From Anaerolineales bacterium (GTDB lineage: Bacteria > Chloroflexota > Anaerolineae > Anaerolineales > UBA6663), in assembly GCA_020850595.1 (NCBI GenBank), contig JADZEK010000109.1, positions 1-64,000 of the forward strand: 64,000 nucleotides of DNA, given 5' to 3'. This document shows, piece by piece, positions 1-64,000 of this stretch (position 1 is the stretch's first letter; every line of letters begins with the position of its first letter). A program made the translations under genes and the position numbers. The notes under the pieces were generated by a model. The model saw only the letters and a program-made list of their open reading frames with translations. It ran no database searches and was not told the DNA's origin.

Positions 1-767
1 GGCGCGGCTTTGCCGCCCACCTGGTGTCGCGCGTGGCGGCGGTACAGGCCCACTTCGCGCTGACGGCCGGAAACCTGCCGGCGGCCGTTGCCTGGGCCGA
101 GGCGAGCGGGCTGACGGCTGACGATGAGCTGCGCTTCCCTCGTGAGACGGAATATCTGGTGCTGGCGCGCGTCTGGCTTGCCCAGGCCGGGCAGGTGGCT
201 AAAGCCGGCTTGCTGGGGCAAGCCCGGCAGCTGCTGGACCGGCTGATGGCGGATGCTGCCTCCAAGGAGCGCGGGGCCAGCGTGCTGGAAATTCTGCTTG
301 TGCAGGCCCAGGCGTTTGATGCACAGGGCGACCGCCCCGCCGCACTGGCCGCGCTGGGGCAGGCACTGGCGCTGGCCGCGCCCGAGGGCTATATCCGCCG
401 ATTCGTCGACGAGGGGCCGGCGCTGTGGGCTTTGCTCCAGGCGGTTGACCCCAACGCCATCGTTGGAGCGCCAAGCTACGTGGCCATGCTGCTGGCAGCG
501 ATTGCCGCTGAGCCGGGCGGCCATCCGCGGTCTGCCCCGGCCCAGCCGGCGGTGCGCGCCAACGCTGGCCTGGACGAACCGCTTACGGCACGGGAACTAG
601 AGGTGCTGCGCCTGATCGCGGCTGGCCAGTCCAACGCCCAAATCGCCCAGGCCCTGGTCATTGCCGTGAGCACGGTCAAGACCCATACCAACACCATCTT
701 CGGCAAGCTCGGCGTCACCAGCCGCACCCAGGCCATCGCCCGCGCGCACGAATTGCGTCTGCTTTAG
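1..767 (+). CDS. LuxR-family transcriptional regulator, C-terminal part (5' end outside window)
   Basis: The reading frame is open to the left edge, so the start lies upstream. The first 150 or so visible residues are Ala/Leu-rich helical repeats of the TPR type found in large MalT-like regulators. The last 65 residues form a LuxR/GerE helix-turn-helix, with 'LTARELEVLRLIAAGQSNAQIA' split around the scaffold and recognition helices and 'VSTVKTHTNTIFGKLGV' following. Members of this family usually carry an N-terminal AAA/NB-ARC ATPase, which would lie off-window. The target is unknown; the neighbouring hydrolase genes on the same strand are candidates. It ends 119 bases before the next gene. 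Confidence 0.85.
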   Translation, partial: RGFAAHLVSRVAAVQAHFALTAGNLPAAVAWAEASGLTADDELRFPRETEYLVLARVWLAQAGQVAKAGLLGQARQLLDRLMADAASKERGASVLEILLVQAQAFDAQGDRPAALAALGQALALAAPEGYIRRFVDEGPALWALLQAVDPNAIVGAPSYVAMLLAAIAAEPGGHPRSAPAQPAVRANAGLDEPLTARELEVLRLIAAGQSNAQIAQALVIAVSTVKTHTNTIFGKLGVTSRTQAIARAHELRLL

Positions 768-886
768 CACCCTCTCCACCCCCAACCGCATAGTTCCACC
801 CTCCGACCCACCCTAAGGTGGATACGGGCCGTCCCCGCGCGCCGTATGCTCAGGCCGTTGATGTTTAGGACAGAGCGGCGCGGACC

Positions 887-1129
887 ATGACCCTTCACTA
901 TCAAATCACCGTCAAAGAACGATTAGAAGACAGCTGGTCGGCCTGGTTTGACGGGCTGACCATCACCGCCAGCCCGGACGGCACCACCCTCCTGACCGGC
1001 GCCGTCCGAGATCAAACGGCGCTCTACGGCCTGCTGGCCAAGCTGCGCGACCTGGGCCTGACCCTCCTCGCCGTGACGCCGGACCTGCCAGCGGCATCCC
1101 AACCCGCACCTAATTCGCTCGAACTCTAG
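887..1129 (+). CDS. Small conserved-looking hypothetical protein (80 aa)
   Basis: No family recognised by name. The sequence alternates short beta-like stretches (residues 1-30) with a helix at about 40-60 and has no membrane segment or cysteines. It opens with a motif of the form MTLHYxITV and ends in a Pro/Ser-rich tail. It sits between a LuxR regulator and an alpha/beta hydrolase on the same strand, 27 bases before the hydrolase start. Similar small proteins often accompany LuxR regulators in Chloroflexota-like genomes, but that is a recollection, not a search result. The start ATG has only a weak upstream purine stretch. Confidence 0.55.
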   Translation: MTLHYQITVKERLEDSWSAWFDGLTITASPDGTTLLTGAVRDQTALYGLLAKLRDLGLTLLAVTPDLPAASQPAPNSLEL

Positions 1130-1156
1130 CAACCCGGACACAAAGGAGAGAATGCC

Positions 1157-2179
1157 ATGACCACTTTGACGAATAGCACGACGACGGCGGTACCCACTGC
1201 CCAGCGGGGTGGACGGAACGTACGCAGCATCGCCCGTGGGTTGGGCGTGTTGGTGGCGGCGCTCCTGGTCCTGGCGGCGGCCGGGGCAGGCTATGAGGCC
1301 GTAGCGGCACGCGGAGACGCGGCCGCTTTCCCGCCGCCGGGGCAGATGGTGGATGTGGGCGGCTATCGGCTTCACATCCAATGTGTGGGAACAGGTGGCC
1401 CCACTGTGGTGCTCGACGCCGGCCTGGGCGGCACCTCGCTCGACTGGGTGCTGGTCCAACCCGAGATCGGCCAGACGACGCGGGTGTGCGCTTATGATCG
1501 TGCTGGCATGGGTTGGAGCGACAGCGGACCAGGCCCGCGCACCCCCAGCGAGAACGCCCGTGAGCTGCACACGCTGCTGGTCAACGCCGGGATCGAAGGC
1601 CCATATGTGCTGGTGGGACACTCTCTGGCCGGCAAGAACGTGCGCCTGTTCGCGCAGTATTACCCCGACCTGGTGGCCGGCATGGTGCTGATTGACGCTC
1701 GCAGCGAATACGTGGATGCGCGCACGTCGCCGGACGAAGAAAAGGGCTTTCAGTCCATGTACGCTGCCCTGGCCACCGTGTACCGCGTGGCGCGCGGCGT
1801 TGGCCTAATGCGCCTGATCGGCGCGCAGGTGGTGGGCGACGCGGCCCTTCCAGCCGAGACGAGCCGGGCCATCGCGCTGATTGGCTACTCGCCGACCAGT
1901 ATGGTTACCGCCGTGGCTGAAGCGCGCGAGCGGACGACCGACGACGCGCAACTCGCGGCGGCCCCATCGCTAGGCGACCTGCCCCTGGTCGTCCTGGCGA
2001 GCGAGACGAACACGACCGGCACGGCGAACTGGGCCGAAGCGCAGCAGCGGCTTGCCGCGCTCAGCACCAACAGCAGCTTGATCGTCCCGGCGGGCAGCAC
2101 GCACTACATCCACTGGGATCACCCGGCGGTGGTGATCGACGCCGTACGGCAGGTGGTCGAGCAGGCGCAGGGCGAGTAG
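1157..2179 (+). CDS. Alpha/beta hydrolase with N-terminal membrane anchor
   Basis: A 340-residue protein. Residues about 27-50 form one hydrophobic segment, so the enzyme is probably anchored or exported. The catalytic part follows, with an oxyanion-type 'DAGLGG' stretch, the 'YDRAGMGWSD' loop typical of the fold, and the nucleophile elbow GHSLAG (GxSxG) near residue 155. A late His in 'GSTHYIHWDHP' is the likely catalytic histidine. The start is an ATG preceded by AAGGAGAG, a good ribosome site. Substrate cannot be deduced. It lies in the accessory leftmost section and shows no link to the methyl or sulfur genes. Confidence 0.85.
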   Translation: MTTLTNSTTTAVPTAQRGGRNVRSIARGLGVLVAALLVLAAAGAGYEAVAARGDAAAFPPPGQMVDVGGYRLHIQCVGTGGPTVVLDAGLGGTSLDWVLVQPEIGQTTRVCAYDRAGMGWSDSGPGPRTPSENARELHTLLVNAGIEGPYVLVGHSLAGKNVRLFAQYYPDLVAGMVLIDARSEYVDARTSPDEEKGFQSMYAALATVYRVARGVGLMRLIGAQVVGDAALPAETSRAIALIGYSPTSMVTAVAEARERTTDDAQLAAAPSLGDLPLVVLASETNTTGTANWAEAQQRLAALSTNSSLIVPAGSTHYIHWDHPAVVIDAVRQVVEQAQGE

Positions 2180-2243
2180 GCCGGCGCATGACGACAAATT
2201 TACCGGCAAAACCCAAGCGTTGGCTATCTACCAGGAGCTACCC

Positions 2244-3683
2244 ATGATCGCACTCTTGAAAGTCGTTGGCCGGATCGTCGTCTACAGCCTAGCGTTTGTT
2301 GTGCCAATTGTTGGGCTGGCCGGGTATGGCTACTACTCGACCCTCATGCTGACCATGCCGAAGCCTGCTGCTTTGGAAATCGCAGAGACAGGCGACGACG
2401 CCCTGAACACCAAGCCCTTTGATCCTGCCAGGCCAACGGTCGCGATCGTGCTAGGCAGCAGCCGCACCGAGGACACAGACTTTCTGATCCCATATGAGCT
2501 GTTCTCGGCTGCTGGCGCTTACAACGTCTATGGCGTGGCGCCCGAGCGCCAGGTGTATTCGACGGCCGGCGGCCTGGAGGTGATGCCGGACTATTCTTAC
2601 GCGGAATTGGCCGCGATGCTGGGCCACGCGCCGGAGGTGGTAGTGATCCCGGCCATTCCGAATCCCGGCAGCCCCGCGAACGCGCCCATCCTGGCGTGGA
2701 TCAAGCAGCAAGCCGCTGACGGTGCGTACATTTTCTCGATTTGCGTCGGGGCTGAAACCTTCGCCGCCACCGGCTTGCTAGATGGCCGCACGGCCACGAC
2801 ACACTGGGGTGACATCGAGCGAATCGAACAGGCATATCCAGAGGTCGAGTGGGTGCGCGGTGTGCGCTACGTGGACGGCGGCGACCACATGACGTCGGCG
2901 GGGATCACGTCGGGCATCGACGCGGTGCTGCATTACATCGCCCAGCACAATGGGGACCAGCTGGCGCAGAGGATCACGCAAGACATTCACTATCCCAGCT
3001 ACGCCTATGTGAACAATCCGCAGGTAGAGCAGCAGTCAGCCAGCACGGGCCAGTACCTGGTCGGGCTGATCAACATCCTGTTTCACCCGGTGCACCCGGT
3101 GGTCGGCGTGCTGCTGTACGACGGCGTGGGCGAGCTAGAACTTGCTGCCGCTTACGACACCTACGCTGCCACGTACACCACCAAGCTGGTGGGCGTGTCA
3201 CCAACCCGCCGGTTGATCACCACCCAGCACGGTCTGCAAGTCGTGCCGCGGTCAGGTTTTGCCGATGTGCAGGCATTGGAGCGCTTGATCGTGCCCGGCA
3301 GCCGGGCGCACCAACTGGCGGCGGCCGAGCTCAACGCGTGGTCAGCTAGCAGCAGCGCCGCGCCGGTGTTTTACTTGCACGCCAACACTCCGGCCGAGTT
3401 TGCCTTTGATGCGCCCCTGCGCGATTTGGCCCAGCGCGAAAACATCCCGACGGCCGTGCTGAACGCCAAACGGCTGGAGTACCGAGCGGGAACGCTGCAA
3501 ACCGAAGGGGCACGCTGGCCGGTGTGGCTGACGATCCGCCCGCTGCTGGCGGGGCTAGGCGGTCTCGCCCTGGCGCTCGTCCTTGGCCGGCGGTGGTCTC
3601 GCCGCGCGCGCACGTCCAAGGCGGGGCCGCAGACGACACACCGCCACAAGCCGGTTGCTGGTTCAACAATCCACTCCCGATAA
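2244..3683 (+). CDS. Membrane protein with two tandem DJ-1/PfpI-like domains
   Basis: About 479 residues from the ATG at 2244, chosen because AGGAG at 2233-2237 is well spaced; an in-frame TTG at 2220 lacks one. A signal/anchor helix (residues about 8-30) is followed by a first PfpI/class-I-amidotransferase-like domain with a nucleophile-elbow cysteine in 'SICVGAETFA', where it occurs in GATase1-like AraC-family N-termini. A second, diverged copy follows at about residues 285-430 and has no Cys at the elbow. A C-terminal hydrophobic helix and a basic tail (RRWSRRAR) close the protein. Function unknown; an extracytoplasmic protease, amidase or sensor is possible. Confidence 0.75.
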   Translation: MIALLKVVGRIVVYSLAFVVPIVGLAGYGYYSTLMLTMPKPAALEIAETGDDALNTKPFDPARPTVAIVLGSSRTEDTDFLIPYELFSAAGAYNVYGVAPERQVYSTAGGLEVMPDYSYAELAAMLGHAPEVVVIPAIPNPGSPANAPILAWIKQQAADGAYIFSICVGAETFAATGLLDGRTATTHWGDIERIEQAYPEVEWVRGVRYVDGGDHMTSAGITSGIDAVLHYIAQHNGDQLAQRITQDIHYPSYAYVNNPQVEQQSASTGQYLVGLINILFHPVHPVVGVLLYDGVGELELAAAYDTYAATYTTKLVGVSPTRRLITTQHGLQVVPRSGFADVQALERLIVPGSRAHQLAAAELNAWSASSSAAPVFYLHANTPAEFAFDAPLRDLAQRENIPTAVLNAKRLEYRAGTLQTEGARWPVWLTIRPLLAGLGGLALALVLGRRWSRRARTSKAGPQTTHRHKPVAGSTIHSR

Positions 3684-3720
3684 CGGCTGACCGCCCAATT
3701 TTCGACCCCGGAGATAACTC

Positions 3721-5310
3721 ATGTGCGCTAATATGATCGATCAGCGCCGTCGTTCGCCAGTGGCACGCCTGTTCCTCGCCCTCGTGAGCCTCATGATCCT
3801 GACCTTCGCGTCGCTGCCAGCTCCCGCCGCCTCGGCCGGTTATGCTGCGCTCTCTAATTCCGAGCAGGACCAGATCGACGCTTACATTGAATCTCGAATG
3901 CAAACGGCGAACATCCCCGGCCTGGCGCTGGGTGTGGTGCGCGGAGACCAGATTGTCTACCTCAAGGGTTACGGCCTGGCCGGGTCGGACGGGCAGGCTG
4001 TGACACCGCAGACGCCTTTCATTATTGGCTCGTTGTCAAAGTCTTTCACGGCCCTGGCGGTGATGCAGTTGGTCGAAGCCGGTCAGATTGATCTTGATGC
4101 CCCGGTCATTACCTATCTGCCCTGGTTCCGCACCGCCGACCCGGCCGCCTCCGCCCAGATTACTTTGCGCCATCTGCTCAACCAGGACAGCGGCCTGCCG
4201 GTTTATGAAGGCCGTCGCGGCGATTGGGATCATGACCAGTCCGACGGAGCGCTTGAAACGGCCGTCCGCCAACTGGCGACCGTCACGCTGAGCCACGCGC
4301 CTGGCCAGGCCTTTGAATATGCCAACGAGAACTACACCACGCTGGGCTTGATCGTTCAGGCGGTATCGGGTAACACCTATGAAGATGTCATCCGCAAACA
4401 GATTTTTGCCCCACTCCACATGAGCCACAGCGCGGCGGCGTTGGCTGATCCGGCGGCTCAAGACCTCGCCACGGGCCATCGCTACTGGCTCTTGTGGCCG
4501 GTTGCCTTTGACGCCCCCTATCCGCGCGCGCAGACTCCGGCGGGCTATCTGATTTCTTCCGCCGAGGACATGACGCACTTCTTGATTGCACAGCTGAACG
4601 GCGGCGGCTACGACGGCCGGCAAGTCTTGTCACCCCAGGGTATTGATACGCTCCATGCCCCCGGCGCCGGAATGGGTACGACCAGTTTCTATGCGATGGG
4701 TTGGGCCGTTCAACGTCAGGATGGCGTGCTCAAAATCGATCACAGTGGGGATGTCAGCAATTTCCACTCGAACATGCTGCTGCTGCCGGAACAGAAGATC
4801 GGGATCGTGATTTTGATGAACGTCGGCGGGTATAACAACGCCATGGCCATCAATGTGCCGATCGAGGGCGTGGTGGCCATCTTGCAGGGGCACGGCATGA
4901 CCCCGGCGGTTGACCCACCCACCGACTGGCTGACGCCGGCCTTGTTATTGCTCCCGCTGCTCATCTCGGTCGTGTGGCTCACAGGATCGTATGTCTTCAT
5001 CCAGCGGTGGCAGAGTCGTGGTGAACTACCGGTTCGCGGTTGGCCCGTCGTCTGGCGTTATGGCTTGCCGTTGGCGGTCGATCTATGCCTGGCGGGGGCA
5101 GGCTGGATCATCCTTCCAATCCAGTTTCAGACACCTATGGCGACAATCGCTCTGTTCGCGCCAGATGCATTTGTCATCCTCGTAATAGTGGCTGTGATTG
5201 GGCTTGGTGCCGCGCTGGGGCGAACTATGCTCATTTTTCGCACGTCTCGTGGAGTGCATTCCCAAGTTCCCGAGCTAGGTTCGCGCCGGACGCCCACGCA
5301 GGCATCTTGA
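3721..5310 (+). CDS. Serine hydrolase, beta-lactamase class C / penicillin-binding-protein fold
   Basis: A 529-residue protein. There is a signal peptide at residues about 15-40. The catalytic domain carries the SxxK motif in 'GSLSKSFTA', a YxN motif in 'YANENY', and an HxG-type motif in 'DHSGDVSN' in place of KTG, as in class-C-like esterases and D-aminopeptidase-type proteins. Three or more hydrophobic helices follow (about 400-510), so the C-terminus is embedded in the membrane. The start ATG has GGAG upstream. Cell-wall or peptide hydrolysis outside the cytoplasm is the usual family role; the true substrate is unknown. It ends the accessory block before a long gene-poor gap. Confidence 0.85.
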   Translation: MCANMIDQRRRSPVARLFLALVSLMILTFASLPAPAASAGYAALSNSEQDQIDAYIESRMQTANIPGLALGVVRGDQIVYLKGYGLAGSDGQAVTPQTPFIIGSLSKSFTALAVMQLVEAGQIDLDAPVITYLPWFRTADPAASAQITLRHLLNQDSGLPVYEGRRGDWDHDQSDGALETAVRQLATVTLSHAPGQAFEYANENYTTLGLIVQAVSGNTYEDVIRKQIFAPLHMSHSAAALADPAAQDLATGHRYWLLWPVAFDAPYPRAQTPAGYLISSAEDMTHFLIAQLNGGGYDGRQVLSPQGIDTLHAPGAGMGTTSFYAMGWAVQRQDGVLKIDHSGDVSNFHSNMLLLPEQKIGIVILMNVGGYNNAMAINVPIEGVVAILQGHGMTPAVDPPTDWLTPALLLLPLLISVVWLTGSYVFIQRWQSRGELPVRGWPVVWRYGLPLAVDLCLAGAGWIILPIQFQTPMATIALFAPDAFVILVIVAVIGLGAALGRTMLIFRTSRGVHSQVPELGSRRTPTQAS

Positions 5311-5665
5311 ATGGGGTGAAAATTCACGAGGCTGCCATTCGCTACCCGCTCAAACAGCGGGGTTGCAACAACCTATCTGATGTATCCCAATCCTAAGCCT
5401 CAGGTTTCGACCTGGCCAAAACCTAGCTCTGTCAATTGGCGACCAAGCTCGTGAACTCCGCTGTCAGGCCCGCCCTATAGCATAAGTGCCACTCCATTCT
5501 GACGACGCATGGATTCAGAGACATCAGCGGCAGATCAAGTTCTGGTCTCGCTGTGCACATCGGAAACGCTGGAGGACGTTCGAATGAAAAGGCCTTGATT
5601 CTGGCGGTGGCTAAGTGTAGAATAGTTACAACGTACCGTACAAGGTTCGTTACAACTGAATCACA

Positions 5666-5693
5666 CCGGGCCACCGATTTTCGAGTGGCCCGG
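5666..5693. repeat. Perfect 9-bp inverted repeat (hairpin)
   Basis: Arms CCGGGCCAC (5666-5674) and GTGGCCCGG (5685-5693) flank a 10-base loop. The right arm overlaps CCCGGAGGTC (5689-5698), which recurs exactly at 5731-5740 inside the tRNA remnant. No T-run follows, so it is not a standard terminator. It may be a recombinase arm-binding site or leftover tRNA-derived sequence. Confidence 0.5.
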
Positions 5694-5723
5694 AGGTCAA
5701 AAGTATGGGTTGCAGGATAGCAA

Positions 5724-5765
5724 CTCATAACCCGGAGGTCCTAGGTTCGAATCCTAGCCCCGCTA
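5724..5765 (+). pseudogene. 3' half of a tRNA-Met (CAU anticodon), likely att-site remnant
   Basis: The sequence matches a tRNA from the anticodon loop to the discriminator base: loop CTCATAA (5724-5730, anticodon CAT at 5726-5728), 3' anticodon strand CCCGG, five-base variable loop AGGTC, T stem CTAGG/CCTAG around the loop TTCGAAT, 3' acceptor strand CCCCGCT (5758-5764) and A. The bases before 5724 (AGCAA) do not pair with CCCGG and no D arm is present, so the 5' half is missing. Loss exactly at the anticodon loop is typical of tyrosine-recombinase attachment sites. A terminator follows and a truncated recombinase lies 92 bases further on. Confidence 0.75.
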
Positions 5766-5774
5766 CTGAGACAG

Positions 5775-5806
5775 AACCGTAGCTCGTCAGGCTACGGTTT
5801 TTGTTT
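5775..5806 (+). terminator. Rho-independent terminator after the tRNA remnant
   Basis: Stem AACCGTAGC (5775-5783) and GCTACGGTT (5791-5799) with a 7-base loop, followed by TTTGTTT. Its position just after the tRNA 3' end fits an original tRNA terminator carried along with the 3' half. Confidence 0.8.
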
Positions 5807-5856
5807 GGCCCGACGGTCTCTGGTGGCTGGAGCCTCACATAACAGGAGGATCCACA

Positions 5857-6072
5857 ATGAACCACAGATCGTCGGGCCTTAAGCTATCCGATGCCGTCGA
5901 AGGCTTCTTGCAGTTCAAGATGGCGGAGGGCCGCAGTCCACTGCCCCTCGTGGGCTACCGCCACGACTTGCGCGAGTGGCAGGCTTACGCCGGGGACAAG
6001 CAAGTGGAAAAGTTCGATGCGCAGGAGCTGATGGCCTTCCTCAACTTGTCTGTGCACCAGGTGGTTTGCTGA
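5857..6072 (+). pseudogene. Truncated tyrosine recombinase/phage integrase (N-terminal domain only)
   Basis: A 71-residue frame with a strong ribosome site (AGGAGG) before its ATG. Residues 8-60 match the SAM-like core-binding domain of XerC/XerD-type integrases: 'AVEGFLQFKMAEGRSP' and 'YRHDLREWQAYAG' are characteristic. The frame stops after 'LMAFLNLSVHQVVC', where a full enzyme would continue for about 220 residues with the R-H-R-Y catalytic domain. No continuation is visible in any frame downstream to 6252. It is therefore a decayed integrase next to a tRNA 3' half. Confidence 0.75.
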
Positions 6073-6182
6073 GAGTTGTGGGATAGAAGTTGGAGCCGCG
6101 ATCCTGCCATCGGCCTGCACCCTCCCCCCGGGGCCAACCCAGGGCCGAGACTGAGACCACCCTGACCGCATCATCCGCAATA

Positions 6183-6211
6183 GTTGACTTTTGGTTCAAC
6201 CAGAGTAAGAT
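6183..6211 (+). promoter_or_regulatory. Predicted sigma70-type promoter with inverted repeat, upstream of the TusA-DsrE/oxidase operon
   Basis: TTGACT (6184-6189) and TAAGAT (6206-6211) are 16 bases apart. An imperfect operator-like palindrome GTTGA (6183-6187) / TCAAC (6196-6200) with 8 bases between overlaps the -35 box. It lies about 40 bases upstream of the first gene of this block, after the integrase remnant. Confidence 0.45.
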
Positions 6212-6252
6212 TGCGCTATTCGGCGAAGCGCTTCAATTCTAGGAGGGATGGC

Positions 6253-6891
6253 ATGAGCGTTCCCCAAGCCGATCGGACGTTGGATTGCAGCGGACTGAAA
6301 TACCCGGTCCCGATCCTGCAAGCCGAACAGACCCTGGCCGAGTTGTTCCCCGGCCAGGTGCTGGAAGTGGTTAGCACCGACGCGAACACTATTCCTGACC
6401 TAGAGACCTGGGCGCAACGCATCGCGGCCGACTTGCTCCTCGTCTCCCCATCTGCGGACGGCCAATTCCGCTTCTACGTGCGCAAAGGCCGGGCGCCCGC
6501 CGCGGCCGGCGCCCGCGCCTCAGCCGACAACAACCTGTTCCTGGTGGTGCTGCGCACCGGGCTGAACGCGCCGGGCCAAGTGCGCGCCGCCTTCATGTAT
6601 GCCTCGCTGGCCGCAGCCATGGGCCAGGACACCGTGGTGTACTGCGTGCAGGAGGGGGCCGACGCCGCCAAGCGCGACGTAGCCGAAAAGGACGTCTCTC
6701 CCCAGGGCGGGCCGACGATCTCACAGCGAATTGCCGAGGCGCTAGATATGGGCGTGCGTATTGAAGTTTGCACTCAGACAGCCAGCGTGCGCAACATCAA
6801 AGCCGAAGACCTGATCCCCCAGGCGAAGCTGATCGGCGGCGCATCGCTGATTGACTATGCCATGCGCACCCGTGGCAGCCTGACCTTCTAG
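6253..6891 (+). CDS. TusA-like domain fused to DsrE/F-like domain; TusA catalytic Cys replaced
   Basis: 212 residues from the ATG at 6253, preceded by AGGAGGG. Residues 8-75 are a TusA/SirA fold; residues about 92-212 are a DsrE/DsrF-type domain. TusA proteins carry sulfur on the Cys of the C-P-x-P motif. Here the motif reads KYPVP, so that Cys is Tyr17, although Cys12 two turns earlier is kept as in the intact TusA at 34563. The DsrE part keeps Cys residues in 'VVYCVQEG' and 'EVCTQTAS'; the second aligns with the likely active Cys of the DsrE at 35353. Possible persulfide carrier or scaffold. It ends 9 bases before an oxidase subunit I gene. Confidence 0.85.
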   Translation: MSVPQADRTLDCSGLKYPVPILQAEQTLAELFPGQVLEVVSTDANTIPDLETWAQRIAADLLLVSPSADGQFRFYVRKGRAPAAAGARASADNNLFLVVLRTGLNAPGQVRAAFMYASLAAAMGQDTVVYCVQEGADAAKRDVAEKDVSPQGGPTISQRIAEALDMGVRIEVCTQTASVRNIKAEDLIPQAKLIGGASLIDYAMRTRGSLTF

Positions 6892-6900
6892 CGCGTCGGA

Positions 6901-8301
6901 ATGTTTAGCACCGAGCCAGGCAGCGCCAGCCGACGGTTCTTCTACTCAGCCATCTTTTGGTTGCTGGCGCCCGGACTGCTCGGCCTCGTCCTGGCGACGC
7001 TGCTGTACGTGCCGGCGCTGCAGGACACCCTGCCGCTGGGACTCAAACCCTACCTGAGCTTCGGACGGCTGCGGCCCACCCACGTCAACCTGACCATCTT
7101 CGGCTGGCTGTCACAGGCCTATGCCGGAGCCATCCTCTTCATCTTGCCGCGCATCACGCGCACCCGGCTGTTCAGCGAGCGGCTGGCCAACGCCAACCTG
7201 TGGCTGTGGAACCTGATGCTGGTGGGCGCCGCCATCACCTTGCCGGCCGGCCTGACCCAGGGGCGCGAGTATGCCGAGTTGATCTGGCCGCTCGACCTGC
7301 TGCTGATCGCCAACTGGGTGCTGCTGGCCATCAACATCTGGGGCACCTTCGCGCGGCGCACGGAGCCTAAGGTCTACATTAGCCTGTGGAGTTTCATGGC
7401 CGCCACCCTCGTGTTCGTGGGGGTGTATGCGGTGGGCAACAAGATCTGGGATCCGTCGGGCGCTTACCAGGGGATGAACGACAACATCGTCAATTACTTC
7501 TTCGTCCACAACCTGTTCAACGCCTGGTTCACCACCGCCGGGCTGGGGCTGGCGCTGTACCTGCTGCCCAAGCTGGCCGACCAACCGTTGTACAGCCACC
7601 GGCTGGGGCTGTGGGGCCTATGGAGCGTGTGGACCGGGCAGCACCACCAACTGTATAGCCCGGCGCCCGATTGGCTGGAGTATCTGACGGTCGTGTTCAG
7701 CATCCTGGCAGCCGTGCCGACCACCGCCTTCATGGTCAACTTCTTCATGACCATGCGCGGGCGCTGGCAACGGGTGATTGACGACGTGGCGCTGCGCTTC
7801 CTGGCGACCGGCGCGCTGTTTTGGGCGCTGACGTGCCTGCAGGGTGTGGCGCAGTCGTTCCGGACCTTCTCGCTGCAGGTCCACTTCACCAACTGGGTGA
7901 TCGGCCATAGCCACCTGGCATTTGTGGCCGACTATACCTTCTGGGCTTTCGCCGCCGCCTACCTGATGGTGCCGGTGCTGGTGCGGCGTCCCATATACAG
8001 CCGGCCGCTGATGGAGTGGCACTACTGGCTGACCACGGTTGGCATGAGCATTTTTATGGTATCCCTGTGGATGGGCGGCCTGATCCAAGGCCAGAACTGG
8101 CTGACCAACAGCGTCCCCTTTATCGAGACGGTGCGCTCCCTGCAGCCGTATTTCGCGCTGCGGCTGGCCGGCGGGCTGATGGCCGGTGTGGGCGTGCTGT
8201 GCTTTGCCTTCAATATCTGGCGCACAGCCCGCCGGCCGGCGCCCCTGCCGGCCATGGCCCCTGCGCCCGCCCTGGCTCCGCAGAGCCGAGGCGGGCCGTG
8301 A
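6901..8301 (+). CDS. ccoN: cbb3-type cytochrome c oxidase subunit I
   Basis: 466 residues with about 12 membrane helices. The His ligands of the heme-copper fold are visible: His61 in 'RPTHVN' (low-spin heme), His203 in 'FFVHNLFNAW' (CuB), His248-249 in 'TGQHHQLY' (CuB pair) and the His336-x-His338 pair in 'IGHSHLAF' (hemes). The A-type His-Tyr crosslink signature is absent and the HSHLAF ending is the cbb3 pattern. It reduces O2 to water at the cytoplasmic membrane with high affinity. The stop overlaps the start of the next gene (GTGA), so the subunits are translationally coupled. Nitric oxide reductase is a relative, but the ccoO-like partner argues for an oxidase. Confidence 0.88.
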   Translation: MFSTEPGSASRRFFYSAIFWLLAPGLLGLVLATLLYVPALQDTLPLGLKPYLSFGRLRPTHVNLTIFGWLSQAYAGAILFILPRITRTRLFSERLANANLWLWNLMLVGAAITLPAGLTQGREYAELIWPLDLLLIANWVLLAINIWGTFARRTEPKVYISLWSFMAATLVFVGVYAVGNKIWDPSGAYQGMNDNIVNYFFVHNLFNAWFTTAGLGLALYLLPKLADQPLYSHRLGLWGLWSVWTGQHHQLYSPAPDWLEYLTVVFSILAAVPTTAFMVNFFMTMRGRWQRVIDDVALRFLATGALFWALTCLQGVAQSFRTFSLQVHFTNWVIGHSHLAFVADYTFWAFAAAYLMVPVLVRRPIYSRPLMEWHYWLTTVGMSIFMVSLWMGGLIQGQNWLTNSVPFIETVRSLQPYFALRLAGGLMAGVGVLCFAFNIWRTARRPAPLPAMAPAPALAPQSRGGP

Positions 8302-8789
8302 AACCGAGCCTGGTCTACCTCATCGGCGGCTCGCTCATCAGCCTGCTGCTGGGCATCATCGTCACCATCATCCTGCCGGCCCGCGACCCGGCCACCCTAG
8401 GCCCCTCGGCGCTAGCGCGGCCATACACCGCGCTGGAGCTGCGCGGCCACGCCGTCTACCTGCGCGAGGGCTGCCATTACTGCCACACGCAGCAGGTCCG
8501 CGCGCCGGAGGCCAACCGGGGCATGGTGCACCAGCCCGGCGATATTGGACCAGAGTCGGTGCCGGGCGACTACTATTACCAAAGCCCGGTGTTCTGGGGC
8601 ACCAATCGCCAAGGTCCCGACCTGGCCCACGTAGCCAGCCGCCCGGGGATCGGCGATAACACAGCTTGGCACACCCTGCACTTCAAGAACCCCCGGGCGG
8701 TTTCGCCCGGCTCGGTGATGCCGTCATTTGACTACTTATCGTCCGACGACCTGGAAGCGCTGATCGCCTACATGCTGACCCTGAAGTAG
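8298..8789 (+). CDS. ccoO: cbb3-type oxidase subunit II, membrane-anchored monoheme cytochrome c
   Basis: 163 residues from a GTG overlapping the ccoN stop. A single N-terminal helix (residues 5-27) anchors a cytochrome c domain with CHYCH (Cys59, Cys62, His63) and the likely axial ligand Met141 in 'SVMPSF'. 'EGCHYCHTQQVR' closely follows the CcoO signature. It passes electrons to CcoN from the extracytoplasmic side. It is shorter than proteobacterial CcoO (about 200). No separate diheme CcoP gene follows. Confidence 0.88.
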   Translation: MKPSLVYLIGGSLISLLLGIIVTIILPARDPATLGPSALARPYTALELRGHAVYLREGCHYCHTQQVRAPEANRGMVHQPGDIGPESVPGDYYYQSPVFWGTNRQGPDLAHVASRPGIGDNTAWHTLHFKNPRAVSPGSVMPSFDYLSSDDLEALIAYMLTLK

Positions 8790-8810
8790 CGGCTGTTCGC
8801 GCCCCGGCAG

Positions 8811-9032
8811 GTGAGACTGATGATTTATCCCGCAACCTGGCTCGTGCTGGCGATTTTGACAATTACCCTGCTGCTGTTCGGCCTGGGATATTACTGGGCG
8901 CGCACACACGGCCAGTTTGACGATATCGAGGCCGTCAAGCTCACCATGTTGGCCAACGAGCGCCAGTACGGCGACGAGGCCTTCACCCGGCCCTGGGCGG
9001 CGCCTGCGCCCGACCAAAAGGCCAGACCATGA
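8811..9032 (+). CDS. Small membrane protein, CcoS/FixS-like oxidase maturation factor
   Basis: 73 residues with one N-terminal helix followed by 'GQFDDIEAVK', which resembles the GQFDDLE motif just after the helix in CcoS/FixS proteins of cbb3 oxidases. The start could be the GTG at 8811 or the ATG at 8820; the latter has AGGTGA upstream. Its Pro/Ala-rich tail is longer than usual. The stop overlaps the next ATG. A CcoQ-like role is the alternative. Confidence 0.6.
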   Translation: MRLMIYPATWLVLAILTITLLLFGLGYYWARTHGQFDDIEAVKLTMLANERQYGDEAFTRPWAAPAPDQKARP

Positions 9033-9295
9033 GCGCCGACGAACCGGCGGCCGCGCGCCCTGTTCCCTTGCCCGCGGGCTATGAAGACTACGCCGGCGAA
9101 ATCGTGGTAGCCAACGGCAAACCGCCGCGCTGGATGGCCCGCGTGCCCCAGGTGGCGATCTTGCTGGCCTTGGGCTACTATGGCCTGGTGCGCATCAGCG
9201 ACCCCGTCAACCTGGCCTTCGCCGCGCTCTTCCTGGTCTGGCTGATTTACACGCCCATCGCGCAAAAGCGGGGCTGGTTTTTCATCCCCATGTAG
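9029..9295 (+). CDS. Small two-helix membrane protein of the oxidase operon
   Basis: 88 residues. A soluble N-terminal 40 residues rich in Pro and Ala contains 'YEDYAGEIVVANGKPPRW', and two hydrophobic helices follow at about 45-62 and 64-80. No cysteine or heme motif, so it is not CcoP. The start ATG overlaps the stop of the preceding gene, which ties it to the oxidase. It may be an accessory subunit that stabilises the complex; no family name can be given. Confidence 0.6.
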   Translation: MSADEPAAARPVPLPAGYEDYAGEIVVANGKPPRWMARVPQVAILLALGYYGLVRISDPVNLAFAALFLVWLIYTPIAQKRGWFFIPM

Positions 9296-9419
9296 GGCCG
9301 GGAGCGCCCGCCCCGCGCGCTGAAGAAAGGAGACCTATCGCCAACCCCATCCCGTCCCGCCCGCTGCCGGGCAACCCGGCACCATCGCCGACCCGCTTTG
9401 TGCTACGCGAGGAGCCAAC

Positions 9420-9851
9420 ATGTCAACCACTGAAGAAGTCAATGAATTCATGAAGTCCAACATGAAGTTCGTCCCGCGCATGTACCAGGTGATCAACCAG
9501 GTCGCGCCTGACGCCGGGATGGCCTTCGCCAACTTCTACCAGTCGGTCTTCGCCGACGGCGCACTCCCCAAGAAGATCAAGGAGTTGATGTTTGTCGCCA
9601 TCGGGGTCGCCTATGTGTCGCCGCGCTGCCTGATCCACGTCGTCCCGGCCATCGAATCGGGCGCCACCGATGGCGAGATCTTCGAGGCCGTCAACGTGGG
9701 CGTGATCGGAGCTGGGTTCGTGCCCGGCGGCCCAGGTATCCCCTATGCCTTTGAGTATGCCCTTAAGGTGCTCGATGTGACGGCCAAATACCGCAAGGGC
9801 GAGAAGTGGGAGTACCTGGAGCCGACCAAGTTCAACCACGGGGTGTACTAG
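9420..9851 (+). CDS. Carboxymuconolactone decarboxylase/AhpD-family protein
   Basis: 143 residues with the CMD helical fold: 'LPKKIKELMFVAIGVAYVSPRCLIHV' spans the usual active-site helix (read across its two halves). AhpD-type enzymes have CxxC with a downstream His; here only one Cys remains (SPRCLIH), so classical dithiol peroxidase chemistry is unlikely. ATG start with GAGGAG upstream. It opens the block leading to the methyltransferase genes, and two further CMD-like proteins occur at 9903 and 14050. Role unknown; binding of a small cofactor or redox partner is possible. Confidence 0.75.
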   Translation: MSTTEEVNEFMKSNMKFVPRMYQVINQVAPDAGMAFANFYQSVFADGALPKKIKELMFVAIGVAYVSPRCLIHVVPAIESGATDGEIFEAVNVGVIGAGFVPGGPGIPYAFEYALKVLDVTAKYRKGEKWEYLEPTKFNHGVY

Positions 9852-9872
9852 CACCCTGCGCTCAGGTCATGG

Positions 9873-9896
9873 CGGGGTCCCTGTCCGGGGACCCCG
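9873..9896 (+). terminator. GC-rich hairpin after the CMD gene
   Basis: Arms CGGGGTCCC (9873-9881) and GGGACCCCG (9888-9896) with a 6-base loop, 21 bases after the stop codon. No T-run follows, so termination is uncertain; it may instead be an mRNA-stabilising structure. Confidence 0.4.
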
Positions 9897-9902
9897 TCTG
9901 AC

Positions 9903-10355
9903 GTGGGCCATCCAGAACGAATGGCTGACCGGGAGCAACTGGTGGCTGAACTGCTGGAGCTGGTCGCCCGCGATGCCGAGGCGGCCGAGCGCGTCGCCGA
10001 GATCTTGCGCGAGCGGGACGGCGATCTGGGGTTCATGATGCGCATGCTCCGCCGGCGGCCAGGCGTATTCGTCCCCCAGGTCTTGCGCGGCGTGCAGCTT
10101 TACGACGCGCCGCAAGCGCTGGACCCCAAGACGGCCGAGTTAGCCGCGGTGGCCGCCGCCGCGGCGCTCATGTGCGACCACTGCCTGCAAGCCCACCTGT
10201 CAGCGGCCCAGAGTAAAGGCGCCAGCCTGGACGAGATCTTCGACGTGCTGCTGATCGCCGGGGCCATCGCCGAATCGTCCACCCTGTCCGTGGCGTTGCG
10301 CAAGTTCCGGCAGTTGGAAGGCGCCCGCACCGAGCCACGCGATGCCGGCGCGTGA
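9903..10355 (+). CDS. Carboxymuconolactone decarboxylase-family protein with intact CxxC motif
   Basis: Up to 150 residues; an ATG at 9921 may be the real start because neither candidate has a strong ribosome site. The second half shows the CMD signature 'MCDHCLQAHL' (C-x2-C-x3-H) and 'SLDEIFDVLLIAGAIA'. The first half is a helical extension with charged repeats (LLELVARDAEAAERV), unlike minimal AhpD. The CxxC could act as a redox-active dithiol. It precedes the first methyltransferase by about 90 bases. Confidence 0.75.
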   Translation: MGHPERMADREQLVAELLELVARDAEAAERVAEILRERDGDLGFMMRMLRRRPGVFVPQVLRGVQLYDAPQALDPKTAELAAVAAAAALMCDHCLQAHLSAAQSKGASLDEIFDVLLIAGAIAESSTLSVALRKFRQLEGARTEPRDAGA

Positions 10356-10447
10356 AGGCCGCGGCGCGGACCGGCCTCGCAGGCTCCGCGCCGGGCCTCA
10401 TCGTGAACTGCGCGCGGCGGGGGCCAAGCGCTAGGGAGGAACAAGTG

Positions 10448-11470
10448 ATGCGACCCAAGGATGCGATCCTGGCCGCCCTGGAAATGAAGCCGAGCCAGGG
10501 TGTGCCGACCACACTGTACGGCGGCGGGGTGTGGACGATCCGCCACTGGCAAAAGCAGTTCGGTGAAATGATCGCCGACCCGCGCGCCTACGCCGACATG
10601 CTGATCCGCACTAACGAAGAACTGCGCAGCCCGATCGTGTACGTCGGCTCGGGCTACAACAACTACCTGGCGGCCGCCGTTGGCGGCCGGATCAAAGAGC
10701 GGCCGCTGGGAGCGCCCGACCTGGAAGAGGCGCTGGTCAAGGACGACGTGGATGCGCTCGTGAATGTGGACGTTGCCACGATTGAGAACGACCCCGTCGT
10801 CCAGAACCTCCGCCAGGCGGCGCGGCTGGTGGCCAAGGCCATCGGTGATGACGTCATCGTCACAGTGACCGCCTGGGGCCCCTTCACGCTGGCCGGGCAG
10901 ATGTACGGCGTCGAGGCGTTCATGAAGGCGACGTTTAAGAAGCCGGACCAGGTCCACAAGATGCTGAACTTCGCCACGCGTCTGCTCAAGCAGTTCTACG
11001 CGCCGCTCCTGGAAGAGCGGGTGATCCCGATGCTGGCCATCGCCGACCCGACCGGCTCGGGCGACCTGATCTCTGACCGGATCTTCCGCGCGTTCTCGCT
11101 GCCCTATCTGCAGCCGCTGATTGCCTGGGCCAAGAGCTACGACGCTCACACCTGGCTGCACATTTGCGGCAACACCACCGACAAGCTCGAGTCAATCGCC
11201 GAAACAGGGGCCAGCTGCTTCAGCCTGGACTACAAGGTAGACCTGGCCGCCGCCAAGCAAAAGGTCGGCGGCAAGATCACCCTGGCCGGGAACATTGACC
11301 CGGTCTCGATCCTCAACCAAAAAGGCCCTCACGAGGTGCGCGCCGCGGCGCTGGCGTGCATCACCGCCGCCAGCCAGGGTGGGGGGTTCATCCTGACCAG
11401 CGGTTGCGACCTGCCGCCCACCATTCCCATGGAAAACCTGCGCGCCATGCTTGACGTGCCCCAAACCTGA
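10448..11470 (+). CDS. UroD/MtaA-type zinc methyltransferase 1
   Basis: 340 residues from the ATG at 10448 (AGGGAGGAAC upstream). It has the uroporphyrinogen-decarboxylase-like TIM barrel. The HxC...C zinc site of MtaA/MtbA/CmuA methyltransferases is present: His238-x-Cys240 in 'WLHICGNT' and Cys320 in 'TSGCDLPP'. True UroD enzymes lack this zinc triad. In the family such proteins move methyl groups between a corrinoid protein and a thiol (CoM in methanogens) or demethylate substrates such as chloromethane. It lies upstream of the TrmB promoter, just before the main operon, and is closely related in pattern to the protein at 12633. Substrate unknown. Confidence 0.85.
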   Translation: MRPKDAILAALEMKPSQGVPTTLYGGGVWTIRHWQKQFGEMIADPRAYADMLIRTNEELRSPIVYVGSGYNNYLAAAVGGRIKERPLGAPDLEEALVKDDVDALVNVDVATIENDPVVQNLRQAARLVAKAIGDDVIVTVTAWGPFTLAGQMYGVEAFMKATFKKPDQVHKMLNFATRLLKQFYAPLLEERVIPMLAIADPTGSGDLISDRIFRAFSLPYLQPLIAWAKSYDAHTWLHICGNTTDKLESIAETGASCFSLDYKVDLAAAKQKVGGKITLAGNIDPVSILNQKGPHEVRAAALACITAASQGGGFILTSGCDLPPTIPMENLRAMLDVPQT

Positions 11471-11498
11471 TAAGGGGAGTCAGATTGGGCCAGACCAG

Positions 11499-11547
11499 TT
11501 GACTCGCACATAGCGCCCCTGCTACTATACACCATACAGCGGTGGTG
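11499..11547 (+). promoter_or_regulatory. Predicted promoter and palindromic operator upstream of trmB-like gene
   Basis: TTGACT (11499-11504) lies 18 bases from TACTAT (11523-11528). CACCA (11530-11534) and TGGTG (11543-11547) form an inverted repeat just downstream of the -10 region, a plausible autoregulatory site. The gene starts 17 bases further on. Confidence 0.5.
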
Positions 11548-11563
11548 ATTTTCTAGACACAGA

Positions 11564-11989
11564 GTGGCAACGCCAACACGCGTGGACGCCCGCCTGACCC
11601 TGGAACGCCTGACGGCCGTCGGTTTCAGCCGCTACGAAGCCGCCGCCTACCTCGGACTGTTGGGTTACGCCGAGTCGACCGCCATGGAGGTGGCCGAGCG
11701 TGCGCAGGTGCCGCGGCAGCGCATCTATGACGTGTTGGAGAGCTTGCGCGCCAAAGGGCTCATTACCGTCCGGATGGGCCGGCCGACCCGTCATAGCGCC
11801 TGTGCCCCAGCGGTCGCCCTGCCGGGGTTACTAGCTGCTCGCCAGCGCCAGCAGACCGCCGAGAATAACCAATGGGCGCTCCTGATCCAGGAGTTGATTG
11901 CCGACCTTGACTGGTCGCCCGCCCATAACGGCGCGGCTGGCGCGTCTGCCCCCTCGCCGCGCGCCACAGAACGACTCGGAGGCCTGTAA
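11564..11989 (+). CDS. TrmB-family transcriptional regulator
   Basis: 141 residues starting at GTG. Residues 8-75 are the TrmB winged helix: 'LERLTAVGFSRYEAAAYLGLL', then 'VAERAQVPRQRIYDVLESLRAKGLI' (shown in two pieces of the same helix-turn-helix). The large C-terminal sugar-binding domain of archaeal TrmB is absent; a short helical tail replaces it. It is the first gene after a promoter and precedes the methyltransferase set, so it probably controls that operon. TrmB regulators are common beside methyltransferase genes in archaea, which fits the archaeal flavour of this locus. Confidence 0.8.
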   Translation: MATPTRVDARLTLERLTAVGFSRYEAAAYLGLLGYAESTAMEVAERAQVPRQRIYDVLESLRAKGLITVRMGRPTRHSACAPAVALPGLLAARQRQQTAENNQWALLIQELIADLDWSPAHNGAAGASAPSPRATERLGGL

Positions 11990-12031
11990 ACACCGGGTGG
12001 CGGCCCGCTGCCGTTGGAGGACATTCTGCCG

Positions 12032-12313
12032 ATGATCTTCGTCGTGGTAGGTGAAGCCCGGCCCACGGCCACTCTGGAACAGATCCAGGCCAACCGACAG
12101 GCTTATGTGACCTGGGAAGCGGGCAGCTCCTATGCGGGCATGTATCGGACCCTGGCGCGCTATGAGGTCGTCGGGGCCTCGCCCAAGAAGACCTTCTGGG
12201 TGATGCAGGCCGATGACCCAGTGGTGATACATGAACTAGTCGAGCACTTCGCCGATGTCTGGCAGATTACGGCCTACCCGGTGGTGCAGCGCACGATCGG
12301 GGAGGCCGCCTGA
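12032..12313 (+). CDS. Small hypothetical protein (93 aa), possible DUF3303-like ferredoxin-fold protein
   Basis: The ATG at 12032 is chosen because TTGGAGGA lies about 10 bases upstream; an in-frame TTG at 12014 would begin inside that ribosome site. The order is strand, helix, strands, helix ('DDPVVIHELVEHFADVW'), strand, resembling a small alpha/beta dimeric ferredoxin fold. No Cys. It is translated with the methyltransferase operon. Function unknown. Confidence 0.6.
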   Translation: MIFVVVGEARPTATLEQIQANRQAYVTWEAGSSYAGMYRTLARYEVVGASPKKTFWVMQADDPVVIHELVEHFADVWQITAYPVVQRTIGEAA

Positions 12314-12342
12314 CCGGGGCCGTGCCCCTCGAAGGAGAGCCC

Positions 12343-12636
12343 ATGGCGGACGTGCAGGTCTATTACTGGAAGGATATTCCGTATGGCGTGCGCGCCCAGG
12401 ACGAACGCGGCCGGGTGAGCCGGCAAATGCCACGCGCTTTTGAAGCCGCGGTAGATGCGGCCGCGATGGTCGAAGGCCTGACAGAGAGCCGCCAATACCT
12501 GGCCGGGTTCCGCTGGGGACCGGCCGAGACGCGCGCCGGCACGGCGGACGAGGTGGCCGGTTCGGTCGTCGAAGAATTGGTCGCGGCCTACCCGCCGGCC
12601 CGTTTGGCCCGGCTGGCGCGGCGCGAACCGGATTGA
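12343..12636 (+). CDS. Virulence-factor-domain small protein of one-carbon operons
   Basis: 97 residues from ATG 12343 (AAGGAGAG upstream). The pattern 'YYWKDIPYGVRAQDERGR' then 'MPRAFEAAVDAAAMVEGL' then 'YLAGFRWGP' matches the small family named Virulence_fact in Pfam, usually WRDIPxQV...GR...LPxRFQxAIDxAAM. Despite the name, the family often sits beside methyltransferase, MetF-like and corrinoid genes. The ExV-rich C-terminus follows. The stop overlaps the next start (TTGA). Its biochemical role is not established. Confidence 0.7.
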   Translation: MADVQVYYWKDIPYGVRAQDERGRVSRQMPRAFEAAVDAAAMVEGLTESRQYLAGFRWGPAETRAGTADEVAGSVVEELVAAYPPARLARLARREPD

Positions 12637-13667
12637 GCCACGTGGCCCCGAACTCCCCCGACGCCATTCGCGCGGCCTTCCGACTGAGCGCCCCGGCCCA
12701 GGCGCCGGCCACCCTGTTCGGCACCGGCCAATGGGGCGTGTACCAGGCCGGCTACTCGATGCGCGAGGTGGCCACTGACCCCGACCTGATGACGGGCGCC
12801 GTGCTGGCGGTGCAGCGCCAGGCCCCCAGCCCGATTGTCTTTGTCGGCTCCGGCTTCAACAACCACCTGATCGGCGCCCTGGGCGGCGGCATCCGCTATC
12901 CGCGCCTGGGCGCGCCGGAAGTCAGTGTCCCCCTGATCCGTGACCGCGCCGACGAGGTAGACGGCCTGGACCTGAGCGAGATTGACCGCGACCCAGCCGT
13001 GTTTACCGTGCGCCAGACGGCGCGTGCGGTGGGCGAGGCGTTGGGGCCGGCCGCCATCGTAGCCGTGACCCAGTGGGGGCCATTCACCAGCGCCGGCCAG
13101 ATGTACGGCCTGGATGGATTTTTGCGCGCCACCTTGACCGCGCCGGAAGTTGTGCACCGCATGACCCAATTCGCCGTGCGGGCGCTGAAGCAATACTTCC
13201 AGCCCCTGCTAGACGAGCATCTGATCGGCCTGATCAGCCTGGCCGACCACTCGGCCTCCTCGGACCTGATCTCGCGCAAAGCCTTCGCCAAGTTCTGCCT
13301 GCCGCCCCTGATGGACCTCATTGACTGGGCCAAAAAGACCTACCGCGTGGACACCTGGCTGCACATCTGCGGCAACACCGCCGATAAATGGGACCTGATG
13401 ATCGAGACCGGCGCCGTCTGCCTGAGCTTGGATCAAAAGGTAGACCTGGCCCTGGCGCGCCAGGTGTGCCATGGGCGCGTGTGCCTGGCCGGCAACATAG
13501 ACCCGGTGCATGTGATGGACCAAGGCGGTATCGAAGATGTGCAGGCCGCCGCCCGGCGCTGCCGGCAGGCGGCCGGGCCGGACGGTTTCATCCTGACCAC
13601 GGGCTGTGAAATGACGCCGGGCACCCCGCTGGGCAACGCCCAAGCCCTGCTGGAATCGGTCGCTTAG
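12633..13667 (+). CDS. UroD/MtaA-type zinc methyltransferase 2
   Basis: 344 residues from a TTG overlapping the previous stop; a GTG at 12642 is an alternative. Same family and layout as the protein at 10448. The zinc triad is His244-x-Cys246 in 'WLHICGNTADK' and Cys325 in 'TTGCEMTPG'. 'WGPFTSAGQMYGLDGF' closely parallels 'WGPFTLAGQMYGVEAF' in copy 1, indicating a duplication with retained function. It likely transfers a methyl group between a corrinoid and a thiol or substrate. Confidence 0.85.
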   Translation: MSHVAPNSPDAIRAAFRLSAPAQAPATLFGTGQWGVYQAGYSMREVATDPDLMTGAVLAVQRQAPSPIVFVGSGFNNHLIGALGGGIRYPRLGAPEVSVPLIRDRADEVDGLDLSEIDRDPAVFTVRQTARAVGEALGPAAIVAVTQWGPFTSAGQMYGLDGFLRATLTAPEVVHRMTQFAVRALKQYFQPLLDEHLIGLISLADHSASSDLISRKAFAKFCLPPLMDLIDWAKKTYRVDTWLHICGNTADKWDLMIETGAVCLSLDQKVDLALARQVCHGRVCLAGNIDPVHVMDQGGIEDVQAAARRCRQAAGPDGFILTTGCEMTPGTPLGNAQALLESVA

Positions 13668-13684
13668 CGGGCACGGGCCAGACG

Positions 13685-14053
13685 ATGACACGCCTTGAGG
13701 TTTTCGCCGGGGTCTGTGGTCATTCGGCGGTGATCGAGGTGGTTAAGGTGGATGGCGCGCACGTGCAAGTGACCCTTCACAGCCCGTGCGACCAAATCAC
13801 GGCCATGAACCCGGAGCTGGCCCGACTGCAATGGAAAGGACCCGGTCACGTGGTGTTCAAGCGCCTGACCGAGAGTCTGGTCTACCAGTCAGCGGCGCGC
13901 CACATCCGCCACACGGCCTGTCCGATCCCGGCGGCGATTCTCAAGGCCATCGAGGTCGAGGTGGGCCTGGCGCTGCCCCAGGACGTCACCATTCGCTTCA
14001 CCCCACCGTCTCCGCGCAGCGCCGACGGTGGACTCAGCGACGAGGCCCCATGA
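13685..14053 (+). CDS. Small conserved protein of methyltransferase operons (122 aa)
   Basis: It has an N-terminal 'VFAGVCGHSAVIEVV' and a C-terminal 'RHIRHTACPIPAAILKAIEVEVGLALP' region (quoted with its halves adjoining). A conserved pattern of Cys10, Cys35 and a later Cys-Pro-x-Pro, plus 'ILKAIEVxxGLALP', is familiar from a small family next to corrinoid methyltransferases in methanogens and acetogens (I believe DUF6951; unverified). The C-P-x-P recalls TusA active sites, but the fold is different. The stop overlaps the next ATG. Function unknown. Confidence 0.65.
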   Translation: MTRLEVFAGVCGHSAVIEVVKVDGAHVQVTLHSPCDQITAMNPELARLQWKGPGHVVFKRLTESLVYQSAARHIRHTACPIPAAILKAIEVEVGLALPQDVTIRFTPPSPRSADGGLSDEAP

Positions 14054-14307
14054 CCGTCGGCTCTGAATTCAAACACAAGTACTATGAGTGGAGCAACGAA
14101 GTTTTCAGCCGGTCGCCATTCGACCCCAAAACCACGCACATCTTGTGCATGGTGGCGGCCCTGGCGCTGGGCAACGAGGGGGCCGTGTCGTACTTCTACT
14201 TTTCCGCTAAGAAGGCCGGCGCGAGCGAGGCGGAGCTGGCGGCGGCAACCGACATCGCCACCGCCACGGTCGGCCTGAACCTGTATACCCTCCTGCCGAA
14301 AGATTGA
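14050..14307 (+). CDS. Minimal carboxymuconolactone decarboxylase-like protein
   Basis: 85 residues from the ATG overlapping the upstream stop (ATGA). The layout matches a shortened CMD helix bundle: 'TTHILCMVAALALGNEGAVSYFYFSAKKAG' contains the position of the usual CxxC...H, but only one Cys remains and the His is replaced. 'ASEAELAAATDIATATVGLN' is the second signature helix. A third CMD-like protein within 5 kb, all near methyltransferases, implies a shared accessory role that is still unknown. Confidence 0.65.
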   Translation: MTVGSEFKHKYYEWSNEVFSRSPFDPKTTHILCMVAALALGNEGAVSYFYFSAKKAGASEAELAAATDIATATVGLNLYTLLPKD

Positions 14308-14327
14308 CGCCGGTCGAACGGGAACCC

Positions 14328-16676
14328 ATGGCCAACGAAGCCAAGCCCAAACACCAGGTGATTTTTCAGCCTGCCGGCAGCCGCGGGCTGATTGAAGAAG
14401 GCACGACGCTGCTGGACGCGGCGCGCAGCCTGGGGGTCGAGATCGAGACTCCCTGCGGCGGTCGGCTAATGTGTTCCAAGTGCCGAGTGCGGGTGGAGGA
14501 AGGCTTCTTCGAGCGCTTCGGCATCGAATCGGGCCCGCAGCACCTGAACCCGGTGCTAGAGAAGGAACGCTCGTTCTTCCACAGCAAGGGCCTGACCGAG
14601 CCGAACCTGCGCCAGAGCTGCGTGGCGACCGTGCACGGCCCGGTGGTCGTGTTCGTCCCCGAAGAGAGCCGGGCCGTCAAGCAACTCATCCGCAAGTCGG
14701 CGCGCGAGCTTAACATCGCCGTCCAACCCGCGGTGCGCCGCTACTACGTGGAGCTCAAGCCCGCCACCCTGCACGACCCGCTGGGCGATTGGGAGCGGCT
14801 GCAAGCCGCGCTGGCCGACCAGCACCACCTGACGAACCTGAGCCTGGACATCGAAGCGCTTCGGCAGCTCCAGCGGCAAGTGCGGGCGGGCCAGTGGAAG
14901 GCGACGGCCTTCGTGTGGCACGGGCGCGAGGTGATCCGGGTGGCGCCGGGCTTCGCCGATTACGCCTTGGGCCTGGCCGTGGACGTCGGCACGACCACCA
15001 TGGCCGGATTCTTGTGCGACCTGGATAGCGGCCGGGTGCTGGCCACCGAGTCCATGATGAACCCGCAGACACCCTATGGCGACGACGTGATGGCCCGCAT
15101 CACCTACGCCATCACTCACCCCGACGGGCTGGCCAAGCTGCACCGGGCCGTGCTCGACGGGCTGAACACCATCGTGGCCCGGGTGTGCGCGACGGCCGGT
15201 TTCGCGCCGGAGGAGATTGCCGAGGTCGTGCTGGTAGGCAACACCTGCATGGACCACATCTTCCTAAACATCTTCCCCAAGTACGTCGGCGTCTCGCCGT
15301 TTGCGCCGGCCATCCACCACTCGGTGGATGTGAAGGCGCGCGACTTTGGCCTGACGATCTTGCCCTCGGGCAACGTGCACGTGCTGCCCAACGAAGCGGG
15401 CTTCGTCGGCTCCGACAACATGGCCTGCGTGATCGCCGAGGAGCCTTACAACCAGGACGACATTATGCTGGTGATTGACATCGGCACCAACGGCGAGATG
15501 GTGCTGGGCAACCGGCACAAGCTCATTTCGGCCTCGGTGCCCACCGGCCCGGCCTTCGAGGGCGCGCAGATCCAGTACGGCATGCGGGCGGCCGTGGGGG
15601 CCATCGAGAAGGTGGATATTGACCCGATGACCTGGGATGTGCGCTTCCGAGTGATCGGCCAGGAAGCCTGGTCTAGCGAACTGCCGGCCGAGACCATCCA
15701 GGCCCGCGGGTTGTGCGGCTCCGCGATGATTGACCTGGGCTGGGAGCTGTACCGGGCGGGCGTGGTGGATGTGACCGGCCGCTTCTCCAAGGAGACCCAC
15801 TCGCCCCGCCTGCGCGAAGGGCCTGACGGCCCCGAGTTCGTCCTGGCCTGGGCCAATCAGACCGCCATCGGCCGGGATATCACGTTCAACGTTAGTGACA
15901 TGCGGGCGCTGCAACTGGCGAAGTCGGCCATGTATTCGGCGGCCAAGATCATGATGCGCCGCCTGGGTGTGACCCACCTCGACCGGGTGGTGCTGGCCGG
16001 CGCCTTCGGCAGTTTCATTGACAAGGTCAAGGCCATGGCCATGGGCCTGTACCCAGACTGCGAGCTGCGCCAGGTTTACGCGGTGGGCAACGCCGCCGGC
16101 GACGGGGCGCGCATCGCGCTGCTTAACGTGGATAAGCGCGCCGAGGCCGACCGGATCGCTCGCCAGATCGAATACGTCGAGCTGACGGTCGAGCCGGACT
16201 TCGAGAAGCAGTTTGCCGCCGCCATGCACTTCCCTCACATGACCGACTCATTCCCGCACCTGCAAAAGATGCTCGACCGAGCCACTCACGACCGGGCGCA
16301 GCGCCTGCTGCAAAACAACCCGCTCTTTCGCAGCCTGCCGGCGCGCGCCCTGCGCGAGTTGGCCGGGGTGACCGAGGAGATCCGCTTCCGGAAGAACAGC
16401 GTTATCTTTGCCGAAGCCAGCCCACCCACGGCCCTTTACCTCATTAAAGAAGGCGCCGTGGAGCTTGCCCGTCCAGATGGCGCCGCCCCCGCCGGCGCAC
16501 TGGCCGTGGGCGCGGTGCTCAACGGCGTAGCGGTGGCGGGGGGCCGGCCGCACGCCGCCGCTGCGCGGGCGACAGCTCTGAACACACGCCTGCTGGCCAT
16601 CCCGTGCGCCGAGGTGGCCCGCATACTGGAGGCCGAGCCGGCCTGGCGCGATATCCTGGCCCAGGCCGGCGCTTAG
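14328..16676 (+). CDS. RACo-like reductive activator of corrinoid proteins with C-terminal cyclic-nucleotide-binding domain
   Basis: 782 residues from the ATG at 14328. Residues 8-100 are a [2Fe-2S] ferredoxin domain with Cys43, Cys49, Cys52 and Cys98. A linker leads to the ASKHA/DUF4445 region with ATP-binding motifs 'AVDVGTTTMAGF' and 'VIDIGTNGEMVLG'. Such proteins (RACo, RamA relatives) reduce Co(II) corrinoid to Co(I) at the cost of ATP. Unusually, the last 125 residues (after 'LLQNNPLFRSLP') look like a CAP_ED/cNMP-binding domain. This would couple activation to a ligand. The neighbours are its likely targets: three methyltransferases and the corrinoid protein at 17851. Confidence 0.85.
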   Translation: MANEAKPKHQVIFQPAGSRGLIEEGTTLLDAARSLGVEIETPCGGRLMCSKCRVRVEEGFFERFGIESGPQHLNPVLEKERSFFHSKGLTEPNLRQSCVATVHGPVVVFVPEESRAVKQLIRKSARELNIAVQPAVRRYYVELKPATLHDPLGDWERLQAALADQHHLTNLSLDIEALRQLQRQVRAGQWKATAFVWHGREVIRVAPGFADYALGLAVDVGTTTMAGFLCDLDSGRVLATESMMNPQTPYGDDVMARITYAITHPDGLAKLHRAVLDGLNTIVARVCATAGFAPEEIAEVVLVGNTCMDHIFLNIFPKYVGVSPFAPAIHHSVDVKARDFGLTILPSGNVHVLPNEAGFVGSDNMACVIAEEPYNQDDIMLVIDIGTNGEMVLGNRHKLISASVPTGPAFEGAQIQYGMRAAVGAIEKVDIDPMTWDVRFRVIGQEAWSSELPAETIQARGLCGSAMIDLGWELYRAGVVDVTGRFSKETHSPRLREGPDGPEFVLAWANQTAIGRDITFNVSDMRALQLAKSAMYSAAKIMMRRLGVTHLDRVVLAGAFGSFIDKVKAMAMGLYPDCELRQVYAVGNAAGDGARIALLNVDKRAEADRIARQIEYVELTVEPDFEKQFAAAMHFPHMTDSFPHLQKMLDRATHDRAQRLLQNNPLFRSLPARALRELAGVTEEIRFRKNSVIFAEASPPTALYLIKEGAVELARPDGAAPAGALAVGAVLNGVAVAGGRPHAAAARATALNTRLLAIPCAEVARILEAEPAWRDILAQAGA

Positions 16677-16698
16677 CATTGCCATACAGGAGAACACC

Positions 16699-17811
16699 AT
16701 GCCCGAAAATTCACGCGATGCGGTCCTGAAGGTGCTGCGCGGGCAGAAGGCCGATCACATCCCCAACTTCTCGGGGATGGGCAGCATCACGCTGCACGGC
16801 ATCGAACAGCTCGGCTACCGCTTCAATGAGATCCACGTCGACCCGCGCAAGATGGCCGACGCGGCTGCCAGCACCTATCGGCTCTATGGGGTCGAGAGCG
16901 CGGTAGTGCCCTTCGACATGGGGGTCGTGGCCGAGTCGCTCGGCGCGACGGTCAAGTACTACGAGAAGGCCGACCTGGGGCAGATCATCTACCCGACCAT
17001 GACGCGCAAGGTGATTGACCGGAGCACCGTCGTGGCGCCGGAAGGAGTGAGCGCAGCCGACGCACCGGCCTATGTCATGAAGGAAGTCGAACGCCAGATC
17101 AGCGAGTTCAGCTTCCAGCGGCCGGCCGACCTGGCCACGCGTGGGCGCCTGCCGGTCGTGCTGGAAGCGCTGCGCTTGCTCAAGCGCGAGGTCGGCGACC
17201 AGGTGGCCATCGGCTCGTGGACCCTGGGGCCGTTCACCGAGTTGGGGCAAGTGCTGGACCTGGAAGTGCTGCTGAAGATGGCCGGGCGCAAGCCGCAGGT
17301 GGTGGCGCGCCACCTGGCGTTCATGGTGGACTACCTGGCCGACGTCATCGCGCTGTACATTGACGCCGGGGCCGATTTCATCACCGTGCGCGAGATGGGC
17401 GCGACCGCCAGCATCCTCAGCCCGCGCATGTTCAAGGCCCTGGTGCTGCCCAACCTGCAAGCGCTCTTCAGCCGCATCACCCAGGTGCCGACCATCCTGC
17501 ACATCTGTGGTGACACCAACCCCATCATCGAGATGATGGCGCAGGCGGGCGCCTCGGCGCTGAGCGTGGACCAGGTGAACCGGCTGCCGGAGAGCCGCGC
17601 CAAAGTGCCGGGGGCGGTGCTGCTGGGCAACTATATGGCTTACGGCGCGCCATTCTGCGAAGGCCGCCCGGAAGAAGTGGAAGCGCTGATCCGGCAGTCT
17701 ATCGAGCAGGGCGCTGATGGCATCTGGCCCGGCTGCGACATCTGGCCGGTGGTGCCGCCCGAGAACATGCGGGCCATGATGGCGGCGATGGAGAAGTACG
17801 GCGCCCGCTGA
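16699..17811 (+). CDS. UroD/MtaA-type zinc methyltransferase 3
   Basis: 370 residues, more diverged from copies 1 and 2 and closer in style to MtaA/MtbA and the CmuA N-terminal domain. Zinc ligands: His268-x-Cys270 in 'ILHICGDTN' and Cys346 in 'WPGCDIWPV'. A typical 'IGSWTLGPFTELGQV' segment and an 'ICGDTNPIIEMMAQAG' segment are present. ATG with CAGGAG upstream. It sits directly before the corrinoid-protein gene, so it is the best candidate for the cognate methylcorrinoid:thiol methyltransferase. CmuA joins these two domains in one chain; here they are separate. Confidence 0.87.
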   Translation: MPENSRDAVLKVLRGQKADHIPNFSGMGSITLHGIEQLGYRFNEIHVDPRKMADAAASTYRLYGVESAVVPFDMGVVAESLGATVKYYEKADLGQIIYPTMTRKVIDRSTVVAPEGVSAADAPAYVMKEVERQISEFSFQRPADLATRGRLPVVLEALRLLKREVGDQVAIGSWTLGPFTELGQVLDLEVLLKMAGRKPQVVARHLAFMVDYLADVIALYIDAGADFITVREMGATASILSPRMFKALVLPNLQALFSRITQVPTILHICGDTNPIIEMMAQAGASALSVDQVNRLPESRAKVPGAVLLGNYMAYGAPFCEGRPEEVEALIRQSIEQGADGIWPGCDIWPVVPPENMRAMMAAMEKYGAR

Positions 17812-17850
17812 CGCGCGCCGGACTTCTAACGATGGACGACGGAGGCTGCA

Positions 17851-18588
17851 ATGCCAACCCCAGAACGACAGGCTGATATTCTTGAGCGACTGAAGAACGG
17901 CGTGATCGAGTACGACGAAGACGGCGTCAGCCGTGCGGCCAACGACGCGCTGGCCGAAGGCATGGATGCCTACAAGGCCGTGATGGACGGCCTGGCCGCC
18001 GGCATGGACGTGGTCGGCAAATACTTTGCCACGGGCGAATACTTCGTGCCCGAAGTCTTGATGTGCGCCGACGCGCTGTACGCCGGGCTGAACCTGCTCA
18101 AGCCCCATATCAAGATGGACCCGGCAACCATGGTGAAGGGCACGGTGGTCATCGGCACCGTCGAGGGCGACATCCACGACATCGGCAAAAACCTGGTCAA
18201 GATGATGTTCGAAGTGGCCGGCTTTACCGTGCACGACCTCGGGCGCGATGTGCCGCTGGACTCCTTCGTGGACCGCTACCTGGAGACCGATGCCGACATC
18301 GTGTGTATGAGCGCCATGATGACCACGACCATGATCGGTATGCCGGTGGTGATCGAGAAGGTGCGCGCCAAGAACCCCAACGCCAAGATCATGATCGGCG
18401 GCGCGCCCATCAATGAAGACATTGCCAACAAGTGGGGCGCCGACGGCACCGGCAAGGACGCCCCCAACGCCCTGCAAGAGGCGCTCAACATGGTCGGCGT
18501 GCTGCGCGACCTGGGCGATCAATTCAAGACCGACCGCCAGCAGAAAGAGTGGGGCGCAGACGGTCTGCTGGATGCGACCCGCAGCTAG
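17851..18588 (+). CDS. Corrinoid (B12-binding) methyl carrier protein, MtaC/MtbC-type
   Basis: 245 residues. Residues 1-95 are the helical B12-binding cap ('AVMDGLAAGMDVVGKYFATGEYFVPEVLM' in its usual place). Residues 95-225 are the Rossmann-like cobalamin domain with D-x-H-x-x-G: 'GDIHDIGKN' with His109 as lower cobalt ligand. The tail from about residue 195 (KWGADGTGKDAPN) is longer than in simple MtaC. The methyl group cycles between Co(I) and methyl-Co(III). It shares an operon with three methyltransferases, a RACo-like activator and an MtrH homologue. Confidence 0.92.
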   Translation: MPTPERQADILERLKNGVIEYDEDGVSRAANDALAEGMDAYKAVMDGLAAGMDVVGKYFATGEYFVPEVLMCADALYAGLNLLKPHIKMDPATMVKGTVVIGTVEGDIHDIGKNLVKMMFEVAGFTVHDLGRDVPLDSFVDRYLETDADIVCMSAMMTTTMIGMPVVIEKVRAKNPNAKIMIGGAPINEDIANKWGADGTGKDAPNALQEALNMVGVLRDLGDQFKTDRQQKEWGADGLLDATRS

Positions 18589-19200
18589 GTGGCCGGCGGG
18601 TTGGCACGGGACGACCAGATGGCAGAAACAGAACCAGTCGCCGCTCGCCTGCTGCGAGGCGATAGCGGCCTGACCGACCTGATTGACGCGCGTGACCTGC
18701 CTAAGCACGACCAGCGCTTCGAGGTGCTGGGCGCGCTGGATGAAGCCTCGTCGGCGCTGGGCGTGGCGCGCGCAGTTTCAACGCGATCCGAGACGCGCGC
18801 GCTGCTCCTCGACATCCAGCGCGACCTGTGCTGGATGATGTCGGAGTTGGCCGTCGCTCGCCCGGCCCTGGCCAGAGCGCCGGCCTACATCACGCCGGAG
18901 CGCCTGCACGCGTTGGAGCAGGCCTTTGATGCCCTGGCCGCCGCGTACCCGTCGCCGCCGGCATTCACCGTCCCCGGCGACAGCCTGGTTGGGGCGTTGC
19001 TCCACCTGGCGCGCTCGATTGTGCGCCGCGCCGAGCGGCATGTCACGCGGCTGGCGCACGCGGCGCCGCTGCCCAACCCCCACATCCTCCCCTACCTCAA
19101 CCGGCTGTCCACGCTGGTGTTCGTACTGGCGCGCGCAGAAGAGGCCGAGGCGGGGCTGGCTGCGCCGACCCTGGCCCACGGGACGAGGGGCGGCCTGTGA
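18589..19200 (+). CDS. PduO-type cob(I)alamin adenosyltransferase
   Basis: 203 residues from GTG 18589 (ATG 18619 is an alternative). The five-helix-bundle signature is clear: 'GDSGLTDLIDARDLPKHDQRFE', 'GALDEASSALGVARA', 'IQRDLCWMMSELA', 'VPGDSLVGALLHLARSIVRRAER' and 'LPYLNRLSTLVFVLAR' (each read as short motifs). The canonical T-rich ATP loop is altered: GDSGLTDL instead of TKxGDxGxT. It would make adenosylcobalamin, which methyl transfer does not need, so it may serve corrinoid salvage or have been adapted to load the carrier protein. Confidence 0.82.
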   Translation: MAGGLARDDQMAETEPVAARLLRGDSGLTDLIDARDLPKHDQRFEVLGALDEASSALGVARAVSTRSETRALLLDIQRDLCWMMSELAVARPALARAPAYITPERLHALEQAFDALAAAYPSPPAFTVPGDSLVGALLHLARSIVRRAERHVTRLAHAAPLPNPHILPYLNRLSTLVFVLARAEEAEAGLAAPTLAHGTRGGL

Positions 19201-20087
19201 AGAACCTGGTCCCGCTGCCTTATCGGCGCGTAAGCGTTCAGCCCTACGCCGGGGCGCTGACCGCGACCGGTCTCCGGGAGCACTTCCTGGGACGCGAGGC
19301 TTATCGCCGCACTGATTATGTCGTTTTGCAGCAGGGTGGCGACACGGCCCTCATCGCGATCAGCGCGCCCGATCGGCAGTCGCTATTCAGCCCAATTGAA
19401 ACGGTCGAGGTGCTGGCCCTGCCCGAGGCGTGCCGGTTTGTCGAGTCGTCCGAGGTAGACACCGGCAACCGCTCAGCCCTGGCCGAGGCCGCGCATCAGG
19501 CCGGCGTGGGCGCAGACGGCACGCTGGTCGTGCGCGGGAAGTACGGGCACGTCAACTTCATCCATCACCCCAACCCGCTGGTCATCCGTGTCGTCGAGGT
19601 GGCGCCGCCCGAGCCGCCCAAGCTGTTCGGGCTGGCGCAGCACGTGTTGAGCTACGCCGACCTGCCGGCGATCCGGCTGGAGCTGGAGCGCCTCGACCTG
19701 AACGACCTGGCCGCGGGGCGCCGCCCACCGGCGTTCCTGGTGCCGTGCCGGTCGGGCGGGCTAGAGCGGCTGGGCGCGCCGATCTACTTCCTGGACGAAC
19801 GGCCCGCCACGCGACAGGATTGGCTGCTAATCGGATGCGAGCGCAGCCTGCAGTTCCACCGGCACTACTACGGCGACGAGCCGCCGCGCATCGAGATGTG
19901 CCCGCGCCGGCTGGCCGAGCTGCGCGGCTCGCCCACGCTGCTCAAGTGCTGCCTGCTCGAATTCGACATCGAGCTAGACGGCCAGACGGCGGTGGTGCCG
20001 TGGGGCGCCGACCTGGTAATGGTTGAAGCCGCGCTGCGCCGGCTGGCGAGCCAGTCGGCCGCGACGCCCCAGGCAGGGCCGGCATGA
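19197..20087 (+). CDS. Uncharacterised 296-aa protein at the head of the CoM gene set
   Basis: No family recognised. It starts at a GTG overlapping the previous stop, and its own stop overlaps the comA-like ATG, so it is coupled to both. Visible features are 'GREAYRRTDYVVLQQGGD', 'VRGKYGHVNFIHHPNPLVIRV', 'PAFLVPCRSGGLERLG', and a Cys-rich end 'IEMCPRRLAEL' and 'LLKCCLLEFDIE'. There are many His and Cys but no canonical metal motif and no membrane helix. Position suggests a part in CoM synthesis or use, for example sulfonate handling or sulfur delivery. Confidence 0.65.
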   Translation: MKNLVPLPYRRVSVQPYAGALTATGLREHFLGREAYRRTDYVVLQQGGDTALIAISAPDRQSLFSPIETVEVLALPEACRFVESSEVDTGNRSALAEAAHQAGVGADGTLVVRGKYGHVNFIHHPNPLVIRVVEVAPPEPPKLFGLAQHVLSYADLPAIRLELERLDLNDLAAGRRPPAFLVPCRSGGLERLGAPIYFLDERPATRQDWLLIGCERSLQFHRHYYGDEPPRIEMCPRRLAELRGSPTLLKCCLLEFDIELDGQTAVVPWGADLVMVEAALRRLASQSAATPQAGPA

Positions 20088-20953
20088 AGGCCTGGGCGGG
20101 CGTCTTCCCCGGGCTGGGCGCGCGCAGCCGAAAACCGCGCACCGCGGGCCTGACCATGGTGATTGACAAGGGCCAGGGACCGCACGCCACGGCCGATCTG
20201 CTGGCGCAGGGTGCCGACTACCTCGATCACTGGAAACTGTCCTTTGGCACCTCGGCCCTGCTGGACGAAGACGACCTACGCGCCAAGATCGCCCTGATCA
20301 AGCAGCATGGCATCCTCACCTATCCGGGCGGCACGCTCACCGAATACGCCCTCGTGCGCGGCAAGTGCCGCGAGTTTTTCGAGCGGGCGCGCGAGCTTGG
20401 CTTTAACGCCGTGGAGGTCTCCGACGGCACAATCGAACTGTCGGCTCCAGACCGGCACGCGATGATAAACTGCGCCCACGACCTCGGGCTGGCGGTGGTC
20501 GCCGAGGTGGGCAAGAAGGACCCGCGCCGCCAACCCCAGGCGCGCGTGCTGGCCGCGCTAGCCCAGGCCGATTTCGAGGCGGGCGCCGACTGGGTCATTG
20601 TCGAGGCGCGCGAATCGGGCAAGGGCGTTGGGGTGTACGACAGCGATGGGCGCGTGACCGAATACGACGTGGGCGTGATCGCGGCCGCCCTCGACACCTA
20701 CCTGGGGCGCCTGATCTGGGAAGCGCCGCTTAAAAGCCAGCAGGAGTATTTCATCCTGCGCTTTGGCCCAGATGTCAACCTGGGCAACATCCAGCCGCAC
20801 GAGCTGCTCGGCCTGGAAGCGCTGCGGGCCGGGCTGCGCTTTGAGACCTTTAAGCCGCTCGTGGAACAGATGGAGCACGAAGGCAGCCCCGACATCCCCT
20901 CGCTGTCTGATCGGGTGGCGCGCATGGCACGGCGCCGGCTGCCAGAGGCCTGA
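20084..20953 (+). CDS. comA: Phosphosulfolactate synthase (ComA/XcbB-type), first step of coenzyme M synthesis
   Basis: 289 residues. The family reaction adds sulfite to phosphoenolpyruvate to give (R)-phosphosulfolactate. Characteristic motifs in order: 'KPRTAGLTMVIDKGQG', 'YLDHWKLSFGTSALL', 'TYPGGTLTEYAL', 'GFNAVEVSDGTIEL', 'VVAEVGKKDP', 'ADWVIVEARESGKGVGVYD', 'WEAPLKSQQEYFILRFGPDVN' (read as two motifs) and 'LGNIQP'. Length matches the family (about 250-290). The bacterial counterpart in Xanthobacter Py2 is XcbB1. Sulfite needed here could also be the product of the sHdr genes downstream, a notable link. It is coupled by ATGA overlap to the 296-aa protein. Confidence 0.92.
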   Translation: MKAWAGVFPGLGARSRKPRTAGLTMVIDKGQGPHATADLLAQGADYLDHWKLSFGTSALLDEDDLRAKIALIKQHGILTYPGGTLTEYALVRGKCREFFERARELGFNAVEVSDGTIELSAPDRHAMINCAHDLGLAVVAEVGKKDPRRQPQARVLAALAQADFEAGADWVIVEARESGKGVGVYDSDGRVTEYDVGVIAAALDTYLGRLIWEAPLKSQQEYFILRFGPDVNLGNIQPHELLGLEALRAGLRFETFKPLVEQMEHEGSPDIPSLSDRVARMARRRLPEA

Positions 20954-20975
20954 TCCGATCCACAAGGAGAACGCC

Positions 20976-22049
20976 ATGGGCCTGTTTCGGTTCGACACAC
21001 CGCAGCGCGTAGCGCGGATCGGCTCTCTGGAGTGCGGCGGTCAGCCGGGCGAACGGCCGCCGGTGCTGATGGCCAACATGTTCCAGACCGGGCACAAGAT
21101 CGTCGAGAGCCGCAAGCCGCCCCGCTGGGACAAGGCCAAAGCGCTCGATGAGATCAAACTGGTGGAGGCCATGTCGCACGAGACCGGCGTGCCGGCCATC
21201 ATCGGCATCGTGGCGCCCACGCCTGACGAGATCCAGGCCTATTGCGAGTGGTTCCTGTCAGTGAACGACACGCTGGTCTTTCAAATCGACACCTGGACCG
21301 AGGAGGCCCGCCGGGCCGGCGCGCGCTTCGTCAAGGCGGCCGGAGTACAGGACCGCTTCAACTACAACAGCATCACGGCCTGGGACCCTGACATCCCCGA
21401 CCAGGTCGCCGAACTGCGTGAGTGCGGCATCCGGTCGGTAATCTTGCAGCCATTTGACACCGACGACAAGCGCGCCACCGGTCGGGTCAAGTCGCTGCGC
21501 CGCATCCTGGCCCAAATTGAGGGCGGCCAGTTCGACTCAATCCTGGTAGACACCACCACCATGAACCTGCCGACCCAGGGCTTCTGCTACCTGGCCAACC
21601 GGCTGGTCAAGGAAGAGTTCGGCCTGCCCGTCGGCAACGCGCCGGCCAACGGGTCGTACATGTGGAAGTCGGTAATTGAGAAGTGGGGCCGCCCGGCGTT
21701 TCAGGGGATGGATGCCGCCATGCACGGTATCGCGGCGGTACTGTGGAACGACTGGATCGCCTACGGCCCGATCACGGGCACGCGCCGCGTCTTCACGGCC
21801 GTGGCCGCTGCCGTTGCGATGGTGACGGTGATGGCCTGGGACGAGGGCCTGGAGCTGCCGGAGGCCCCCGACCACCCGCTGAACAAGCACTTCCCCAAGG
21901 AAGTCGAGTTCATGCGCGGGCTGCGCCAGGCGCGCAGTGACCGGTTGATGGAACGCCAGCAGACCGTGGGCGATAAGCGCCGCGCCAAACGTGATACCGA
22001 TCTGATGCCTGACAGCGCCGCCGCCATCGAGCCTGACCCCCTGACCTGA
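20976..22049 (+). CDS. mtrH: MtrH/CmuB-like methylcorrinoid:tetrahydro(methano)pterin or folate methyltransferase
   Basis: 357 residues from the ATG at 20976 (AAGGAGAACGCC upstream). The N-terminus 'GSLECGGQPGERPPVLMANMF' and 'MFQTGHKIVESR' match the MtrH signature, and the TIM-barrel body carries 'VDTTTMNLPTQG', 'GLPVGNAPANGSYMW' and 'DAAMHGIAAVLWNDWIAYGPI'. MtrH moves methyl between a pterin and cobalamin. Stand-alone bacterial versions such as CmuB transfer to tetrahydrofolate. No other Mtr subunits are present, so no sodium-pumping complex forms. It sits inside the CoM gene set, tying methyl transfer to CoM. Confidence 0.9.
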   Translation: MGLFRFDTPQRVARIGSLECGGQPGERPPVLMANMFQTGHKIVESRKPPRWDKAKALDEIKLVEAMSHETGVPAIIGIVAPTPDEIQAYCEWFLSVNDTLVFQIDTWTEEARRAGARFVKAAGVQDRFNYNSITAWDPDIPDQVAELRECGIRSVILQPFDTDDKRATGRVKSLRRILAQIEGGQFDSILVDTTTMNLPTQGFCYLANRLVKEEFGLPVGNAPANGSYMWKSVIEKWGRPAFQGMDAAMHGIAAVLWNDWIAYGPITGTRRVFTAVAAAVAMVTVMAWDEGLELPEAPDHPLNKHFPKEVEFMRGLRQARSDRLMERQQTVGDKRRAKRDTDLMPDSAAAIEPDPLT

Positions 22050-22052
22050 GCC

Positions 22053-23738
22053 ATGCCAGCTGGGCCGACGCCTGCTCCCCCGCCCGCGAACGACCCCGCC
22101 GGTCGGTTGGCAGGCGGGCCTGCGCCCGAATTGGTGGCGACAGCCTACCTGCGCGAAGTGCGCGACCAGGTTGGCTTATACCGGGGAATGAGCCAGGCGG
22201 ACCTGGCCCATGTAGTCATGCTGCTGGAAGCCGGCCTGGTGCCACGCGAGGCCGGTGGGGCCTTGCTGGCGGCGCTGCTCGCTATGCACCCCGACCCGCC
22301 ACTGGACTTCGTGCTCGACCCGGCCCAAGGCGACTTGTATTCGAACCGCGAAGCCTACCTGCGCATGCTCACGCCGGCAGCCGGCTGGCTGTCGGTTGGC
22401 CGCGCTCGGCGCGAGGCGACAACGGTGGGCTGGCGCCTGGCCGTCCGCGAGCGACTGCTGGCCCTGGCCGGTGCGCTCGCGCAGTGCGCCCAGGCGGTCC
22501 TGATCCGAGCCGAAGCCGAGCGTGCCACGCTCTTCCCCGACTACACCTACCTGCAGCCGGCCCAACCCACCACCTTTGGGCATTACCTGCTGACCTTCGC
22601 GTACCCGCTGCTGCGCGACCTCGATCGGCTGCGCGCAGCCTACCCGCGCGCCAACGCCAGCCCGGCCGGCTCGGGCAGCGTCAACGGCAGCCGCCTGCCG
22701 CTGGACCGCGGTCGGCTGGCTGATCTGTTGGGCTGCGATACCGTCATCACCCACACTCGCGACGCGATGTGGCAGGCCGATGGCCCCATCGAGCTGGCCG
22801 CGCTGATTAGCGCCGCGCTAGTCAACCTCGATCGTTTGGCCGAGGACTTGCAGCTCTTCGCCACGGCCGAGTTTGGGCTGGTGGCCCTGGCCGACCGCCA
22901 CTCGCGCACCAGCGTCATCATGCCGCAGAAAAAGAACCCCTACGCCCTGGCCTACCTGCGCGGCCTGTGCGGCGAGGCGATCGGCACGCTGGCGGCCATG
23001 GCGGCTGTCGGCAAGACCCCCTCCGGCCAGATAGACAGCCGCCTGTTCGTCTACGGGACCATCCCGCGCGCGCTGGACAGCACAGCCGGCGCGGCGCGCC
23101 TGATGACGGACGTGGTGCGCGGCCTCCAGGTAGACGCCGGGCGCAGCACGCGGCGCGCCGCCGAAGATTTTCTCGGCGCCACCGACCTGGCAGAGGTCGT
23201 CATGCTGCACGCCGGCCTCGACTACAAGACGGCGCACGGCCTGGTGGCCCGGGCGGTGCGCGAAGCGCTGGAAACCGGCGCGACGACCCTCAGCGCGGGC
23301 AGGCTCGACGCCGCGGCGCTGGCGATGCTGGGGCGCCCCCTTGGCCTTACCCCGGAAGCTGTGGCTGAGGCGCTTGACCCGGCCCGGATTGTGGCGGCGC
23401 GCAGCGGTCTGGGCGGCGCCGCGCTGCCGGCCGTCATGCAGATGATCGCGGAGTGCCGCGAGGCGTTAGCCGACCATGCCCGCTGGCGCGCCCAGGCAGA
23501 GGCGCGGCTGGCCGCGGCCGAGACCGGCCTGCTGATGGCCGTCGCCGCCCACAAGTTAGCCGGCGCCCGGCCGGCCGAAGAAGCAACTCCGTCGGAGCCT
23601 GGCGCGGACTCACCGGGGGCGCACCTCCCGGCCGGCGCCCCGCCTGAACTGCGCCAGCCGCCGTCGCTCGACGACATCGCCGATTTCGTCTTCAAAGACT
23701 TGCCCCGGCCGCCCAACCGGCGCCGCTGGAGCCAGTAG
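22053..23738 (+). CDS. Argininosuccinate-lyase-like member of the aspartase/fumarase superfamily; candidate CoM-pathway lyase
   Basis: 561 residues, longer than ArgH (about 460) because of an Ala/Pro-rich C-terminal extension from about residue 475. Superfamily signature 'RTSVIMPQKKNPYALAY' (GSxxMPxKxNP type) is present with 'YLQPAQPTTFGHYLL' and 'SGSVNGSRLPLDR' in the right order. In Xanthobacter, XcbC1 of this superfamily eliminates phosphate from phosphosulfolactate to give sulfoacrylate, and XcbD1 is a second member. Position between comA/mtrH and the P450 suggests one of those roles rather than arginine synthesis. Confidence 0.75.
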   Translation: MPAGPTPAPPPANDPAGRLAGGPAPELVATAYLREVRDQVGLYRGMSQADLAHVVMLLEAGLVPREAGGALLAALLAMHPDPPLDFVLDPAQGDLYSNREAYLRMLTPAAGWLSVGRARREATTVGWRLAVRERLLALAGALAQCAQAVLIRAEAERATLFPDYTYLQPAQPTTFGHYLLTFAYPLLRDLDRLRAAYPRANASPAGSGSVNGSRLPLDRGRLADLLGCDTVITHTRDAMWQADGPIELAALISAALVNLDRLAEDLQLFATAEFGLVALADRHSRTSVIMPQKKNPYALAYLRGLCGEAIGTLAAMAAVGKTPSGQIDSRLFVYGTIPRALDSTAGAARLMTDVVRGLQVDAGRSTRRAAEDFLGATDLAEVVMLHAGLDYKTAHGLVARAVREALETGATTLSAGRLDAAALAMLGRPLGLTPEAVAEALDPARIVAARSGLGGAALPAVMQMIAECREALADHARWRAQAEARLAAAETGLLMAVAAHKLAGARPAEEATPSEPGADSPGAHLPAGAPPELRQPPSLDDIADFVFKDLPRPPNRRRWSQ

Positions 23739-23772
23739 CCCGCCGCCGCCCCGGCCTGCCTGGAGGCCGACA

Positions 23773-25002
23773 ATGACAAACCCCGCTGCCAACCCCCTCA
23801 GCCTGTCCAACCTCCTGCGGCCCGAAGTCCGGGCCGATCCGTACCCTTTCTACCGGACCCTGCGCACCGAAGACCCGGTTCACTGGGATGAGGCGCTGGG
23901 TTTCTGGGTGCTCACGCGCTACGCCGACGTCGCGCGTGCCTTTCAAGATCCGCGCTTCTCCCGGGCGCAGGGCTTAATGGCCGGGTTCCATCGGCTGCCG
24001 GCCGCCGAGCAGCAGATCGCCGAGCCTGTCTATCACGCCTTCTCCCAGGCGATGCCCTACGCCGACCCGCCCTATCACACCCGGCTGCGCGGGCTGGTCA
24101 ACAAATCCTTCACCCCGCGCGTCGTAGAGCGCATGCGGCCCGTCATTCAGCGCGTCATTAACGACCTGCTAGATTCCGCCGCAGCGATGGGCGGCATGGA
24201 CGTAATCCCCGACCTGGCGTACCCGCTGCCCATTATCGTCATTGCCGAGCTGCTGGGGTTGCCGGTCGAAGACCGCCAGCGCTTCAAGACCTGGTCGGCC
24301 GATGCCTTCGCCGTCCTGGGCGTCGTCCGCCATTCGCCCGACCTGATGGCCAGCGCCGCCCGCAGTATGGCCGAAATGTCGGACTACATCCTGGCGCTCA
24401 GCCACGAACGCCGCCTGCGGCCCCAAGAAGATTTGCTGACGGCGCTGGCGACCGTGGCGGAGGCCGGCGACCGCCTGACACACGGCGAATTAGTCGCCAA
24501 CGTCAGCATCCTGCTGGCCGCCGGGCACGAGACGACCTCCAACGTCATCGGCAACGGCCTGCTGGCCCTGCTGTGCCATCCCGACCAACTTCAGCGGCTG
24601 CGTGACAACCCTGCGCTCGCCGAGTCTGCCGTCAACGAGGTGATGCGCTACGACAATGCCGTGCAAGTCGTATACCGTTCGACCGTTGACGAAGTTGATT
24701 TTGGTGACAGGCGCATCGGCCCGGGGCAGCTCGTCAACATGGTCGTCGGCGCGGCGAATCGAGACCCCGAACGGTTCTCCAGCCCAGACGTGTTCGATAT
24801 TACGCGCGACGAGGGCAAGCACGTCGGTTTCGGCCTGGGCATCCACTTCTGCATCGGGGCGCCGCTGGCGCGCCTGGAGATCCAAATGGCCTTCACGTCG
24901 CTGCTGCAGCGCTTTCCCAACTTGCGGCTGGCCGCGGAAACCCTGGAGTGGCAGGCGCACCCCACCTTCCGCGGTCTGCGGTCCTTGCCGGTTGCGCTTT
25001 AG
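23773..25002 (+). CDS. Cytochrome P450
   Basis: 409 residues, soluble bacterial type. The I-helix carries 'AAGHETTSN', the ExxR helix 'NEVMRYDN', and the heme loop 'FGLGIHFCIGAPLARLE' with Cys360 as heme thiolate. Most similar in style to CYP107-like enzymes. No ferredoxin or ferredoxin reductase gene is adjacent, so electrons must come from elsewhere. It lies between the two putative CoM-pathway lyases. P450s can hydroxylate or O/S-demethylate small molecules, so it may act on the methylated substrate or a CoM derivative. This is speculative. Confidence 0.92.
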   Translation: MTNPAANPLSLSNLLRPEVRADPYPFYRTLRTEDPVHWDEALGFWVLTRYADVARAFQDPRFSRAQGLMAGFHRLPAAEQQIAEPVYHAFSQAMPYADPPYHTRLRGLVNKSFTPRVVERMRPVIQRVINDLLDSAAAMGGMDVIPDLAYPLPIIVIAELLGLPVEDRQRFKTWSADAFAVLGVVRHSPDLMASAARSMAEMSDYILALSHERRLRPQEDLLTALATVAEAGDRLTHGELVANVSILLAAGHETTSNVIGNGLLALLCHPDQLQRLRDNPALAESAVNEVMRYDNAVQVVYRSTVDEVDFGDRRIGPGQLVNMVVGAANRDPERFSSPDVFDITRDEGKHVGFGLGIHFCIGAPLARLEIQMAFTSLLQRFPNLRLAAETLEWQAHPTFRGLRSLPVAL

Positions 25003-25068
25003 GCCGCCTGGCTGCATGATCCGTCTGTCGCCCGGCCGCCCCGCGGCCGCTGCCTGGAGTCTGCTGTC

Positions 25069-26448
25069 ATGCCCGCCCACCTGGCCGAATCGCTGATCTA
25101 CCGCAACGCCTGGGGCACTCCTGAGATCCATGCGTTGTTCGACGACGAACCGCGCACCCGCGCCTGGCTGGAGATCCTGGCAACCCTGGCCGAGGCTCAG
25201 GCCGAGGTGGGGCTGATCCCGCCGTTGGCCGCGGGGCAGGTGGCTCGCGCCTGCCGCGAACTGCCGCTCGATGCCGCGTTTTTCGATGAAGTGCGCCGCG
25301 GCTATGAATCCACCAACCATTCGACCCTCGGCCTCATCCAGGCCGTGCAGCGCCGCTGCCCCGGCGACGCCGGCGAATGGGTGTACTACGGCGCGACCGT
25401 CCAAGACATCACCGATACCTGGATGATGATGACCCTGCGGCAGGTGGCGGGCCTGGTCGCGCGCGACCTGCGGGCGACGGAAGGCAACCTGCTCGGTCTG
25501 GCACAGGCCCACCGCGATACCGTGATGGCTGGGCGCACCCACGGCCAGCCGGGCCTGCCTATCACCTTCGGCTTCAAGGCCGCCGTGTGGGCCAGTGAAA
25601 CGCGCCGTCACCTCCATCGCCTGCGCGACCTGGCGCCCCGGCTGGGTGTCGGGCAACTGGCCGGCGGCGTCGGGAGCCTGTCGTCCCTCGGCCCGCGCGG
25701 GCTGGAACTGCAAGCGACGTTCCTGGCGCGTCTGGGCCTGCGCGCGCCCGACATCACCTGGACCACGGCGCGCGATGTGGTCGTCGAGTGGTTTCAACTC
25801 CTGACGCTCATCGCCGGCACGGCCGACAAGATCGGCCATGAAGTCTACAACTTGCAGCGGCCCGAGATCGGCGAGTTGAGCGAGGGCTTTGTGCCTGGCA
25901 CGGTCGGCAGCATAACCATGCCCCACAAGCGAAACCCGGAGATCGCCGAACACCTGGGCACGCTGGCGCGCGTCATTCGCTACAACACGGCCCTGGTGGC
26001 CGAAAGTCAGGTTCACGATCACGAGCGCGACGGGCGCGCCTGGAAGGCCGAATGGGCCGTCTTGGCCGAAACCTGCTTGACCGCCGCCAAGCTCCTGGCT
26101 CTGACACAGACGCTGACGGCCCACCTGATCGTCCATCCCGAGCGGATGCTGGCTAACCTGGAAGCGACGCGTGGCTTCATCCTGTCCGAGGCCGTCATGC
26201 TGGCGCTGGCCGAGAGGGTCGGCAAACAGAGTGCGCACACGCTCGTTTACGAGACGAGCATGCGCGCGCACCAGACCGGCCAGACTCTCAAGCGCGCCAT
26301 CCTGGAGAACGACGACCTCCGCAAGTATTTCTCGGCCGAGGCCCTTGACGGCCTCTTCGACTACCGCCGCCACGTCGGCCTGTGCGGCCCGTTGGTGGAT
26401 CGGATCGTGGAGCGCGCCCGGGACGAGCGCGCCACGGAGGATCAATGA
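25069..26448 (+). CDS. Adenylosuccinate-lyase-like member of the aspartase/fumarase superfamily; candidate CoM-pathway lyase
   Basis: 459 residues, normal length for PurB/3-carboxymuconate cycloisomerase relatives. Signature 'GTVGSITMPHKRNPEIAEHL' (GSSxMPxKxN type) and 'STNHSTLGLIQAV', 'YGATVQDITDTW', 'GRTHGQPGLPITFGFK' are in the usual places, as are paired active-site histidines. Together with the protein at 22053 it recreates the XcbC1/XcbD1 pair of bacterial CoM synthesis; which one eliminates phosphate cannot be told from sequence. A purine role is less likely because no other pur gene is near. The stop overlaps the next ATG. Confidence 0.8.
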   Translation: MPAHLAESLIYRNAWGTPEIHALFDDEPRTRAWLEILATLAEAQAEVGLIPPLAAGQVARACRELPLDAAFFDEVRRGYESTNHSTLGLIQAVQRRCPGDAGEWVYYGATVQDITDTWMMMTLRQVAGLVARDLRATEGNLLGLAQAHRDTVMAGRTHGQPGLPITFGFKAAVWASETRRHLHRLRDLAPRLGVGQLAGGVGSLSSLGPRGLELQATFLARLGLRAPDITWTTARDVVVEWFQLLTLIAGTADKIGHEVYNLQRPEIGELSEGFVPGTVGSITMPHKRNPEIAEHLGTLARVIRYNTALVAESQVHDHERDGRAWKAEWAVLAETCLTAAKLLALTQTLTAHLIVHPERMLANLEATRGFILSEAVMLALAERVGKQSAHTLVYETSMRAHQTGQTLKRAILENDDLRKYFSAEALDGLFDYRRHVGLCGPLVDRIVERARDERATEDQ

Positions 26449-27044
26449 CGCTGAACTCTGCCCCGGCGTGGAGAATCGCCGGCCTCTATTTCGAGGCGTG
26501 TAACTGCGCATTGGTCTGCCCGTGTTACTCCACCCAGCCGCCCACATACGGCTTCTGCGAGGGCAACTGTGCCTGGCACGTCCAACACGGCCATTTCGGC
26601 GCAACGGCGCTCGACGGGCTGAACGTGATCATGGTCCAGCGCTGTGACGGCTTCATGCGCGAGACCCACTGGCAATGCTGGTTCTACATTGACGACCGCG
26701 CCACACCTGAACAGTTCGATGCCCTGACCGGCATCTTCAGTCTGCGGGTGGGGGGACACCTGGCCAAGACCTTCAGCAAACTGTGGGAGGTGCGGCGAGT
26801 CGAGCCAGCGGCCATCGCGATGAAACTCGACGGCTGGCAGCACCGCGCGACTGTGCTGGGCCGGCTGGGGCTGGCCGTCGGCCTCTTGAAGCCCGAGGCC
26901 GGACCGACCCTGTGTCGCGTGCCGAATACGCCCGGCGTGGCCGCCCTGGCTGAAGAAGACTGGTTCGACGATGGCGCCATGCAGTTTGATCACCGGGGCA
27001 AGAACGCCCTGACGACGACCTTTGCGTATCACTCCGACCAGTAG
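26445..27044 (+). CDS. DUF1326-family protein
   Basis: 199 residues from the ATG at 26445 (GGAGG upstream, overlapping the preceding stop). Signature N-terminus 'FEACNCALVCPCYSTQPPTYGFCEGNCAW' has clustered cysteines (CNCxxxCPC), characteristic of DUF1326. 'WQCWFYIDDRA' and 'GGHLAKTFSKLWEV' follow. DUF1326 genes usually pair with DUF2182 membrane-protein genes, as here (next gene). The Cys cluster suggests metal or heme binding; copper handling has been proposed for some pairs, but no function is firmly established. Presence inside a CoM cluster is unusual. Confidence 0.82.
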   Translation: MTLNSAPAWRIAGLYFEACNCALVCPCYSTQPPTYGFCEGNCAWHVQHGHFGATALDGLNVIMVQRCDGFMRETHWQCWFYIDDRATPEQFDALTGIFSLRVGGHLAKTFSKLWEVRRVEPAAIAMKLDGWQHRATVLGRLGLAVGLLKPEAGPTLCRVPNTPGVAALAEEDWFDDGAMQFDHRGKNALTTTFAYHSDQ

Positions 27045-27050
27045 CCCACG

Positions 27051-27824
27051 ATGAATCCAGCCGGGCTTTCCCCGCACTCACGCCGCGACCGGTGGCTGGT
27101 GTTGTTCGGCCTGGTTGGCATCACGGTCGTGGCCTGGGCCTACCTGCTGCAATCCGGCCGGGGCATGCGCATAGAGGCCGTGATGCCGCCGGCGGGCGCG
27201 GAGCCGGTCTTCGAATGGACGCCGACGCTGGCGATGTGGAGCGTGATGATGGTGGCGATGATGCTCCCGTCGGCCGCGCCGGCTATCTTGCTGTTTGACG
27301 CGATCAGCCGCCAGTCTGAGCCGCCGCTGCCGCTGGCAGTGCCGGTCTTCACCTTTGGCTACCTGGCCGGCTGGATCGCCTTCAGCTTGTTGGCGACTCT
27401 GGCGCAGTCGGCCTTGTATTCAGCCGCGCTGCTGTCGCCCGCGATGAGCATCGTCAATCCGGCCTGGAGCGGCGCCCTGCTGGTCGCCGCCGGCCTCTTT
27501 CAATGGACGCCCCTCAAATCGGCCTGCCTGAGCCGCTGCCGCTCGCCGCGGAGTCTGTTCATGACTGAATGGCGCGGTGGGCTGAGCGGCGCGTTCCGCC
27601 TGGGGCTGAAGCACAGCGGCTATTGCCTGGGCTGCTGTGGGCTGCTGATGGCGCTGCTCTTCGTCGTTGGCAGCCTGAATCTTATCTGGGTCGCCGTAGT
27701 AGCGACTGGTGTGTTGGTCGAAAAACTCGCGCCGTCGGGCCGATGGATTAGCCGTATCGCCGGCGTCCTCCTGTTCGCGCTCGGGGTCTGGCACATTCTC
27801 CAGCCGGCGATCGTCAATCGCTGA
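27051..27824 (+). CDS. DUF2182 integral membrane protein (predicted metal-binding)
   Basis: 257 residues with about 6 membrane helices. Family signature: 'MWSVMMVAMMLPSAAP', 'FQWTPLKSACLSRCRSP', 'LKHSGYCLGCCGLLMALLF' and 'GSLNLIWVA' with a later Glu-Lys. The paired Cys motifs lie at membrane faces and could bind metal. It follows DUF1326 by 6 bases and belongs to the same operon. It may load copper or another metal for a cuproenzyme, conceivably the cbb3 oxidase at 6901, but this is inference. Confidence 0.82.
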   Translation: MNPAGLSPHSRRDRWLVLFGLVGITVVAWAYLLQSGRGMRIEAVMPPAGAEPVFEWTPTLAMWSVMMVAMMLPSAAPAILLFDAISRQSEPPLPLAVPVFTFGYLAGWIAFSLLATLAQSALYSAALLSPAMSIVNPAWSGALLVAAGLFQWTPLKSACLSRCRSPRSLFMTEWRGGLSGAFRLGLKHSGYCLGCCGLLMALLFVVGSLNLIWVAVVATGVLVEKLAPSGRWISRIAGVLLFALGVWHILQPAIVNR

Positions 27825-27833
27825 GCGCCAAGC

Positions 27834-28823
27834 ATGCCTGCGCGTTTTCCGCTCGCCCTCCTTCCCACGCCCCTCGTCGAAGCCCCGCGCCTCTCGCAGG
27901 CGCTCGGCGGGCCGCGCCTGCTGATCAAGCGTGACGACCTGACGGGCTTCGCCCTGGGCGGCAACAAGGTGCGCGGGCTGGAGTATTACCTGGCCGAGGC
28001 CCTGGCGCAGGGCGCCGACGTCCTCGTGACCGGGGCCGGACCGCAGTCAAATCACGTCCGGGTGACGGTGGCGGCGGCGCGCGTGGCCGGGCTGGAGGCG
28101 GTGGCGGTCATCCACGGCGAGCGCCCGCCCGTGGCGCTGGGCAACTTGCTGCTCGACGAGCTGCTGGGCGCCGAGCTGCGCTTCACCGGTTCACCCGACC
28201 GCGCGCAGGTTGATGTCGAGATTGAGCGCGTGGGTGCTGAGCTGGCGGCGGCTGGCCGGCGGCCTTACCTGATCCCGCGCGGCGGGGCCTCGGCGTTGGG
28301 GGCGCTGGGCTACCTGGCCGCCGTGTCGGAGCTTGGCGCGCAACTCGCCGAGCTGGGCGCACGCCCAGCCTGGCTGGTGCTGGCGACCGGGTCATGTGGC
28401 ACCCAGGCCGGCCTGCTGGCGGGCATCAAGCTCTTCGGCGCGCCCTACCGCCTGCTGGGCATTACCGTGAGCCGGCCGGTGGCGGAGTGCTGCGAGCGCA
28501 TCACGCGCCTGGCGATCGCGGCGGCTGCGCTGGCGGAGAGTCCCATCACGGTCCTGTCCGAGGACGTCGTTGTCCGTGACGGCTACATCGGCGCGGGCTA
28601 CGGCATTCCCAGCCCGGAGGCGGCCGCCGCTATCCGTCTGGCCGCCCGCACCGAGGGCCTCTTTCTCGACCCAACCTACACCGGCAAGGGCCTGGCCGGG
28701 CTGATCGGCGAGATCAAGAGCGGGCGCTTGTCGCCGGACGACACCGTAATCTATTTGCACACCGGCGGCGAGCCGGGCCTGCTGGCCCACCCTGAAGTCG
28801 CCGGCCTGGAGGCGCTGGCCTGA
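27834..28823 (+). CDS. PLP-dependent D-cysteine desulfhydrase/ACC deaminase-like enzyme; candidate last CoM step (XcbE1-like)
   Basis: 329 residues, fold type II PLP enzyme. The PLP lysine is Lys45 in 'LGGNKVRGLEYYL'; 'GAGPQSNHVRVTVAAA', 'IPRGGASALGALGY' and 'TGSCGTQAGLLAG' match the family, and 'LHTGGEPGLLAH' is the conserved C-terminal loop. In Xanthobacter Py2 XcbE1 of this family is the proposed late enzyme of CoM formation after sulfoacrylate. With ComA and two superfamily lyases within 9 kb, that role is more likely than amino-acid catabolism. It ends the CoM set 39 bases before a kinase gene. Confidence 0.82.
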   Translation: MPARFPLALLPTPLVEAPRLSQALGGPRLLIKRDDLTGFALGGNKVRGLEYYLAEALAQGADVLVTGAGPQSNHVRVTVAAARVAGLEAVAVIHGERPPVALGNLLLDELLGAELRFTGSPDRAQVDVEIERVGAELAAAGRRPYLIPRGGASALGALGYLAAVSELGAQLAELGARPAWLVLATGSCGTQAGLLAGIKLFGAPYRLLGITVSRPVAECCERITRLAIAAAALAESPITVLSEDVVVRDGYIGAGYGIPSPEAAAAIRLAARTEGLFLDPTYTGKGLAGLIGEIKSGRLSPDDTVIYLHTGGEPGLLAHPEVAGLEALA

Positions 28824-28862
28824 AGCTGCGCGCCGGTCGCCATCGGGCGGCGCGAGGACGCC

Positions 28863-30581
28863 ATGAGCGAAGCAATCAGCCCGCGTGTTGAAGCTCACCT
28901 GATCACCTCCCGGCGGGTGTGCGGCCTGCTGGTGGTGTACCGCTGGCTTAGCCTCGCCCCGGTGGTGGTGGCGCTGGCGAGCGCCAGCCTCACGCCGAAC
29001 CTGCCGCTCTCGCTGGCGGCCGCCGTCGCACTGAATCTGATCATCACCCTGGCTGCTCAGCCCGCCGGCGCCGCCCTGCGGCGCTGGCCGCTGCTGCTGC
29101 TGGGCGACCTGGCGCTGTGCGGTGGATTGATCTGGCTCAGCGGCGGCTGGGATTCGCCCTATTACCTCTACAGCTTCAGCCCCCTGCTGGCCGCCGCTTT
29201 CTTCTTCCAGTGGCGCGGCGCCATCCTCGGCGCCGCTGGGATGGCAGCCTTCTTCGCACTGGCCGGCTCCGGCCAGGCGGGCGCCGGCCCGGCCTGGCTC
29301 AAGTTGATCGAAGAACTGACCGGCTATTTCGTCATGGCCACCGTTTTCGGCTCTGCTGCCACCCTGCTGGCCCGCTACACAAAGTCTCTTGTCGAACTCA
29401 ACCGCGCTCATCGTGATCTGGAAGTCATCCACCAACTCACCCTCGCCCTCCAGAGCGCAGCCGACGTGGTGGAAGTGGAAGAATGCGTGCTGGAGGCGGT
29501 GACCAACGACCTGGGTTTCCCCCGCGCCGTGATTGCTCTAGTGGATCAGCAAGAGAATGTGCTGACTGCCTGGCTGGGCAAGGCGCGTGACGGGCGCGCC
29601 ATGTTTGCCGGCGGCCTGCCCCACCCAATCCGTTTGCCCCTCACGCCCGACGCCGGAGCGATCGCCCAGAGCCTGCTCGCCGGTCAAAGTCAACTGGCGG
29701 CCAACGGCCGCCTGACCTCGAACGAACAGGTAAACACCTACCTGGGGCCGGAGGCCTATCACATCTTCCCCTTGCAATTGCGCCAGCATCCCGTTGGTGT
29801 GCTGTTGGTAGACGCCTCGTCGGGTGATGACCCCTCCAGCCTGCATTCGCTGCACGCCGTTGGCAACCAGGCGGCCGTCGCGGTGGGGACCACCATGCTG
29901 TGTGTTGACCGGGCCCAGCGGCTAGCCGTGCAGGACGAGCGCATTCGTATTGCCCGCGAACTGCACGACACGGCCTCCCAATCGCTGTTCGGCATCGTCT
30001 TCGCGCTGGACGGCCTGGGCAAGCTGCTCCCCGATCAGCCGCAGATGGTTAAGGTAGAATTAGAGCAAGTGCGCGACTTGGCCGAGACCACGCGCGCACA
30101 AATGCGGCAATCCATCATGGATTTGTGGCCCTCGGCCCTGACGGCCGAAACTTTCGAGGCCGACCTGCGCCGTTTTGTGACCCAGACCTGCCGCGCCGGC
30201 GAGCTGCAAATGGACGTTCAAGTGCGCGGCGCCTTTGCCCGCCTCTCACCCCTCCACCGCCGCAGCCTGTATCGCATGGCCCAGGAGGCCCTGACCAACG
30301 TCGTCAAACACGCCCATGCCCGCCGCGCCGAGGTGCTGTTGGAAATCGGCGCCTCCCAGGCCAGCCTGTCGGTGCGCGACGACGGACGCGGCTTTGACCC
30401 GGCCGGCGCGCTGGCGCGTGAACGTGACCGAGAACGGTTTGGCCTGCGGGGCATTACCGAGCGCGCGGCCTCCCTCGGCGGCGTCTGCCAAGTGATTTCT
30501 GCCCCCGGAGCCGGCGCCACCGTGGTCACCAGCCTGCCGTTGACCGATGCCCACGAGCTTCCGCCGCCTCTGCGCCGATGA
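28863..30581 (+). CDS. Membrane sensor histidine kinase, NarL-type (HisKA_3) with GAF domain
   Basis: 572 residues. Six hydrophobic helices at residues about 20-180, a short coiled coil, a GAF-like domain at about 195-340, then HisKA_3 with phospho-acceptor His in 'RIARELHDTASQSLFG'. The ATPase carries 'ALTNVVKHAHARRA' (N box), 'VRDDGRGFDPAG' (G1) and 'RFGLRGITERAASLGG' (G2). Its stop overlaps the chelatase I start (ATGA), and the likely partner response regulator is at 33459, with the two chelatase genes between. The signal is unknown; GAF domains often bind small molecules or redox cofactors. Confidence 0.92.
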   Translation: MSEAISPRVEAHLITSRRVCGLLVVYRWLSLAPVVVALASASLTPNLPLSLAAAVALNLIITLAAQPAGAALRRWPLLLLGDLALCGGLIWLSGGWDSPYYLYSFSPLLAAAFFFQWRGAILGAAGMAAFFALAGSGQAGAGPAWLKLIEELTGYFVMATVFGSAATLLARYTKSLVELNRAHRDLEVIHQLTLALQSAADVVEVEECVLEAVTNDLGFPRAVIALVDQQENVLTAWLGKARDGRAMFAGGLPHPIRLPLTPDAGAIAQSLLAGQSQLAANGRLTSNEQVNTYLGPEAYHIFPLQLRQHPVGVLLVDASSGDDPSSLHSLHAVGNQAAVAVGTTMLCVDRAQRLAVQDERIRIARELHDTASQSLFGIVFALDGLGKLLPDQPQMVKVELEQVRDLAETTRAQMRQSIMDLWPSALTAETFEADLRRFVTQTCRAGELQMDVQVRGAFARLSPLHRRSLYRMAQEALTNVVKHAHARRAEVLLEIGASQASLSVRDDGRGFDPAGALARERDRERFGLRGITERAASLGGVCQVISAPGAGATVVTSLPLTDAHELPPPLRR

Positions 30582-31609
30582 CCACTCCAACTGCTGCGCC
30601 CATCTATCCCTTCACCGCCATCGTCGGACAGGACGAAATGAAACGCGCCCTGCTGCTCAACGCCGTTGATCCCGGCATTGGCGGCGTGATGATCATGGGC
30701 CATCGCGGCACAGCCAAGAGCACCGCCGTGCGCGCGCTGGCTGCCCTGCTCCCGCCCATCGCCCCTCACCAAACCCACGCTGAAATCCTCGTCCAGGGCG
30801 TTCGGGCTGAGGTGCCGCTTTTTCCGCTGGAAGAGAGCGCGGCCGGCAGCGCGCCGGCGGCCGCTCCCGTTCCCTTCATTGACCTGCCGCTGGGCGCGAC
30901 CGAGGACCGCGTCGCCGGCACGCTCGACATCGAAGCCGCGCTCACCCGCGGAGTGAAAGTCTTCGAGCCGGGCCTGCTGGCCCGGGCGCACGGCGGCTTC
31001 CTCTACATTGACGAAGTCAACCTGCTCGAAGATCACCTGGTGGATTTGCTGCTCGACGTGGCGGCCAGCGGCGTCAACGTTGTCGAACGTGAAGGCCTAA
31101 GCGTCCGCCACCCGGCGCGCTTCGTCCTCGTCGGATCAGGTAACCCTGAGGAGGGCGATCTGCGCCCACAGTTGCTCGACCGCTTTGGACTGCACGCCCA
31201 CATCGTCACCCTGACCGACGTCGAGCAACGGGTGGACATCGTCACCCGCGCCGAAGCCTTCCGCGCCGACCCGGTCGCCTTCCTCGCCGCCTGGGAGGGG
31301 CAACAGAGTGCCCTGCGCGAGCAGATCACGTCCGCCCGCGCCGGTCTGCCGCAGACCGAACTGCCTCATGCGCTTCTGCTGCGTGCCGCCCAATTGTGCC
31401 TGAAGTTGGGGGTGGACGGCCACCGCGGCGAGATCACCATCGCCCGCGCCGCCCGCGCTCAGGCCGCGCTAGACGGCCGCCGGGAAGTCAACGCCGACGA
31501 AGTCCGCGCCGTGGCCGTGATGAGCTTGCGCCACCGCCTGCGCCGCGACCCGCTGGAAGAGATTGACACCGGCGTAAAAATCGAGCAGGCCATGGAAGGG
31601 ATCATGTGA
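30578..31609 (+). CDS. Mg/Co-chelatase subunit I-like AAA+ ATPase
   Basis: 343 residues. Walker A is 'GHRGTAKSTAVRAL' and Walker B 'GFLYIDEVNLLEDHLVDLLL', with the 'LLDRFGLHAHIVTL' sensor region; all are typical of BchI/ChlI. It works as a hexameric motor with the D subunit to insert Mg2+ into protoporphyrin or, with CobN, Co2+ into a corrin. No BchH or CobN gene is in the window. Given the corrinoid genes upstream, a cobaltochelatase role is plausible; MoxR-like non-chelatase activity is also possible. The start overlaps the kinase stop. Confidence 0.88.
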   Translation: MTTPTAAPIYPFTAIVGQDEMKRALLLNAVDPGIGGVMIMGHRGTAKSTAVRALAALLPPIAPHQTHAEILVQGVRAEVPLFPLEESAAGSAPAAAPVPFIDLPLGATEDRVAGTLDIEAALTRGVKVFEPGLLARAHGGFLYIDEVNLLEDHLVDLLLDVAASGVNVVEREGLSVRHPARFVLVGSGNPEEGDLRPQLLDRFGLHAHIVTLTDVEQRVDIVTRAEAFRADPVAFLAAWEGQQSALREQITSARAGLPQTELPHALLLRAAQLCLKLGVDGHRGEITIARAARAQAALDGRREVNADEVRAVAVMSLRHRLRRDPLEEIDTGVKIEQAMEGIM

Positions 31610-31610
31610 C

Positions 31611-33452
31611 GTGGCCCCCGGCCTCGACGACGCCCGTATCGCGCTCTCGCTCGTCGCCATCGAACCGGGCCTCAAAGGCGTGCTCATCGCCGGGCCGCCC
31701 GGGACGGGCAAGAGCATGCTGGCCCGCGCCGCGCGCGCGCTGTGGCCCTCCGGAACTCCGTTTGTCGAAGTGCCGCTCAGCGTGACGATGGATCGGCTCG
31801 TGGGTGGGCTAGACCTGGAGCGCACCCTGGCAGCGGGTCGCCCGGTCGTCGCGCCGGGTTTGCTGGCGCAGGCGCACGGCGGCGTGTTGTACGTGGACGA
31901 AATCAATCTGCTCGCGCCTGAAACTGCCAATGTTCTGCACCACGCCCTGGCCGCCGGACACGCCCGCTTAGAACGCGAGGGCCTCAGCGCAACCTTCCCG
32001 GCGGAGTTCGTGTTGATCGGCACCTTCAATCCCGCCGAAGGACCGGTCGCCCCCGCGCTGCTGGATCGAGTCGCGTTCCTGGTCCCCGCCCGGCCGCTCA
32101 CGGCTGCGGCCGACCGGGCCGAGGTCGCCCTCGCCGCGCACCACCCGTACACCTTCCCGCCCGACGTCATCCACATGGTCGCTGTTGGGCGCGAGGTGCT
32201 GTCATACGTCCGGCCGCCGCGTAATACGCTCAAAGAACTGTGTGCGGCCGCCACGGCGCTCCAGGTCCCAAGCAACCGCGCAGAAGTGTTCGCCGTGCGC
32301 TGCGCCATGGCCAACACCGCCTTGAATGCGCGCGTGCCCATCACCCAGGGCGACATTGACCTCGCGGTGCGGCTCGTGTTGGCGCCCCGCGCCACCCACC
32401 ACTTGGAGATCGCCAAGGACGGCGCCACCCACCAGCCGGCCGAAGCGCCGCCTGCGCGCGAACGAACCGACAGCCGTTCGACTGAGACGGCCAAACGCGA
32501 TCCCGGCCAAGTGGCCCATCCAGCCTCCAGCCAGGCCAACCAATCGCCCGCCGCCCCCGACGAGCACGCGCCTGCGCCGCTCGGCCTGCTTCGTGAACCC
32601 CTCCAAGCCGCCGGCGGAACGTCGGCCGGCAAACGCGGGCGCGGCCTCAACCTGCGCCGTGGCCGCCACATCCGCTCGCTGCCCGGCCGGCCCGGGCGCG
32701 GTCAGGTAGCGCTGGTGGACACGTTGAAGGCGGCCGCCCTGTCATCAGCCGTCCGGACCGACGAGCCTACGCCCCCAGACGCTGAAAGGCAGCCGGGCGT
32801 AGCCACTCCCCTCGTGCAGATTCAGCGCGACGACATCCGCCTCAAACAATTCCGTCAGCGCACCGGTCTGCTCATCATCTTCGCGGTAGATGCCTCCGGC
32901 TCAATGGCCCTCAATCGGATCAACACCGCCAAGGCCGCCGCCATTTCGCTCCTACAGAGCGCGTACGTGCATCGCGACAAGATCGGGCTGATCAGTTTTC
33001 GCGGCACGCGGGCCGAAGTCATTCTCTCGCCGGGCGGTGGCGTGGCCAAAGCGCGGCGCGCGCTCGAAGAACTGCCCACCGGCGGGCGCACCCCGCTCTC
33101 GGCTGCGCTGGCCGAAGCCTACCGAATGGCCGGCGAAAAAGCCTGTCGCTTGCAGCTGGCAGGCACCGTGCTGGTGCTGATCACTGACGCCCGCTCGAAC
33201 CAGCCGCTGCGCGCCTTGCCCGATGGCGGCGATCGGCGCGCACTGGCGCACGAAGAGGTCGAGCGATTGGCGCAGCAGTTGCGGTCGCGCCTCGCCGCCG
33301 CGGTCGTCATTGACACGCGCCGGATATTCGTGGCCGGCGGCAGCGGGCAGCAACTGGCGCAATGGCTCGGCGGGCGTTACGTCTACCTGCCCAAGGTGGA
33401 CGCCTCGCAGCTCACGACCGCCGTGCGCGGCGAGATGGGCCGACTGCGGTAA
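31611..33452 (+). CDS. Mg/Co-chelatase subunit D-like protein with VWA domain
   Basis: 613 residues starting at GTG, 1 base after the I-subunit stop. An AAA+ domain retains Walker A 'GPPGTGKSMLARA' and Walker B 'VLYVDEINLL', whereas many BchD proteins have degenerate P-loops. A Pro/Ala-rich acidic linker (residues about 265-400) precedes a VWA domain with MIDAS motif 'VDASGSMALNR', then 'RTPLSAALAEAY' and 'LITDARSN'. It should assemble with the I protein. No catalytic H/N subunit is visible, so the metal and tetrapyrrole are unknown. Confidence 0.87.
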   Translation: MAPGLDDARIALSLVAIEPGLKGVLIAGPPGTGKSMLARAARALWPSGTPFVEVPLSVTMDRLVGGLDLERTLAAGRPVVAPGLLAQAHGGVLYVDEINLLAPETANVLHHALAAGHARLEREGLSATFPAEFVLIGTFNPAEGPVAPALLDRVAFLVPARPLTAAADRAEVALAAHHPYTFPPDVIHMVAVGREVLSYVRPPRNTLKELCAAATALQVPSNRAEVFAVRCAMANTALNARVPITQGDIDLAVRLVLAPRATHHLEIAKDGATHQPAEAPPARERTDSRSTETAKRDPGQVAHPASSQANQSPAAPDEHAPAPLGLLREPLQAAGGTSAGKRGRGLNLRRGRHIRSLPGRPGRGQVALVDTLKAAALSSAVRTDEPTPPDAERQPGVATPLVQIQRDDIRLKQFRQRTGLLIIFAVDASGSMALNRINTAKAAAISLLQSAYVHRDKIGLISFRGTRAEVILSPGGGVAKARRALEELPTGGRTPLSAALAEAYRMAGEKACRLQLAGTVLVLITDARSNQPLRALPDGGDRRALAHEEVERLAQQLRSRLAAAVVIDTRRIFVAGGSGQQLAQWLGGRYVYLPKVDASQLTTAVRGEMGRLR

Positions 33453-33458
33453 GCGCCC

Positions 33459-34091
33459 ATGCTGCGCCTGCTGATTGCCGACGACCATGAAGTGGTGCGC
33501 AAAGGCCTGGCGCTGGTCTTGGGCCTGGAGCCTGGCTTCGAGGTCGTGGGCGAAGCGCGCGACGGAGTTGAGGCGGTACAGATGGCCCAGGCGCTCCAGC
33601 CCACGATTGTCTTGCTCGACCTCAAGATGCCGCGCCTGAACGGGCATGCGGCCGCGGCCCAGGTCCGCGCCCTGTGCCCGGCCGCGCGGATCATCCTGCT
33701 CAGCGGCGCCGAAATTGACGAGCACGTGCTCGACAGCCTGAATGTGGTGGACGGCTATGTGTCCAAAGACATCAGCCCAGCCGAGTTGGCGCGCGCCATC
33801 CGCACCGTGGCCGCCGGGGGCGAATACTTCCACGCGGCCATCACCCGCACCCTGATGGGGCAGGCCGGCGTCGCGCTGCCGGCCGGGCCACGGCCCGCGC
33901 TCTCGGCGCGCGAGCGCGAGGTGCTACAGCTCATGGCTACGGCGGCCACCTATCGCGAGATTGGCGCGCAACTCATCCTATCCGAGGAGACCATCCGCTC
34001 GCACGCCAAGAGCATCCTGGCCAAGCTCGACCAACCCAACCGCACCCAGGCGGTGGTGGCGGCTGTTCGCCTCGGCCTCATTCAGCTCTGA
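33459..34091 (+). CDS. NarL/FixJ-family response regulator
   Basis: 210 residues. The receiver domain shows the acidic pair Asp8-Asp9, phospho-acceptor Asp54 in 'LLDLKMP', Ser/Thr switch in 'LLSGAEI' and the Lys in 'VSKDIS'. The C-terminal LuxR helix-turn-helix follows 'LSAREREVLQLMATAATYREIG'. It is the fourth gene of the kinase-chelatase I-chelatase D-regulator operon, 6 bases after the D-subunit stop, so it probably answers the kinase at 28863. Targets might include the chelatase operon or the sHdr genes that start downstream. Confidence 0.93.
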   Translation: MLRLLIADDHEVVRKGLALVLGLEPGFEVVGEARDGVEAVQMAQALQPTIVLLDLKMPRLNGHAAAAQVRALCPAARIILLSGAEIDEHVLDSLNVVDGYVSKDISPAELARAIRTVAAGGEYFHAAITRTLMGQAGVALPAGPRPALSAREREVLQLMATAATYREIGAQLILSEETIRSHAKSILAKLDQPNRTQAVVAAVRLGLIQL

Positions 34092-34101
34092 ATCACCCGC
34101 C

Positions 34102-34121
34102 GGGGGGATGTGCGCCCCCCC
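34102..34121 (+). terminator. GC hairpin after the response-regulator gene
   Basis: GGGGGG (34102-34107) pairs with CCCCCC (34115-34120) across a 7-base loop, 11 bases after the stop. No T-run, so termination is weakly supported. It separates the two-component/chelatase operon from the sHdr promoter. Confidence 0.4.
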
Positions 34122-34153
34122 GCATTGGGGATGCAGCCGCCCGGACCCGCGAG

Positions 34154-34195
34154 TACAATAGGTGCAGACATTCGTTTATGTGCTAAATCGCATGT
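34154..34195 (+). promoter_or_regulatory. Predicted promoter and ArsR-type operator for the sHdr operon
   Basis: A good -10 box TACAAT lies at 34154-34159; a TTG-containing -35 candidate (TTGGGG, 34125-34130) is too far to be convincing. ACATTCG (34168-34174) and CGCATGT (34189-34195) form an imperfect inverted repeat with a 14-base spacer, over the expected start of transcription and 12 bases before the arsR-like ATG. This is where an autoregulating ArsR repressor would bind. Confidence 0.5.
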
Positions 34196-34207
34196 AAGTT
34201 CTCTGAA

Positions 34208-34546
34208 ATGACCGACCAATCCACCCTGCGGCGCCAGGTTGACCAGTTGCACGCGGAGATCTGCCAGGCCTTGTCGGACCCGAATCGCATCTTGATCCTG
34301 TACGAATTGCGCGACGGCGCCCGCAACGTCGGCGAACTGGCCGAAAGCCTGGGCCTCCCGCAGCCGACCGCGTCGCGGCACCTCAAGATTCTGCGCGACC
34401 GGCGCATGGTAGTCGCCACGCGTGACGGCACCAGCATCTTCTATCGCCTGGCCGATGAGCGCGTGATCCAGGCCCTCAACCTGCTGCGCGAAGTGTTGGC
34501 CGCTATTCTGGACACCCGCAACGCCCTGGCAGAGGAATTGACCTAG
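34208..34546 (+). CDS. ArsR/SmtB-family repressor of the sulfur-oxidation operon
   Basis: 112 residues with a winged helix: 'CQALSDPNRILILYELRDGARNVGELAESLGLPQPTASRHLKILRDRRMV' (spanning the DNA-binding motif, cited by its two ends) and 'DGTSIFYRLADERV'. sHdr operons in Hyphomicrobium are governed by ArsR-type sHdrR that senses sulfur through cysteines. Here one Cys lies early (near residue 20) and none in the sensing helices, so the signalling chemistry may differ. It opens the operon and is followed by tusA after 16 bases. Confidence 0.85.
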   Translation: MTDQSTLRRQVDQLHAEICQALSDPNRILILYELRDGARNVGELAESLGLPQPTASRHLKILRDRRMVVATRDGTSIFYRLADERVIQALNLLREVLAAILDTRNALAEELT

Positions 34547-34562
34547 CCCGAGGAGATGACCC

Positions 34563-34802
34563 ATGACCACGCTGCAAGCCGACCAGACCCTCGATTGCTC
34601 GGGCCTGCTCTGCCCAATGCCCGTGATCAAGACCTCGCGAGCCATCAAGGAAGTCCAGGTCGGTCAGGTGCTCAAGCTGATCGCGACCGACCCCGGCGCG
34701 CCGCCGGATATGGAGGCCTGGTCGCGCCAGACCGGCCACGAACTGCTCGACTCGCAGACCGAAGACGGCAAGTTCGTATTCTTTATCCGCCGCGCCAAGT
34801 AG
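34563..34802 (+). CDS. tusA: TusA sulfur-carrier protein
   Basis: 79 residues with the intact C-P-x-P motif: Cys17 in 'SGLLCPMPVIK'. TusA accepts persulfide sulfur and hands it to partners such as DsrE or Hdr-like complexes. It differs from the TusA-like domain at 6253, which has Tyr at this position. ATG has GAGGAG upstream. Neighbours (DsrE2, DsrE3, sHdr) form the classical sulfur-relay set. Confidence 0.93.
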   Translation: MTTLQADQTLDCSGLLCPMPVIKTSRAIKEVQVGQVLKLIATDPGAPPDMEAWSRQTGHELLDSQTEDGKFVFFIRRAK

Positions 34803-34814
34803 CCGGAGGCCGAC

Positions 34815-35336
34815 ATGACCAGGTCAGACCCCAATGGACGCAAGCGGCTGGCGCTGATCGCCAGCAAGGGCACCCTCGACTGGGCCTACCCCCCGTTCAT
34901 CCTGGCTAGCGCCGCGGCCGCCATGGACTGGGAAGTGGGCGTATTTTTCACCTTCTACGGCCTGACGCTGCTGCTGAAGGACAACCATCCGGCCGTCTCG
35001 CCGTTGGGGAACCCGGCCATGCCTATGAAGATGCCCTTTGGCCCTGAGAGCTTCCAAAAGATCAGTTGGCCCATCCCCACGGCCATGATGGCAGTGCCGG
35101 GCTTCAATGCCCTGGCCACCAGCCTGATGAAGCAGACCTTCAAGAACAAGGGCGTGGCCTCGATTGGCGAGCTGCGCGACATGTGCTGCGAGTCCGGCGT
35201 GGAGCTCATCGCCTGCCAGATGACGATGGACGTGTTCGGGTTCCAGAAGGACGACTTCATCCCCACTTGCCAGGTAGCTGGCGCGGCGACCTTCCTGGAG
35301 TATGCCGCCGAAGCCGAAGTGCAGTTGTTCGTCTGA
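34815..35336 (+). CDS. DsrE2-like sulfurtransferase (DsrE/F/H-type fold)
   Basis: 173 residues. 'LALIASKGTLDWAYPPFILASAAAAM' opens the DsrE fold. The cluster 'DMCCESGVELIACQMTMDVFG' provides candidate catalytic cysteines, the last in the family's active position. The long middle part with 'PMKMPFGPES' is a DsrE2-type insertion. It would relay sulfane sulfur between TusA and the sHdr complex. It starts 12 bases after tusA. Confidence 0.87.
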   Translation: MTRSDPNGRKRLALIASKGTLDWAYPPFILASAAAAMDWEVGVFFTFYGLTLLLKDNHPAVSPLGNPAMPMKMPFGPESFQKISWPIPTAMMAVPGFNALATSLMKQTFKNKGVASIGELRDMCCESGVELIACQMTMDVFGFQKDDFIPTCQVAGAATFLEYAAEAEVQLFV

Positions 35337-35352
35337 CGACGTGGAGGCGGCT

Positions 35353-35736
35353 GTGGACGAAGACACCAAACGCATCCTCTATGTGCAGACCCACGGGGTG
35401 GATATGCCCGAGCGCTCGGCGACGCCGTTCTACCTGGCGGCAGCCGGAGCGGCCATGGACGCCGAAGTGGGCATTTACTTCACCATGAATGGGCCGACGC
35501 TCCTCCAGAAAGGCGTGCCCGAAACCCTGGTGGTGCCCAAGAAGGGCGGGGGCGGGCGCGAACTGCGCTACTTCATCCAGCAGGCGCTCGACTGCGGCGT
35601 GCGGCTATATGTCTGCCAGCCGTCGCTTGATCTGCATGCGCTCAAGCTAGGCGACCTGATTGACGGCGTGGAGATGATTGGCGGGGCGGCCTTCAATGAC
35701 TTGGCGCTGCGCGCCGACGCAGTAATCGCCTTCTAG
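35353..35736 (+). CDS. DsrE3-like sulfurtransferase
   Basis: 127 residues from GTG 35353, chosen for GGAGG at 35343-35347; a GTG at 35341 is the alternative. It has the compact DsrE fold with the active cysteine in 'RLYVCQPSLDLH'. Such proteins (DsrE3A) act with TusA in sHdr pathways. The C-terminus 'EMIGGAAFNDLA' matches the TusA-DsrE fusion at 6253, whose C-terminal half is this type. A strong hairpin follows 5 bases after its stop. Confidence 0.85.
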   Translation: MDEDTKRILYVQTHGVDMPERSATPFYLAAAGAAMDAEVGIYFTMNGPTLLQKGVPETLVVPKKGGGGRELRYFIQQALDCGVRLYVCQPSLDLHALKLGDLIDGVEMIGGAAFNDLALRADAVIAF

Positions 35737-35740
35737 CCGA

Positions 35741-35777
35741 CCACGCCTGGCAGCGCGCCAGGCGTGGCTGCCAGGCG
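35741..35777 (+). promoter_or_regulatory. Attenuator-like set of alternative hairpins between dsrE3 and hdrC1
   Basis: CCACGCCTGGC (35741-35751) is the exact inverted repeat of GCCAGGCGTGG (35757-35767). The same left arm can pair instead through CGCCTGGCAG (35744-35753) with CTGCCAGGCG (35768-35777). The two structures are mutually exclusive. There is no T-run. The site lies in the 92-base gap that separates the sulfur-carrier genes from the Hdr subunits and may set their ratio through RNA processing or attenuation. Confidence 0.5.
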
Positions 35778-35828
35778 CCGGCGGGCGCGGACGCTGAGCG
35801 CTCTGCCGGTGCACCATGGGGAGTCGCT

Positions 35829-36518
35829 ATGGGGCTTTTTGCCGACAAGTACCCGAACGTCGCCTTTCAAGAAAAGTCGCGTCTGTGGGAAGAGGTGAAG
35901 GCCGACCCACGCTTCCCCACCTACCTGTACGGCTGCTACGAGTGCGGCATCTGCGTGGCCGCCTGTCCCTCGGCGCGCTTCTATGACTTCTCGCCGCGCA
36001 AGATCGCCCAGGCCGCCGCGCGCGAAGACGTCGAGCTGATCTACGAGCAGATGAACGACGACGTCTGGAACTGCTCGCAATGCTTCTCGTGCAACCGCTG
36101 CCCGCGCCAGAACTCCCCCGGCGGCGTCATCACCATCCTGCGTGAAGTCGCGGTCCGCAATGGCCTCAAGTCGGCCAAACAAGCCCTGGAAGGCTACTCC
36201 CGCATCATCTACAAGATCATGGGCACCGGCACCCAGGTCTCGCCCGACATGCTCCAACCCGACGCCTTCCCCGACTGGGGGCCGCAGGTGCGCGAGGTGT
36301 CGGCCGACCTGGACGCCTGGCGCCGGGCCTTGCCGCCCGAGACGCTTCACACCGTTGCGACCGGCTGGCAGGTGGACGACAAGACCGTCATCGAACTGTA
36401 TCTGATCTGGCACCACACCGGCGTGATGGAGATGATCGCCGAGGTGGACGAGGGGCTGCACATGATCCTGAGCGACGTGATGGAAGAAAAGCTGGAAGAA
36501 GCCGGGTACAACCTGTAA
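35829..36518 (+). CDS. hdrC1: sHdrC1, two-[4Fe-4S] subunit of the sulfur-oxidising Hdr-like complex
   Basis: 229 residues. First cluster motif 'CYECGICVAACP' (Cys36, 39, 42, 46). The second, 'CSQCFSCNRCP' (Cys82, 85, 88, 91), has an unusual x2 last spacing, as seen in sHdrC1. The remainder is helical. It passes electrons between HdrA flavin and the HdrB clusters. It is the first gene of the hdr block, with GGGGAG upstream. 14 bases separate it from hdrB1. Confidence 0.92.
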   Translation: MGLFADKYPNVAFQEKSRLWEEVKADPRFPTYLYGCYECGICVAACPSARFYDFSPRKIAQAAAREDVELIYEQMNDDVWNCSQCFSCNRCPRQNSPGGVITILREVAVRNGLKSAKQALEGYSRIIYKIMGTGTQVSPDMLQPDAFPDWGPQVREVSADLDAWRRALPPETLHTVATGWQVDDKTVIELYLIWHHTGVMEMIAEVDEGLHMILSDVMEEKLEEAGYNL

Positions 36519-36532
36519 CGGGAGAGCCAAGG

Positions 36533-37738
36533 ATGGCCAACAACGCCGGATTTATTCCCCAAGACGCGGTCAATACCAAATCCAGCCGGCGGTTCGAACG
36601 ACAGGCTGAATACGCGCCGGAAGACTTTCACGAGCGAGTGTTCGAGCTTGAGGCGGACGGGGAGTGGATCGTGCAGCGCGTGCCCGAACCGTACGTCGAG
36701 GTCATGACCAAGTTTGGCCGCAAGAAAAAGATCCCGGTCGAACTGACCTGGCATCACAAGTCGTGCGGCCAGTGCGGCCATATCCCCGGCTATTCCACCT
36801 CCATCTTCTGGCTCAACCGCAAGCTGGGGCTAAAGTATATTGATCCCACCGACCAGACCTCCTGCACGGCCTGGAACTACTACGCCTCGGCCACCTCCAA
36901 CGCCGCCGCCCAAGCCGGCGTGGCCATGCGCAACTTCGCCGCTGCGTACGAGACCGGCTACTACCCGCTCATCCATTGCGGCACCTCCTACGGCCACTAC
37001 AAGGAAGTGCGCGAGGAAATGCTGCACCACGCCGAGCTGCGCCACCAGGTGCGCGACGTGATGCGCAAACTTGGCAAGCCGCTGGTGATGCCCGAGGAGG
37101 TGGTGCACTACTCCGAGTGGGTCCACGCCATGCGTGACCGCATCGCCGCCCAGCAAGTGCGCGATTTCTCCAGCCTGGCTGTCACGGTGCACCCCGCCTG
37201 CCACTATTACAAACTGGTGCAGGAAGACGCCATCTATGACCCCGACATCTATGGCGGGCAGCGCACAGCCACCGTCTCCGCGCTGATCGCTACCCTGGGA
37301 GCCGAGGTGCGCGACTACTCCACCTGGTACGACTGCTGCGGTTTCGGCTTCCGCCATATCCTGGTGCAACGCGACTTCACGCGCTCGTTCGCCACCCGCC
37401 GCAAGATCGAAGTGATGAAAGACGAAGCCAACCCCGACGTCGTCATCACCCACGACACCGGCTGCGTGACCACCCTCGACAAAAGCCAGTTCGTGGGCCA
37501 GGCCCACGGCGCCAACGTCGGCGTGCCGGTAATGTCTGACGCGCAGTTCGCCGCCCTGGCCATGGGCGCTCATCCCTACCGAGTGTGCCAACTCCACTGG
37601 CATTCCACCGACTACCGGCCGCTGCTGGAAAAGATGAACATTGACCACGGGCACGCCTGGGCCGAGTTCCAGGGCGATTTGAAAAAGCTCAAGAGTGGCG
37701 CGAAGGAATTCCTGACCTGGGAGGATGTGGATGCCTAA
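36533..37738 (+). CDS. hdrB1: sHdrB1, CCG-domain subunit with putative noncubane Fe-S cluster
   Basis: 401 residues. The CCG-type cysteine regions are visible: 'KSCGQCGHIPGYS', 'IHCGTSYGHY', 'VHPACHYYKL' and 'WYDCCGFGFRHI', then 'HDTGCVTTLD'. In methanogen HdrB such domains hold noncubane [4Fe-4S] clusters that split a disulfide; in sHdr the clusters act on sulfur bound to a carrier. The N-terminal 100 residues are a charged extension. Its stop overlaps the hdrA start. Confidence 0.9.
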   Translation: MANNAGFIPQDAVNTKSSRRFERQAEYAPEDFHERVFELEADGEWIVQRVPEPYVEVMTKFGRKKKIPVELTWHHKSCGQCGHIPGYSTSIFWLNRKLGLKYIDPTDQTSCTAWNYYASATSNAAAQAGVAMRNFAAAYETGYYPLIHCGTSYGHYKEVREEMLHHAELRHQVRDVMRKLGKPLVMPEEVVHYSEWVHAMRDRIAAQQVRDFSSLAVTVHPACHYYKLVQEDAIYDPDIYGGQRTATVSALIATLGAEVRDYSTWYDCCGFGFRHILVQRDFTRSFATRRKIEVMKDEANPDVVITHDTGCVTTLDKSQFVGQAHGANVGVPVMSDAQFAALAMGAHPYRVCQLHWHSTDYRPLLEKMNIDHGHAWAEFQGDLKKLKSGAKEFLTWEDVDA

Positions 37739-38804
37739 CGCGAACGACACCATCCTGGTCATCGGCGGCGGCCCGGCGGGGTTGGAGGCAGCCCGGCTGC
37801 TCGGTGACCTGGGCCAGAAGACCATCCTGGTTGAGAAGCGCGAAGTGCTGGGCGGCACCCCCATCTCCGCCCACTACGCCGCATTGACCCACGGCTTCCG
37901 CTCAGCCGAAGACGCCCTGGGCGAGCTGATTGCCGCCGTGCGCGCCAGCCCATCGGTGGAGGTCCGGCTGGGCTGGCAGGTAGCGGCCTGCGACGGCGCG
38001 GCCGGCGCCTTCAACGTGCGGCTCGCCAAGGCCGGCAACGGCGCGGCCGAGGACGTGCGCGTGGGCGCCATCGTGGTCGCCACCGGCTTTCAGCACTTCG
38101 ACCCTGGCCGCGAAACCCAAATGTACGGGTATTACGAATACGACGATGTGGTCACGCTGGCCGACGCCGAGAAGATGCTCAAAGACCACCACTTCGTCAC
38201 GCCCTCCACCGGCCTGGCCCCCGAGCGGGTCTGCTTTATCCAGTGTGTCGGCTCACGCGACCGGCAGATCGGCAACGAATACTGTTCGAAAGTGTGCTGC
38301 GGCATCTCGTCCAAGCAGGCCATTGAGGTGCGCCAGCAGGTGCCGGGGGCCAAGGTCTTTATCTTCTACATTGACATGCGCATGTACGGCTACTGGGAGA
38401 ACGAAATCTACTGGCCGGCCCAGGAGCAGTACCGCGTCCAATACATCAAGGGCATCATCACCGAAATCATCCGCAAGGGCGGGCGGCTGCTGGTGCGCGG
38501 CGAAGACACCACCATGGGCCGGCCCATGGAAGTGCCGATGGACATAGTCGTGCTGGCGGTGGGCATGGAGCCTAGCCGCGGCACGCGCGACGTGGCCGCC
38601 ATCCTGGGCTTGAAACAGAACAAGTATCACTTCATAGATGTGCCGCACGACTCGCTCGACCCGACGGCGACGTCCAAACCCGGCATCTACGTGGCCGGCG
38701 CGGCCGCCGGACCAAAAGACCTGGACGACAGCCTGGCGATGGCCGGCGCCGCGGCCATGAAGGCGGCGGCCCTGGTCGCCAAACTGGCGCGCCAGGCGGC
38801 CTGA
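37731..38804 (+). CDS. hdrA: sHdrA, FAD-containing Hdr subunit
   Basis: 357 residues from ATG 37731 (GGGAGGATG upstream). FAD motif 'ILVIGGGPAGLEAARLLGDLG', with 'GAIVVATGFQHFDP' as the second nucleotide region. The cysteines in 'FIQCVGSRD' and 'YCSKVCCGISS' bind a [4Fe-4S] cluster. It is much shorter than methanogen HdrA (about 650) and lacks its extra ferredoxin domains, the hallmark of sHdrA. It passes electrons out of the complex, here probably to the EtfBA pair encoded 2 kb downstream. Confidence 0.92.
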   Translation: MPNANDTILVIGGGPAGLEAARLLGDLGQKTILVEKREVLGGTPISAHYAALTHGFRSAEDALGELIAAVRASPSVEVRLGWQVAACDGAAGAFNVRLAKAGNGAAEDVRVGAIVVATGFQHFDPGRETQMYGYYEYDDVVTLADAEKMLKDHHFVTPSTGLAPERVCFIQCVGSRDRQIGNEYCSKVCCGISSKQAIEVRQQVPGAKVFIFYIDMRMYGYWENEIYWPAQEQYRVQYIKGIITEIIRKGGRLLVRGEDTTMGRPMEVPMDIVVLAVGMEPSRGTRDVAAILGLKQNKYHFIDVPHDSLDPTATSKPGIYVAGAAAGPKDLDDSLAMAGAAAMKAAALVAKLARQAA

Positions 38805-38812
38805 CGGCCGGC

Positions 38813-39604
38813 ATGAGCACCGGCCAGGTCGTTGATACTGAAGTCGCGCGCGAGTTCATGGCGCTGGCGCTCGAAAAAGTCGAGCGCGCCGCGCTGGGCG
38901 ACATCGCCGCCGAGCTGGTCGACAAGAGCGCCCGCTTTCGAGCGCTGCTGACACCCGCGCGCCTGCCCGGTCTGCAATCGTCCGAGCTGCGCCGCCTGCT
39001 GCGCGCGGTCTTCGCCACCCGACGTCAGGCCGATGCCCTGCTCGACCGGGTAGGCCCGGCCGAGTTGCAGGCCCAGATCGGCGCGCTGCTGTATGGCGAA
39101 GCCGAGCTGGCCGAGCGCTTTCAGGCGTTTGTGGATGCGCTCTCGGGCTACTGGGGTGACGTGCGCCTCAGCCGGGACGACCAGGCGCGCGGTCACGCTG
39201 ACCTGCCCGAAGCCATGCTGTGCGACCTGGCCGCCGAACTGCTGCATTTCACGCGCCCCGACGACCGCTGGCTGTGGACCCGCTGGATGTGGGACCCACG
39301 CGCCGGCACCGGCGCGCTGCCGCTGGTGGTCGAGGAGCTGTACGATCTGCACGGCCGCACGGCCGGCGAAACTTATTTGAAGGTCGGGGTGGCCGTAGCC
39401 TTCGTCCGGGCCACCGGCGAGGCGGCCGGCTTTGCGCGCTTTGGGCCAGGCCCGTTTGGGGTAGACGTTTTCCTCGCCTGTGTCTACGCGGTGTACATGT
39501 ACACCACCCTGCGGCTGCGCATGACGCAGGAGTTCAACCGAGTGGTGCCGCAGTTGCCCGAATTGGCGCGGCGGCTTTTGGGCGTGTGGCGGTTGGAGCT
39601 GTAA
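38813..39604 (+). CDS. Conserved hypothetical protein of sHdr operons
   Basis: 263 residues, largely helical. A hydrophobic stretch near 'VDVFLACVYAVYMYTTLRL' could be an amphipathic or membrane-associated helix. There is no Cys pattern; 'RPDDRWLWTRWMWDP' is a striking Trp/Arg-rich motif. A gene of this type lies between hdrA and hdrC2 in all typical sHdr clusters (order C1-B1-A-hyp-C2-B2), which supports the assignment. Its function is not known. Confidence 0.82.
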   Translation: MSTGQVVDTEVAREFMALALEKVERAALGDIAAELVDKSARFRALLTPARLPGLQSSELRRLLRAVFATRRQADALLDRVGPAELQAQIGALLYGEAELAERFQAFVDALSGYWGDVRLSRDDQARGHADLPEAMLCDLAAELLHFTRPDDRWLWTRWMWDPRAGTGALPLVVEELYDLHGRTAGETYLKVGVAVAFVRATGEAAGFARFGPGPFGVDVFLACVYAVYMYTTLRLRMTQEFNRVVPQLPELARRLLGVWRLEL

Positions 39605-39613
39605 GGAGGCCCC

Positions 39614-40903
39614 ATGGCTGTTGGTCTCGACAAGGTCAAACCCGACGCCATCAAAGAAGAAAAACAGCTCGTCGTCGAGGGCATGGACATCTCCGGGCAT
39701 TGGAACCGGATGTTTGAGCAGCGCGTCATCTGGGACTATGACCTCCGCCAGCTCGACCGAGTGACCGACCTACCCGGCGGTGAATCGCTGGGGTGGTGCT
39801 ATGGCTGCGCCAAGTGCACCGGCGTTTGTCCGGTGGATATCGTCGGCGACTACAGTCCGCGCAAGATTCACCGCAAGACCCAGATGGGCATTGACCTGCT
39901 CAGCTCGCCCGACCTGTGGCTGTGCACCACCTGCCGCAACTGCTTGCGCGTGTGCCCCAAAGAAGTCGACATGATCCAGATCATGCCGGCGGTGCGCGAG
40001 CAGGCGGTGCTGGCCGGCAGCGTGCCGGCTGAACTGCAAAAAGCCTTTGAAGACACGGCCAAGCACGGCAACCCGCTCGGCCAGCCGCAGCGCAAACGGG
40101 CCGATTGGGTCAAGCAGGCCGGCGTGCCGGTGCCGCTGCTCCGGGAGCTAAAACGCCCGGTCGAGCTGCTGTGGTATGTCGGCTCGTACCCGTCGTATCA
40201 CCCGCGCGGCAACGACGCCGCCCGGGCCGCGGCGCGCATCTTTCACGCCCTGGGCTTGGATTTCGGCATCCTGGGCGTGGAGGAGAAAGACGACGGCGAC
40301 TCGCAGCGGCTGGCCGGCGAGAAAGGCCTGTTTGAGATGCTGGCCGAAGCCAACATCGCCGCCTTTGAGAAATACCCCTGGAACCGGATGGTCGTCACCG
40401 GCCCGCACGAGTTCAACGCCTTCAAGAACGAATATCCCAAGCTGGGGTTTTCGCGCCCGATCGTCCATTACACTCGTTTGCTCGTGGAGCATCTCGAGCA
40501 GCTGCGGCCACTGCTGACCAAGCCCGTCAACCTGAAAGTGACCTTCCACGATCCGTGCTACTTGGGCCGCCATAACGGCGAATACGAAGCGCCGCGCGAC
40601 CTGCTCCGAGCAATCCCCGGCGTCGAGCTGATCGAAATGGGCCGCTGCCGCGCCAACGGCTACTGCTGCGGCGGCGGCGGCGGCGGCATGTGGCTCGACT
40701 CGTTTACCAAGGCCCACACCACCATGCGCCTGTCGGAGCGCCGCGTGCGCGAAGCGGTGGAATACGGCGCCGATGTGCTGGCCGTCTGCTGCCCGTTTGA
40801 GGTGTCGCGTTTCGAAGACGCCGCCAAGAGCACCGGCAACGACCGGCTCATCGTGCGAGACATCCTCGAATTGCTGGACGAGTCCATGGGGGGCTCCCAA
40901 TGA
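39614..40903 (+). CDS. sHdrC2-HdrB2 fusion (HdrD-like)
   Basis: 429 residues. The N-terminus holds two [4Fe-4S] motifs ('CYGCAKCTGVCP' and 'CTTCRNCLRVCP'). Then comes an HdrB-like half; its first CCG region ('WYVGSYPSYHPRG') lacks cysteines and only the second is complete: 'HDPCYLGRHNGEY', 'NGYCCGGGGGGM' and 'VCCPFEVSR'. In many sHdr loci C2 and B2 are separate genes; here they are fused. A very similar C-terminal half occurs in the quinone reductase at 42696. Confidence 0.9.
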   Translation: MAVGLDKVKPDAIKEEKQLVVEGMDISGHWNRMFEQRVIWDYDLRQLDRVTDLPGGESLGWCYGCAKCTGVCPVDIVGDYSPRKIHRKTQMGIDLLSSPDLWLCTTCRNCLRVCPKEVDMIQIMPAVREQAVLAGSVPAELQKAFEDTAKHGNPLGQPQRKRADWVKQAGVPVPLLRELKRPVELLWYVGSYPSYHPRGNDAARAAARIFHALGLDFGILGVEEKDDGDSQRLAGEKGLFEMLAEANIAAFEKYPWNRMVVTGPHEFNAFKNEYPKLGFSRPIVHYTRLLVEHLEQLRPLLTKPVNLKVTFHDPCYLGRHNGEYEAPRDLLRAIPGVELIEMGRCRANGYCCGGGGGGMWLDSFTKAHTTMRLSERRVREAVEYGADVLAVCCPFEVSRFEDAAKSTGNDRLIVRDILELLDESMGGSQ

Positions 40904-41670
40904 ACATCGTCGTCGCCATCAAGCAAGTTCCCAACCTGACCGATGAGTTGGAGCTCAACGCGGACGCCACCGGGCTGGACCTCGCTGCCCTAACCTATGT
41001 GCTCAACGAGTTCGACGAGCAGGCGCTGGAGGAAGCCGCCCTGACCAAGGAGACCGCCGGCGGCAGTGTGACCGTGATCGGCGTAGACACGACCGGCGAG
41101 CTCGACAGCGCGCTGCACACGGCCCTGGCCAAGGGCGCCGATAAGGCTGTGAAGATCACGGGGGACTTCGACGGCGGCGCAGACTCGCGGACGCAGGCCC
41201 GGCTGTTGGCCGGCGCCCTGAGTGCTCTAGCGCCCGACCTGGTGCTCACCGGCGTGCAGGCCGCCGACGACCGCGCCGGCCAGATCGGGCCGATGCTCGC
41301 TGCGCACTTGGGCTGGCCGTACGTCGGCGTCGTCACCAGCGTGCTGGCCGGCGCCGGCCAGGTGAAAGTCCACAAGGAATACGCGGGCGGGCTGCTCGCC
41401 GAATTCGAAGTGGCGCTGCCAGCCGTCATCGGCGTGCAGGCCGCCCATCAGCCGCCGCGCTACGCCCCAGTCAGCCGCATCCGGCAGATCGCCAAAACCG
41501 CGCAGATTGAGGCTGTCGCCGCTGAAGCGGGCGGACCGGCTGGGTCGCCGGTGCGGCGCATGTTCAAGCCCGAAGCGGCTGGGCATGCCGAAATGTGGGA
41601 CGGCGGCCCCGACGAAGTGGCCGAGAAGATCGCCGGGCTGATCGCCGAGCGGGGGTTGGCAAAGTCATGA
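40900..41670 (+). CDS. etfB: Electron transfer flavoprotein, beta subunit
   Basis: 256 residues. 'IVVAIKQVPN' starts the EtfB fold, followed by 'LNEFDEQALEEA', 'VLTGVQAADDRAGQ' and 'GQIGPMLAAHLGWP', all conserved. It binds AMP and forms the FAD-containing heterodimer with EtfA. The start overlaps the previous stop, so it is coupled to the Hdr subunits. Position suggests it takes electrons from sHdrA or passes them to the membrane reductase at 42696. Confidence 0.95.
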   Translation: MNIVVAIKQVPNLTDELELNADATGLDLAALTYVLNEFDEQALEEAALTKETAGGSVTVIGVDTTGELDSALHTALAKGADKAVKITGDFDGGADSRTQARLLAGALSALAPDLVLTGVQAADDRAGQIGPMLAAHLGWPYVGVVTSVLAGAGQVKVHKEYAGGLLAEFEVALPAVIGVQAAHQPPRYAPVSRIRQIAKTAQIEAVAAEAGGPAGSPVRRMFKPEAAGHAEMWDGGPDEVAEKIAGLIAERGLAKS

Positions 41671-42629
41671 GCAACGACGTCTGGATCCTCGCAGAGCATC
41701 TGAATGGCAAGCTAGCCGACATCACGCACGAGTTAGCCGGCCAAGCGCGCCGGCTGGCCGGCGCCCTCGGCGGTCAGGCGGTGGCGCTGCTACTGGGCAG
41801 CGGCCACCCGGCCCTGGCGGACACGATTGACGCCGATGTCTGCCTGTATGTGGATGACCCGGCCTTGGCCGAATTCAACCCAGAGGCCTATGGCCGCGTG
41901 CTGGCGGCGCTGATTGCGCAGCGCCAGCCACGCGTGGTACTGCTGGGCAACACCTCCGTGGGCATGGACCTGGCGGCCGGTTTGTCAGTAACCACCGGCC
42001 TGCCGCTGATTGCCTATGTCAACCGGCTGTCGGTCGAAGACGGCCGGCTGGTCGCCACGTCGCAGATCTACGGCGGAAAAATCATGGCCGAGGCCATGCC
42101 GGCCGGCGAGGCCTGTCTGGTGACCTGCCTCGCCGGCGCCTTCCCGGGCGAGACCGGGCGGGCCGGCGCCCCGGTGGACACGCTTGCGGCGCCAGTCCCC
42201 CTGGACAACCTGAAGGTGAAATTCGTCCGCTGGATTGAGCCTGAAGTCGGCGATGTGGACATCACCCAGCAGCCGGTGCTGGTCTCGATTGGCCGCGGCA
42301 TTGGCGGCCAAGAGAACATCGAGCTGGCTCAAGAACTGGCCGAGGCGCTGGGGACGGTGGTGTCGGCCTCGCGGCCCATCACCGACGCGGGCTGGCTGCC
42401 CAAAACGCGCCAGGTGGGCAAGAGCGGCCTGACCGTCAAGCCCAAGCTGTACCTGGCCTTCGGCATCTCCGGCGCGCCGGAGCACCTGGAGGGCATGCGC
42501 GGCGCGGAGTTGATCGTCGCGGTGAACACCGACCCGAAAGCGCCCATCTTCGACGTGGCCCATTACGGCGCCACCTGCGACCTGCTCGATTTGCTGCCCG
42601 CGCTGACCGAGAAGCTGAAAGGCCCGTGA
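41667..42629 (+). CDS. etfA: Electron transfer flavoprotein, alpha subunit
   Basis: 320 residues from ATG 41667, overlapping the etfB stop (ATGA). The C-terminal FAD-binding region has 'SIGRGIGGQENIEL', 'ASRPITDAGWLP', 'GKSGLTVKPKLYLAFGISGAPEHL' (quoted as conserved blocks) and 'NTDPKAPIFDVAHYG'. With EtfB it shuttles electrons. Located between sHdr and the EMO-type reductase, it offers a complete route from sulfur oxidation to the quinone pool. Confidence 0.95.
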   Translation: MSNDVWILAEHLNGKLADITHELAGQARRLAGALGGQAVALLLGSGHPALADTIDADVCLYVDDPALAEFNPEAYGRVLAALIAQRQPRVVLLGNTSVGMDLAAGLSVTTGLPLIAYVNRLSVEDGRLVATSQIYGGKIMAEAMPAGEACLVTCLAGAFPGETGRAGAPVDTLAAPVPLDNLKVKFVRWIEPEVGDVDITQQPVLVSIGRGIGGQENIELAQELAEALGTVVSASRPITDAGWLPKTRQVGKSGLTVKPKLYLAFGISGAPEHLEGMRGAELIVAVNTDPKAPIFDVAHYGATCDLLDLLPALTEKLKGP

Positions 42630-42695
42630 CGCGTGCCGCGTGACGCGCCAACGGCGCCTGTCACGCCTCGCCCGACATTCCTCAAGGAACGATCT

Positions 42696-44792
42696 ATGCT
42701 CTCGGTGCCTGAGAAGATCGCCTTCATCCTGCTCGTGGCCGCGTTCGGCGCGTTGACGGCCTGGGGCTTCTACAACCTGTTCCGGGCCGTTCGCCGTGGC
42801 CGGCCGGCCGGCCCGCTTGGGCCGGGCCTGCTGCCGCGCGCCGCGCGCGCCCTGCTGGCCGTCGGCTTGCAATTGCCCCTGTATAAGGCCCGCCCGATCC
42901 TGACAACGTTTCACGCTCTGATCTTCTTCGGGTTTTCGTACTACTTCCTCGTCAACGTCAACGACCTGCTGGAAGGCTTTTGGCCCGGCTATGCCACCGC
43001 CACCACCTCCGGCGGCCTGATCGGCCCGTTGAATCTGCTGGGCGACCTGCTGAGCATGGCGGTCCTGCTCGGCGTGTTGGTCTTCCTGGTGCGGCGTTTC
43101 GTCACCGGCGACCAGCGCTTGACCGTGCGCTCCGATGTGCGCCTGCTGCCGCCGGTGCAGCACGGTGGCATCAAGCGCGACTCGCTGGTCGTCGGCGGCT
43201 TCATCCTCATGCACGTCGGCTCACGATTCCTGGGGCAGTCCCTGCGGCTGGCCGAGGCCGGCGTCTTCAACCCCATGCAGCCCTTCGCCAGCCTGGTTGC
43301 GCTGCCACTGCAAGGCGTCGCGCCCGCGGCGCTCTCCGCCGGCATCCATGTCACCTGGTGGCTGGCCATCGGCCTGATCGTCGTGTTCCTGCCCTACTTC
43401 GTCATCAGCAAGCACCTGCATATCATGGCGGCGCCGCTGAACCTGGCGCTGGCCCGCCCCGCCCCGCGTGGGCGGCTGGACCCGGCCGTTCCGGTTGGTG
43501 CGCCCGCCGAGGCCGTACCGGGCGCTGCCACCCTGGCCGACCTGCCCTGGCCGCGCTTGCTCGACGCCTATGCCTGCATCATGTGCAACCGCTGTCAGGA
43601 CGTGTGCCCGGCCTACAACAGCCAGCGTCCGCTTAGCCCCTCCGCCCTGGAGATCAACAAGCGCTATTGGCTCAACGGCAACTTGCGGGCTTTTGCAGGC
43701 GGGGCGGCCTCACCCGCGCTGCTGGATTTCGCCATCAGTCCGGAGGCGGCCTGGGCCTGTACCACCTGCTACGCTTGCGTGCGCGTCTGCCCCGTGGGCA
43801 ACGCGCCCATGGCCGACATCGTGGACCTGCGCCGGCGCATGGTCAACGACGGCGCCGAACTCGACCCGGGCTTGCAGTCCACCCTGGAAAAACTCGGCAA
43901 GACGGGCAACTCGTTCGGCCAGGCGGCCCGCGGCCGGGGCAAGTGGGCGGCCAAGCTCGACTTTAAAGTCAAAGACATCCGCAAGGAGCCGGCCGAGTTT
44001 TTGTGGTTCGTGGGCGACTATGCCGCCTTCGACGCCCGCGTGCAAGACATCACCCGCACGGTGGCGCGCGTGCTGCACGCCGCGGGCGTAGATTTCGGCA
44101 TCCTCTACGACGCCGAGCGCAACTCGGGCAACGACGTTCGGCGCGTGGGCGAAGAGGGCCTGTTTGAACAGTTAGCCGAACACAACATCGCCGCCATGCA
44201 GAAATGCGCCTTTCAGCGCGTGATCACCACCGACCCGCACTCGCTCAATGCCCTCCAAAACGAATATCCCGACCACGGCGGCCGGTGGGACACGCTGCAC
44301 TACACCCGCCTGCTCGCGCAGTTGCTTGACACCGGCCGGTTGACGCTCGAACGGCGGCTCAACTACCGCGTCACCTTTCACGACCCGTGCTACCTCGGCC
44401 GCTACAACCAAGGATTCAGCCCGCCGCGCGCGCTCATCCAGGCCACTGGCTGCGAACTGGTCGAAATGCCGCGGAATCGCGCGAACTCCTACTGCTGCGG
44501 GGCGGGGGGCGGCCAAATCTGGATGGGCGCCACACCGCCCGGCGAACGCCCGGCCGAAAACCGTATCCGCGAGGCGCTCGCCGCGCTGAACAGCGGACGA
44601 CCTGACGGCGCCGCGCCGGCCCGGCCCCTGCTCTTCGTGGTGGCCTGCCCTAAGGACGTGGTGATGTACACCGACGCGGTCAAGACAACCGGCTGCGAGG
44701 GCCAGATCGATGTCCGTGACGTCATCCAGCTCGTAGCCGAAGCCATGCCGGGCGGCGTGGCGCAGCCGGCCGCCGCCGACCCTGTTGCTTGA
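42696..44792 (+). CDS. Membrane-bound HdrD/NarI-type reductase (ETF:quinone oxidoreductase, EMO-like)
   Basis: 698 residues from ATG 42696 (AAGGAA upstream). The N-terminal 270 residues contain about five helices of the NarI/heme-b type (His in 'ILTTFHALIFFG', 'LMHVGSRF'). Next come two [4Fe-4S] motifs, 'CIMCNRCQDVCP' and 'CTTCYACVRVCP', and a CCG domain ('HDPCYLGRYN', 'SYCCGAGGG', 'VVACPKDVVM'). This architecture is that of ETF:methylmenaquinone oxidoreductase-like complexes beside etfBA. It is the likely exit of sHdr electrons to quinone. Confidence 0.88.
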   Translation: MLSVPEKIAFILLVAAFGALTAWGFYNLFRAVRRGRPAGPLGPGLLPRAARALLAVGLQLPLYKARPILTTFHALIFFGFSYYFLVNVNDLLEGFWPGYATATTSGGLIGPLNLLGDLLSMAVLLGVLVFLVRRFVTGDQRLTVRSDVRLLPPVQHGGIKRDSLVVGGFILMHVGSRFLGQSLRLAEAGVFNPMQPFASLVALPLQGVAPAALSAGIHVTWWLAIGLIVVFLPYFVISKHLHIMAAPLNLALARPAPRGRLDPAVPVGAPAEAVPGAATLADLPWPRLLDAYACIMCNRCQDVCPAYNSQRPLSPSALEINKRYWLNGNLRAFAGGAASPALLDFAISPEAAWACTTCYACVRVCPVGNAPMADIVDLRRRMVNDGAELDPGLQSTLEKLGKTGNSFGQAARGRGKWAAKLDFKVKDIRKEPAEFLWFVGDYAAFDARVQDITRTVARVLHAAGVDFGILYDAERNSGNDVRRVGEEGLFEQLAEHNIAAMQKCAFQRVITTDPHSLNALQNEYPDHGGRWDTLHYTRLLAQLLDTGRLTLERRLNYRVTFHDPCYLGRYNQGFSPPRALIQATGCELVEMPRNRANSYCCGAGGGQIWMGATPPGERPAENRIREALAALNSGRPDGAAPARPLLFVVACPKDVVMYTDAVKTTGCEGQIDVRDVIQLVAEAMPGGVAQPAAADPVA

Positions 44793-44803
44793 GGTCCACC
44801 GCC

Positions 44804-45253
44804 ATGAGCCAGGGCCTTGCCGACCTCTCCACTGCCTTGGCGCTGCGGCTGCGCGATCTGGCGCGCAGCCTCGACCGGTTGGACCGGCTGGAAAGCGGCA
44901 CGGGCGAGTGGTTGGCCTCACAACAGGCCGAAGACCTGGCAGCGGCCGCCCAGGCGATGACCCTGCGTACCCTGCGGCTGGCGGCCGACTCGGACAACTA
45001 CGCCCTGCTGAACCGGCTGGCGGGGGCGGCGTCCATGAGCACCGCTGAGTTGGAGCTGGCCGTCGGGTTGGGGCGCCTGGCGTTGGTGGAGCGGATCAAT
45101 GATCTGGTGCAGGTTGGCTTGGCCTCCCGCAACGTTGATACCGACCAGGTGCAGGCCACCCAGGCTGGCGCTGCCCTGGCTGGGCTGGTCAGTGCCATTA
45201 GCCGAACCACCGCCGAGCGCCTGGCCGAGGCCCTGCGGCCCGTGACGCGCTGA
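44804..45253 (+). CDS. Winged-helix-like protein (149 aa) in the sHdr operon
   Basis: Start ATG 44804. The middle region 'YALLNRLAGAASMSTAELELAVGLGRLALVERINDLVQVGLA' (residues about 67-108) has the pattern of a winged helix, and 'TQAGAALAGLVSAI' fits the following wing and dimer helix. The N-terminal 60 residues are helical and charged. It may be a DNA-binding regulator or an accessory fold. No cysteine. Its place between the EMO reductase and the zinc-finger protein suggests an sHdr-linked role. Confidence 0.6.
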   Translation: MSQGLADLSTALALRLRDLARSLDRLDRLESGTGEWLASQQAEDLAAAAQAMTLRTLRLAADSDNYALLNRLAGAASMSTAELELAVGLGRLALVERINDLVQVGLASRNVDTDQVQATQAGAALAGLVSAISRTTAERLAEALRPVTR

Positions 45254-45260
45254 ACCAGGC

Positions 45261-45596
45261 ATGAACTGCCCCTTCTGTGACTTCGCCGACCTTCGCATGC
45301 GGGTGCACCGGCACCTGCTCGAAACGCACCTCGACCGCGTGGTAACCGAGCACGACGAGGCCACCGGCAAGATGAAATACGTCATTGCCTGCCCGGTTTG
45401 TGGCCTACGCTATCAGCACGCCGTCAAGCCGCGCTATCGCGACGCGGGCTTTTTGGATGAGTTCAAGGGCGAAATCGGTCTCGTCGCCTTTGATCAATTG
45501 CTGTATCATCTAGACGAGCAACATCCCATTCAGGCGGGCCGGCCGGACACCGCCGACGCCGCTGCCGCAACCGCCTCCGACCAATCCCCCCCTTAA
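45261..45596 (+). CDS. Zinc-finger-like small protein (111 aa)
   Basis: Two finger-like units: 'CPFCDFADLRMRVHRHLLETH' (Cys-x2-Cys with two His, given by its ends) and 'CPVCGLRYQH' with 'LYHLDEQH'. An acidic Ala/Asp/Pro-rich tail follows. This resembles a pair of C2H2 zinc ribbons, so it may bind metal, DNA or a partner. It follows the winged-helix gene by 7 bases. No function can be given. Confidence 0.6.
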   Translation: MNCPFCDFADLRMRVHRHLLETHLDRVVTEHDEATGKMKYVIACPVCGLRYQHAVKPRYRDAGFLDEFKGEIGLVAFDQLLYHLDEQHPIQAGRPDTADAAAATASDQSPP

Positions 45597-45602
45597 GGAA
45601 AC

Positions 45603-46040
45603 ATGTCCACGATCTCCAACTGTAACCTGCCTGAAGACCTTTACTACTGGGTCGAGAAGCACACCTGGGCGCGCCGCGAGCCAGACGGCACCGTCGTCAT
45701 CGGCATCACCGACGTGGCCCAGCACCTGGCCAAGTCCATCATCTCGGCCACGCCTAAGGAAGTGGGCAAAACAGTCAAGAAAGGCAAGAGCGCCGGCACG
45801 GTCGAAAGCGGCAAGTGGGTCGGTCCCGTCACCGCGCCGGTGAACGGGACCATCACCGCCGTGAACCCGGCCCTGAAAACCGCGCCCGGCCTGCTCAACA
45901 CCGATCCCTATGGCGAGGGGTGGTTTAGCAAGATCACGCCCGACAACTGGGAGACCGACTCGGCCGACCTGGTGACCGGCGCCGGCGGCCTGGCGGCCTA
46001 CCAGGCGTTTCTCCAGGCCCAGGGGATCACCTGCGAGTGA
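45603..46040 (+). CDS. lbpA: Lipoate-binding protein LbpA (GcvH-like)
   Basis: 145 residues, GcvH fold. The lipoyl lysine is Lys71 in 'GTVESGKWVGPV', where glycine-cleavage H protein has ESxKA. In the sHdr pathway LbpA carries the sulfur intermediate on lipoate and is distinct from glycine-cleavage H protein. No gcvPT genes are near. It starts 6 bases after the zinc-finger gene and is followed by a second copy. Confidence 0.93.
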   Translation: MSTISNCNLPEDLYYWVEKHTWARREPDGTVVIGITDVAQHLAKSIISATPKEVGKTVKKGKSAGTVESGKWVGPVTAPVNGTITAVNPALKTAPGLLNTDPYGEGWFSKITPDNWETDSADLVTGAGGLAAYQAFLQAQGITCE

Positions 46041-46044
46041 CCGC

Positions 46045-46512
46045 GTGGCCATCCTGTACGGCTGCGACATCCCCGAAGACTACTACTTTGACCTCGAGCG
46101 CGATTTGTGGGTGCGCTTCGAAGGCGACTTGGCGGTGCTGGGCATGACCGACCTGGCGCAGACGCGCGGCGGCAAACTGGTCAACCTCGTCTTCAAGAAA
46201 CTGGGCAAGGTCATCGCCCAGGGCAAGAGCGCCGCCACCATCGAGTCGGCCAAATGGGTCGGCCCGTTTCCAATGCCGTTCTCGGGCGAGCTTGTGGCCG
46301 TCAACCAAGCGACTTTCAGCGCCGACATCCTGGCGGCCAACAAAGACCCCTATGGCGCGGGTTGGCTGGTGAAGGTCAGGCCCGTCAACCTGGCCGCCGA
46401 ACGCGGACATCTGCTCACTGGCGCTGACGCGGTGGCGGCCTACCGCGCCAAGATCGAAGCGCTGGGTGTACATTGTTACCGCTGCATCGAGGCCCCCGAC
46501 GAATTGGAGTGA
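46045..46512 (+). CDS. Second lipoate-binding protein (LbpA paralogue)
   Basis: 155 residues, starting at GTG. Same fold; lipoyl lysine Lys70 in 'ATIESAKWVGPF'. It is diverged from its neighbour (both begin with C-x-[IL]-P-E-D), so they may play different roles: one in sulfur carriage, the other in shuttling to the ligase or to another partner. Two adjacent LbpA copies with one ligase is worth noting. The stop is 5 bases before the ligase start. Confidence 0.9.
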   Translation: MAILYGCDIPEDYYFDLERDLWVRFEGDLAVLGMTDLAQTRGGKLVNLVFKKLGKVIAQGKSAATIESAKWVGPFPMPFSGELVAVNQATFSADILAANKDPYGAGWLVKVRPVNLAAERGHLLTGADAVAAYRAKIEALGVHCYRCIEAPDELE

Positions 46513-46517
46513 CAACC

Positions 46518-47603
46518 ATGCAAGCCATTCGCATCCTCGACGTCGGCCTGGTGTCGCCCATGCGCTCCCAGGCCATCTATCACGGTGTGGCGTACGCCAT
46601 GCAGCCTGACACGCCCGACACGATCATCCTGGTCGGCCCGACCGACCCGTATGTCTGCATAGGCTATCACCAAGAACTCGAAAAGGAAGTGGACCTGGAC
46701 TACTGCCGTCAGGCCGGCCTGCCCATCTACCGGCGCGAGGTCGGGGGCGGGGCGGTTTATCTCGACCAAGGCCAGGTCTTCACTCAGTGGATTTTTCACC
46801 GCCCGGCGCTGCCCGCCTTGCTCGAAGAACGCTTTGCGCTCTACATCAAACCGTTGGTGGAAACCTACCAAAGCCTGGGCATCCCGGCCAACCACCGCCC
46901 GGTCAATGACGTCCATGTGCAGGGCAAGAAGATCGGCGGCACGGGCGCGGCGCAGATCGGCGAGGCCGAGGTCGTGGTCGGCAGCCTGATGTTCGATTTC
47001 AACTTCGACCTGATGGCGCGTGTGCTCAAGGTGTCGTCGGAGAAAATGCGCGACAAGATCGTCCAATCACTCAACGAGTACATGACGACCATGACGCGCC
47101 AGTTGGGCCACACGCCGGACTACGCCACCGTCAAGCGCGACTACGTGCGGCACGTGGTGGAGGCCCTGGGCCGCCCGGCCGAATATGGCGACCCGACCCC
47201 GGCCGAACTGGCCGTTACCGAAGCATTAGAGGCGCGCTTCGCCTCGGATGAATGGCTCTACCAGAAGGGCGGCCTGCGCCAGACCGGCGCGGTGAAAATT
47301 CACGCCGATGTCTACCTGGCGGAAGCCGCCTACAAATCACCGGGCGGCCTCATTCGCGCCACGGCGCGCCTGCGGGCCGGGCGCCTCGATGATCTGACGC
47401 TGTCGGGCGATTTCACGCTGTTGCCGTCGTTTGCTGTCGGGGCGTTGGAGCAGGCGTTGCGCGGGGTGGCACTGGAAGCCGAGCCGGTGCGGGCCAAAGT
47501 GGCCGAATTCTATCGGTCGCTGCCGGTGCAATCGCCCGGCGTGGGCGTGGAGGACTGGGTCAATGCGATTCTGGCCGTCAAAGGCCAGACGCCCCTGCAG
47601 TAA
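46518..47603 (+). CDS. Lipoate-protein ligase of the sHdr pathway (sLpl(AB)-type)
   Basis: 361 residues from ATG 46518. The LplA/LipB-like fold shows 'RREVGGGAVYLD' (substrate loop), 'NDVHVQGKKIGGTGAAQIG' (catalytic Lys138 in KIGG) and a C-terminal accessory domain after 'GAVKIHADVYL'. It would attach lipoate to the two LbpA proteins. In sHdr clusters the ligase gene lies beside lbpA, as here. No LipS1/S2 lipoyl synthase gene is visible in the window. Confidence 0.88.
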   Translation: MQAIRILDVGLVSPMRSQAIYHGVAYAMQPDTPDTIILVGPTDPYVCIGYHQELEKEVDLDYCRQAGLPIYRREVGGGAVYLDQGQVFTQWIFHRPALPALLEERFALYIKPLVETYQSLGIPANHRPVNDVHVQGKKIGGTGAAQIGEAEVVVGSLMFDFNFDLMARVLKVSSEKMRDKIVQSLNEYMTTMTRQLGHTPDYATVKRDYVRHVVEALGRPAEYGDPTPAELAVTEALEARFASDEWLYQKGGLRQTGAVKIHADVYLAEAAYKSPGGLIRATARLRAGRLDDLTLSGDFTLLPSFAVGALEQALRGVALEAEPVRAKVAEFYRSLPVQSPGVGVEDWVNAILAVKGQTPLQ

Positions 47604-47604
47604 C

Positions 47605-49173
<1,569 letters not shown>

Positions 49174-49192
49174 GCCAGCTTGGGGATGCGCG

Positions 49193-52072
49193 ATGACTGA
49201 CGCCATAACCGCTTTGCCTCTTCACGAGTCCGATAGCGGCGACCGCTTGCAGCAATATCCGCCGCCCGAACGCTGGGACGACTGGGTTGAGTACGATCCA
49301 CAAGCGTGGCCGCGGCGGGTCCCCAAGCACTATCGGCTGGTGCCGACCGTCTGCTTCAATTGCGAGTCGGCCTGTGGGCTGCTGGCCTGGATCGACAAAG
49401 ACACCGACCAGGTACGCAAGTTCGAGGGCAACCCCGCTCACCCGGGCAGCCGCGGCCGCAACTGCGCCAAGGGGCCGGCCACCCTCAACCAGGTGAACGA
49501 CCCCGACCGCATCCTCTACCCCCTCAAACGGGCCGGCAAGCGTGGCGAGGGCAAATGGGTGCGCGTCACCTGGCAAGAAGCGCTGGCCGACATCGGCGGC
49601 CGCATCCGGCGCGCGCTCGTCGAAGGCCGCCACAAGGAAATCATGTACCACGTCGGGCGGCCGGGCCACGACGGGCTGATGGAGTGGGTTCTGCCGGCCT
49701 GGGGCCTCGATGGTCACAACTCGCATACCAACATCTGCTCGTCGGGCGCCCGCGCCGGCTATGGGTTCTGGATGGGCTACGACCGCCCCAGCCCCGACTA
49801 CGCGCACGCCAACGTTATCCTGCTCATCAGCAGCCACCTAGAGACGGGCCACTACTTCAACCCCCATGCGCAACGCATCATCGAAGGCAAGTTGGCGGGC
49901 GCCCGGCTCATCGTTTGGGACACGCGCCTGTCCAACACCGCTTCCATGGCCGACACCTGGATCGCGCCCTGGCCCGGCTCGGAGGCCGCGATCCTGCTCG
50001 CCATTGCCAACCACCTCTTGCAGACCGGCCGGTATAACCGTGAGTTTGTGCGGCAATGGGTGAACTGGGAAGAGTGGCTCCAGTCCTTGGGCGGAGACGG
50101 CCCGTCGAAAGACGAATCGGCGCCGGCCCCTGCGTCGTTTAACGACTTCGAGCGCGCTCTCCAGGCCCACTACGCCCACTACACCTTCGAATACGCCGCC
50201 CAGGAGTCGGGCGTGGACGCCGCCCTCCTGCGTGGCATCGCCGAGGACGTGGCCAACTGCGGCGGCAAGCTGGCGACGCACAACTGGCGCAGCGCCGGAG
50301 CCGGCAACCTGGGCGGCTGGCAGGTGACCCGCTGCCTGTGGTTTCTCAACGTGCTCACCGGCAGTGTCGGCGTCGAAGGCGGCACCTCCGCCAACGGTTG
50401 GGACAAGTGGGTGCCCCGCCCCCACAAGCTGGCCCCGCACGTTAAGCGCTGGAACGACCTGACCTGGCCTCAGGAATTTCCGCTCGCCTATTTCGAGATG
50501 AGCTTCCTGCTGCCGCACTTCCTGAAAGAAGGCCGCGGCCGGCTCGACGTGTACTTCACCCGCGTCTACAACCCGCTGTGGACCAACCCAGATGGCTTTA
50601 GTTGGCTGGAAGCCCTGCGCGACGAGAACCAGATTGGCCTGCACGTGGCGCTGACCCCTACCTGGAACGAGACCGCCTGGTGGGCCGACTATGTCCTCCC
50701 CATGGGGCATGGCTCCGAGCGCCACGACCTGATGAGCCAGGAGACCCACGCTGGCCAATGGATCGCCTTTCGCCAGCCGGTGCGGCGCGTGGCGCTGGAA
50801 CGCGCCGGCCACAAGGTCAACCGCACCTATGAGGCCAATCCGGGCCAGGTGTGGGAAGAGACGGAATTCTGGATTGACCTGAGCTGGGAGATTGACCCCG
50901 ATGGCTCGCTTGGCATCCGGCCATACTTCGAATCACCCAGCCGCCCCGGCGAGCGCATCACGGTTGATGAGTATTACGGCTGGATGTTCGAGCACTCGGT
51001 GCCGGGCCTGCCGGCGGCGGCCGCGGCCGAGGGCCTCTCGCCACTGGCCTACATGCGCAAGTACGGCGCGTTCGAGATCCGCCGCGGCGCCCTGGCGGAG
51101 TACGACCGCACATTGGGGCCGGACGAAGTGGCCGGGGCCAGCGTGGACCAGGCCACCGGCATCCTTTATTCGACCGCGCCGCCCCCGGCGCCAACCAACA
51201 TCGTCCCCAGCCCGGTACCGGTCGCCAACGCCCTCGGCCGCGCTATTGGCCGAATGGTAGCGGGCCAACCCAAGTTCGGCTTCCGCACCCCCTCGCGGCT
51301 GCTGGAACTCTATTCGAGCACCCTGGCCGCCTTCGGCTGGCCCGAGATGGCGATTCCCGAGTACGTGCCCAGCCACGTGCACCCCGAGCGGATTGACCGG
51401 GCTGCCGGAGAAATGGTGCTGATTTCCACCTACCGGCTGCCCACCCTAATCCACACACGCAGCGCCAATGCCAAATGGCTGGCCGAGATCTCCCACGCCA
51501 ACCCCGCCTGGCTGCACACCACCGACGCCCAGGCGCTGAGCGTGCAGACCGGCGATTTAGTGCGGATAACGACCGAGATCGGCTACTTCGTGGACAAGGT
51601 TTGGGTGACCGAGGGCATCCGGCCGGGTGTGGTCGCCTGCTCGCATCACCTGGGCCGCTGGCGCCTGGCCGAGGGCGACGGCGCCAACCGCATCGCCTCC
51701 GCCCTGGTCAACCTCTCCGAGCAGGAAGGACAGTGGTCGTTGCGGCAGGTCCACGGCGTGCGCCCCTTCGCTTCGGCCGACGCCGACACCAGCCGCATTT
51801 GGTGGAGTGACGCTGGGGTGCACCAGAACCTGACCTTCCCGGTGCAGCCCGACCCGATCAGCGGCATGCACTGTTGGCATCAGAAAGTAACCGTGGCCCG
51901 CGCCGAGCCGGGTGACCAATATGGCGATGTGCATGTGGACACGCGGCGGGCCCATGCCCTTTACCAAGACTGGCTGAGCCGCGCCCGGCCGGCTATCGGC
52001 GAGTGGCGGCGCCCGCATTGGATGCTGCGCCCATTCCGGCCCGACGTGAGCGCCTATCGCCGGGACGGCTAA
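49193..52072 (+). CDS. Molybdopterin oxidoreductase catalytic subunit, SoeA-like (probable sulfite dehydrogenase)
   Basis: 959 residues from ATG 49193 in the DMSO-reductase family. The N-terminal [4Fe-4S] motif is Cys54-x2-Cys57-x3-Cys61 with Cys91, and the likely Mo ligand is Cys182 in 'TNICSSGARAG'. No Tat signal, so it is cytoplasmic like SoeA. The C-terminal dinucleotide region contains 'LSVQTGDLVRITTEIG'. SoeABC oxidises sulfite, the sHdr product, to sulfate. Polysulfide/thiosulfate reductase (PsrA/PhsA) is the alternative; position after sHdr and lack of export favour SoeA. Confidence 0.82.
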   Translation: MTDAITALPLHESDSGDRLQQYPPPERWDDWVEYDPQAWPRRVPKHYRLVPTVCFNCESACGLLAWIDKDTDQVRKFEGNPAHPGSRGRNCAKGPATLNQVNDPDRILYPLKRAGKRGEGKWVRVTWQEALADIGGRIRRALVEGRHKEIMYHVGRPGHDGLMEWVLPAWGLDGHNSHTNICSSGARAGYGFWMGYDRPSPDYAHANVILLISSHLETGHYFNPHAQRIIEGKLAGARLIVWDTRLSNTASMADTWIAPWPGSEAAILLAIANHLLQTGRYNREFVRQWVNWEEWLQSLGGDGPSKDESAPAPASFNDFERALQAHYAHYTFEYAAQESGVDAALLRGIAEDVANCGGKLATHNWRSAGAGNLGGWQVTRCLWFLNVLTGSVGVEGGTSANGWDKWVPRPHKLAPHVKRWNDLTWPQEFPLAYFEMSFLLPHFLKEGRGRLDVYFTRVYNPLWTNPDGFSWLEALRDENQIGLHVALTPTWNETAWWADYVLPMGHGSERHDLMSQETHAGQWIAFRQPVRRVALERAGHKVNRTYEANPGQVWEETEFWIDLSWEIDPDGSLGIRPYFESPSRPGERITVDEYYGWMFEHSVPGLPAAAAAEGLSPLAYMRKYGAFEIRRGALAEYDRTLGPDEVAGASVDQATGILYSTAPPPAPTNIVPSPVPVANALGRAIGRMVAGQPKFGFRTPSRLLELYSSTLAAFGWPEMAIPEYVPSHVHPERIDRAAGEMVLISTYRLPTLIHTRSANAKWLAEISHANPAWLHTTDAQALSVQTGDLVRITTEIGYFVDKVWVTEGIRPGVVACSHHLGRWRLAEGDGANRIASALVNLSEQEGQWSLRQVHGVRPFASADADTSRIWWSDAGVHQNLTFPVQPDPISGMHCWHQKVTVARAEPGDQYGDVHVDTRRAHALYQDWLSRARPAIGEWRRPHWMLRPFRPDVSAYRRDG

Positions 52073-52074
52073 CG

Positions 52075-52914
52075 GTGCCGTTGCCCGACCCGGCGGGCTA
52101 CGCAGCCCTGCGTCCCCGCTTCGCCGTGAGTGGCGCCGAGGCGCGGATCGTCCTGGCCGCGCTGCAGCCCCTGGCGCAGGAGGCGCTAGGCATCCACACG
52201 CAGCGCCAGACTCTGGTGGACGGCGAACTGCCCGCCTACGTCGTGATGACCACCCCGGAGAGCAACGGCGGCTGGGGCGAGCTGATGCCGGTGTGGTTTA
52301 AACCCTACGAGCGGCCGGTGCCGCTCTACTGCCTCGACAACTGGGCCTTGTTTGCCGCTCTGTACCAGGCGGGCTTTGGAACCGAGGCGACGCCGGTCAT
52401 TGAGCGCGAGGCGCTGCTCCGGGTCATTCTGGGCGCCGACCTGCTCATGCCCTTTCTGCCGAGCACCGGTGGGGCGGGGGGCTTTCTGCGCCATGGCATC
52501 CTGCCGCTGCTGCTAGCGATCCTGTGGCTGGAGCCGCCGGTGCGCGATGCCTGGCTGACACTGCACGCGCGCGGCGCACGGGCAGCGCTGGCGCGCGGCC
52601 TGCTGCCTCTCGGCGCCGATGTGGCGGCCAAATTGGACCAGGTTGAGCAGGCGGCCTGGCTGGTGCCTGCGCGCGGCCTGGTGGCCGGCGAGCCCGCCGT
52701 GACAGCCTTCCTGCACGACGCGGACCGCGCCGGGCCGTTTGCCGACCTGTTCGCTGGCATCTGTGTGATGGTTTCGGCGTTGGCCGCCGCCTGGGGCGTA
52801 GACTGGCATCGCTGGGTATTCCAGGCCGTCAACGTCGCCTATCGCACGCCGGACTTCGGCCTGGCCGAGGTGGCGGCGTGGATGGAGCGATCAGCCCGGC
52901 CGCCCGCACGCTGA
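52075..52914 (+). CDS. Hypothetical protein in the position of a molybdoenzyme chaperone
   Basis: 279 residues from GTG 52075. Mostly helical, Ala/Leu-rich, with 'DNWALFAALYQAGF', 'LLPLGADVAAKLDQVEQ' and 'GDRAGPFADLFAG'-like stretches. It does not match the TorD/DmsD pattern clearly, although a chaperone would be expected beside a soeA gene. An alternative is a fatty-acid or maturation accessory protein. It ends the plus-strand block, 67 bases before the convergent M50 gene. Confidence 0.55.
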   Translation: MPLPDPAGYAALRPRFAVSGAEARIVLAALQPLAQEALGIHTQRQTLVDGELPAYVVMTTPESNGGWGELMPVWFKPYERPVPLYCLDNWALFAALYQAGFGTEATPVIEREALLRVILGADLLMPFLPSTGGAGGFLRHGILPLLLAILWLEPPVRDAWLTLHARGARAALARGLLPLGADVAAKLDQVEQAAWLVPARGLVAGEPAVTAFLHDADRAGPFADLFAGICVMVSALAAAWGVDWHRWVFQAVNVAYRTPDFGLAEVAAWMERSARPPAR

Positions 52915-52943
52915 CCGACACCGCTCCATCTCCATCCTTGCCG

Positions 52944-52964
52944 CGGCACACCCGGTGCGTGCCG
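52944..52964. terminator. Hairpin between convergent operons
   Basis: CGGCAC (52944-52949) and GTGCCG (52959-52964) around a 9-base loop in the 67-base gap between opposed genes. No T-run on either strand, so only weak support as a bidirectional terminator. Confidence 0.35.
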
Positions 52965-52981
52965 GTCGCCGCCGGGCCGGC

Positions 52982-54166
52982 CTAGCGGGTCGCCTCCGAA
53001 TGCAACTGCAGCCAACGCAGAATGTCGCGCCGCCGCAGCATGCCCACCAGCCGCCCATCTTGCACCACCGGCACCTGGCGCACGTCGCGCGCAGCCAGTT
53101 TGCTCATCGCCTCGGCCGCATCCTCGCGCGGCGTCGCCAGGTCCAGCTCAGCCGCGGGTGTCATTATCTGGTCGAGCCGGGTTGTGTCCCACGCCGCCCG
53201 CGCCACCTTGCGAACATCTTCTAGGCACACCAGCCCGACCAGCCGATCACCCTCGACGACCGGAAAGGCGCGTTCGTCCGTGCCCATGATGAAATCGTCC
53301 ACAAGCTGGCTGACGTGCATGCCCGGCCCCACGGTGGGCGCATTGGCGCGCATCAGACGCGCGACCGGCACGCCCTCCAGCAGGTCTTCGACCACCACCA
53401 GTTGGTAACTCTGTGCCGCGGCCTGGTTGACAAACCAACCGATGAAGGCCAGCCACAAACCGCTCAAAAACCCCGTCCCGAAAAATGGCAGTTGCACGCC
53501 GAACATCATCGCGATCCCGCCGCCGATGAACAGCCAGGCAATGCCCTGCCCAACCCAAGACGCCCAGCGCGTGGCTCGGCGTAGATTGCTGGTCGCCGCC
53601 CACAGGATCGAGCGCAGCACCCGGCCGCCATCTAGCGGGAAGCCTGGGATCAGGTTGAATACGCCCAGCACGATGTTAACCGGACCCAGCCACAGCAGCA
53701 GGGTCGCCACCGGCCCCAGCCCGGCCAGCAACTGCTGCGGGTTGTTCAGCGCCTGCCCCGCTCGAAGGCCCAGTCCGCCGCCCAGCAAGCTGAAGATAAT
53801 GCCCAACGCAATGCTCGTGATCGGGCCGACGATGGCGATCAGAAATTCGCTGCTCGGCGAGGGGGGTTCACGCTCGATATTCGATACCCCGCCGAACATG
53901 AACAGGGTGATGCGCCGCACCGGCAGGCCGCGCGCGATGGCTACCAGCGAATGCGCAAGCTCGTGCGCCAGCACCGAGGCAAACAACACCACCGCGGCCG
54001 CCAGCCCGACGACCCAGTTGAGGGCCGTTCCCCACTCGGGATGAAGACTCGGAAAGACGCCCGCGGCCAGGTTCCAGGTCACCAGCCCCAAGATGAACAA
54101 CCAACTCCAGTCTACGCGGATTTCAATGCCAAACACTCGCCCCAGACCAAAGCCATTGCGCATCAT
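52982..54166 (-). CDS. Site-2 protease-like M50 metalloprotease with two CBS domains
   Basis: 394 residues. Membrane helices frame the HExxH site 'AHELAHSLVAI' and the 'NLIPGFPLDGGRVLR' second metal-binding segment. The C-terminal 150 residues are paired CBS domains ('MGTDERAFPVVEGDRLVGLVCLED', 'RDVRQVPVVQDGRLVGMLRRRDI' quoted as blocks). Family members cleave membrane-bound regulators. The start is one of two tandem ATGs; GAGGTGA is better spaced to the second. The gene is on the opposite strand from the sHdr operon and ends just after it. No clear regulator partner is adjacent. Confidence 0.9.
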   Translation of the reverse strand: MMRNGFGLGRVFGIEIRVDWSWLFILGLVTWNLAAGVFPSLHPEWGTALNWVVGLAAAVVLFASVLAHELAHSLVAIARGLPVRRITLFMFGGVSNIEREPPSPSSEFLIAIVGPITSIALGIIFSLLGGGLGLRAGQALNNPQQLLAGLGPVATLLLWLGPVNIVLGVFNLIPGFPLDGGRVLRSILWAATSNLRRATRWASWVGQGIAWLFIGGGIAMMFGVQLPFFGTGFLSGLWLAFIGWFVNQAAAQSYQLVVVEDLLEGVPVARLMRANAPTVGPGMHVSQLVDDFIMGTDERAFPVVEGDRLVGLVCLEDVRKVARAAWDTTRLDQIMTPAAELDLATPREDAAEAMSKLAARDVRQVPVVQDGRLVGMLRRRDILRWLQLHSEATR

Positions 54167-54339
54167 TCACCTCGGCCCGCCTATAGTTCGCGGGCATGGT
54201 CCCTGCTCAACGCGCCAACGCTGTCGCCCGTCGGCGCCAACAGGTGGTTAACTGCCCAAGCAGCGTCTTGTCCTCGGCCCCTGAGCGTCCTGCGATTAAT
54301 TTAGCGCTTAAGTCTGCCGGCGTCTATCGGCCGTTCACC

Positions 54340-55482
54340 CTACCCCCGGTCGGCGTCCAGTCCGTTGTTGACCCTGTTGGCGGACCAGTTGCGCGCCCAT
54401 CCACGGATCATTCCGGCGAAGACAATCAGCCAGGCGATAAGCGCCACGTACACCAGGTGCTGCGAAATGGGCAGCAACACGGACAAGCTTGTCGCCCTGG
54501 CCAACTGGTGCGTGCATACCGTGTACATCCCCAGGGGGAAGACCATTCCCCAGTACGAGTGATCGTAACTGAACGGAAAGCGCCGGACGACGTGCCGCCA
54601 CACGCCCAGAATAATGAGCAGGGGAATCCACCAGGTAGCCGTGACCCAAAAGAAGACGGTGAAACCCTTCAGGAATGGAAGGATTTCCTGCACGAACGTC
54701 CAGTGCTTGGCCTCCAGCATGAGCGTTGCGCCCGCCAGGGTGGTAATAGCGGTAGCGCCCATGTTGATCCAGTAGGGAGGCGCCAGGGCCTGCGGCGTGA
54801 GGCTGAAGAAGGTGAAGCGATAAAAGATGAGCGAGATGATAAGCAGGTACAACATGCAGCCCAGCAGATACGCCGCCAGCGTAATAAAGAGGACGGCCTC
54901 CTGCCAGGCTCCGGCCACGTCGGCGATCCGTGCGCCCGTCACCGAAATGGATTGGGTCGCCACGACGGTGAGCAGCCAGCCTCCGCTCAGCCCCGCCTCC
55001 AGCGTGGGTTTTGGCTCGCGCACCGCGACCGCCGCGAAGAAGGTGTAGATCAGGATCAGCCAAAGGAATATGCCGAGCAGCCAGAGGATGGCGGCTGCCC
55101 TGAACATGTTGGCCAGAACCTGAAATTGCCTCGCCAGCACGCACGTTCCGGCCACCAGGGTGAAAAAGCCGTGGCCGCGCGTGTGCTTGGTCAGATCGGC
55201 GATCACACGCGGCCAGTGCGCGAGCAGCCGGGCCAGCGTGAGAAACCAAAGGGTGGTGTAAACAACCAGGTTGACGCCGAAGAACAACCAGGCGATCAAC
55301 ACCATGCCGTGCAGATAAGCCGCCAGGGAGATGATGCCGGTCGCCATCACCACGGCGAAAGCGCCCGGGTAAAGGTCGGCGACCCCTTGCGCCAGGCTGA
55401 GTCTCACAGCCTGGCGCGGCCTCTCGGGTTTCTGCGGCGCTGCGCTGCTCACGACATCCGGGCGGTCACAATCACACCTCAC
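54340..55482 (-). CDS. TDT-family membrane transporter (TehA/SSU1/Mae1-like)
   Basis: 380 residues, about 10 helices. '[18 protein letters not shown]' and '[16 protein letters not shown]' plus '[18 protein letters not shown]' are typical of the TDT (tellurite/dicarboxylate/sulfite) family. SSU1 members export sulfite and TehA is linked to tellurite. With sulfite as the expected sHdr product, sulfite export is an attractive but unproven role. The start overlaps the end of the broken FmdE-like gene by 11 bases, so they share an operon. Confidence 0.85.
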
Positions 55483-56257
55483 ACGGGCACAGCCGCGCGG
55501 GTTGCTCCGCCGCCTGCGCCGGCCGATAGTAAGCCTGGCCCGCGCACGCGCGACACAACACCGAACCCCCGCCGGCTATTTCGCGCTGATTGATGATTTC
55601 CTCGCCCCACCCCTGGCAGATGGCGGGCTTGCCATGCCGGCCGACCAGGCGGTGCAGCGGCTCGGCCAGCGCGACCGGTTGCCATGACAACAGCCGCTCG
55701 TCCGGCATGTGTTGCTAGCCAACCAGTTGCGCCTCCCAACGCTGGCGCGCTGTGGGGGCATATTCCCGCGCCAGAGTCCGAATGTCAAGCCGGGGCGCGA
55801 TGCGCACGGCCTGTTCGTCGCGGGTGTCAACAAAGGTGGCGGCCACTTTCCCGTAGTCCACGATCCGCAGCGTGCGGCTACCTGGGTGGCAATTGGTCGC
55901 CGCCGCGAGGCCGTCCACCAGACAGCCGTCGGTTTCGGCGATGGTCAGCAGCCGTTTGTCGGTCTGGGGCAGGTCAATTGCGAGAAGTCGTCCGGCCAGC
56001 AGGCCGATCCGCGCGCCGAGGCCCTGGCGCGGGCACAGGCGCGTGTGCATCCGAGCGCTCGTTTCAAGCAGCTCGGCCAGTGGTTTTGTGAAAGCGCCTT
56101 TGACGGCCCAGGCTTGGTTCCCAACGAGTTGCTTGTCCAAGGAAAGCCTCAGCGCGGCGGCCGGGTTGTGTTTCGCGTCGCGGGCGCGCTCCAGGCGGGT
56201 AGCGTGGCCGTCGGCGGCGGCGAGCCTCAATTGCCGTGCTGCGAGGCGCCCCTCCAA
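55472..56257 (-). pseudogene. FmdE-like protein gene interrupted by an in-frame TAG
   Basis: Two open stretches lie in the same frame and are separated by a TAG at 55715-55717 (reading 'AQLVG*QHMPDERLL'). The upstream part has 'ARMHTRLCPRQGLGARIGLLAG' and 'ETDGCLVDGLAAATNCHPGSRTLR' (blocks), the FmdE Cys/His signature. The downstream part ends with the zinc ribbon 'ICQGWGEEIINQREI' and '[11 protein letters not shown]'. Together they equal one FmdE-type protein of about 190-260 residues; the N-terminal extension before the FmdE core is of uncertain start. It may be a nonsense mutation, a base error or a read-through codon. Confidence 0.75.
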
Positions 56258-56368
56258 TTCAGCGTGCGAGCGGCGTTACACCTCGGCCCTTGTGCCCGCC
56301 TCGTGACTGACCGCGCGCCGCCGCTCAGCGCTGAGCGCAGCCGGCTCCCGACCTGGGCCTTGCTCGCC

Positions 56369-57049
56369 CTAGCGTGTCGTGCGCGGGCGGCGATTCCAGA
56401 TCACCACCTGAATGGGCCGCCACAGATAGGTGATAGGGAAGGTGACTAAATGCACCAGGCGCGTAAACGGGAACAGCCCGATGATGACAAAACCCAGCAG
56501 CAGGTGCCACTTGACGACGGCCGGCAGCGCGGTGACATGCTGGATTTGGGGGTTGAACGTCACCAGAGACAGCATCCACGGCACGGCGGTGTGCAGATAC
56601 CAGTCTGACCCCCAGCGATAATAAAAGGCCACCCAGGCGCCCAGGCCCACTTGCGCTGCCAGCGTGATGAGCAAGAGCCAATCCATGATGGACGTAACCG
56701 CGAAAGCCCGCGGATTGGTCAACCGCCGAACGACCAGCAGCACCAGCCCGATGAGCGCCATCAGCGCCAGCGCCAGCCCGGTCACTTCGAGCACGTACAG
56801 GCGAATCTGATCCGCGATCAGGTCCCCCCACAACTTGGGGAAGACCGCCGCGAGCAGATGGGCGCCCAGCACCAGGATGACGCCGTAGTGCCACGGCACC
56901 GAACCCCAGAACAGAGTGCGGTTCTCCAAAAACTGCGACGACAAGCTGGAATAGGAGAAGCGGTCGCTGTAGTAGCGATAGATGCCCATGACAATGGCGA
57001 GCGTAACCGCCACATACGGAAAAGCAACGAACAGCACCGTATCATACAT
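56369..57049 (-). CDS. narI: Respiratory nitrate reductase gamma subunit
   Basis: 226 residues, five helices. His ligands for two b hemes are found in 'VPWHYGVILVLGAHLL' and in 'VKWHLLLGF' with 'FTRLVHLVTFP'. It oxidises quinol and feeds NarH. ATG preceded by AGGAGGAG. It is the last nar gene in this order; an FmdE-like remnant follows after 111 bases. Confidence 0.93.
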   Translation of the reverse strand: MYDTVLFVAFPYVAVTLAIVMGIYRYYSDRFSYSSLSSQFLENRTLFWGSVPWHYGVILVLGAHLLAAVFPKLWGDLIADQIRLYVLEVTGLALALMALIGLVLLVVRRLTNPRAFAVTSIMDWLLLITLAAQVGLGAWVAFYYRWGSDWYLHTAVPWMLSLVTFNPQIQHVTALPAVVKWHLLLGFVIIGLFPFTRLVHLVTFPITYLWRPIQVVIWNRRPRTTR

Positions 57050-57067
57050 CGTCGGCTCCTCCTCTTC

Positions 57068-57691
57068 CTAGTCGGCGGCCATCGGCAGCAAGTCCTCAGC
57101 CGGAGTCTCGGCCATCGCCGGCATGTCATCCGGCGCTATTGTCAGCAGCACCAGCCGCAGCGCCTGCAGCACGCGCCGATACTCGTCGCCCTGGGTCTGC
57201 ACCTTGGGGATGCTGGGATCCGGAGGCTCTTCTTCGTTGTTCTTCAGCATCTTGCGCAGCGCCGGGTGCAGGGCCGTGCCGGTCATCTCCTCGACCTCTG
57301 GGGCGCTGTCAATCGCCGCCAGATAGCGCAGCACCAGCGCCAGATGATCCTCCAGTTCGACCCCACTTTGGATGCCGTGGGCGCGGTAGCGCTCCTTCAA
57401 GGCCAGCAGAAAGGCGCTGCGCTTGTAAGACTCGCCAAACAGGTGGTAGCCGATATACGGGTGGCAGGTCGCGTCGAGCTCAAACAGGCCGGTGTAAACT
57501 TCCTCCAGTTGGGCCAGGGGCGTCCGCTCGGCGAACGCTGCAAACTCGCGCATAAGCGCGGCCGCCTCCGCACTCCGCCCAGCGACCAGCCCGGAACAGT
57601 CCGCCGCGGCGTGCGCCGGATTCGCGCGCGGATAGTCCAGCAGTTCAGCAAAGAGTTGCCAGACGCGTCCGTCCACAGGTTCGCTGATCAT
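57068..57691 (-). CDS. narJ: Nitrate reductase molybdenum-cofactor assembly chaperone
   Basis: 207 residues, helical TorD/NarJ-type fold. 'LAQLEEVYTGLFELDATCHPYIGYHLFGE' and 'VELEDHLALVLRYLA' (as short blocks) match the NarJ core. It helps insert the cofactor and attach NarGH to NarI. The start is 2 bases after the narH stop, and its own stop lies 18 bases before narI. Confidence 0.9.
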   Translation of the reverse strand: MISEPVDGRVWQLFAELLDYPRANPAHAAADCSGLVAGRSAEAAALMREFAAFAERTPLAQLEEVYTGLFELDATCHPYIGYHLFGESYKRSAFLLALKERYRAHGIQSGVELEDHLALVLRYLAAIDSAPEVEEMTGTALHPALRKMLKNNEEEPPDPSIPKVQTQGDEYRRVLQALRLVLLTIAPDDMPAMAETPAEDLLPMAAD

Positions 57692-57693
57692 CG

Positions 57694-59208
57694 CTATGCT
57701 CCTCGGGCCGGGGCTTTGCGGAAGCCGAAGCCGCCCTCGCGCTTCTGGCTGAACGGATCGAGCGTCTGCTCGATGGCAACTTCGCGGCCCAGCGGCGGCA
57801 CGACAAAGCGCTCCTCAAACGTGGGTTTGGCCGTCAACTGGAAGATCGCCTCGGCCTCCTCGGCCGTCGTGCCGCCGACCTTCAGCGCTTCCTGCACTTC
57901 CTCTTCGGTGATGTCCTTCACCCGCTTGGCGCGCATGTAGATCCGCACCGCAATGAGTTTGCGGTAAGACGCCGCCACGATCTCCTCGTTCCCCGCCGAG
58001 AACAGGCTGGCCATGTAGCGCAGCGGCAGCCGCGCCCGCTCGAGCGAGCTCATCAGCGGCGCCAGGCTGGCGCTGGCCGCATCCACGTTGTCGTATTTGC
58101 CGTCCTTCACCTTGGCCAGCACCGGCAGCATCGGCGGCACGTAGAACAGCATCGGCAAGGTGCGGAATTCGGCATGCAGCGGCAGGGCCAGCCGCCACTG
58201 CTTCACGAACTTGTAAACCGGCGACTTCTGCGCCGAGTCGATCAGCGCCTCGGAGACACCATTGGCTCTGGCGGCCGCGATCACCTGCGCATCGAATGGG
58301 TCCTGAATGATGGCGCGGTGCGCCTCGACCAGGTCGGCGTCGGCGACGGAGGCCGAACCTTTGATCAGATCGGCGTCGTATAGCAAGACGCCCAGGTAGC
58401 GGATGCGGCCCACGCACGAGTGGAAACAGGCGGGCGGCTGGCCGCTCTCCAGGCGCGGATAGCACAAGATGCACTTTTCCGATTTGCCCGTGGACCAGTT
58501 GAAGTACGTCTTCTTGTAAGGGCAGCCCGAAATACACATGCGCCACGCCCGGCACTTCTCCTGGCTCAGCAGCACAATGCCGTCTTCGCCGCGCTTATAG
58601 ACCGCGCCCGCCGGGCAGGCCGCCACGCAGCCTGGGTTCAGGCAGTGGTTGCAGATGCGCGGCAGGTAGAAAAACACCACGCGCTCCATCTCGGTCAACT
58701 GCTCGCGCTCCTCGTCGGTCAGGCCGTCCAGGTTCGGGTCGTTGCGCGCATACACCGGCGAGCCGCCGTAGTCGTCGTCCCAGTTCGGGCCGGCCTCGAT
58801 CTCCATCGGCTTGCAGGGGATCATCGAGATGGCGCGGGCGGTGGGCTGGTCATCGCCTTCGGGCGCGTTGAACAGGTGCTCGTAGTCATACGTCCACGGC
58901 TCGTAGTAGTCGTCCACCGTCGGCAGGTATGGGTTGAAGAAGATGTTCGCCAGCCCGCCGCCTCGGCCGTGCAGGCGCAGATGAATTTCGTCCCGATCCT
59001 TTTCCTTCTCCCACCCGCCCTTGTATTTGCCCTGGTCCTCCCACGTGGTGGGGTAGCCCGTCCCCGGCTTGGTCTCGACGTTGTTCCACCACATGTACTC
59101 GGTGCCCTTGCGGTCGGTCCAGATGTTCTTGCACGCGACGCTGCACGTGTGGCACCCAATGCACTTATCGAGATGAAAGACCATTGATACTTGTGCGCGG
59201 ATGTCCAT
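57694..59208 (-). CDS. narH: Respiratory nitrate reductase beta subunit
   Basis: 504 residues from the ATG at 59208, chosen because AAGGAGCG precedes it and the NarH N-terminus normally begins near 'MDIRAQVSMVFHLDKC'. Iron-sulfur motifs: 'CIGCHTCSVACK', 'CNHCLNPGCVAACP' and 'CRAWRMCISGCP', where Trp replaces Cys to create the [3Fe-4S] cluster, then 'CILCYPRLESGQPPACFHSC'. The wire connects NarI hemes to NarG. It follows the hemerythrin gene by 38 bases. Confidence 0.95.
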   Translation of the reverse strand: MDIRAQVSMVFHLDKCIGCHTCSVACKNIWTDRKGTEYMWWNNVETKPGTGYPTTWEDQGKYKGGWEKEKDRDEIHLRLHGRGGGLANIFFNPYLPTVDDYYEPWTYDYEHLFNAPEGDDQPTARAISMIPCKPMEIEAGPNWDDDYGGSPVYARNDPNLDGLTDEEREQLTEMERVVFFYLPRICNHCLNPGCVAACPAGAVYKRGEDGIVLLSQEKCRAWRMCISGCPYKKTYFNWSTGKSEKCILCYPRLESGQPPACFHSCVGRIRYLGVLLYDADLIKGSASVADADLVEAHRAIIQDPFDAQVIAAARANGVSEALIDSAQKSPVYKFVKQWRLALPLHAEFRTLPMLFYVPPMLPVLAKVKDGKYDNVDAASASLAPLMSSLERARLPLRYMASLFSAGNEEIVAASYRKLIAVRIYMRAKRVKDITEEEVQEALKVGGTTAEEAEAIFQLTAKPTFEERFVVPPLGREVAIEQTLDPFSQKREGGFGFRKAPARGA

Positions 59209-59246
59209 CAATCGCTCCTTTGGCCGAAAGTCTATCGTCTGTTGCG

Positions 59247-59756
59247 TCAGGCCCTGTTCGGCATGATGGCTGGGCGGCTGCGCACCTGGTCGGCCCACGC
59301 CAACAAGTTCAACCCGGCCTGGCCGGTGAAGTCGCGGGTGTTCAAGATCTGCTGCACTTGAGCTTCAGGCAGCCGCTCGACCATGATCGAAAGCCCGTCG
59401 CAGTCGCTGACGTGCGGCAGGAGGAGACGGATGAGCCGCACCGCCTCGGTCACGTCCTGGTTGGTCAGCGTTTCTTGGCCGGCCAGTTCCACCAGCCGCT
59501 TGGCCACTCCGATGGCCCGGTCGTGATCGCTGAAGAGTTTGGCAATGTACTCGTCGCCGAAAATGACCGTCAGCGCCGGGTACATGCTTTCCTCCTCATA
59601 CCGGAAGTGCGGCCCGGTCAGGGCGGCCGTCTGGTTCAACAGGGCGGTGATGCGGCGCCTGTCGCGGGCCAGAAACGCTTCTAGCAGGTCCAGCAGGGTG
59701 TCGCGCACCTGGCGGTGCTCGTCCCTGAAAATCTGTGTAAATTGTTCCACTAGCAT
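59247..59756 (-). CDS. Hemerythrin HHE-domain protein inside the nar operon
   Basis: 169 residues. Iron ligands: His in 'RDEHRQVRD', then 'HFRYEEESMYP', then 'DHDRAIG' and a later 'LLPHVSD' His. The helical bundle fits the HHE family. ATG with AGGAGG. It sits between narG and narH, where canonical operons have nothing. Hemerythrins sense O2 or NO, or protect against NO, so a role in tuning nitrate reduction is likely. The region after residue about 140 is a short tail. Confidence 0.9.
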   Translation of the reverse strand: MLVEQFTQIFRDEHRQVRDTLLDLLEAFLARDRRRITALLNQTAALTGPHFRYEEESMYPALTVIFGDEYIAKLFSDHDRAIGVAKRLVELAGQETLTNQDVTEAVRLIRLLLPHVSDCDGLSIMVERLPEAQVQQILNTRDFTGQAGLNLLAWADQVRSRPAIMPNRA

Positions 59757-59784
59757 GCCAACTGCCTCCTGAGCAGCGTGCTCG

Positions 59785-62700
59785 TTACCACTCTAGTTTT
59801 TCCAGTTTGCGCACAACGCAATGCGTGTCGCGCGTGAAGATCCCGATCGGCCCCCAGTAGTTGAACGCATACGTGAACTGGGCGTAGCCGCCCGCCAGTT
59901 GCAGCGGGTTGATGCGCGTGCGCGTCAGGCTGTTGTGGCCGCCGGCCCGCTTGCCGCCCCGGATCTGCGACTTGGGGATGTAGATCGTGCGTTCGACCGC
60001 ATGGTAGTACAAACACATGCCCGACTGGACGCGCGCGCTGACGTTGGCGCGCGTGACCACCACGCCGTTGTCGTTGTAGACCTCCACCCAGTCGTTGTCG
60101 TTCAGCCCGATCTTCTCGGCGTCCTTGTCGTTGATCCAGATCGGGTCCATGCCGCGCGAGAGCGTCAGCATCCGGTGGTTGTCCTTGTACGTGGAGTGGA
60201 TGTTCCACTTGCCGTGCGGCGTGATGTAATTGAGTACCAGCGACTTATCGTCCACCAGGCTCTTGACAATGTCGCCCGTCCGCCGCGGGTCAAGCCTCGG
60301 CTTGTAGGTCGGCAGGTGTTCGCCAAAGTCGAGATAGTACAGGTGGTCAACGTAGAACTGTTGCCGCCCGGTGAGGGTGCGCCAGGGCACGAGCCGTTCG
60401 ACGTTCAGGCACCACGCGGCATACGCCCGCCCGTCGTTGACGATGCCCGACCAGCACGGGCTGCTCAGGGTGCGGCGCACCTGGCGCGTCAGGTCGAGGA
60501 AGGTCATACGCACGTCGCGCGCGCCCTCGGCCAGGTCGGTCAGCGGCACGCCGGTGACGGCCTCTTCGTGCTCGAAGGCCTGATAGGCTACCTCGCCGTT
60601 CGATTCCGGCGCGAGGTGCAAGAGCGCGTTGGCGGCATCCAGCGCGTCTTCCAGGCTGGGATACTTCTGGCCGCCCCATTCCACGCAGCGCTTGTGCCGC
60701 GGATCAGGCGATCCGCCTACCGGGTTGTCCAACAGTTCGTCATAGGCCATTTGGCCCGGCACGTGCACGCCGTTGCCGCTAAAGCCGTCCTCGCGCGCGC
60801 GCGGCCCGAGTGAGATGAACTTGTTGTAGAGATTGGCGTAGTCTCGCTCCACCACGCGGAAGTGCGGCATGGTCTTGCCCGGGATCGCCTCGCACTCGCC
60901 CTTGGCCCAGTCCAATGGCTCGGCCTGCGCCAGCTCGTCCGGTGTGTCGTGCATGAGCGGCGTGGCCACCAGGTCGCGCACCGGCTCGGGGAAGACCAGC
61001 GCCGACATCTCGCTGATCTTGCGCGCGAAGGACTTAAAGATCTCGTAGTCGGTCTTCGACTCCCACACCGGCGGCACCGCCTGGCCGAGCGGGTGCACAA
61101 ACGAATGCAGGTCGGTCGTGTTCAGGTCGTTCTTTTCGTACCAGAAGGCCGCCGGCAGCACGATATCCGAGTACAGCGCCGAGGTGTCCATCCGGAAGTT
61201 CAGGTCCACCACCAGGTCGAACTTGCCGCGCGGCGCCGGTTCGCGGAAGGTGACCGACTCGACTTTCCCCTTGGCGTGCTCCTCGGCCACGATGTTGTCG
61301 TGCGTGCCGAGATAGTGCCGCAAGAAGAACTCGTGCCCCTTGGCGCTGGCCTGCAGCGCGTTGCCGCGCCAGATAAACCAGACCCGCGGCCAATTCTCGG
61401 GCGCGTCTGGGTCGTCCACCGCGAAGTGCAAGTCGCCGTTCTTCAGCTTCTTGGCGGTGTAGTCGGAGATTTCCTCCGCCGTCTGGGCGCCGGACGCCTC
61501 CGCGTCACGCAGCACCTGCATCGGGTTCTGGTTGAACTGCGGATAGTAGGGCATCCAACCCAAACGCACCGCCATCGTCTCCAAATCCATCGCGTGCCCC
61601 TTCGCCCACCGAGTCTTGGGGGGCACGGGCGCGTAATCGGTGAAGTCGCCTTCGTAACGCCACTGGTCGCTGTTGACGTAGTGCCAGGTGGGCGATTGCT
61701 GCCGCCGCGGCACCATGCCCCAGTCGTTGGCGAATGCCACGCTGTTCCACGGCGCCACCAGCGTCAGCTTCTCCTGGCCGACATAGTGATTCATGCCGCC
61801 GCCGTTGCGCCCGCAACAGCCGCACAACATCAGCGCGGTGATCGGCGCGCGGTAGGCCAGGTTGTTGTTGTACCAGTGGTTGATGCTCGCGCCGACGATG
61901 ACCATCGAGCGGCCCTCGGTCACTTCGGCGTTGTTCGCGAACTCGCGGGCCAGGCGAATAACCGTGTCGCGCCCGATGCCGGTGTACTGTTCCTGCCAGG
62001 CCGGGGTGTAAGGCCCCAGCTCGTCGTACGAGGTCGCGTAATCACCGGGCAGTCCGCGCCCCACGCCAAACTGGGCCACCAACAGATCGAACGCCGTCGC
62101 TACCGGCACCCGCCCGTCCTTCGTCTCCACGTAGCGCACCGGAACGCCGCGCAGGTGCGTCTGCTGCTCGGCGAAGTCATAGTAGGCGACCTGCAGCACC
62201 TCGTCATGCTGCTCGACAAACGACAGCGTCGGGTCTATGGGCGTCTTGTCCACGCCGTCTTCTAACTTGAGATTCCACTTGCCTTTCTCTGTCTGCCAAC
62301 GGAAGCCGACCGTGCCCATAGGCATCTTCGGTTGGCCGCTGGCCTTGTCCATCATCAACAGCTTCCAGTCGCCGTTGTCTTCCTTCTCATAGCGCGTCAG
62401 GCGGTTGGCGCGCAGCAACTGGCCCGCTTGATAACTCTTCCCGTCTTCGTTGGCCTGCATCTGCACCAGGAACGGCCCGTCGGTGTAGCGGGTCACGTAG
62501 TCCACGAAATACGGAACCTGCCGCTTCACATAGAACTCGGTCAGAATGACGTGGTTGACCGCCATCCACAGCGCCGTGTCGGTGCCCGGCTTCACCGGGA
62601 TCCACCAGTCGGAATACTTCGCTACCTGGCTCAGATCCGGCGCGATGCACACGAACTTCGTGCCCTCGTGCCGCGCTTCCGAGATGAAGTGGACGTCGGG

Positions 62701-63435
62701 CGTGCGCGTCATGTTCGGGTTGGAACCCATGGCTACGATGTACTTGGCGTTGTACCAGTCCGCGCCCTCGCACACATCGGTCTGGTCGCCCCACACCTCG
62801 GGGAATGCGTTGGGTAGGTCAGCGTACCAGTCGTAGAAGCTCATGTTCACGCCGCCAAAGAGTTGCAGGAAGCGCGATCCGGCGGCGTACGAGAGATACG
62901 ACATGGCCGGGATGGGCGAAAACCCGAAGACCCGGTCTGGCCCCCACTTCTTGGCCGTATACAGGACCGAGGCGGCAATCAGCTCCTGCACCTCGTCCCA
63001 CGTCACCCGGCGGAAGCCGCCCTTGCCGCGCACCTTCTGAAAGCGGGCGCGCTTCGTCTCGTCCTCGACAATCGCGCCCCAGGCTTCCACTGGGTTGGCG
63101 TGCTTGGCTTTCGCCTCGCGCCATAGATCAATCAGCGCGCCGCGCGCATACGGATACTTGACGCGGATGGGGCTGTAGACGTACCACGAGGCCGAGATAC
63201 CGCGCTGGCAGCCGCGCGGCTCATACGGTGGCAGGTTCGGCTCGAGCAGCGGGTAATCGGTCTGCTGCATCTCCCAGGTGATGACGCCGTCCTTAACGTA
63301 GATGGCCCACGAGCACCCGCCGGTGCAGTTAACGCCGTGCGTCGAGCGGATCACGTTGTCGTGCTGCCAGCGGTTGCGGTAGAACTCCTCCCACTTGCGC
63401 GACTTCGGATTGACAATGTCCTGGATCCAACCCAT
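59785..63435 (-). CDS. narG: Respiratory nitrate reductase alpha subunit (membrane-bound NarG)
   Basis: 1216 residues. The N-terminal cluster motif is His-x3-Cys-x3-Cys ('[13 protein letters not shown]') with a later Cys in 'RGCQRG'. The Mo-ligand Asp lies in '[14 protein letters not shown]', and 'AGFSPIPAM'-like '[17 protein letters not shown]' and '[15 protein letters not shown]' match NarG throughout. No Tat signal, so it faces the cytoplasm. It reduces nitrate to nitrite. ATG with GGGAGG. It follows the cytochrome c gene by 24 bases. Confidence 0.97.
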
Positions 63436-63459
63436 GTCAATAACCTCCCAACAACGTGG

Positions 63460-64000
63460 TTATGAGGAGATGCGCGAACGTGCCACGAGTGGACGCCGCA
63501 CGGCCACCAACCGCCGTCGCCAATAGAAGTGCGCGATGTTGAGCAGCACCAGCGTTCCGGCCAGCGCCAGCGCCGCCAACTGGCCGAGCGCCTGGATCGG
63601 CCGCCCCGACACCGAGGCTTGCTGCAAGAACGCCCAGATGTCGGCCTGCTCATCCGGCGTCAGCGGCTGGCCGCTCCAGACGGCGTTCATCGTCACCGTC
63701 GGAACTGAGTTCAAAAACTGCGCCAGACCCGCGTCGCCATACTTATTGAAGGCCGGCGTCAGGTCCGGCCCCAGCGCGCCGCCACCCAGCGCGCCGATCC
63801 CGGCGACACTATGGCAGCCCATGCAGGGCGGCCCGCCGTTCTGGAAGCGCACTGCGCCCGTGAACAGTTCCCGCCCAATGGCCGGGTCGCCTGTCGGCAG
63901 GGCGGGCTGCTGCGCGGGCAAGACCGTCGGGTTCGTCTCAAAGTAAGCAATGATCGAGGCGACCTCCGCCTCCGTCAGCGCCAGGTTGGGCATCGGAATG
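63460..64000 (-). CDS. Diheme-type cytochrome c, NarC-like, C-terminal part (5' end outside window)
   Basis: The frame runs off the right edge. What is visible begins with the end of one cytochrome c domain ('[18 protein letters not shown]', with its axial Met). A second domain follows with heme motif 'CMGCH', the downstream 'NKYGDAG' and a Met in 'TMNAVW', then a C-terminal membrane helix ('[17 protein letters not shown]') and a basic tail. Thermus-type nar operons start with a similar NarC cytochrome c. It lies just upstream of narG in the same direction. Confidence 0.85.

Follow-up and report, generated by a model that had tools for sequence, protein, structure and literature searches.

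A bacterial coenzyme M biosynthesis locus among methyltransferase and sulfur-oxidation genes, with no epoxide genes found

Introduction

Coenzyme M (CoM) is a cofactor best known from methane-making archaea, and in bacteria the genes for making it usually lie beside alkene-degrading genes. In Xanthobacter autotrophicus Py2 (plasmid pXAUT01, CP000782) the five genes xcbA-B-C-D-E have epoxyalkane:CoM transferase (EaCoMT), 2-KPCC and two SDR genes just upstream. Methylotrophic methanogens have soluble CoM methyltransferase systems (MtaA/MtaC, MtbA, MtsA/MtsB) and the Mtr complex. Anaerobes also carry type 1 mlp gene clusters, with several MtaA-like proteins, a corrinoid protein, an activator and His-Cys-Cys sites, which were selected for having no folate methyltransferase within 20 kb (PMC10418091). 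Finally, type II sHdr sulfur-oxidation clusters are defined by shdrC1-B1-A-H-B3 and etfAB in one syntenic cluster (PMC11582611), and we found no paper containing both "sHdr" and "coenzyme M" among those searched. Here we analyse a 64,000-nucleotide stretch of DNA (hereafter the window; contig JADZEK010000109.1, assembly GCA_020850595.1) from a bacterium related to Chloroflexota, in which genes resembling parts of these systems lie together.

Results and discussion

A complete set of xcb genes in the Py2 order

A first-pass annotation, made from sequence alone, had proposed a complete-looking CoM biosynthesis cluster at 19197–28823, with a ComA-type synthase, two aspartase/fumarase-superfamily lyases, a desulfhydrase-like PLP enzyme and an MtrH homologue, and no epoxide carboxylation genes. 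Profile searches confirmed every gene named, and showed in addition that the first gene of the stretch, which that annotation did not name, is XcbA. The stretch holds orthologues of all five Py2 genes in the Py2 order, although gene starts here and below are those of mechanical ORF calls and may be off. All of the features discussed are on the + strand.

XcbA (19197–20087; DUF7714) scored 455.9 bits against NF052538 (cut-off 150), and XcbB, the phosphosulfolactate synthase (20084–20953), scored 309 bits against TIGR03849 (cut-off 280) and matched the ComA structure 1qwg (E 2.1e-60). XcbC, a phosphosulfolactate-eliminating lyase of the ArgH-like branch (22053–23738), scored 573.1 bits against NF052535, just under the cut-off of 575, compared to 262.9 for the ArgH model. 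The PurB-type lyase XcbD (25069–26448; 3-sulfopropionylcysteine synthase in NCBIfam) scored 670.8 bits against NF052536 (cut-off 600). The PLP enzyme XcbE (27834–28823) scored 397.7 bits against NF052537, clearly under the cut-off of 450, and 321.8 against CuyA. Identity to the Py2 proteins by BLAST was 63% for A, 50% for B, 48% for C, 53% for D and 53% for E.

Two of these scores fall below NCBI's trusted cut-offs. We asked by phylogeny whether the lyases might instead group with true ArgH and PurB, and the PLP enzyme with D-cysteine desulfhydrase, as would be expected if the first-pass interpretation were wrong. This was not the case. XcbC, XcbD and XcbE were each split from ArgH, PurB/PcaB and DcyD/AcdS, respectively, at 100/100 support with the window proteins on the Xcb side, although the XcbE tree contained three DcyD and one AcdS and no CuyA. 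Taken together, these data strongly support assignment of the locus to bacterial CoM biosynthesis, as inferred from sequence and without measurement of CoM in cells.

No EaCoMT was found in the genome, whereas the same query gave hits in 20 of 36 other genomes. A search with 2-KPCC found only six relatives at 26–30% identity, and the SDR dehydrogenases were sought at the locus only. The absence of EaCoMT from a MAG is not proof, since it was also missed in three other genomes examined (L011, L016, with a 33% hit only, and L025) whose loci hold other epoxide genes. The window genome is itself a MAG with 9.58% estimated contamination, although the locus recurs in relatives.

The xcb genes adjoin a corrinoid methyltransferase operon

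The locus is larger than first annotated, and the two flanking systems that suggest what CoM is for had been missed. Upstream of xcbA, the region 10352–18588 contains the parts of a corrinoid methyltransferase operon with gaps under 2 kb. It encodes three MtaA-like UroD proteins: UroD1 (10352–11470, start uncertain; PF01208 183.8 bits), UroD2 (12633–13667, start uncertain; MtaA/CmuA-like, PF01208 161.5 bits) and UroD3 (16699–17811; PF01208 204.6 bits, NF004889 204.7 against a cut-off of 244). All three have, by sequence motif, the H-x-C...C ligands (H270, C272 and C352 in UroD1) that have been tied to S- or Se-methyltransferases (PMC10418091). The two that were compared with solved structures, UroD1 and UroD3, both found the CoM methyltransferase MtaA (4ay7) first (E 2.6e-26 and 7.4e-39). 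However, the best of the three reached only 192.3 bits against the NCBIfam equivalog for MtaA (cut-off 400), and the UroD and MtrH proteins score under every NCBIfam cut-off for named functions, so they may act on other substrates.

The operon also contains a TrmB-type regulator (11564–11989; PF01978), a DUF6951 protein that is a conserved partner (13685–14053; PF22263), and a RACo/AcsV-type reductive activator of corrinoid proteins with a C-terminal cNMP-binding domain (14304–16676; PF14574 298.7 bits; NF040756 424.1 bits, below its cut-off of 800). These are joined by a corrinoid protein with DxHxxG (17851–18588; PF02310/PF02607; DIHDIG at 107) and a PduO-type cob(I)alamin adenosyltransferase (18589–19200; TIGR00636 115.2 bits). 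The end of the adenosyltransferase gene overlaps the start of xcbA by 4 bases. The MtrH homologue (20973–22049; PF02007 144.8 bits) lies inside the xcb genes, 19 and 3 bases from xcbB and xcbC, so one operon is likely. It matched MtrH (8z9u, 1.5e-35) and methylcorrinoid:tetrahydrofolate methyltransferase (6sj8, 3.7e-34) structures, and is probably a methyl-corrinoid:tetrahydrofolate methyltransferase. The presence of this homologue within 20 kb, together with a CoM cluster and nearby oxidase genes, sets the locus apart from the type 1 mlp clusters.

Parts of the linkage are kept at 53–92% protein identity in four other Chloroflexota genomes (L006, L007, L008 and L052, also used here for their loci), in one of them only in part. 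The orthologue of the corrinoid protein (80–91%) occurs only in these four, besides the window genome, among 24 genomes searched, and no EaCoMT was found in the four. The five xcb genes occur together in L006 and L008. MtrH is inside the set in L006 as well, whereas in L007 and L008 it lies in the corrinoid operon. L052 shows no MtrH, UroD2, XcbC, XcbD or XcbE in its 20.8-kb locus, outside of which these were not searched for.

A type II sHdr cluster lies downstream

A type II sHdr sulfur-oxidation cluster follows 6–7 kb downstream of the xcb genes. DsrE2 and a second DsrE, both sulfur carriers, lie at 34815–35736 (NF047629 210 bits, at its cut-off of 210; PF02635), followed at 35829–42629 by sHdrC1, B1, A, a hypothetical protein, fused C2B2 (B3), EtfB and EtfA, a gene content that fits the type II definition. 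Next to it is an HdrB/D-like iron-sulfur protein (42633–44792; PF02754, Fer4), and at 45603–47603 lie two GcvH-like LbpA proteins (PF01597, ES.K motifs) and a lipoate-protein ligase (PF21948). A TusA-DsrE fusion, also a sulfur carrier, lies on the other side of the locus (6184–6891; PF01206 51.7 bits, PF02635 51.5 bits) and is also at the locus in L008 and L052 (73% and 65%). Three of the four relatives also have sHdr, one of them on the same contig; L052 has no sHdrB1 in its genome.

A possible role for CoM as a methyl carrier

By homology, XcbB would be expected to join PEP and sulfite, XcbC to remove phosphate, XcbD to add cysteine, and XcbE, with XcbA, to release CoM. We hypothesize that this CoM serves as the methyl-carrier thiol of the adjoining operon. 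In this model, the UroD proteins, with their His-Cys-Cys zinc sites, move methyl groups between a methylated sulfur donor (such as dimethyl sulfide or methanethiol), the corrinoid protein and CoM, while the RACo-type protein keeps the corrinoid in the Co(I) state. MtrH would pass the methyl to tetrahydrofolate for oxidation, and the sulfur left behind would go through the TusA/DsrE carriers to sHdr, which is expected to make sulfite. This would be a soluble functional analogue of methanogen Mtr run in the oxidative direction, with no methyl-CoM reductase: no McrA was found in any of 7 genomes searched, including that of the window, whereas the control search gave hits in two methanogens. MTHFR and formyl-H4F ligase are in 7 of 7 genomes searched, however two of the seven lack the locus, so this is weak support. 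The use of CoM, the donor, the direction and the folate end point are inferred from gene context only, and we consider this model the most likely one but no better than an even proposition. Furthermore, another genome, H5_CFX5 (L014/L051), has xcb genes, no EaCoMT hit and no orthologous corrinoid protein, so corrinoid transfer cannot explain every epoxide-free CoM locus. A conserved bacterial locus that makes CoM beside corrinoid methyltransferases and sHdr, with no epoxide genes found, would give bacterial CoM a second role, make the fate of methylated sulfur compounds in Chloroflexota testable, and bear on whether methanogen-type methyl-CoM chemistry exists outside archaea. The locus also warns against reading xcb genes in metagenomes as proof of alkene metabolism.

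A less likely but still possible alternative is that CoM works mainly with sHdr, as a carrier of sulfane sulfur (CoM persulfide or mixed disulfide) or a thiol reductant, and that the methyltransferases are a neighbouring but separate module. Among 68 XcbA genomes examined (67 plus that of the window), sHdrB1 is present in 6 of 13 with no epoxide gene found, in 2 of 54 with some epoxide gene, and not in 1 unclassified. These counts are not corrected for kinship (four of the six positive genomes are of one order) and some of the "no epoxide gene" assignments rest on short contigs. All 4 XcbA genomes among 400 of the order are among the 39 with sHdrB1, sHdr and xcb share a contig in the window and in a second genome (G017), and two other epoxide-free xcb genomes, L054 (Chloroflexi) and L046 (a Deltaproteobacteria record), also have sHdrB1. 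In addition, sHdr releases sulfite in Hyphomicrobium (PMC12423496), and sulfite is probably the substrate of XcbB. However, sHdr does not need CoM: 35 of the 39 sHdr genomes in the order sample have no XcbA, G003, of the same genus as G017, has sHdr without XcbA, and L052 links xcb with the corrinoid genes without sHdrB1. A more speculative combination of the two ideas, which we regard as unlikely though not excluded, is a methanogen-like methyl-CoM cycle without methyl-CoM reductase, in which methyl-CoM is a central intermediate in the demethylation of methyl-sulfur compounds and a CoM persulfide or mixed disulfide hands sulfur and electrons to the heterodisulfide-reductase-like sHdr complex, a bacterial counterpart of the CoM-S-S-CoB/Hdr pair.

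It is also conceivable, though doubtful, that the system runs the other way, from methyl-H4F to the corrinoid to CoM, making methyl-CoM or another methylated thiol for export or detoxification. The methanogen reaction of MtrH runs in that direction and the steps are likely reversible, however no McrA was found to use methyl-CoM, and the sulfur-oxidation, oxidase and nitrate reductase genes nearby suggest a catabolic setting. A role in alkene or epoxide metabolism, with a P450 as epoxidase and a UroD protein or an unlinked gene in place of EaCoMT, appears very unlikely. A P450 does lie inside the cluster, and EaCoMT belongs to the same superfamily as the UroD proteins (PMC10418091), but besides the EaCoMT and 2-KPCC results above, BLAST of UroD1–3 against Py2 EaCoMT gave no match at 1e-5, and the P450 is missing from L006 and L008. 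Equally improbable is that the enzymes make another sulfonate or that the cluster is a relic not used for CoM. The XcbE and XcbC scores, below NCBI's trusted cut-offs, could point this way, yet all five reading frames are open, their identity to Py2 is 48–63%, and XcbC, XcbD and XcbE keep the motifs looked for.

Accessory genes at the locus

The P450 (23773–25002; PF00067 115.1 bits, with a heme motif), a DUF1326 protein (26382–27044, start uncertain; PF07040) and a DUF2182/PpoB2 membrane protein (27051–27824; PF09948) lie inside the xcb stretch and are absent from L006 and L008, the two relatives' loci that cover xcbC to xcbE. In contrast, a histidine kinase (28863–30581; PF07730) and a response regulator (33459–34091) form a pair that is also at the locus in L006 and L008. 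Two PF02627 proteins precede UroD1: CMD2 (9903–10355) is AhpD-like with CxxCxxxH, whereas CMD1 (9420–9851) is carboxymuconolactone-decarboxylase-like with CxxH only, and is found at 89, 77 and 65% identity in L006, L008 and L052, and at 67% beside xcb in L051.

Gene content of the coenzyme M stretch

The stretch at 19197-28823 contains, on the + strand, XcbA, XcbB (ComA), an MtrH homologue, XcbC, a cytochrome P450, XcbD, a DUF1326 protein, a DUF2182/PpoB2 membrane protein and XcbE. In NCBIfam profile searches, XcbA (455.9, cut-off 150), ComA (309, cut-off 280) and XcbD (670.8, cut-off 600) scored above the trusted cut-offs of their models. XcbC (573.1, cut-off 575) and XcbE (397.7, cut-off 450) scored below theirs, XcbC by two bits. 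Compared with the genes on the Xanthobacter Py2 plasmid, the proteins are 63, 50, 48, 53 and 53% identical for A to E, and the gene order is the same. The P450 and the DUF1326-DUF2182 pair (23773-27824) are inserted between xcb genes in the window but are absent from L006 and L008, the two relatives' loci that cover the region, and we therefore do not regard them as core parts. Sox-tusA-p450 genes are mentioned for the sulfur oxidiser Hyphomicrobium (PMC12423496). We also searched the window for structured RNAs, however no cobalamin riboswitch or other known RNA was found at gathering threshold, and there are no tRNAs.

We next examined XcbA (19197-20087, DUF7714). Its structure was predicted with a mean pLDDT of 93.3, however no match to a PDB fold is convincing and nothing is claimed here about its chemistry. 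The three matches with E up to 0.001 have TM-scores of only 0.12-0.16, and none of the 50 matches listed exceeds 0.22 by query length. Alignment A6 used 45 loci plus the window, after we had dropped L011, L027 and L055 and other loci, as well as L054 and L060 because of stops. XcbA keeps Cys184, Cys214, Cys235, Cys251 and Cys252, together with several Arg, His and Trp residues, invariant across 46 sequences.

Phylogenetic separation of the Xcb enzymes

To test whether the lyases and the PLP enzyme could instead be true ArgH, PurB or DcyD proteins, we built maximum-likelihood trees that included E. coli, plasmid and archaeal ArgH, PurB, PcaB, DcyD and AcdS sequences. The Xcb sequences came from 13 of the 80 loci that we retained from an XcbA search (see below) plus Py2, JS614, NBB4 and Methylocystis iwaonis, with NBB4 XcbD left out because of internal stops. 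The 18 XcbC, 17 XcbD and 17 XcbE sequences each fall on one side of a branch with 100/100 support, and the window's proteins sit with those of L006 and L008. A true ArgH/PurB/DcyD identity was therefore rejected. Only these unrooted splits are used, because the lyase tree carries a long-branch warning for E. coli PurB and one other lyase, and in the XcbE tree the midpoint root used for drawing nests DcyD/AcdS among the XcbE sequences. CuyA was not included in the trees, however the family model prefers XcbE (397.7) over CuyA (321.8).

Search for an epoxide pathway

Py2 EaCoMT found nothing in the window genome, although the same query gave hits in 20 of 36 other genomes. A search with 2-KPCC found six relatives at only 26-30% identity, and the SDR genes were sought at the locus only. 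The window genome is a MAG (99.13% complete, 9.58% contamination), and a miss in a MAG is not proof of absence: EaCoMT was also not found, or only at 33%, for L011, L016 and L025, three relatives' loci that carry other epoxide genes. The UroD proteins encoded upstream of xcbA gave no BLAST match to EaCoMT at 1e-5, and were rejected as candidates for this enzyme.

The coenzyme M genes adjoin corrinoid methyltransferase and sHdr genes

Upstream, at 9420-19200, lie two CMD proteins, three UroD/MtaA-like proteins, a TrmB regulator, a DUF6951 protein, a RACo-type activator, a corrinoid protein and a PduO-type adenosyltransferase. With mechanically called gene starts, the adenosyltransferase stop overlaps the xcbA start by 4 bases, xcbA overlaps xcbB by 4 bases, and mtrH is 19 and 3 bases from its neighbours. 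All three UroD proteins keep HxC and a later GC, the His-Cys-Cys pattern that Kountz and Balskus associate with S- or Se-methyltransferases (PMC10418091). UroD3 and UroD1, the two that were compared with the PDB, match M. mazei MtaA (4ay7) best, at 7.4e-39 and 2.6e-26, respectively. MtrH matches both archaeal MtrH and a methylcorrinoid:tetrahydrofolate methyltransferase.

Downstream, after a histidine kinase, two MoxR/magnesium-chelatase-like ATPase genes (30578-33452, the second with a VWA domain, between the kinase and the response regulator) and a response regulator, comes a type II sHdr cluster at 34815-47603 with DsrE carriers, LbpA proteins and a lipoate ligase. Its gene content is that given for type II in PMC11582611. 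An NrfD/Fe-S plus molybdopterin oxidoreductase set follows the sHdr cluster, and NarH/NarG-like genes lie on the minus strand beyond it (47431-52914 and 57694-63435).

Conservation of the linkage

A search of genome contigs with XcbA gave 167 relatives, of which the best 80 were kept. Corrinoid-operon genes accompany xcb in 4 of these 80 loci (L006, L007, L008 and L052), all Chloroflexota by record title, and none of the four has an epoxide gene at the locus or an EaCoMT hit in the genome. The order of the blocks differs between them. In the genome of L008 (G017), one contig carries MtrH, adenosyltransferase, corrinoid protein, UroD3, activator, DUF6951, UroD2, TrmB, UroD1, XcbE to XcbA, CMD2, CMD1, oxidase genes, TusA-DsrE, kinase, regulator, DsrE and sHdr genes. 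MtrH is inside xcb in the window and L006, whereas it lies in the corrinoid operon in L007 and L008. L007's contig ends in XcbC. L052 is the weakest case, as its locus shows only XcbA and XcbB of the CoM set, no UroD2 and no MtrH. The orthologue of the corrinoid protein (80-91%) is found only in these four besides the window genome among 24 genomes, and the other hits are at 45% or less. At L114 (5216-11223, contig bases about 69-75 kb) there is a second corrinoid system on the same contig, with a RACo-type activator and a corrinoid protein whose neighbours look PucR-like and MttB-like by eye, suggesting quaternary amine demethylation.

Association of xcb with sHdr

Within the same 400 genomes of the order, XcbA is in 4 and sHdrB1 (E up to 1e-60) is in 39, and all 4 are among the 39 (hypergeometric P 7.8e-5). 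In the XcbA search of the order, one control, Methanosarcina acetivorans, gave a hit below the cut-off. We then compared 68 XcbA genomes, namely the window's and those of 67 of the 80 loci. One further locus, L051, shares its genome with L014, and 12 loci were left out by us (L012, L019, L022, L036, L037, L041, L053, L066, L072, L081, L082 and L083). Here sHdrB1 is in 6 of 13 genomes with no epoxide gene found, in 2 of 54 with one, and not in one unclassified genome (Fisher P 3.9e-4). By EaCoMT alone it is 6 of 17 against 2 of 48 (P 0.003), with 3 not tested. These tests ignore kinship, and four of the six positives are of one order. Furthermore, EaCoMT was searched genome-wide for 36 loci and was otherwise taken from the locus. 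L021, L056 and L067 have no EaCoMT at 40% or more at the locus and no genome-wide test; L021 is the unclassified case, while L056 and L067 count as epoxide-type through SDR hits, as does L050 through one 41% SDR hit that may be generic. The association does not indicate a strict need, because 35 of the 39 sHdr genomes lack XcbA and L052 has no sHdrB1. Two actinobacterial genomes with epoxide-type CoM loci, those of L063 and L075, also carry sHdrB1 at 71-72% identity, so the two systems can coexist.

Possible role of coenzyme M

The locus combines a full Xcb set with an interleaved corrinoid methyltransferase operon. The steps of the CoM pathway are assigned provisionally here, from NCBIfam names and from PMC11507031 and PMC12068725. 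On the basis of gene content, and without a measurement of CoM, we hypothesize that CoM is made and acts as methyl acceptor or donor for one or more of the UroD proteins. In this model, methyl groups from a methylated sulfur compound would pass through the corrinoid protein and MtrH to tetrahydrofolate and the released sulfur would be oxidised by sHdr, although neither the donor nor the direction is known. The sulfite that sHdr is expected to make (PMC12423496) could also feed XcbB. Folate C1 genes were found in 7 of 7 genomes looked at, however two of the seven lack the locus, so this is weak evidence. Of the alternatives, linked epoxide metabolism was rejected on the searches described above, with the limits that apply to a MAG, and methanogenesis was rejected because no McrA was found in the seven genomes searched.

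CoM genes were previously stated to be found only in methanogens and aerobic alkene-using bacteria (PMC11507031). We found no description of the present locus in the papers examined and no paper that treats sHdr together with coenzyme M, although most subscription papers lay outside the literature searched and prior mention cannot be excluded. Two further xcbABCDE loci without an EaCoMT hit in their genomes, in L054 (8148-19131) and L046 (15726-20174), lie beside AIR-synthase-like and AllG (oxamate carbamoyltransferase subunit) genes, and both genomes have sHdrB1; these are possibly a third kind of CoM locus. The Anaerolineales MAG H5_CFX5 has its xcb genes split in two loci, L051 (7887-13467) and L014 (9962-12371), one with a CMD1 homologue (67%) next to XcbA, without an EaCoMT hit and without the orthologous corrinoid protein.
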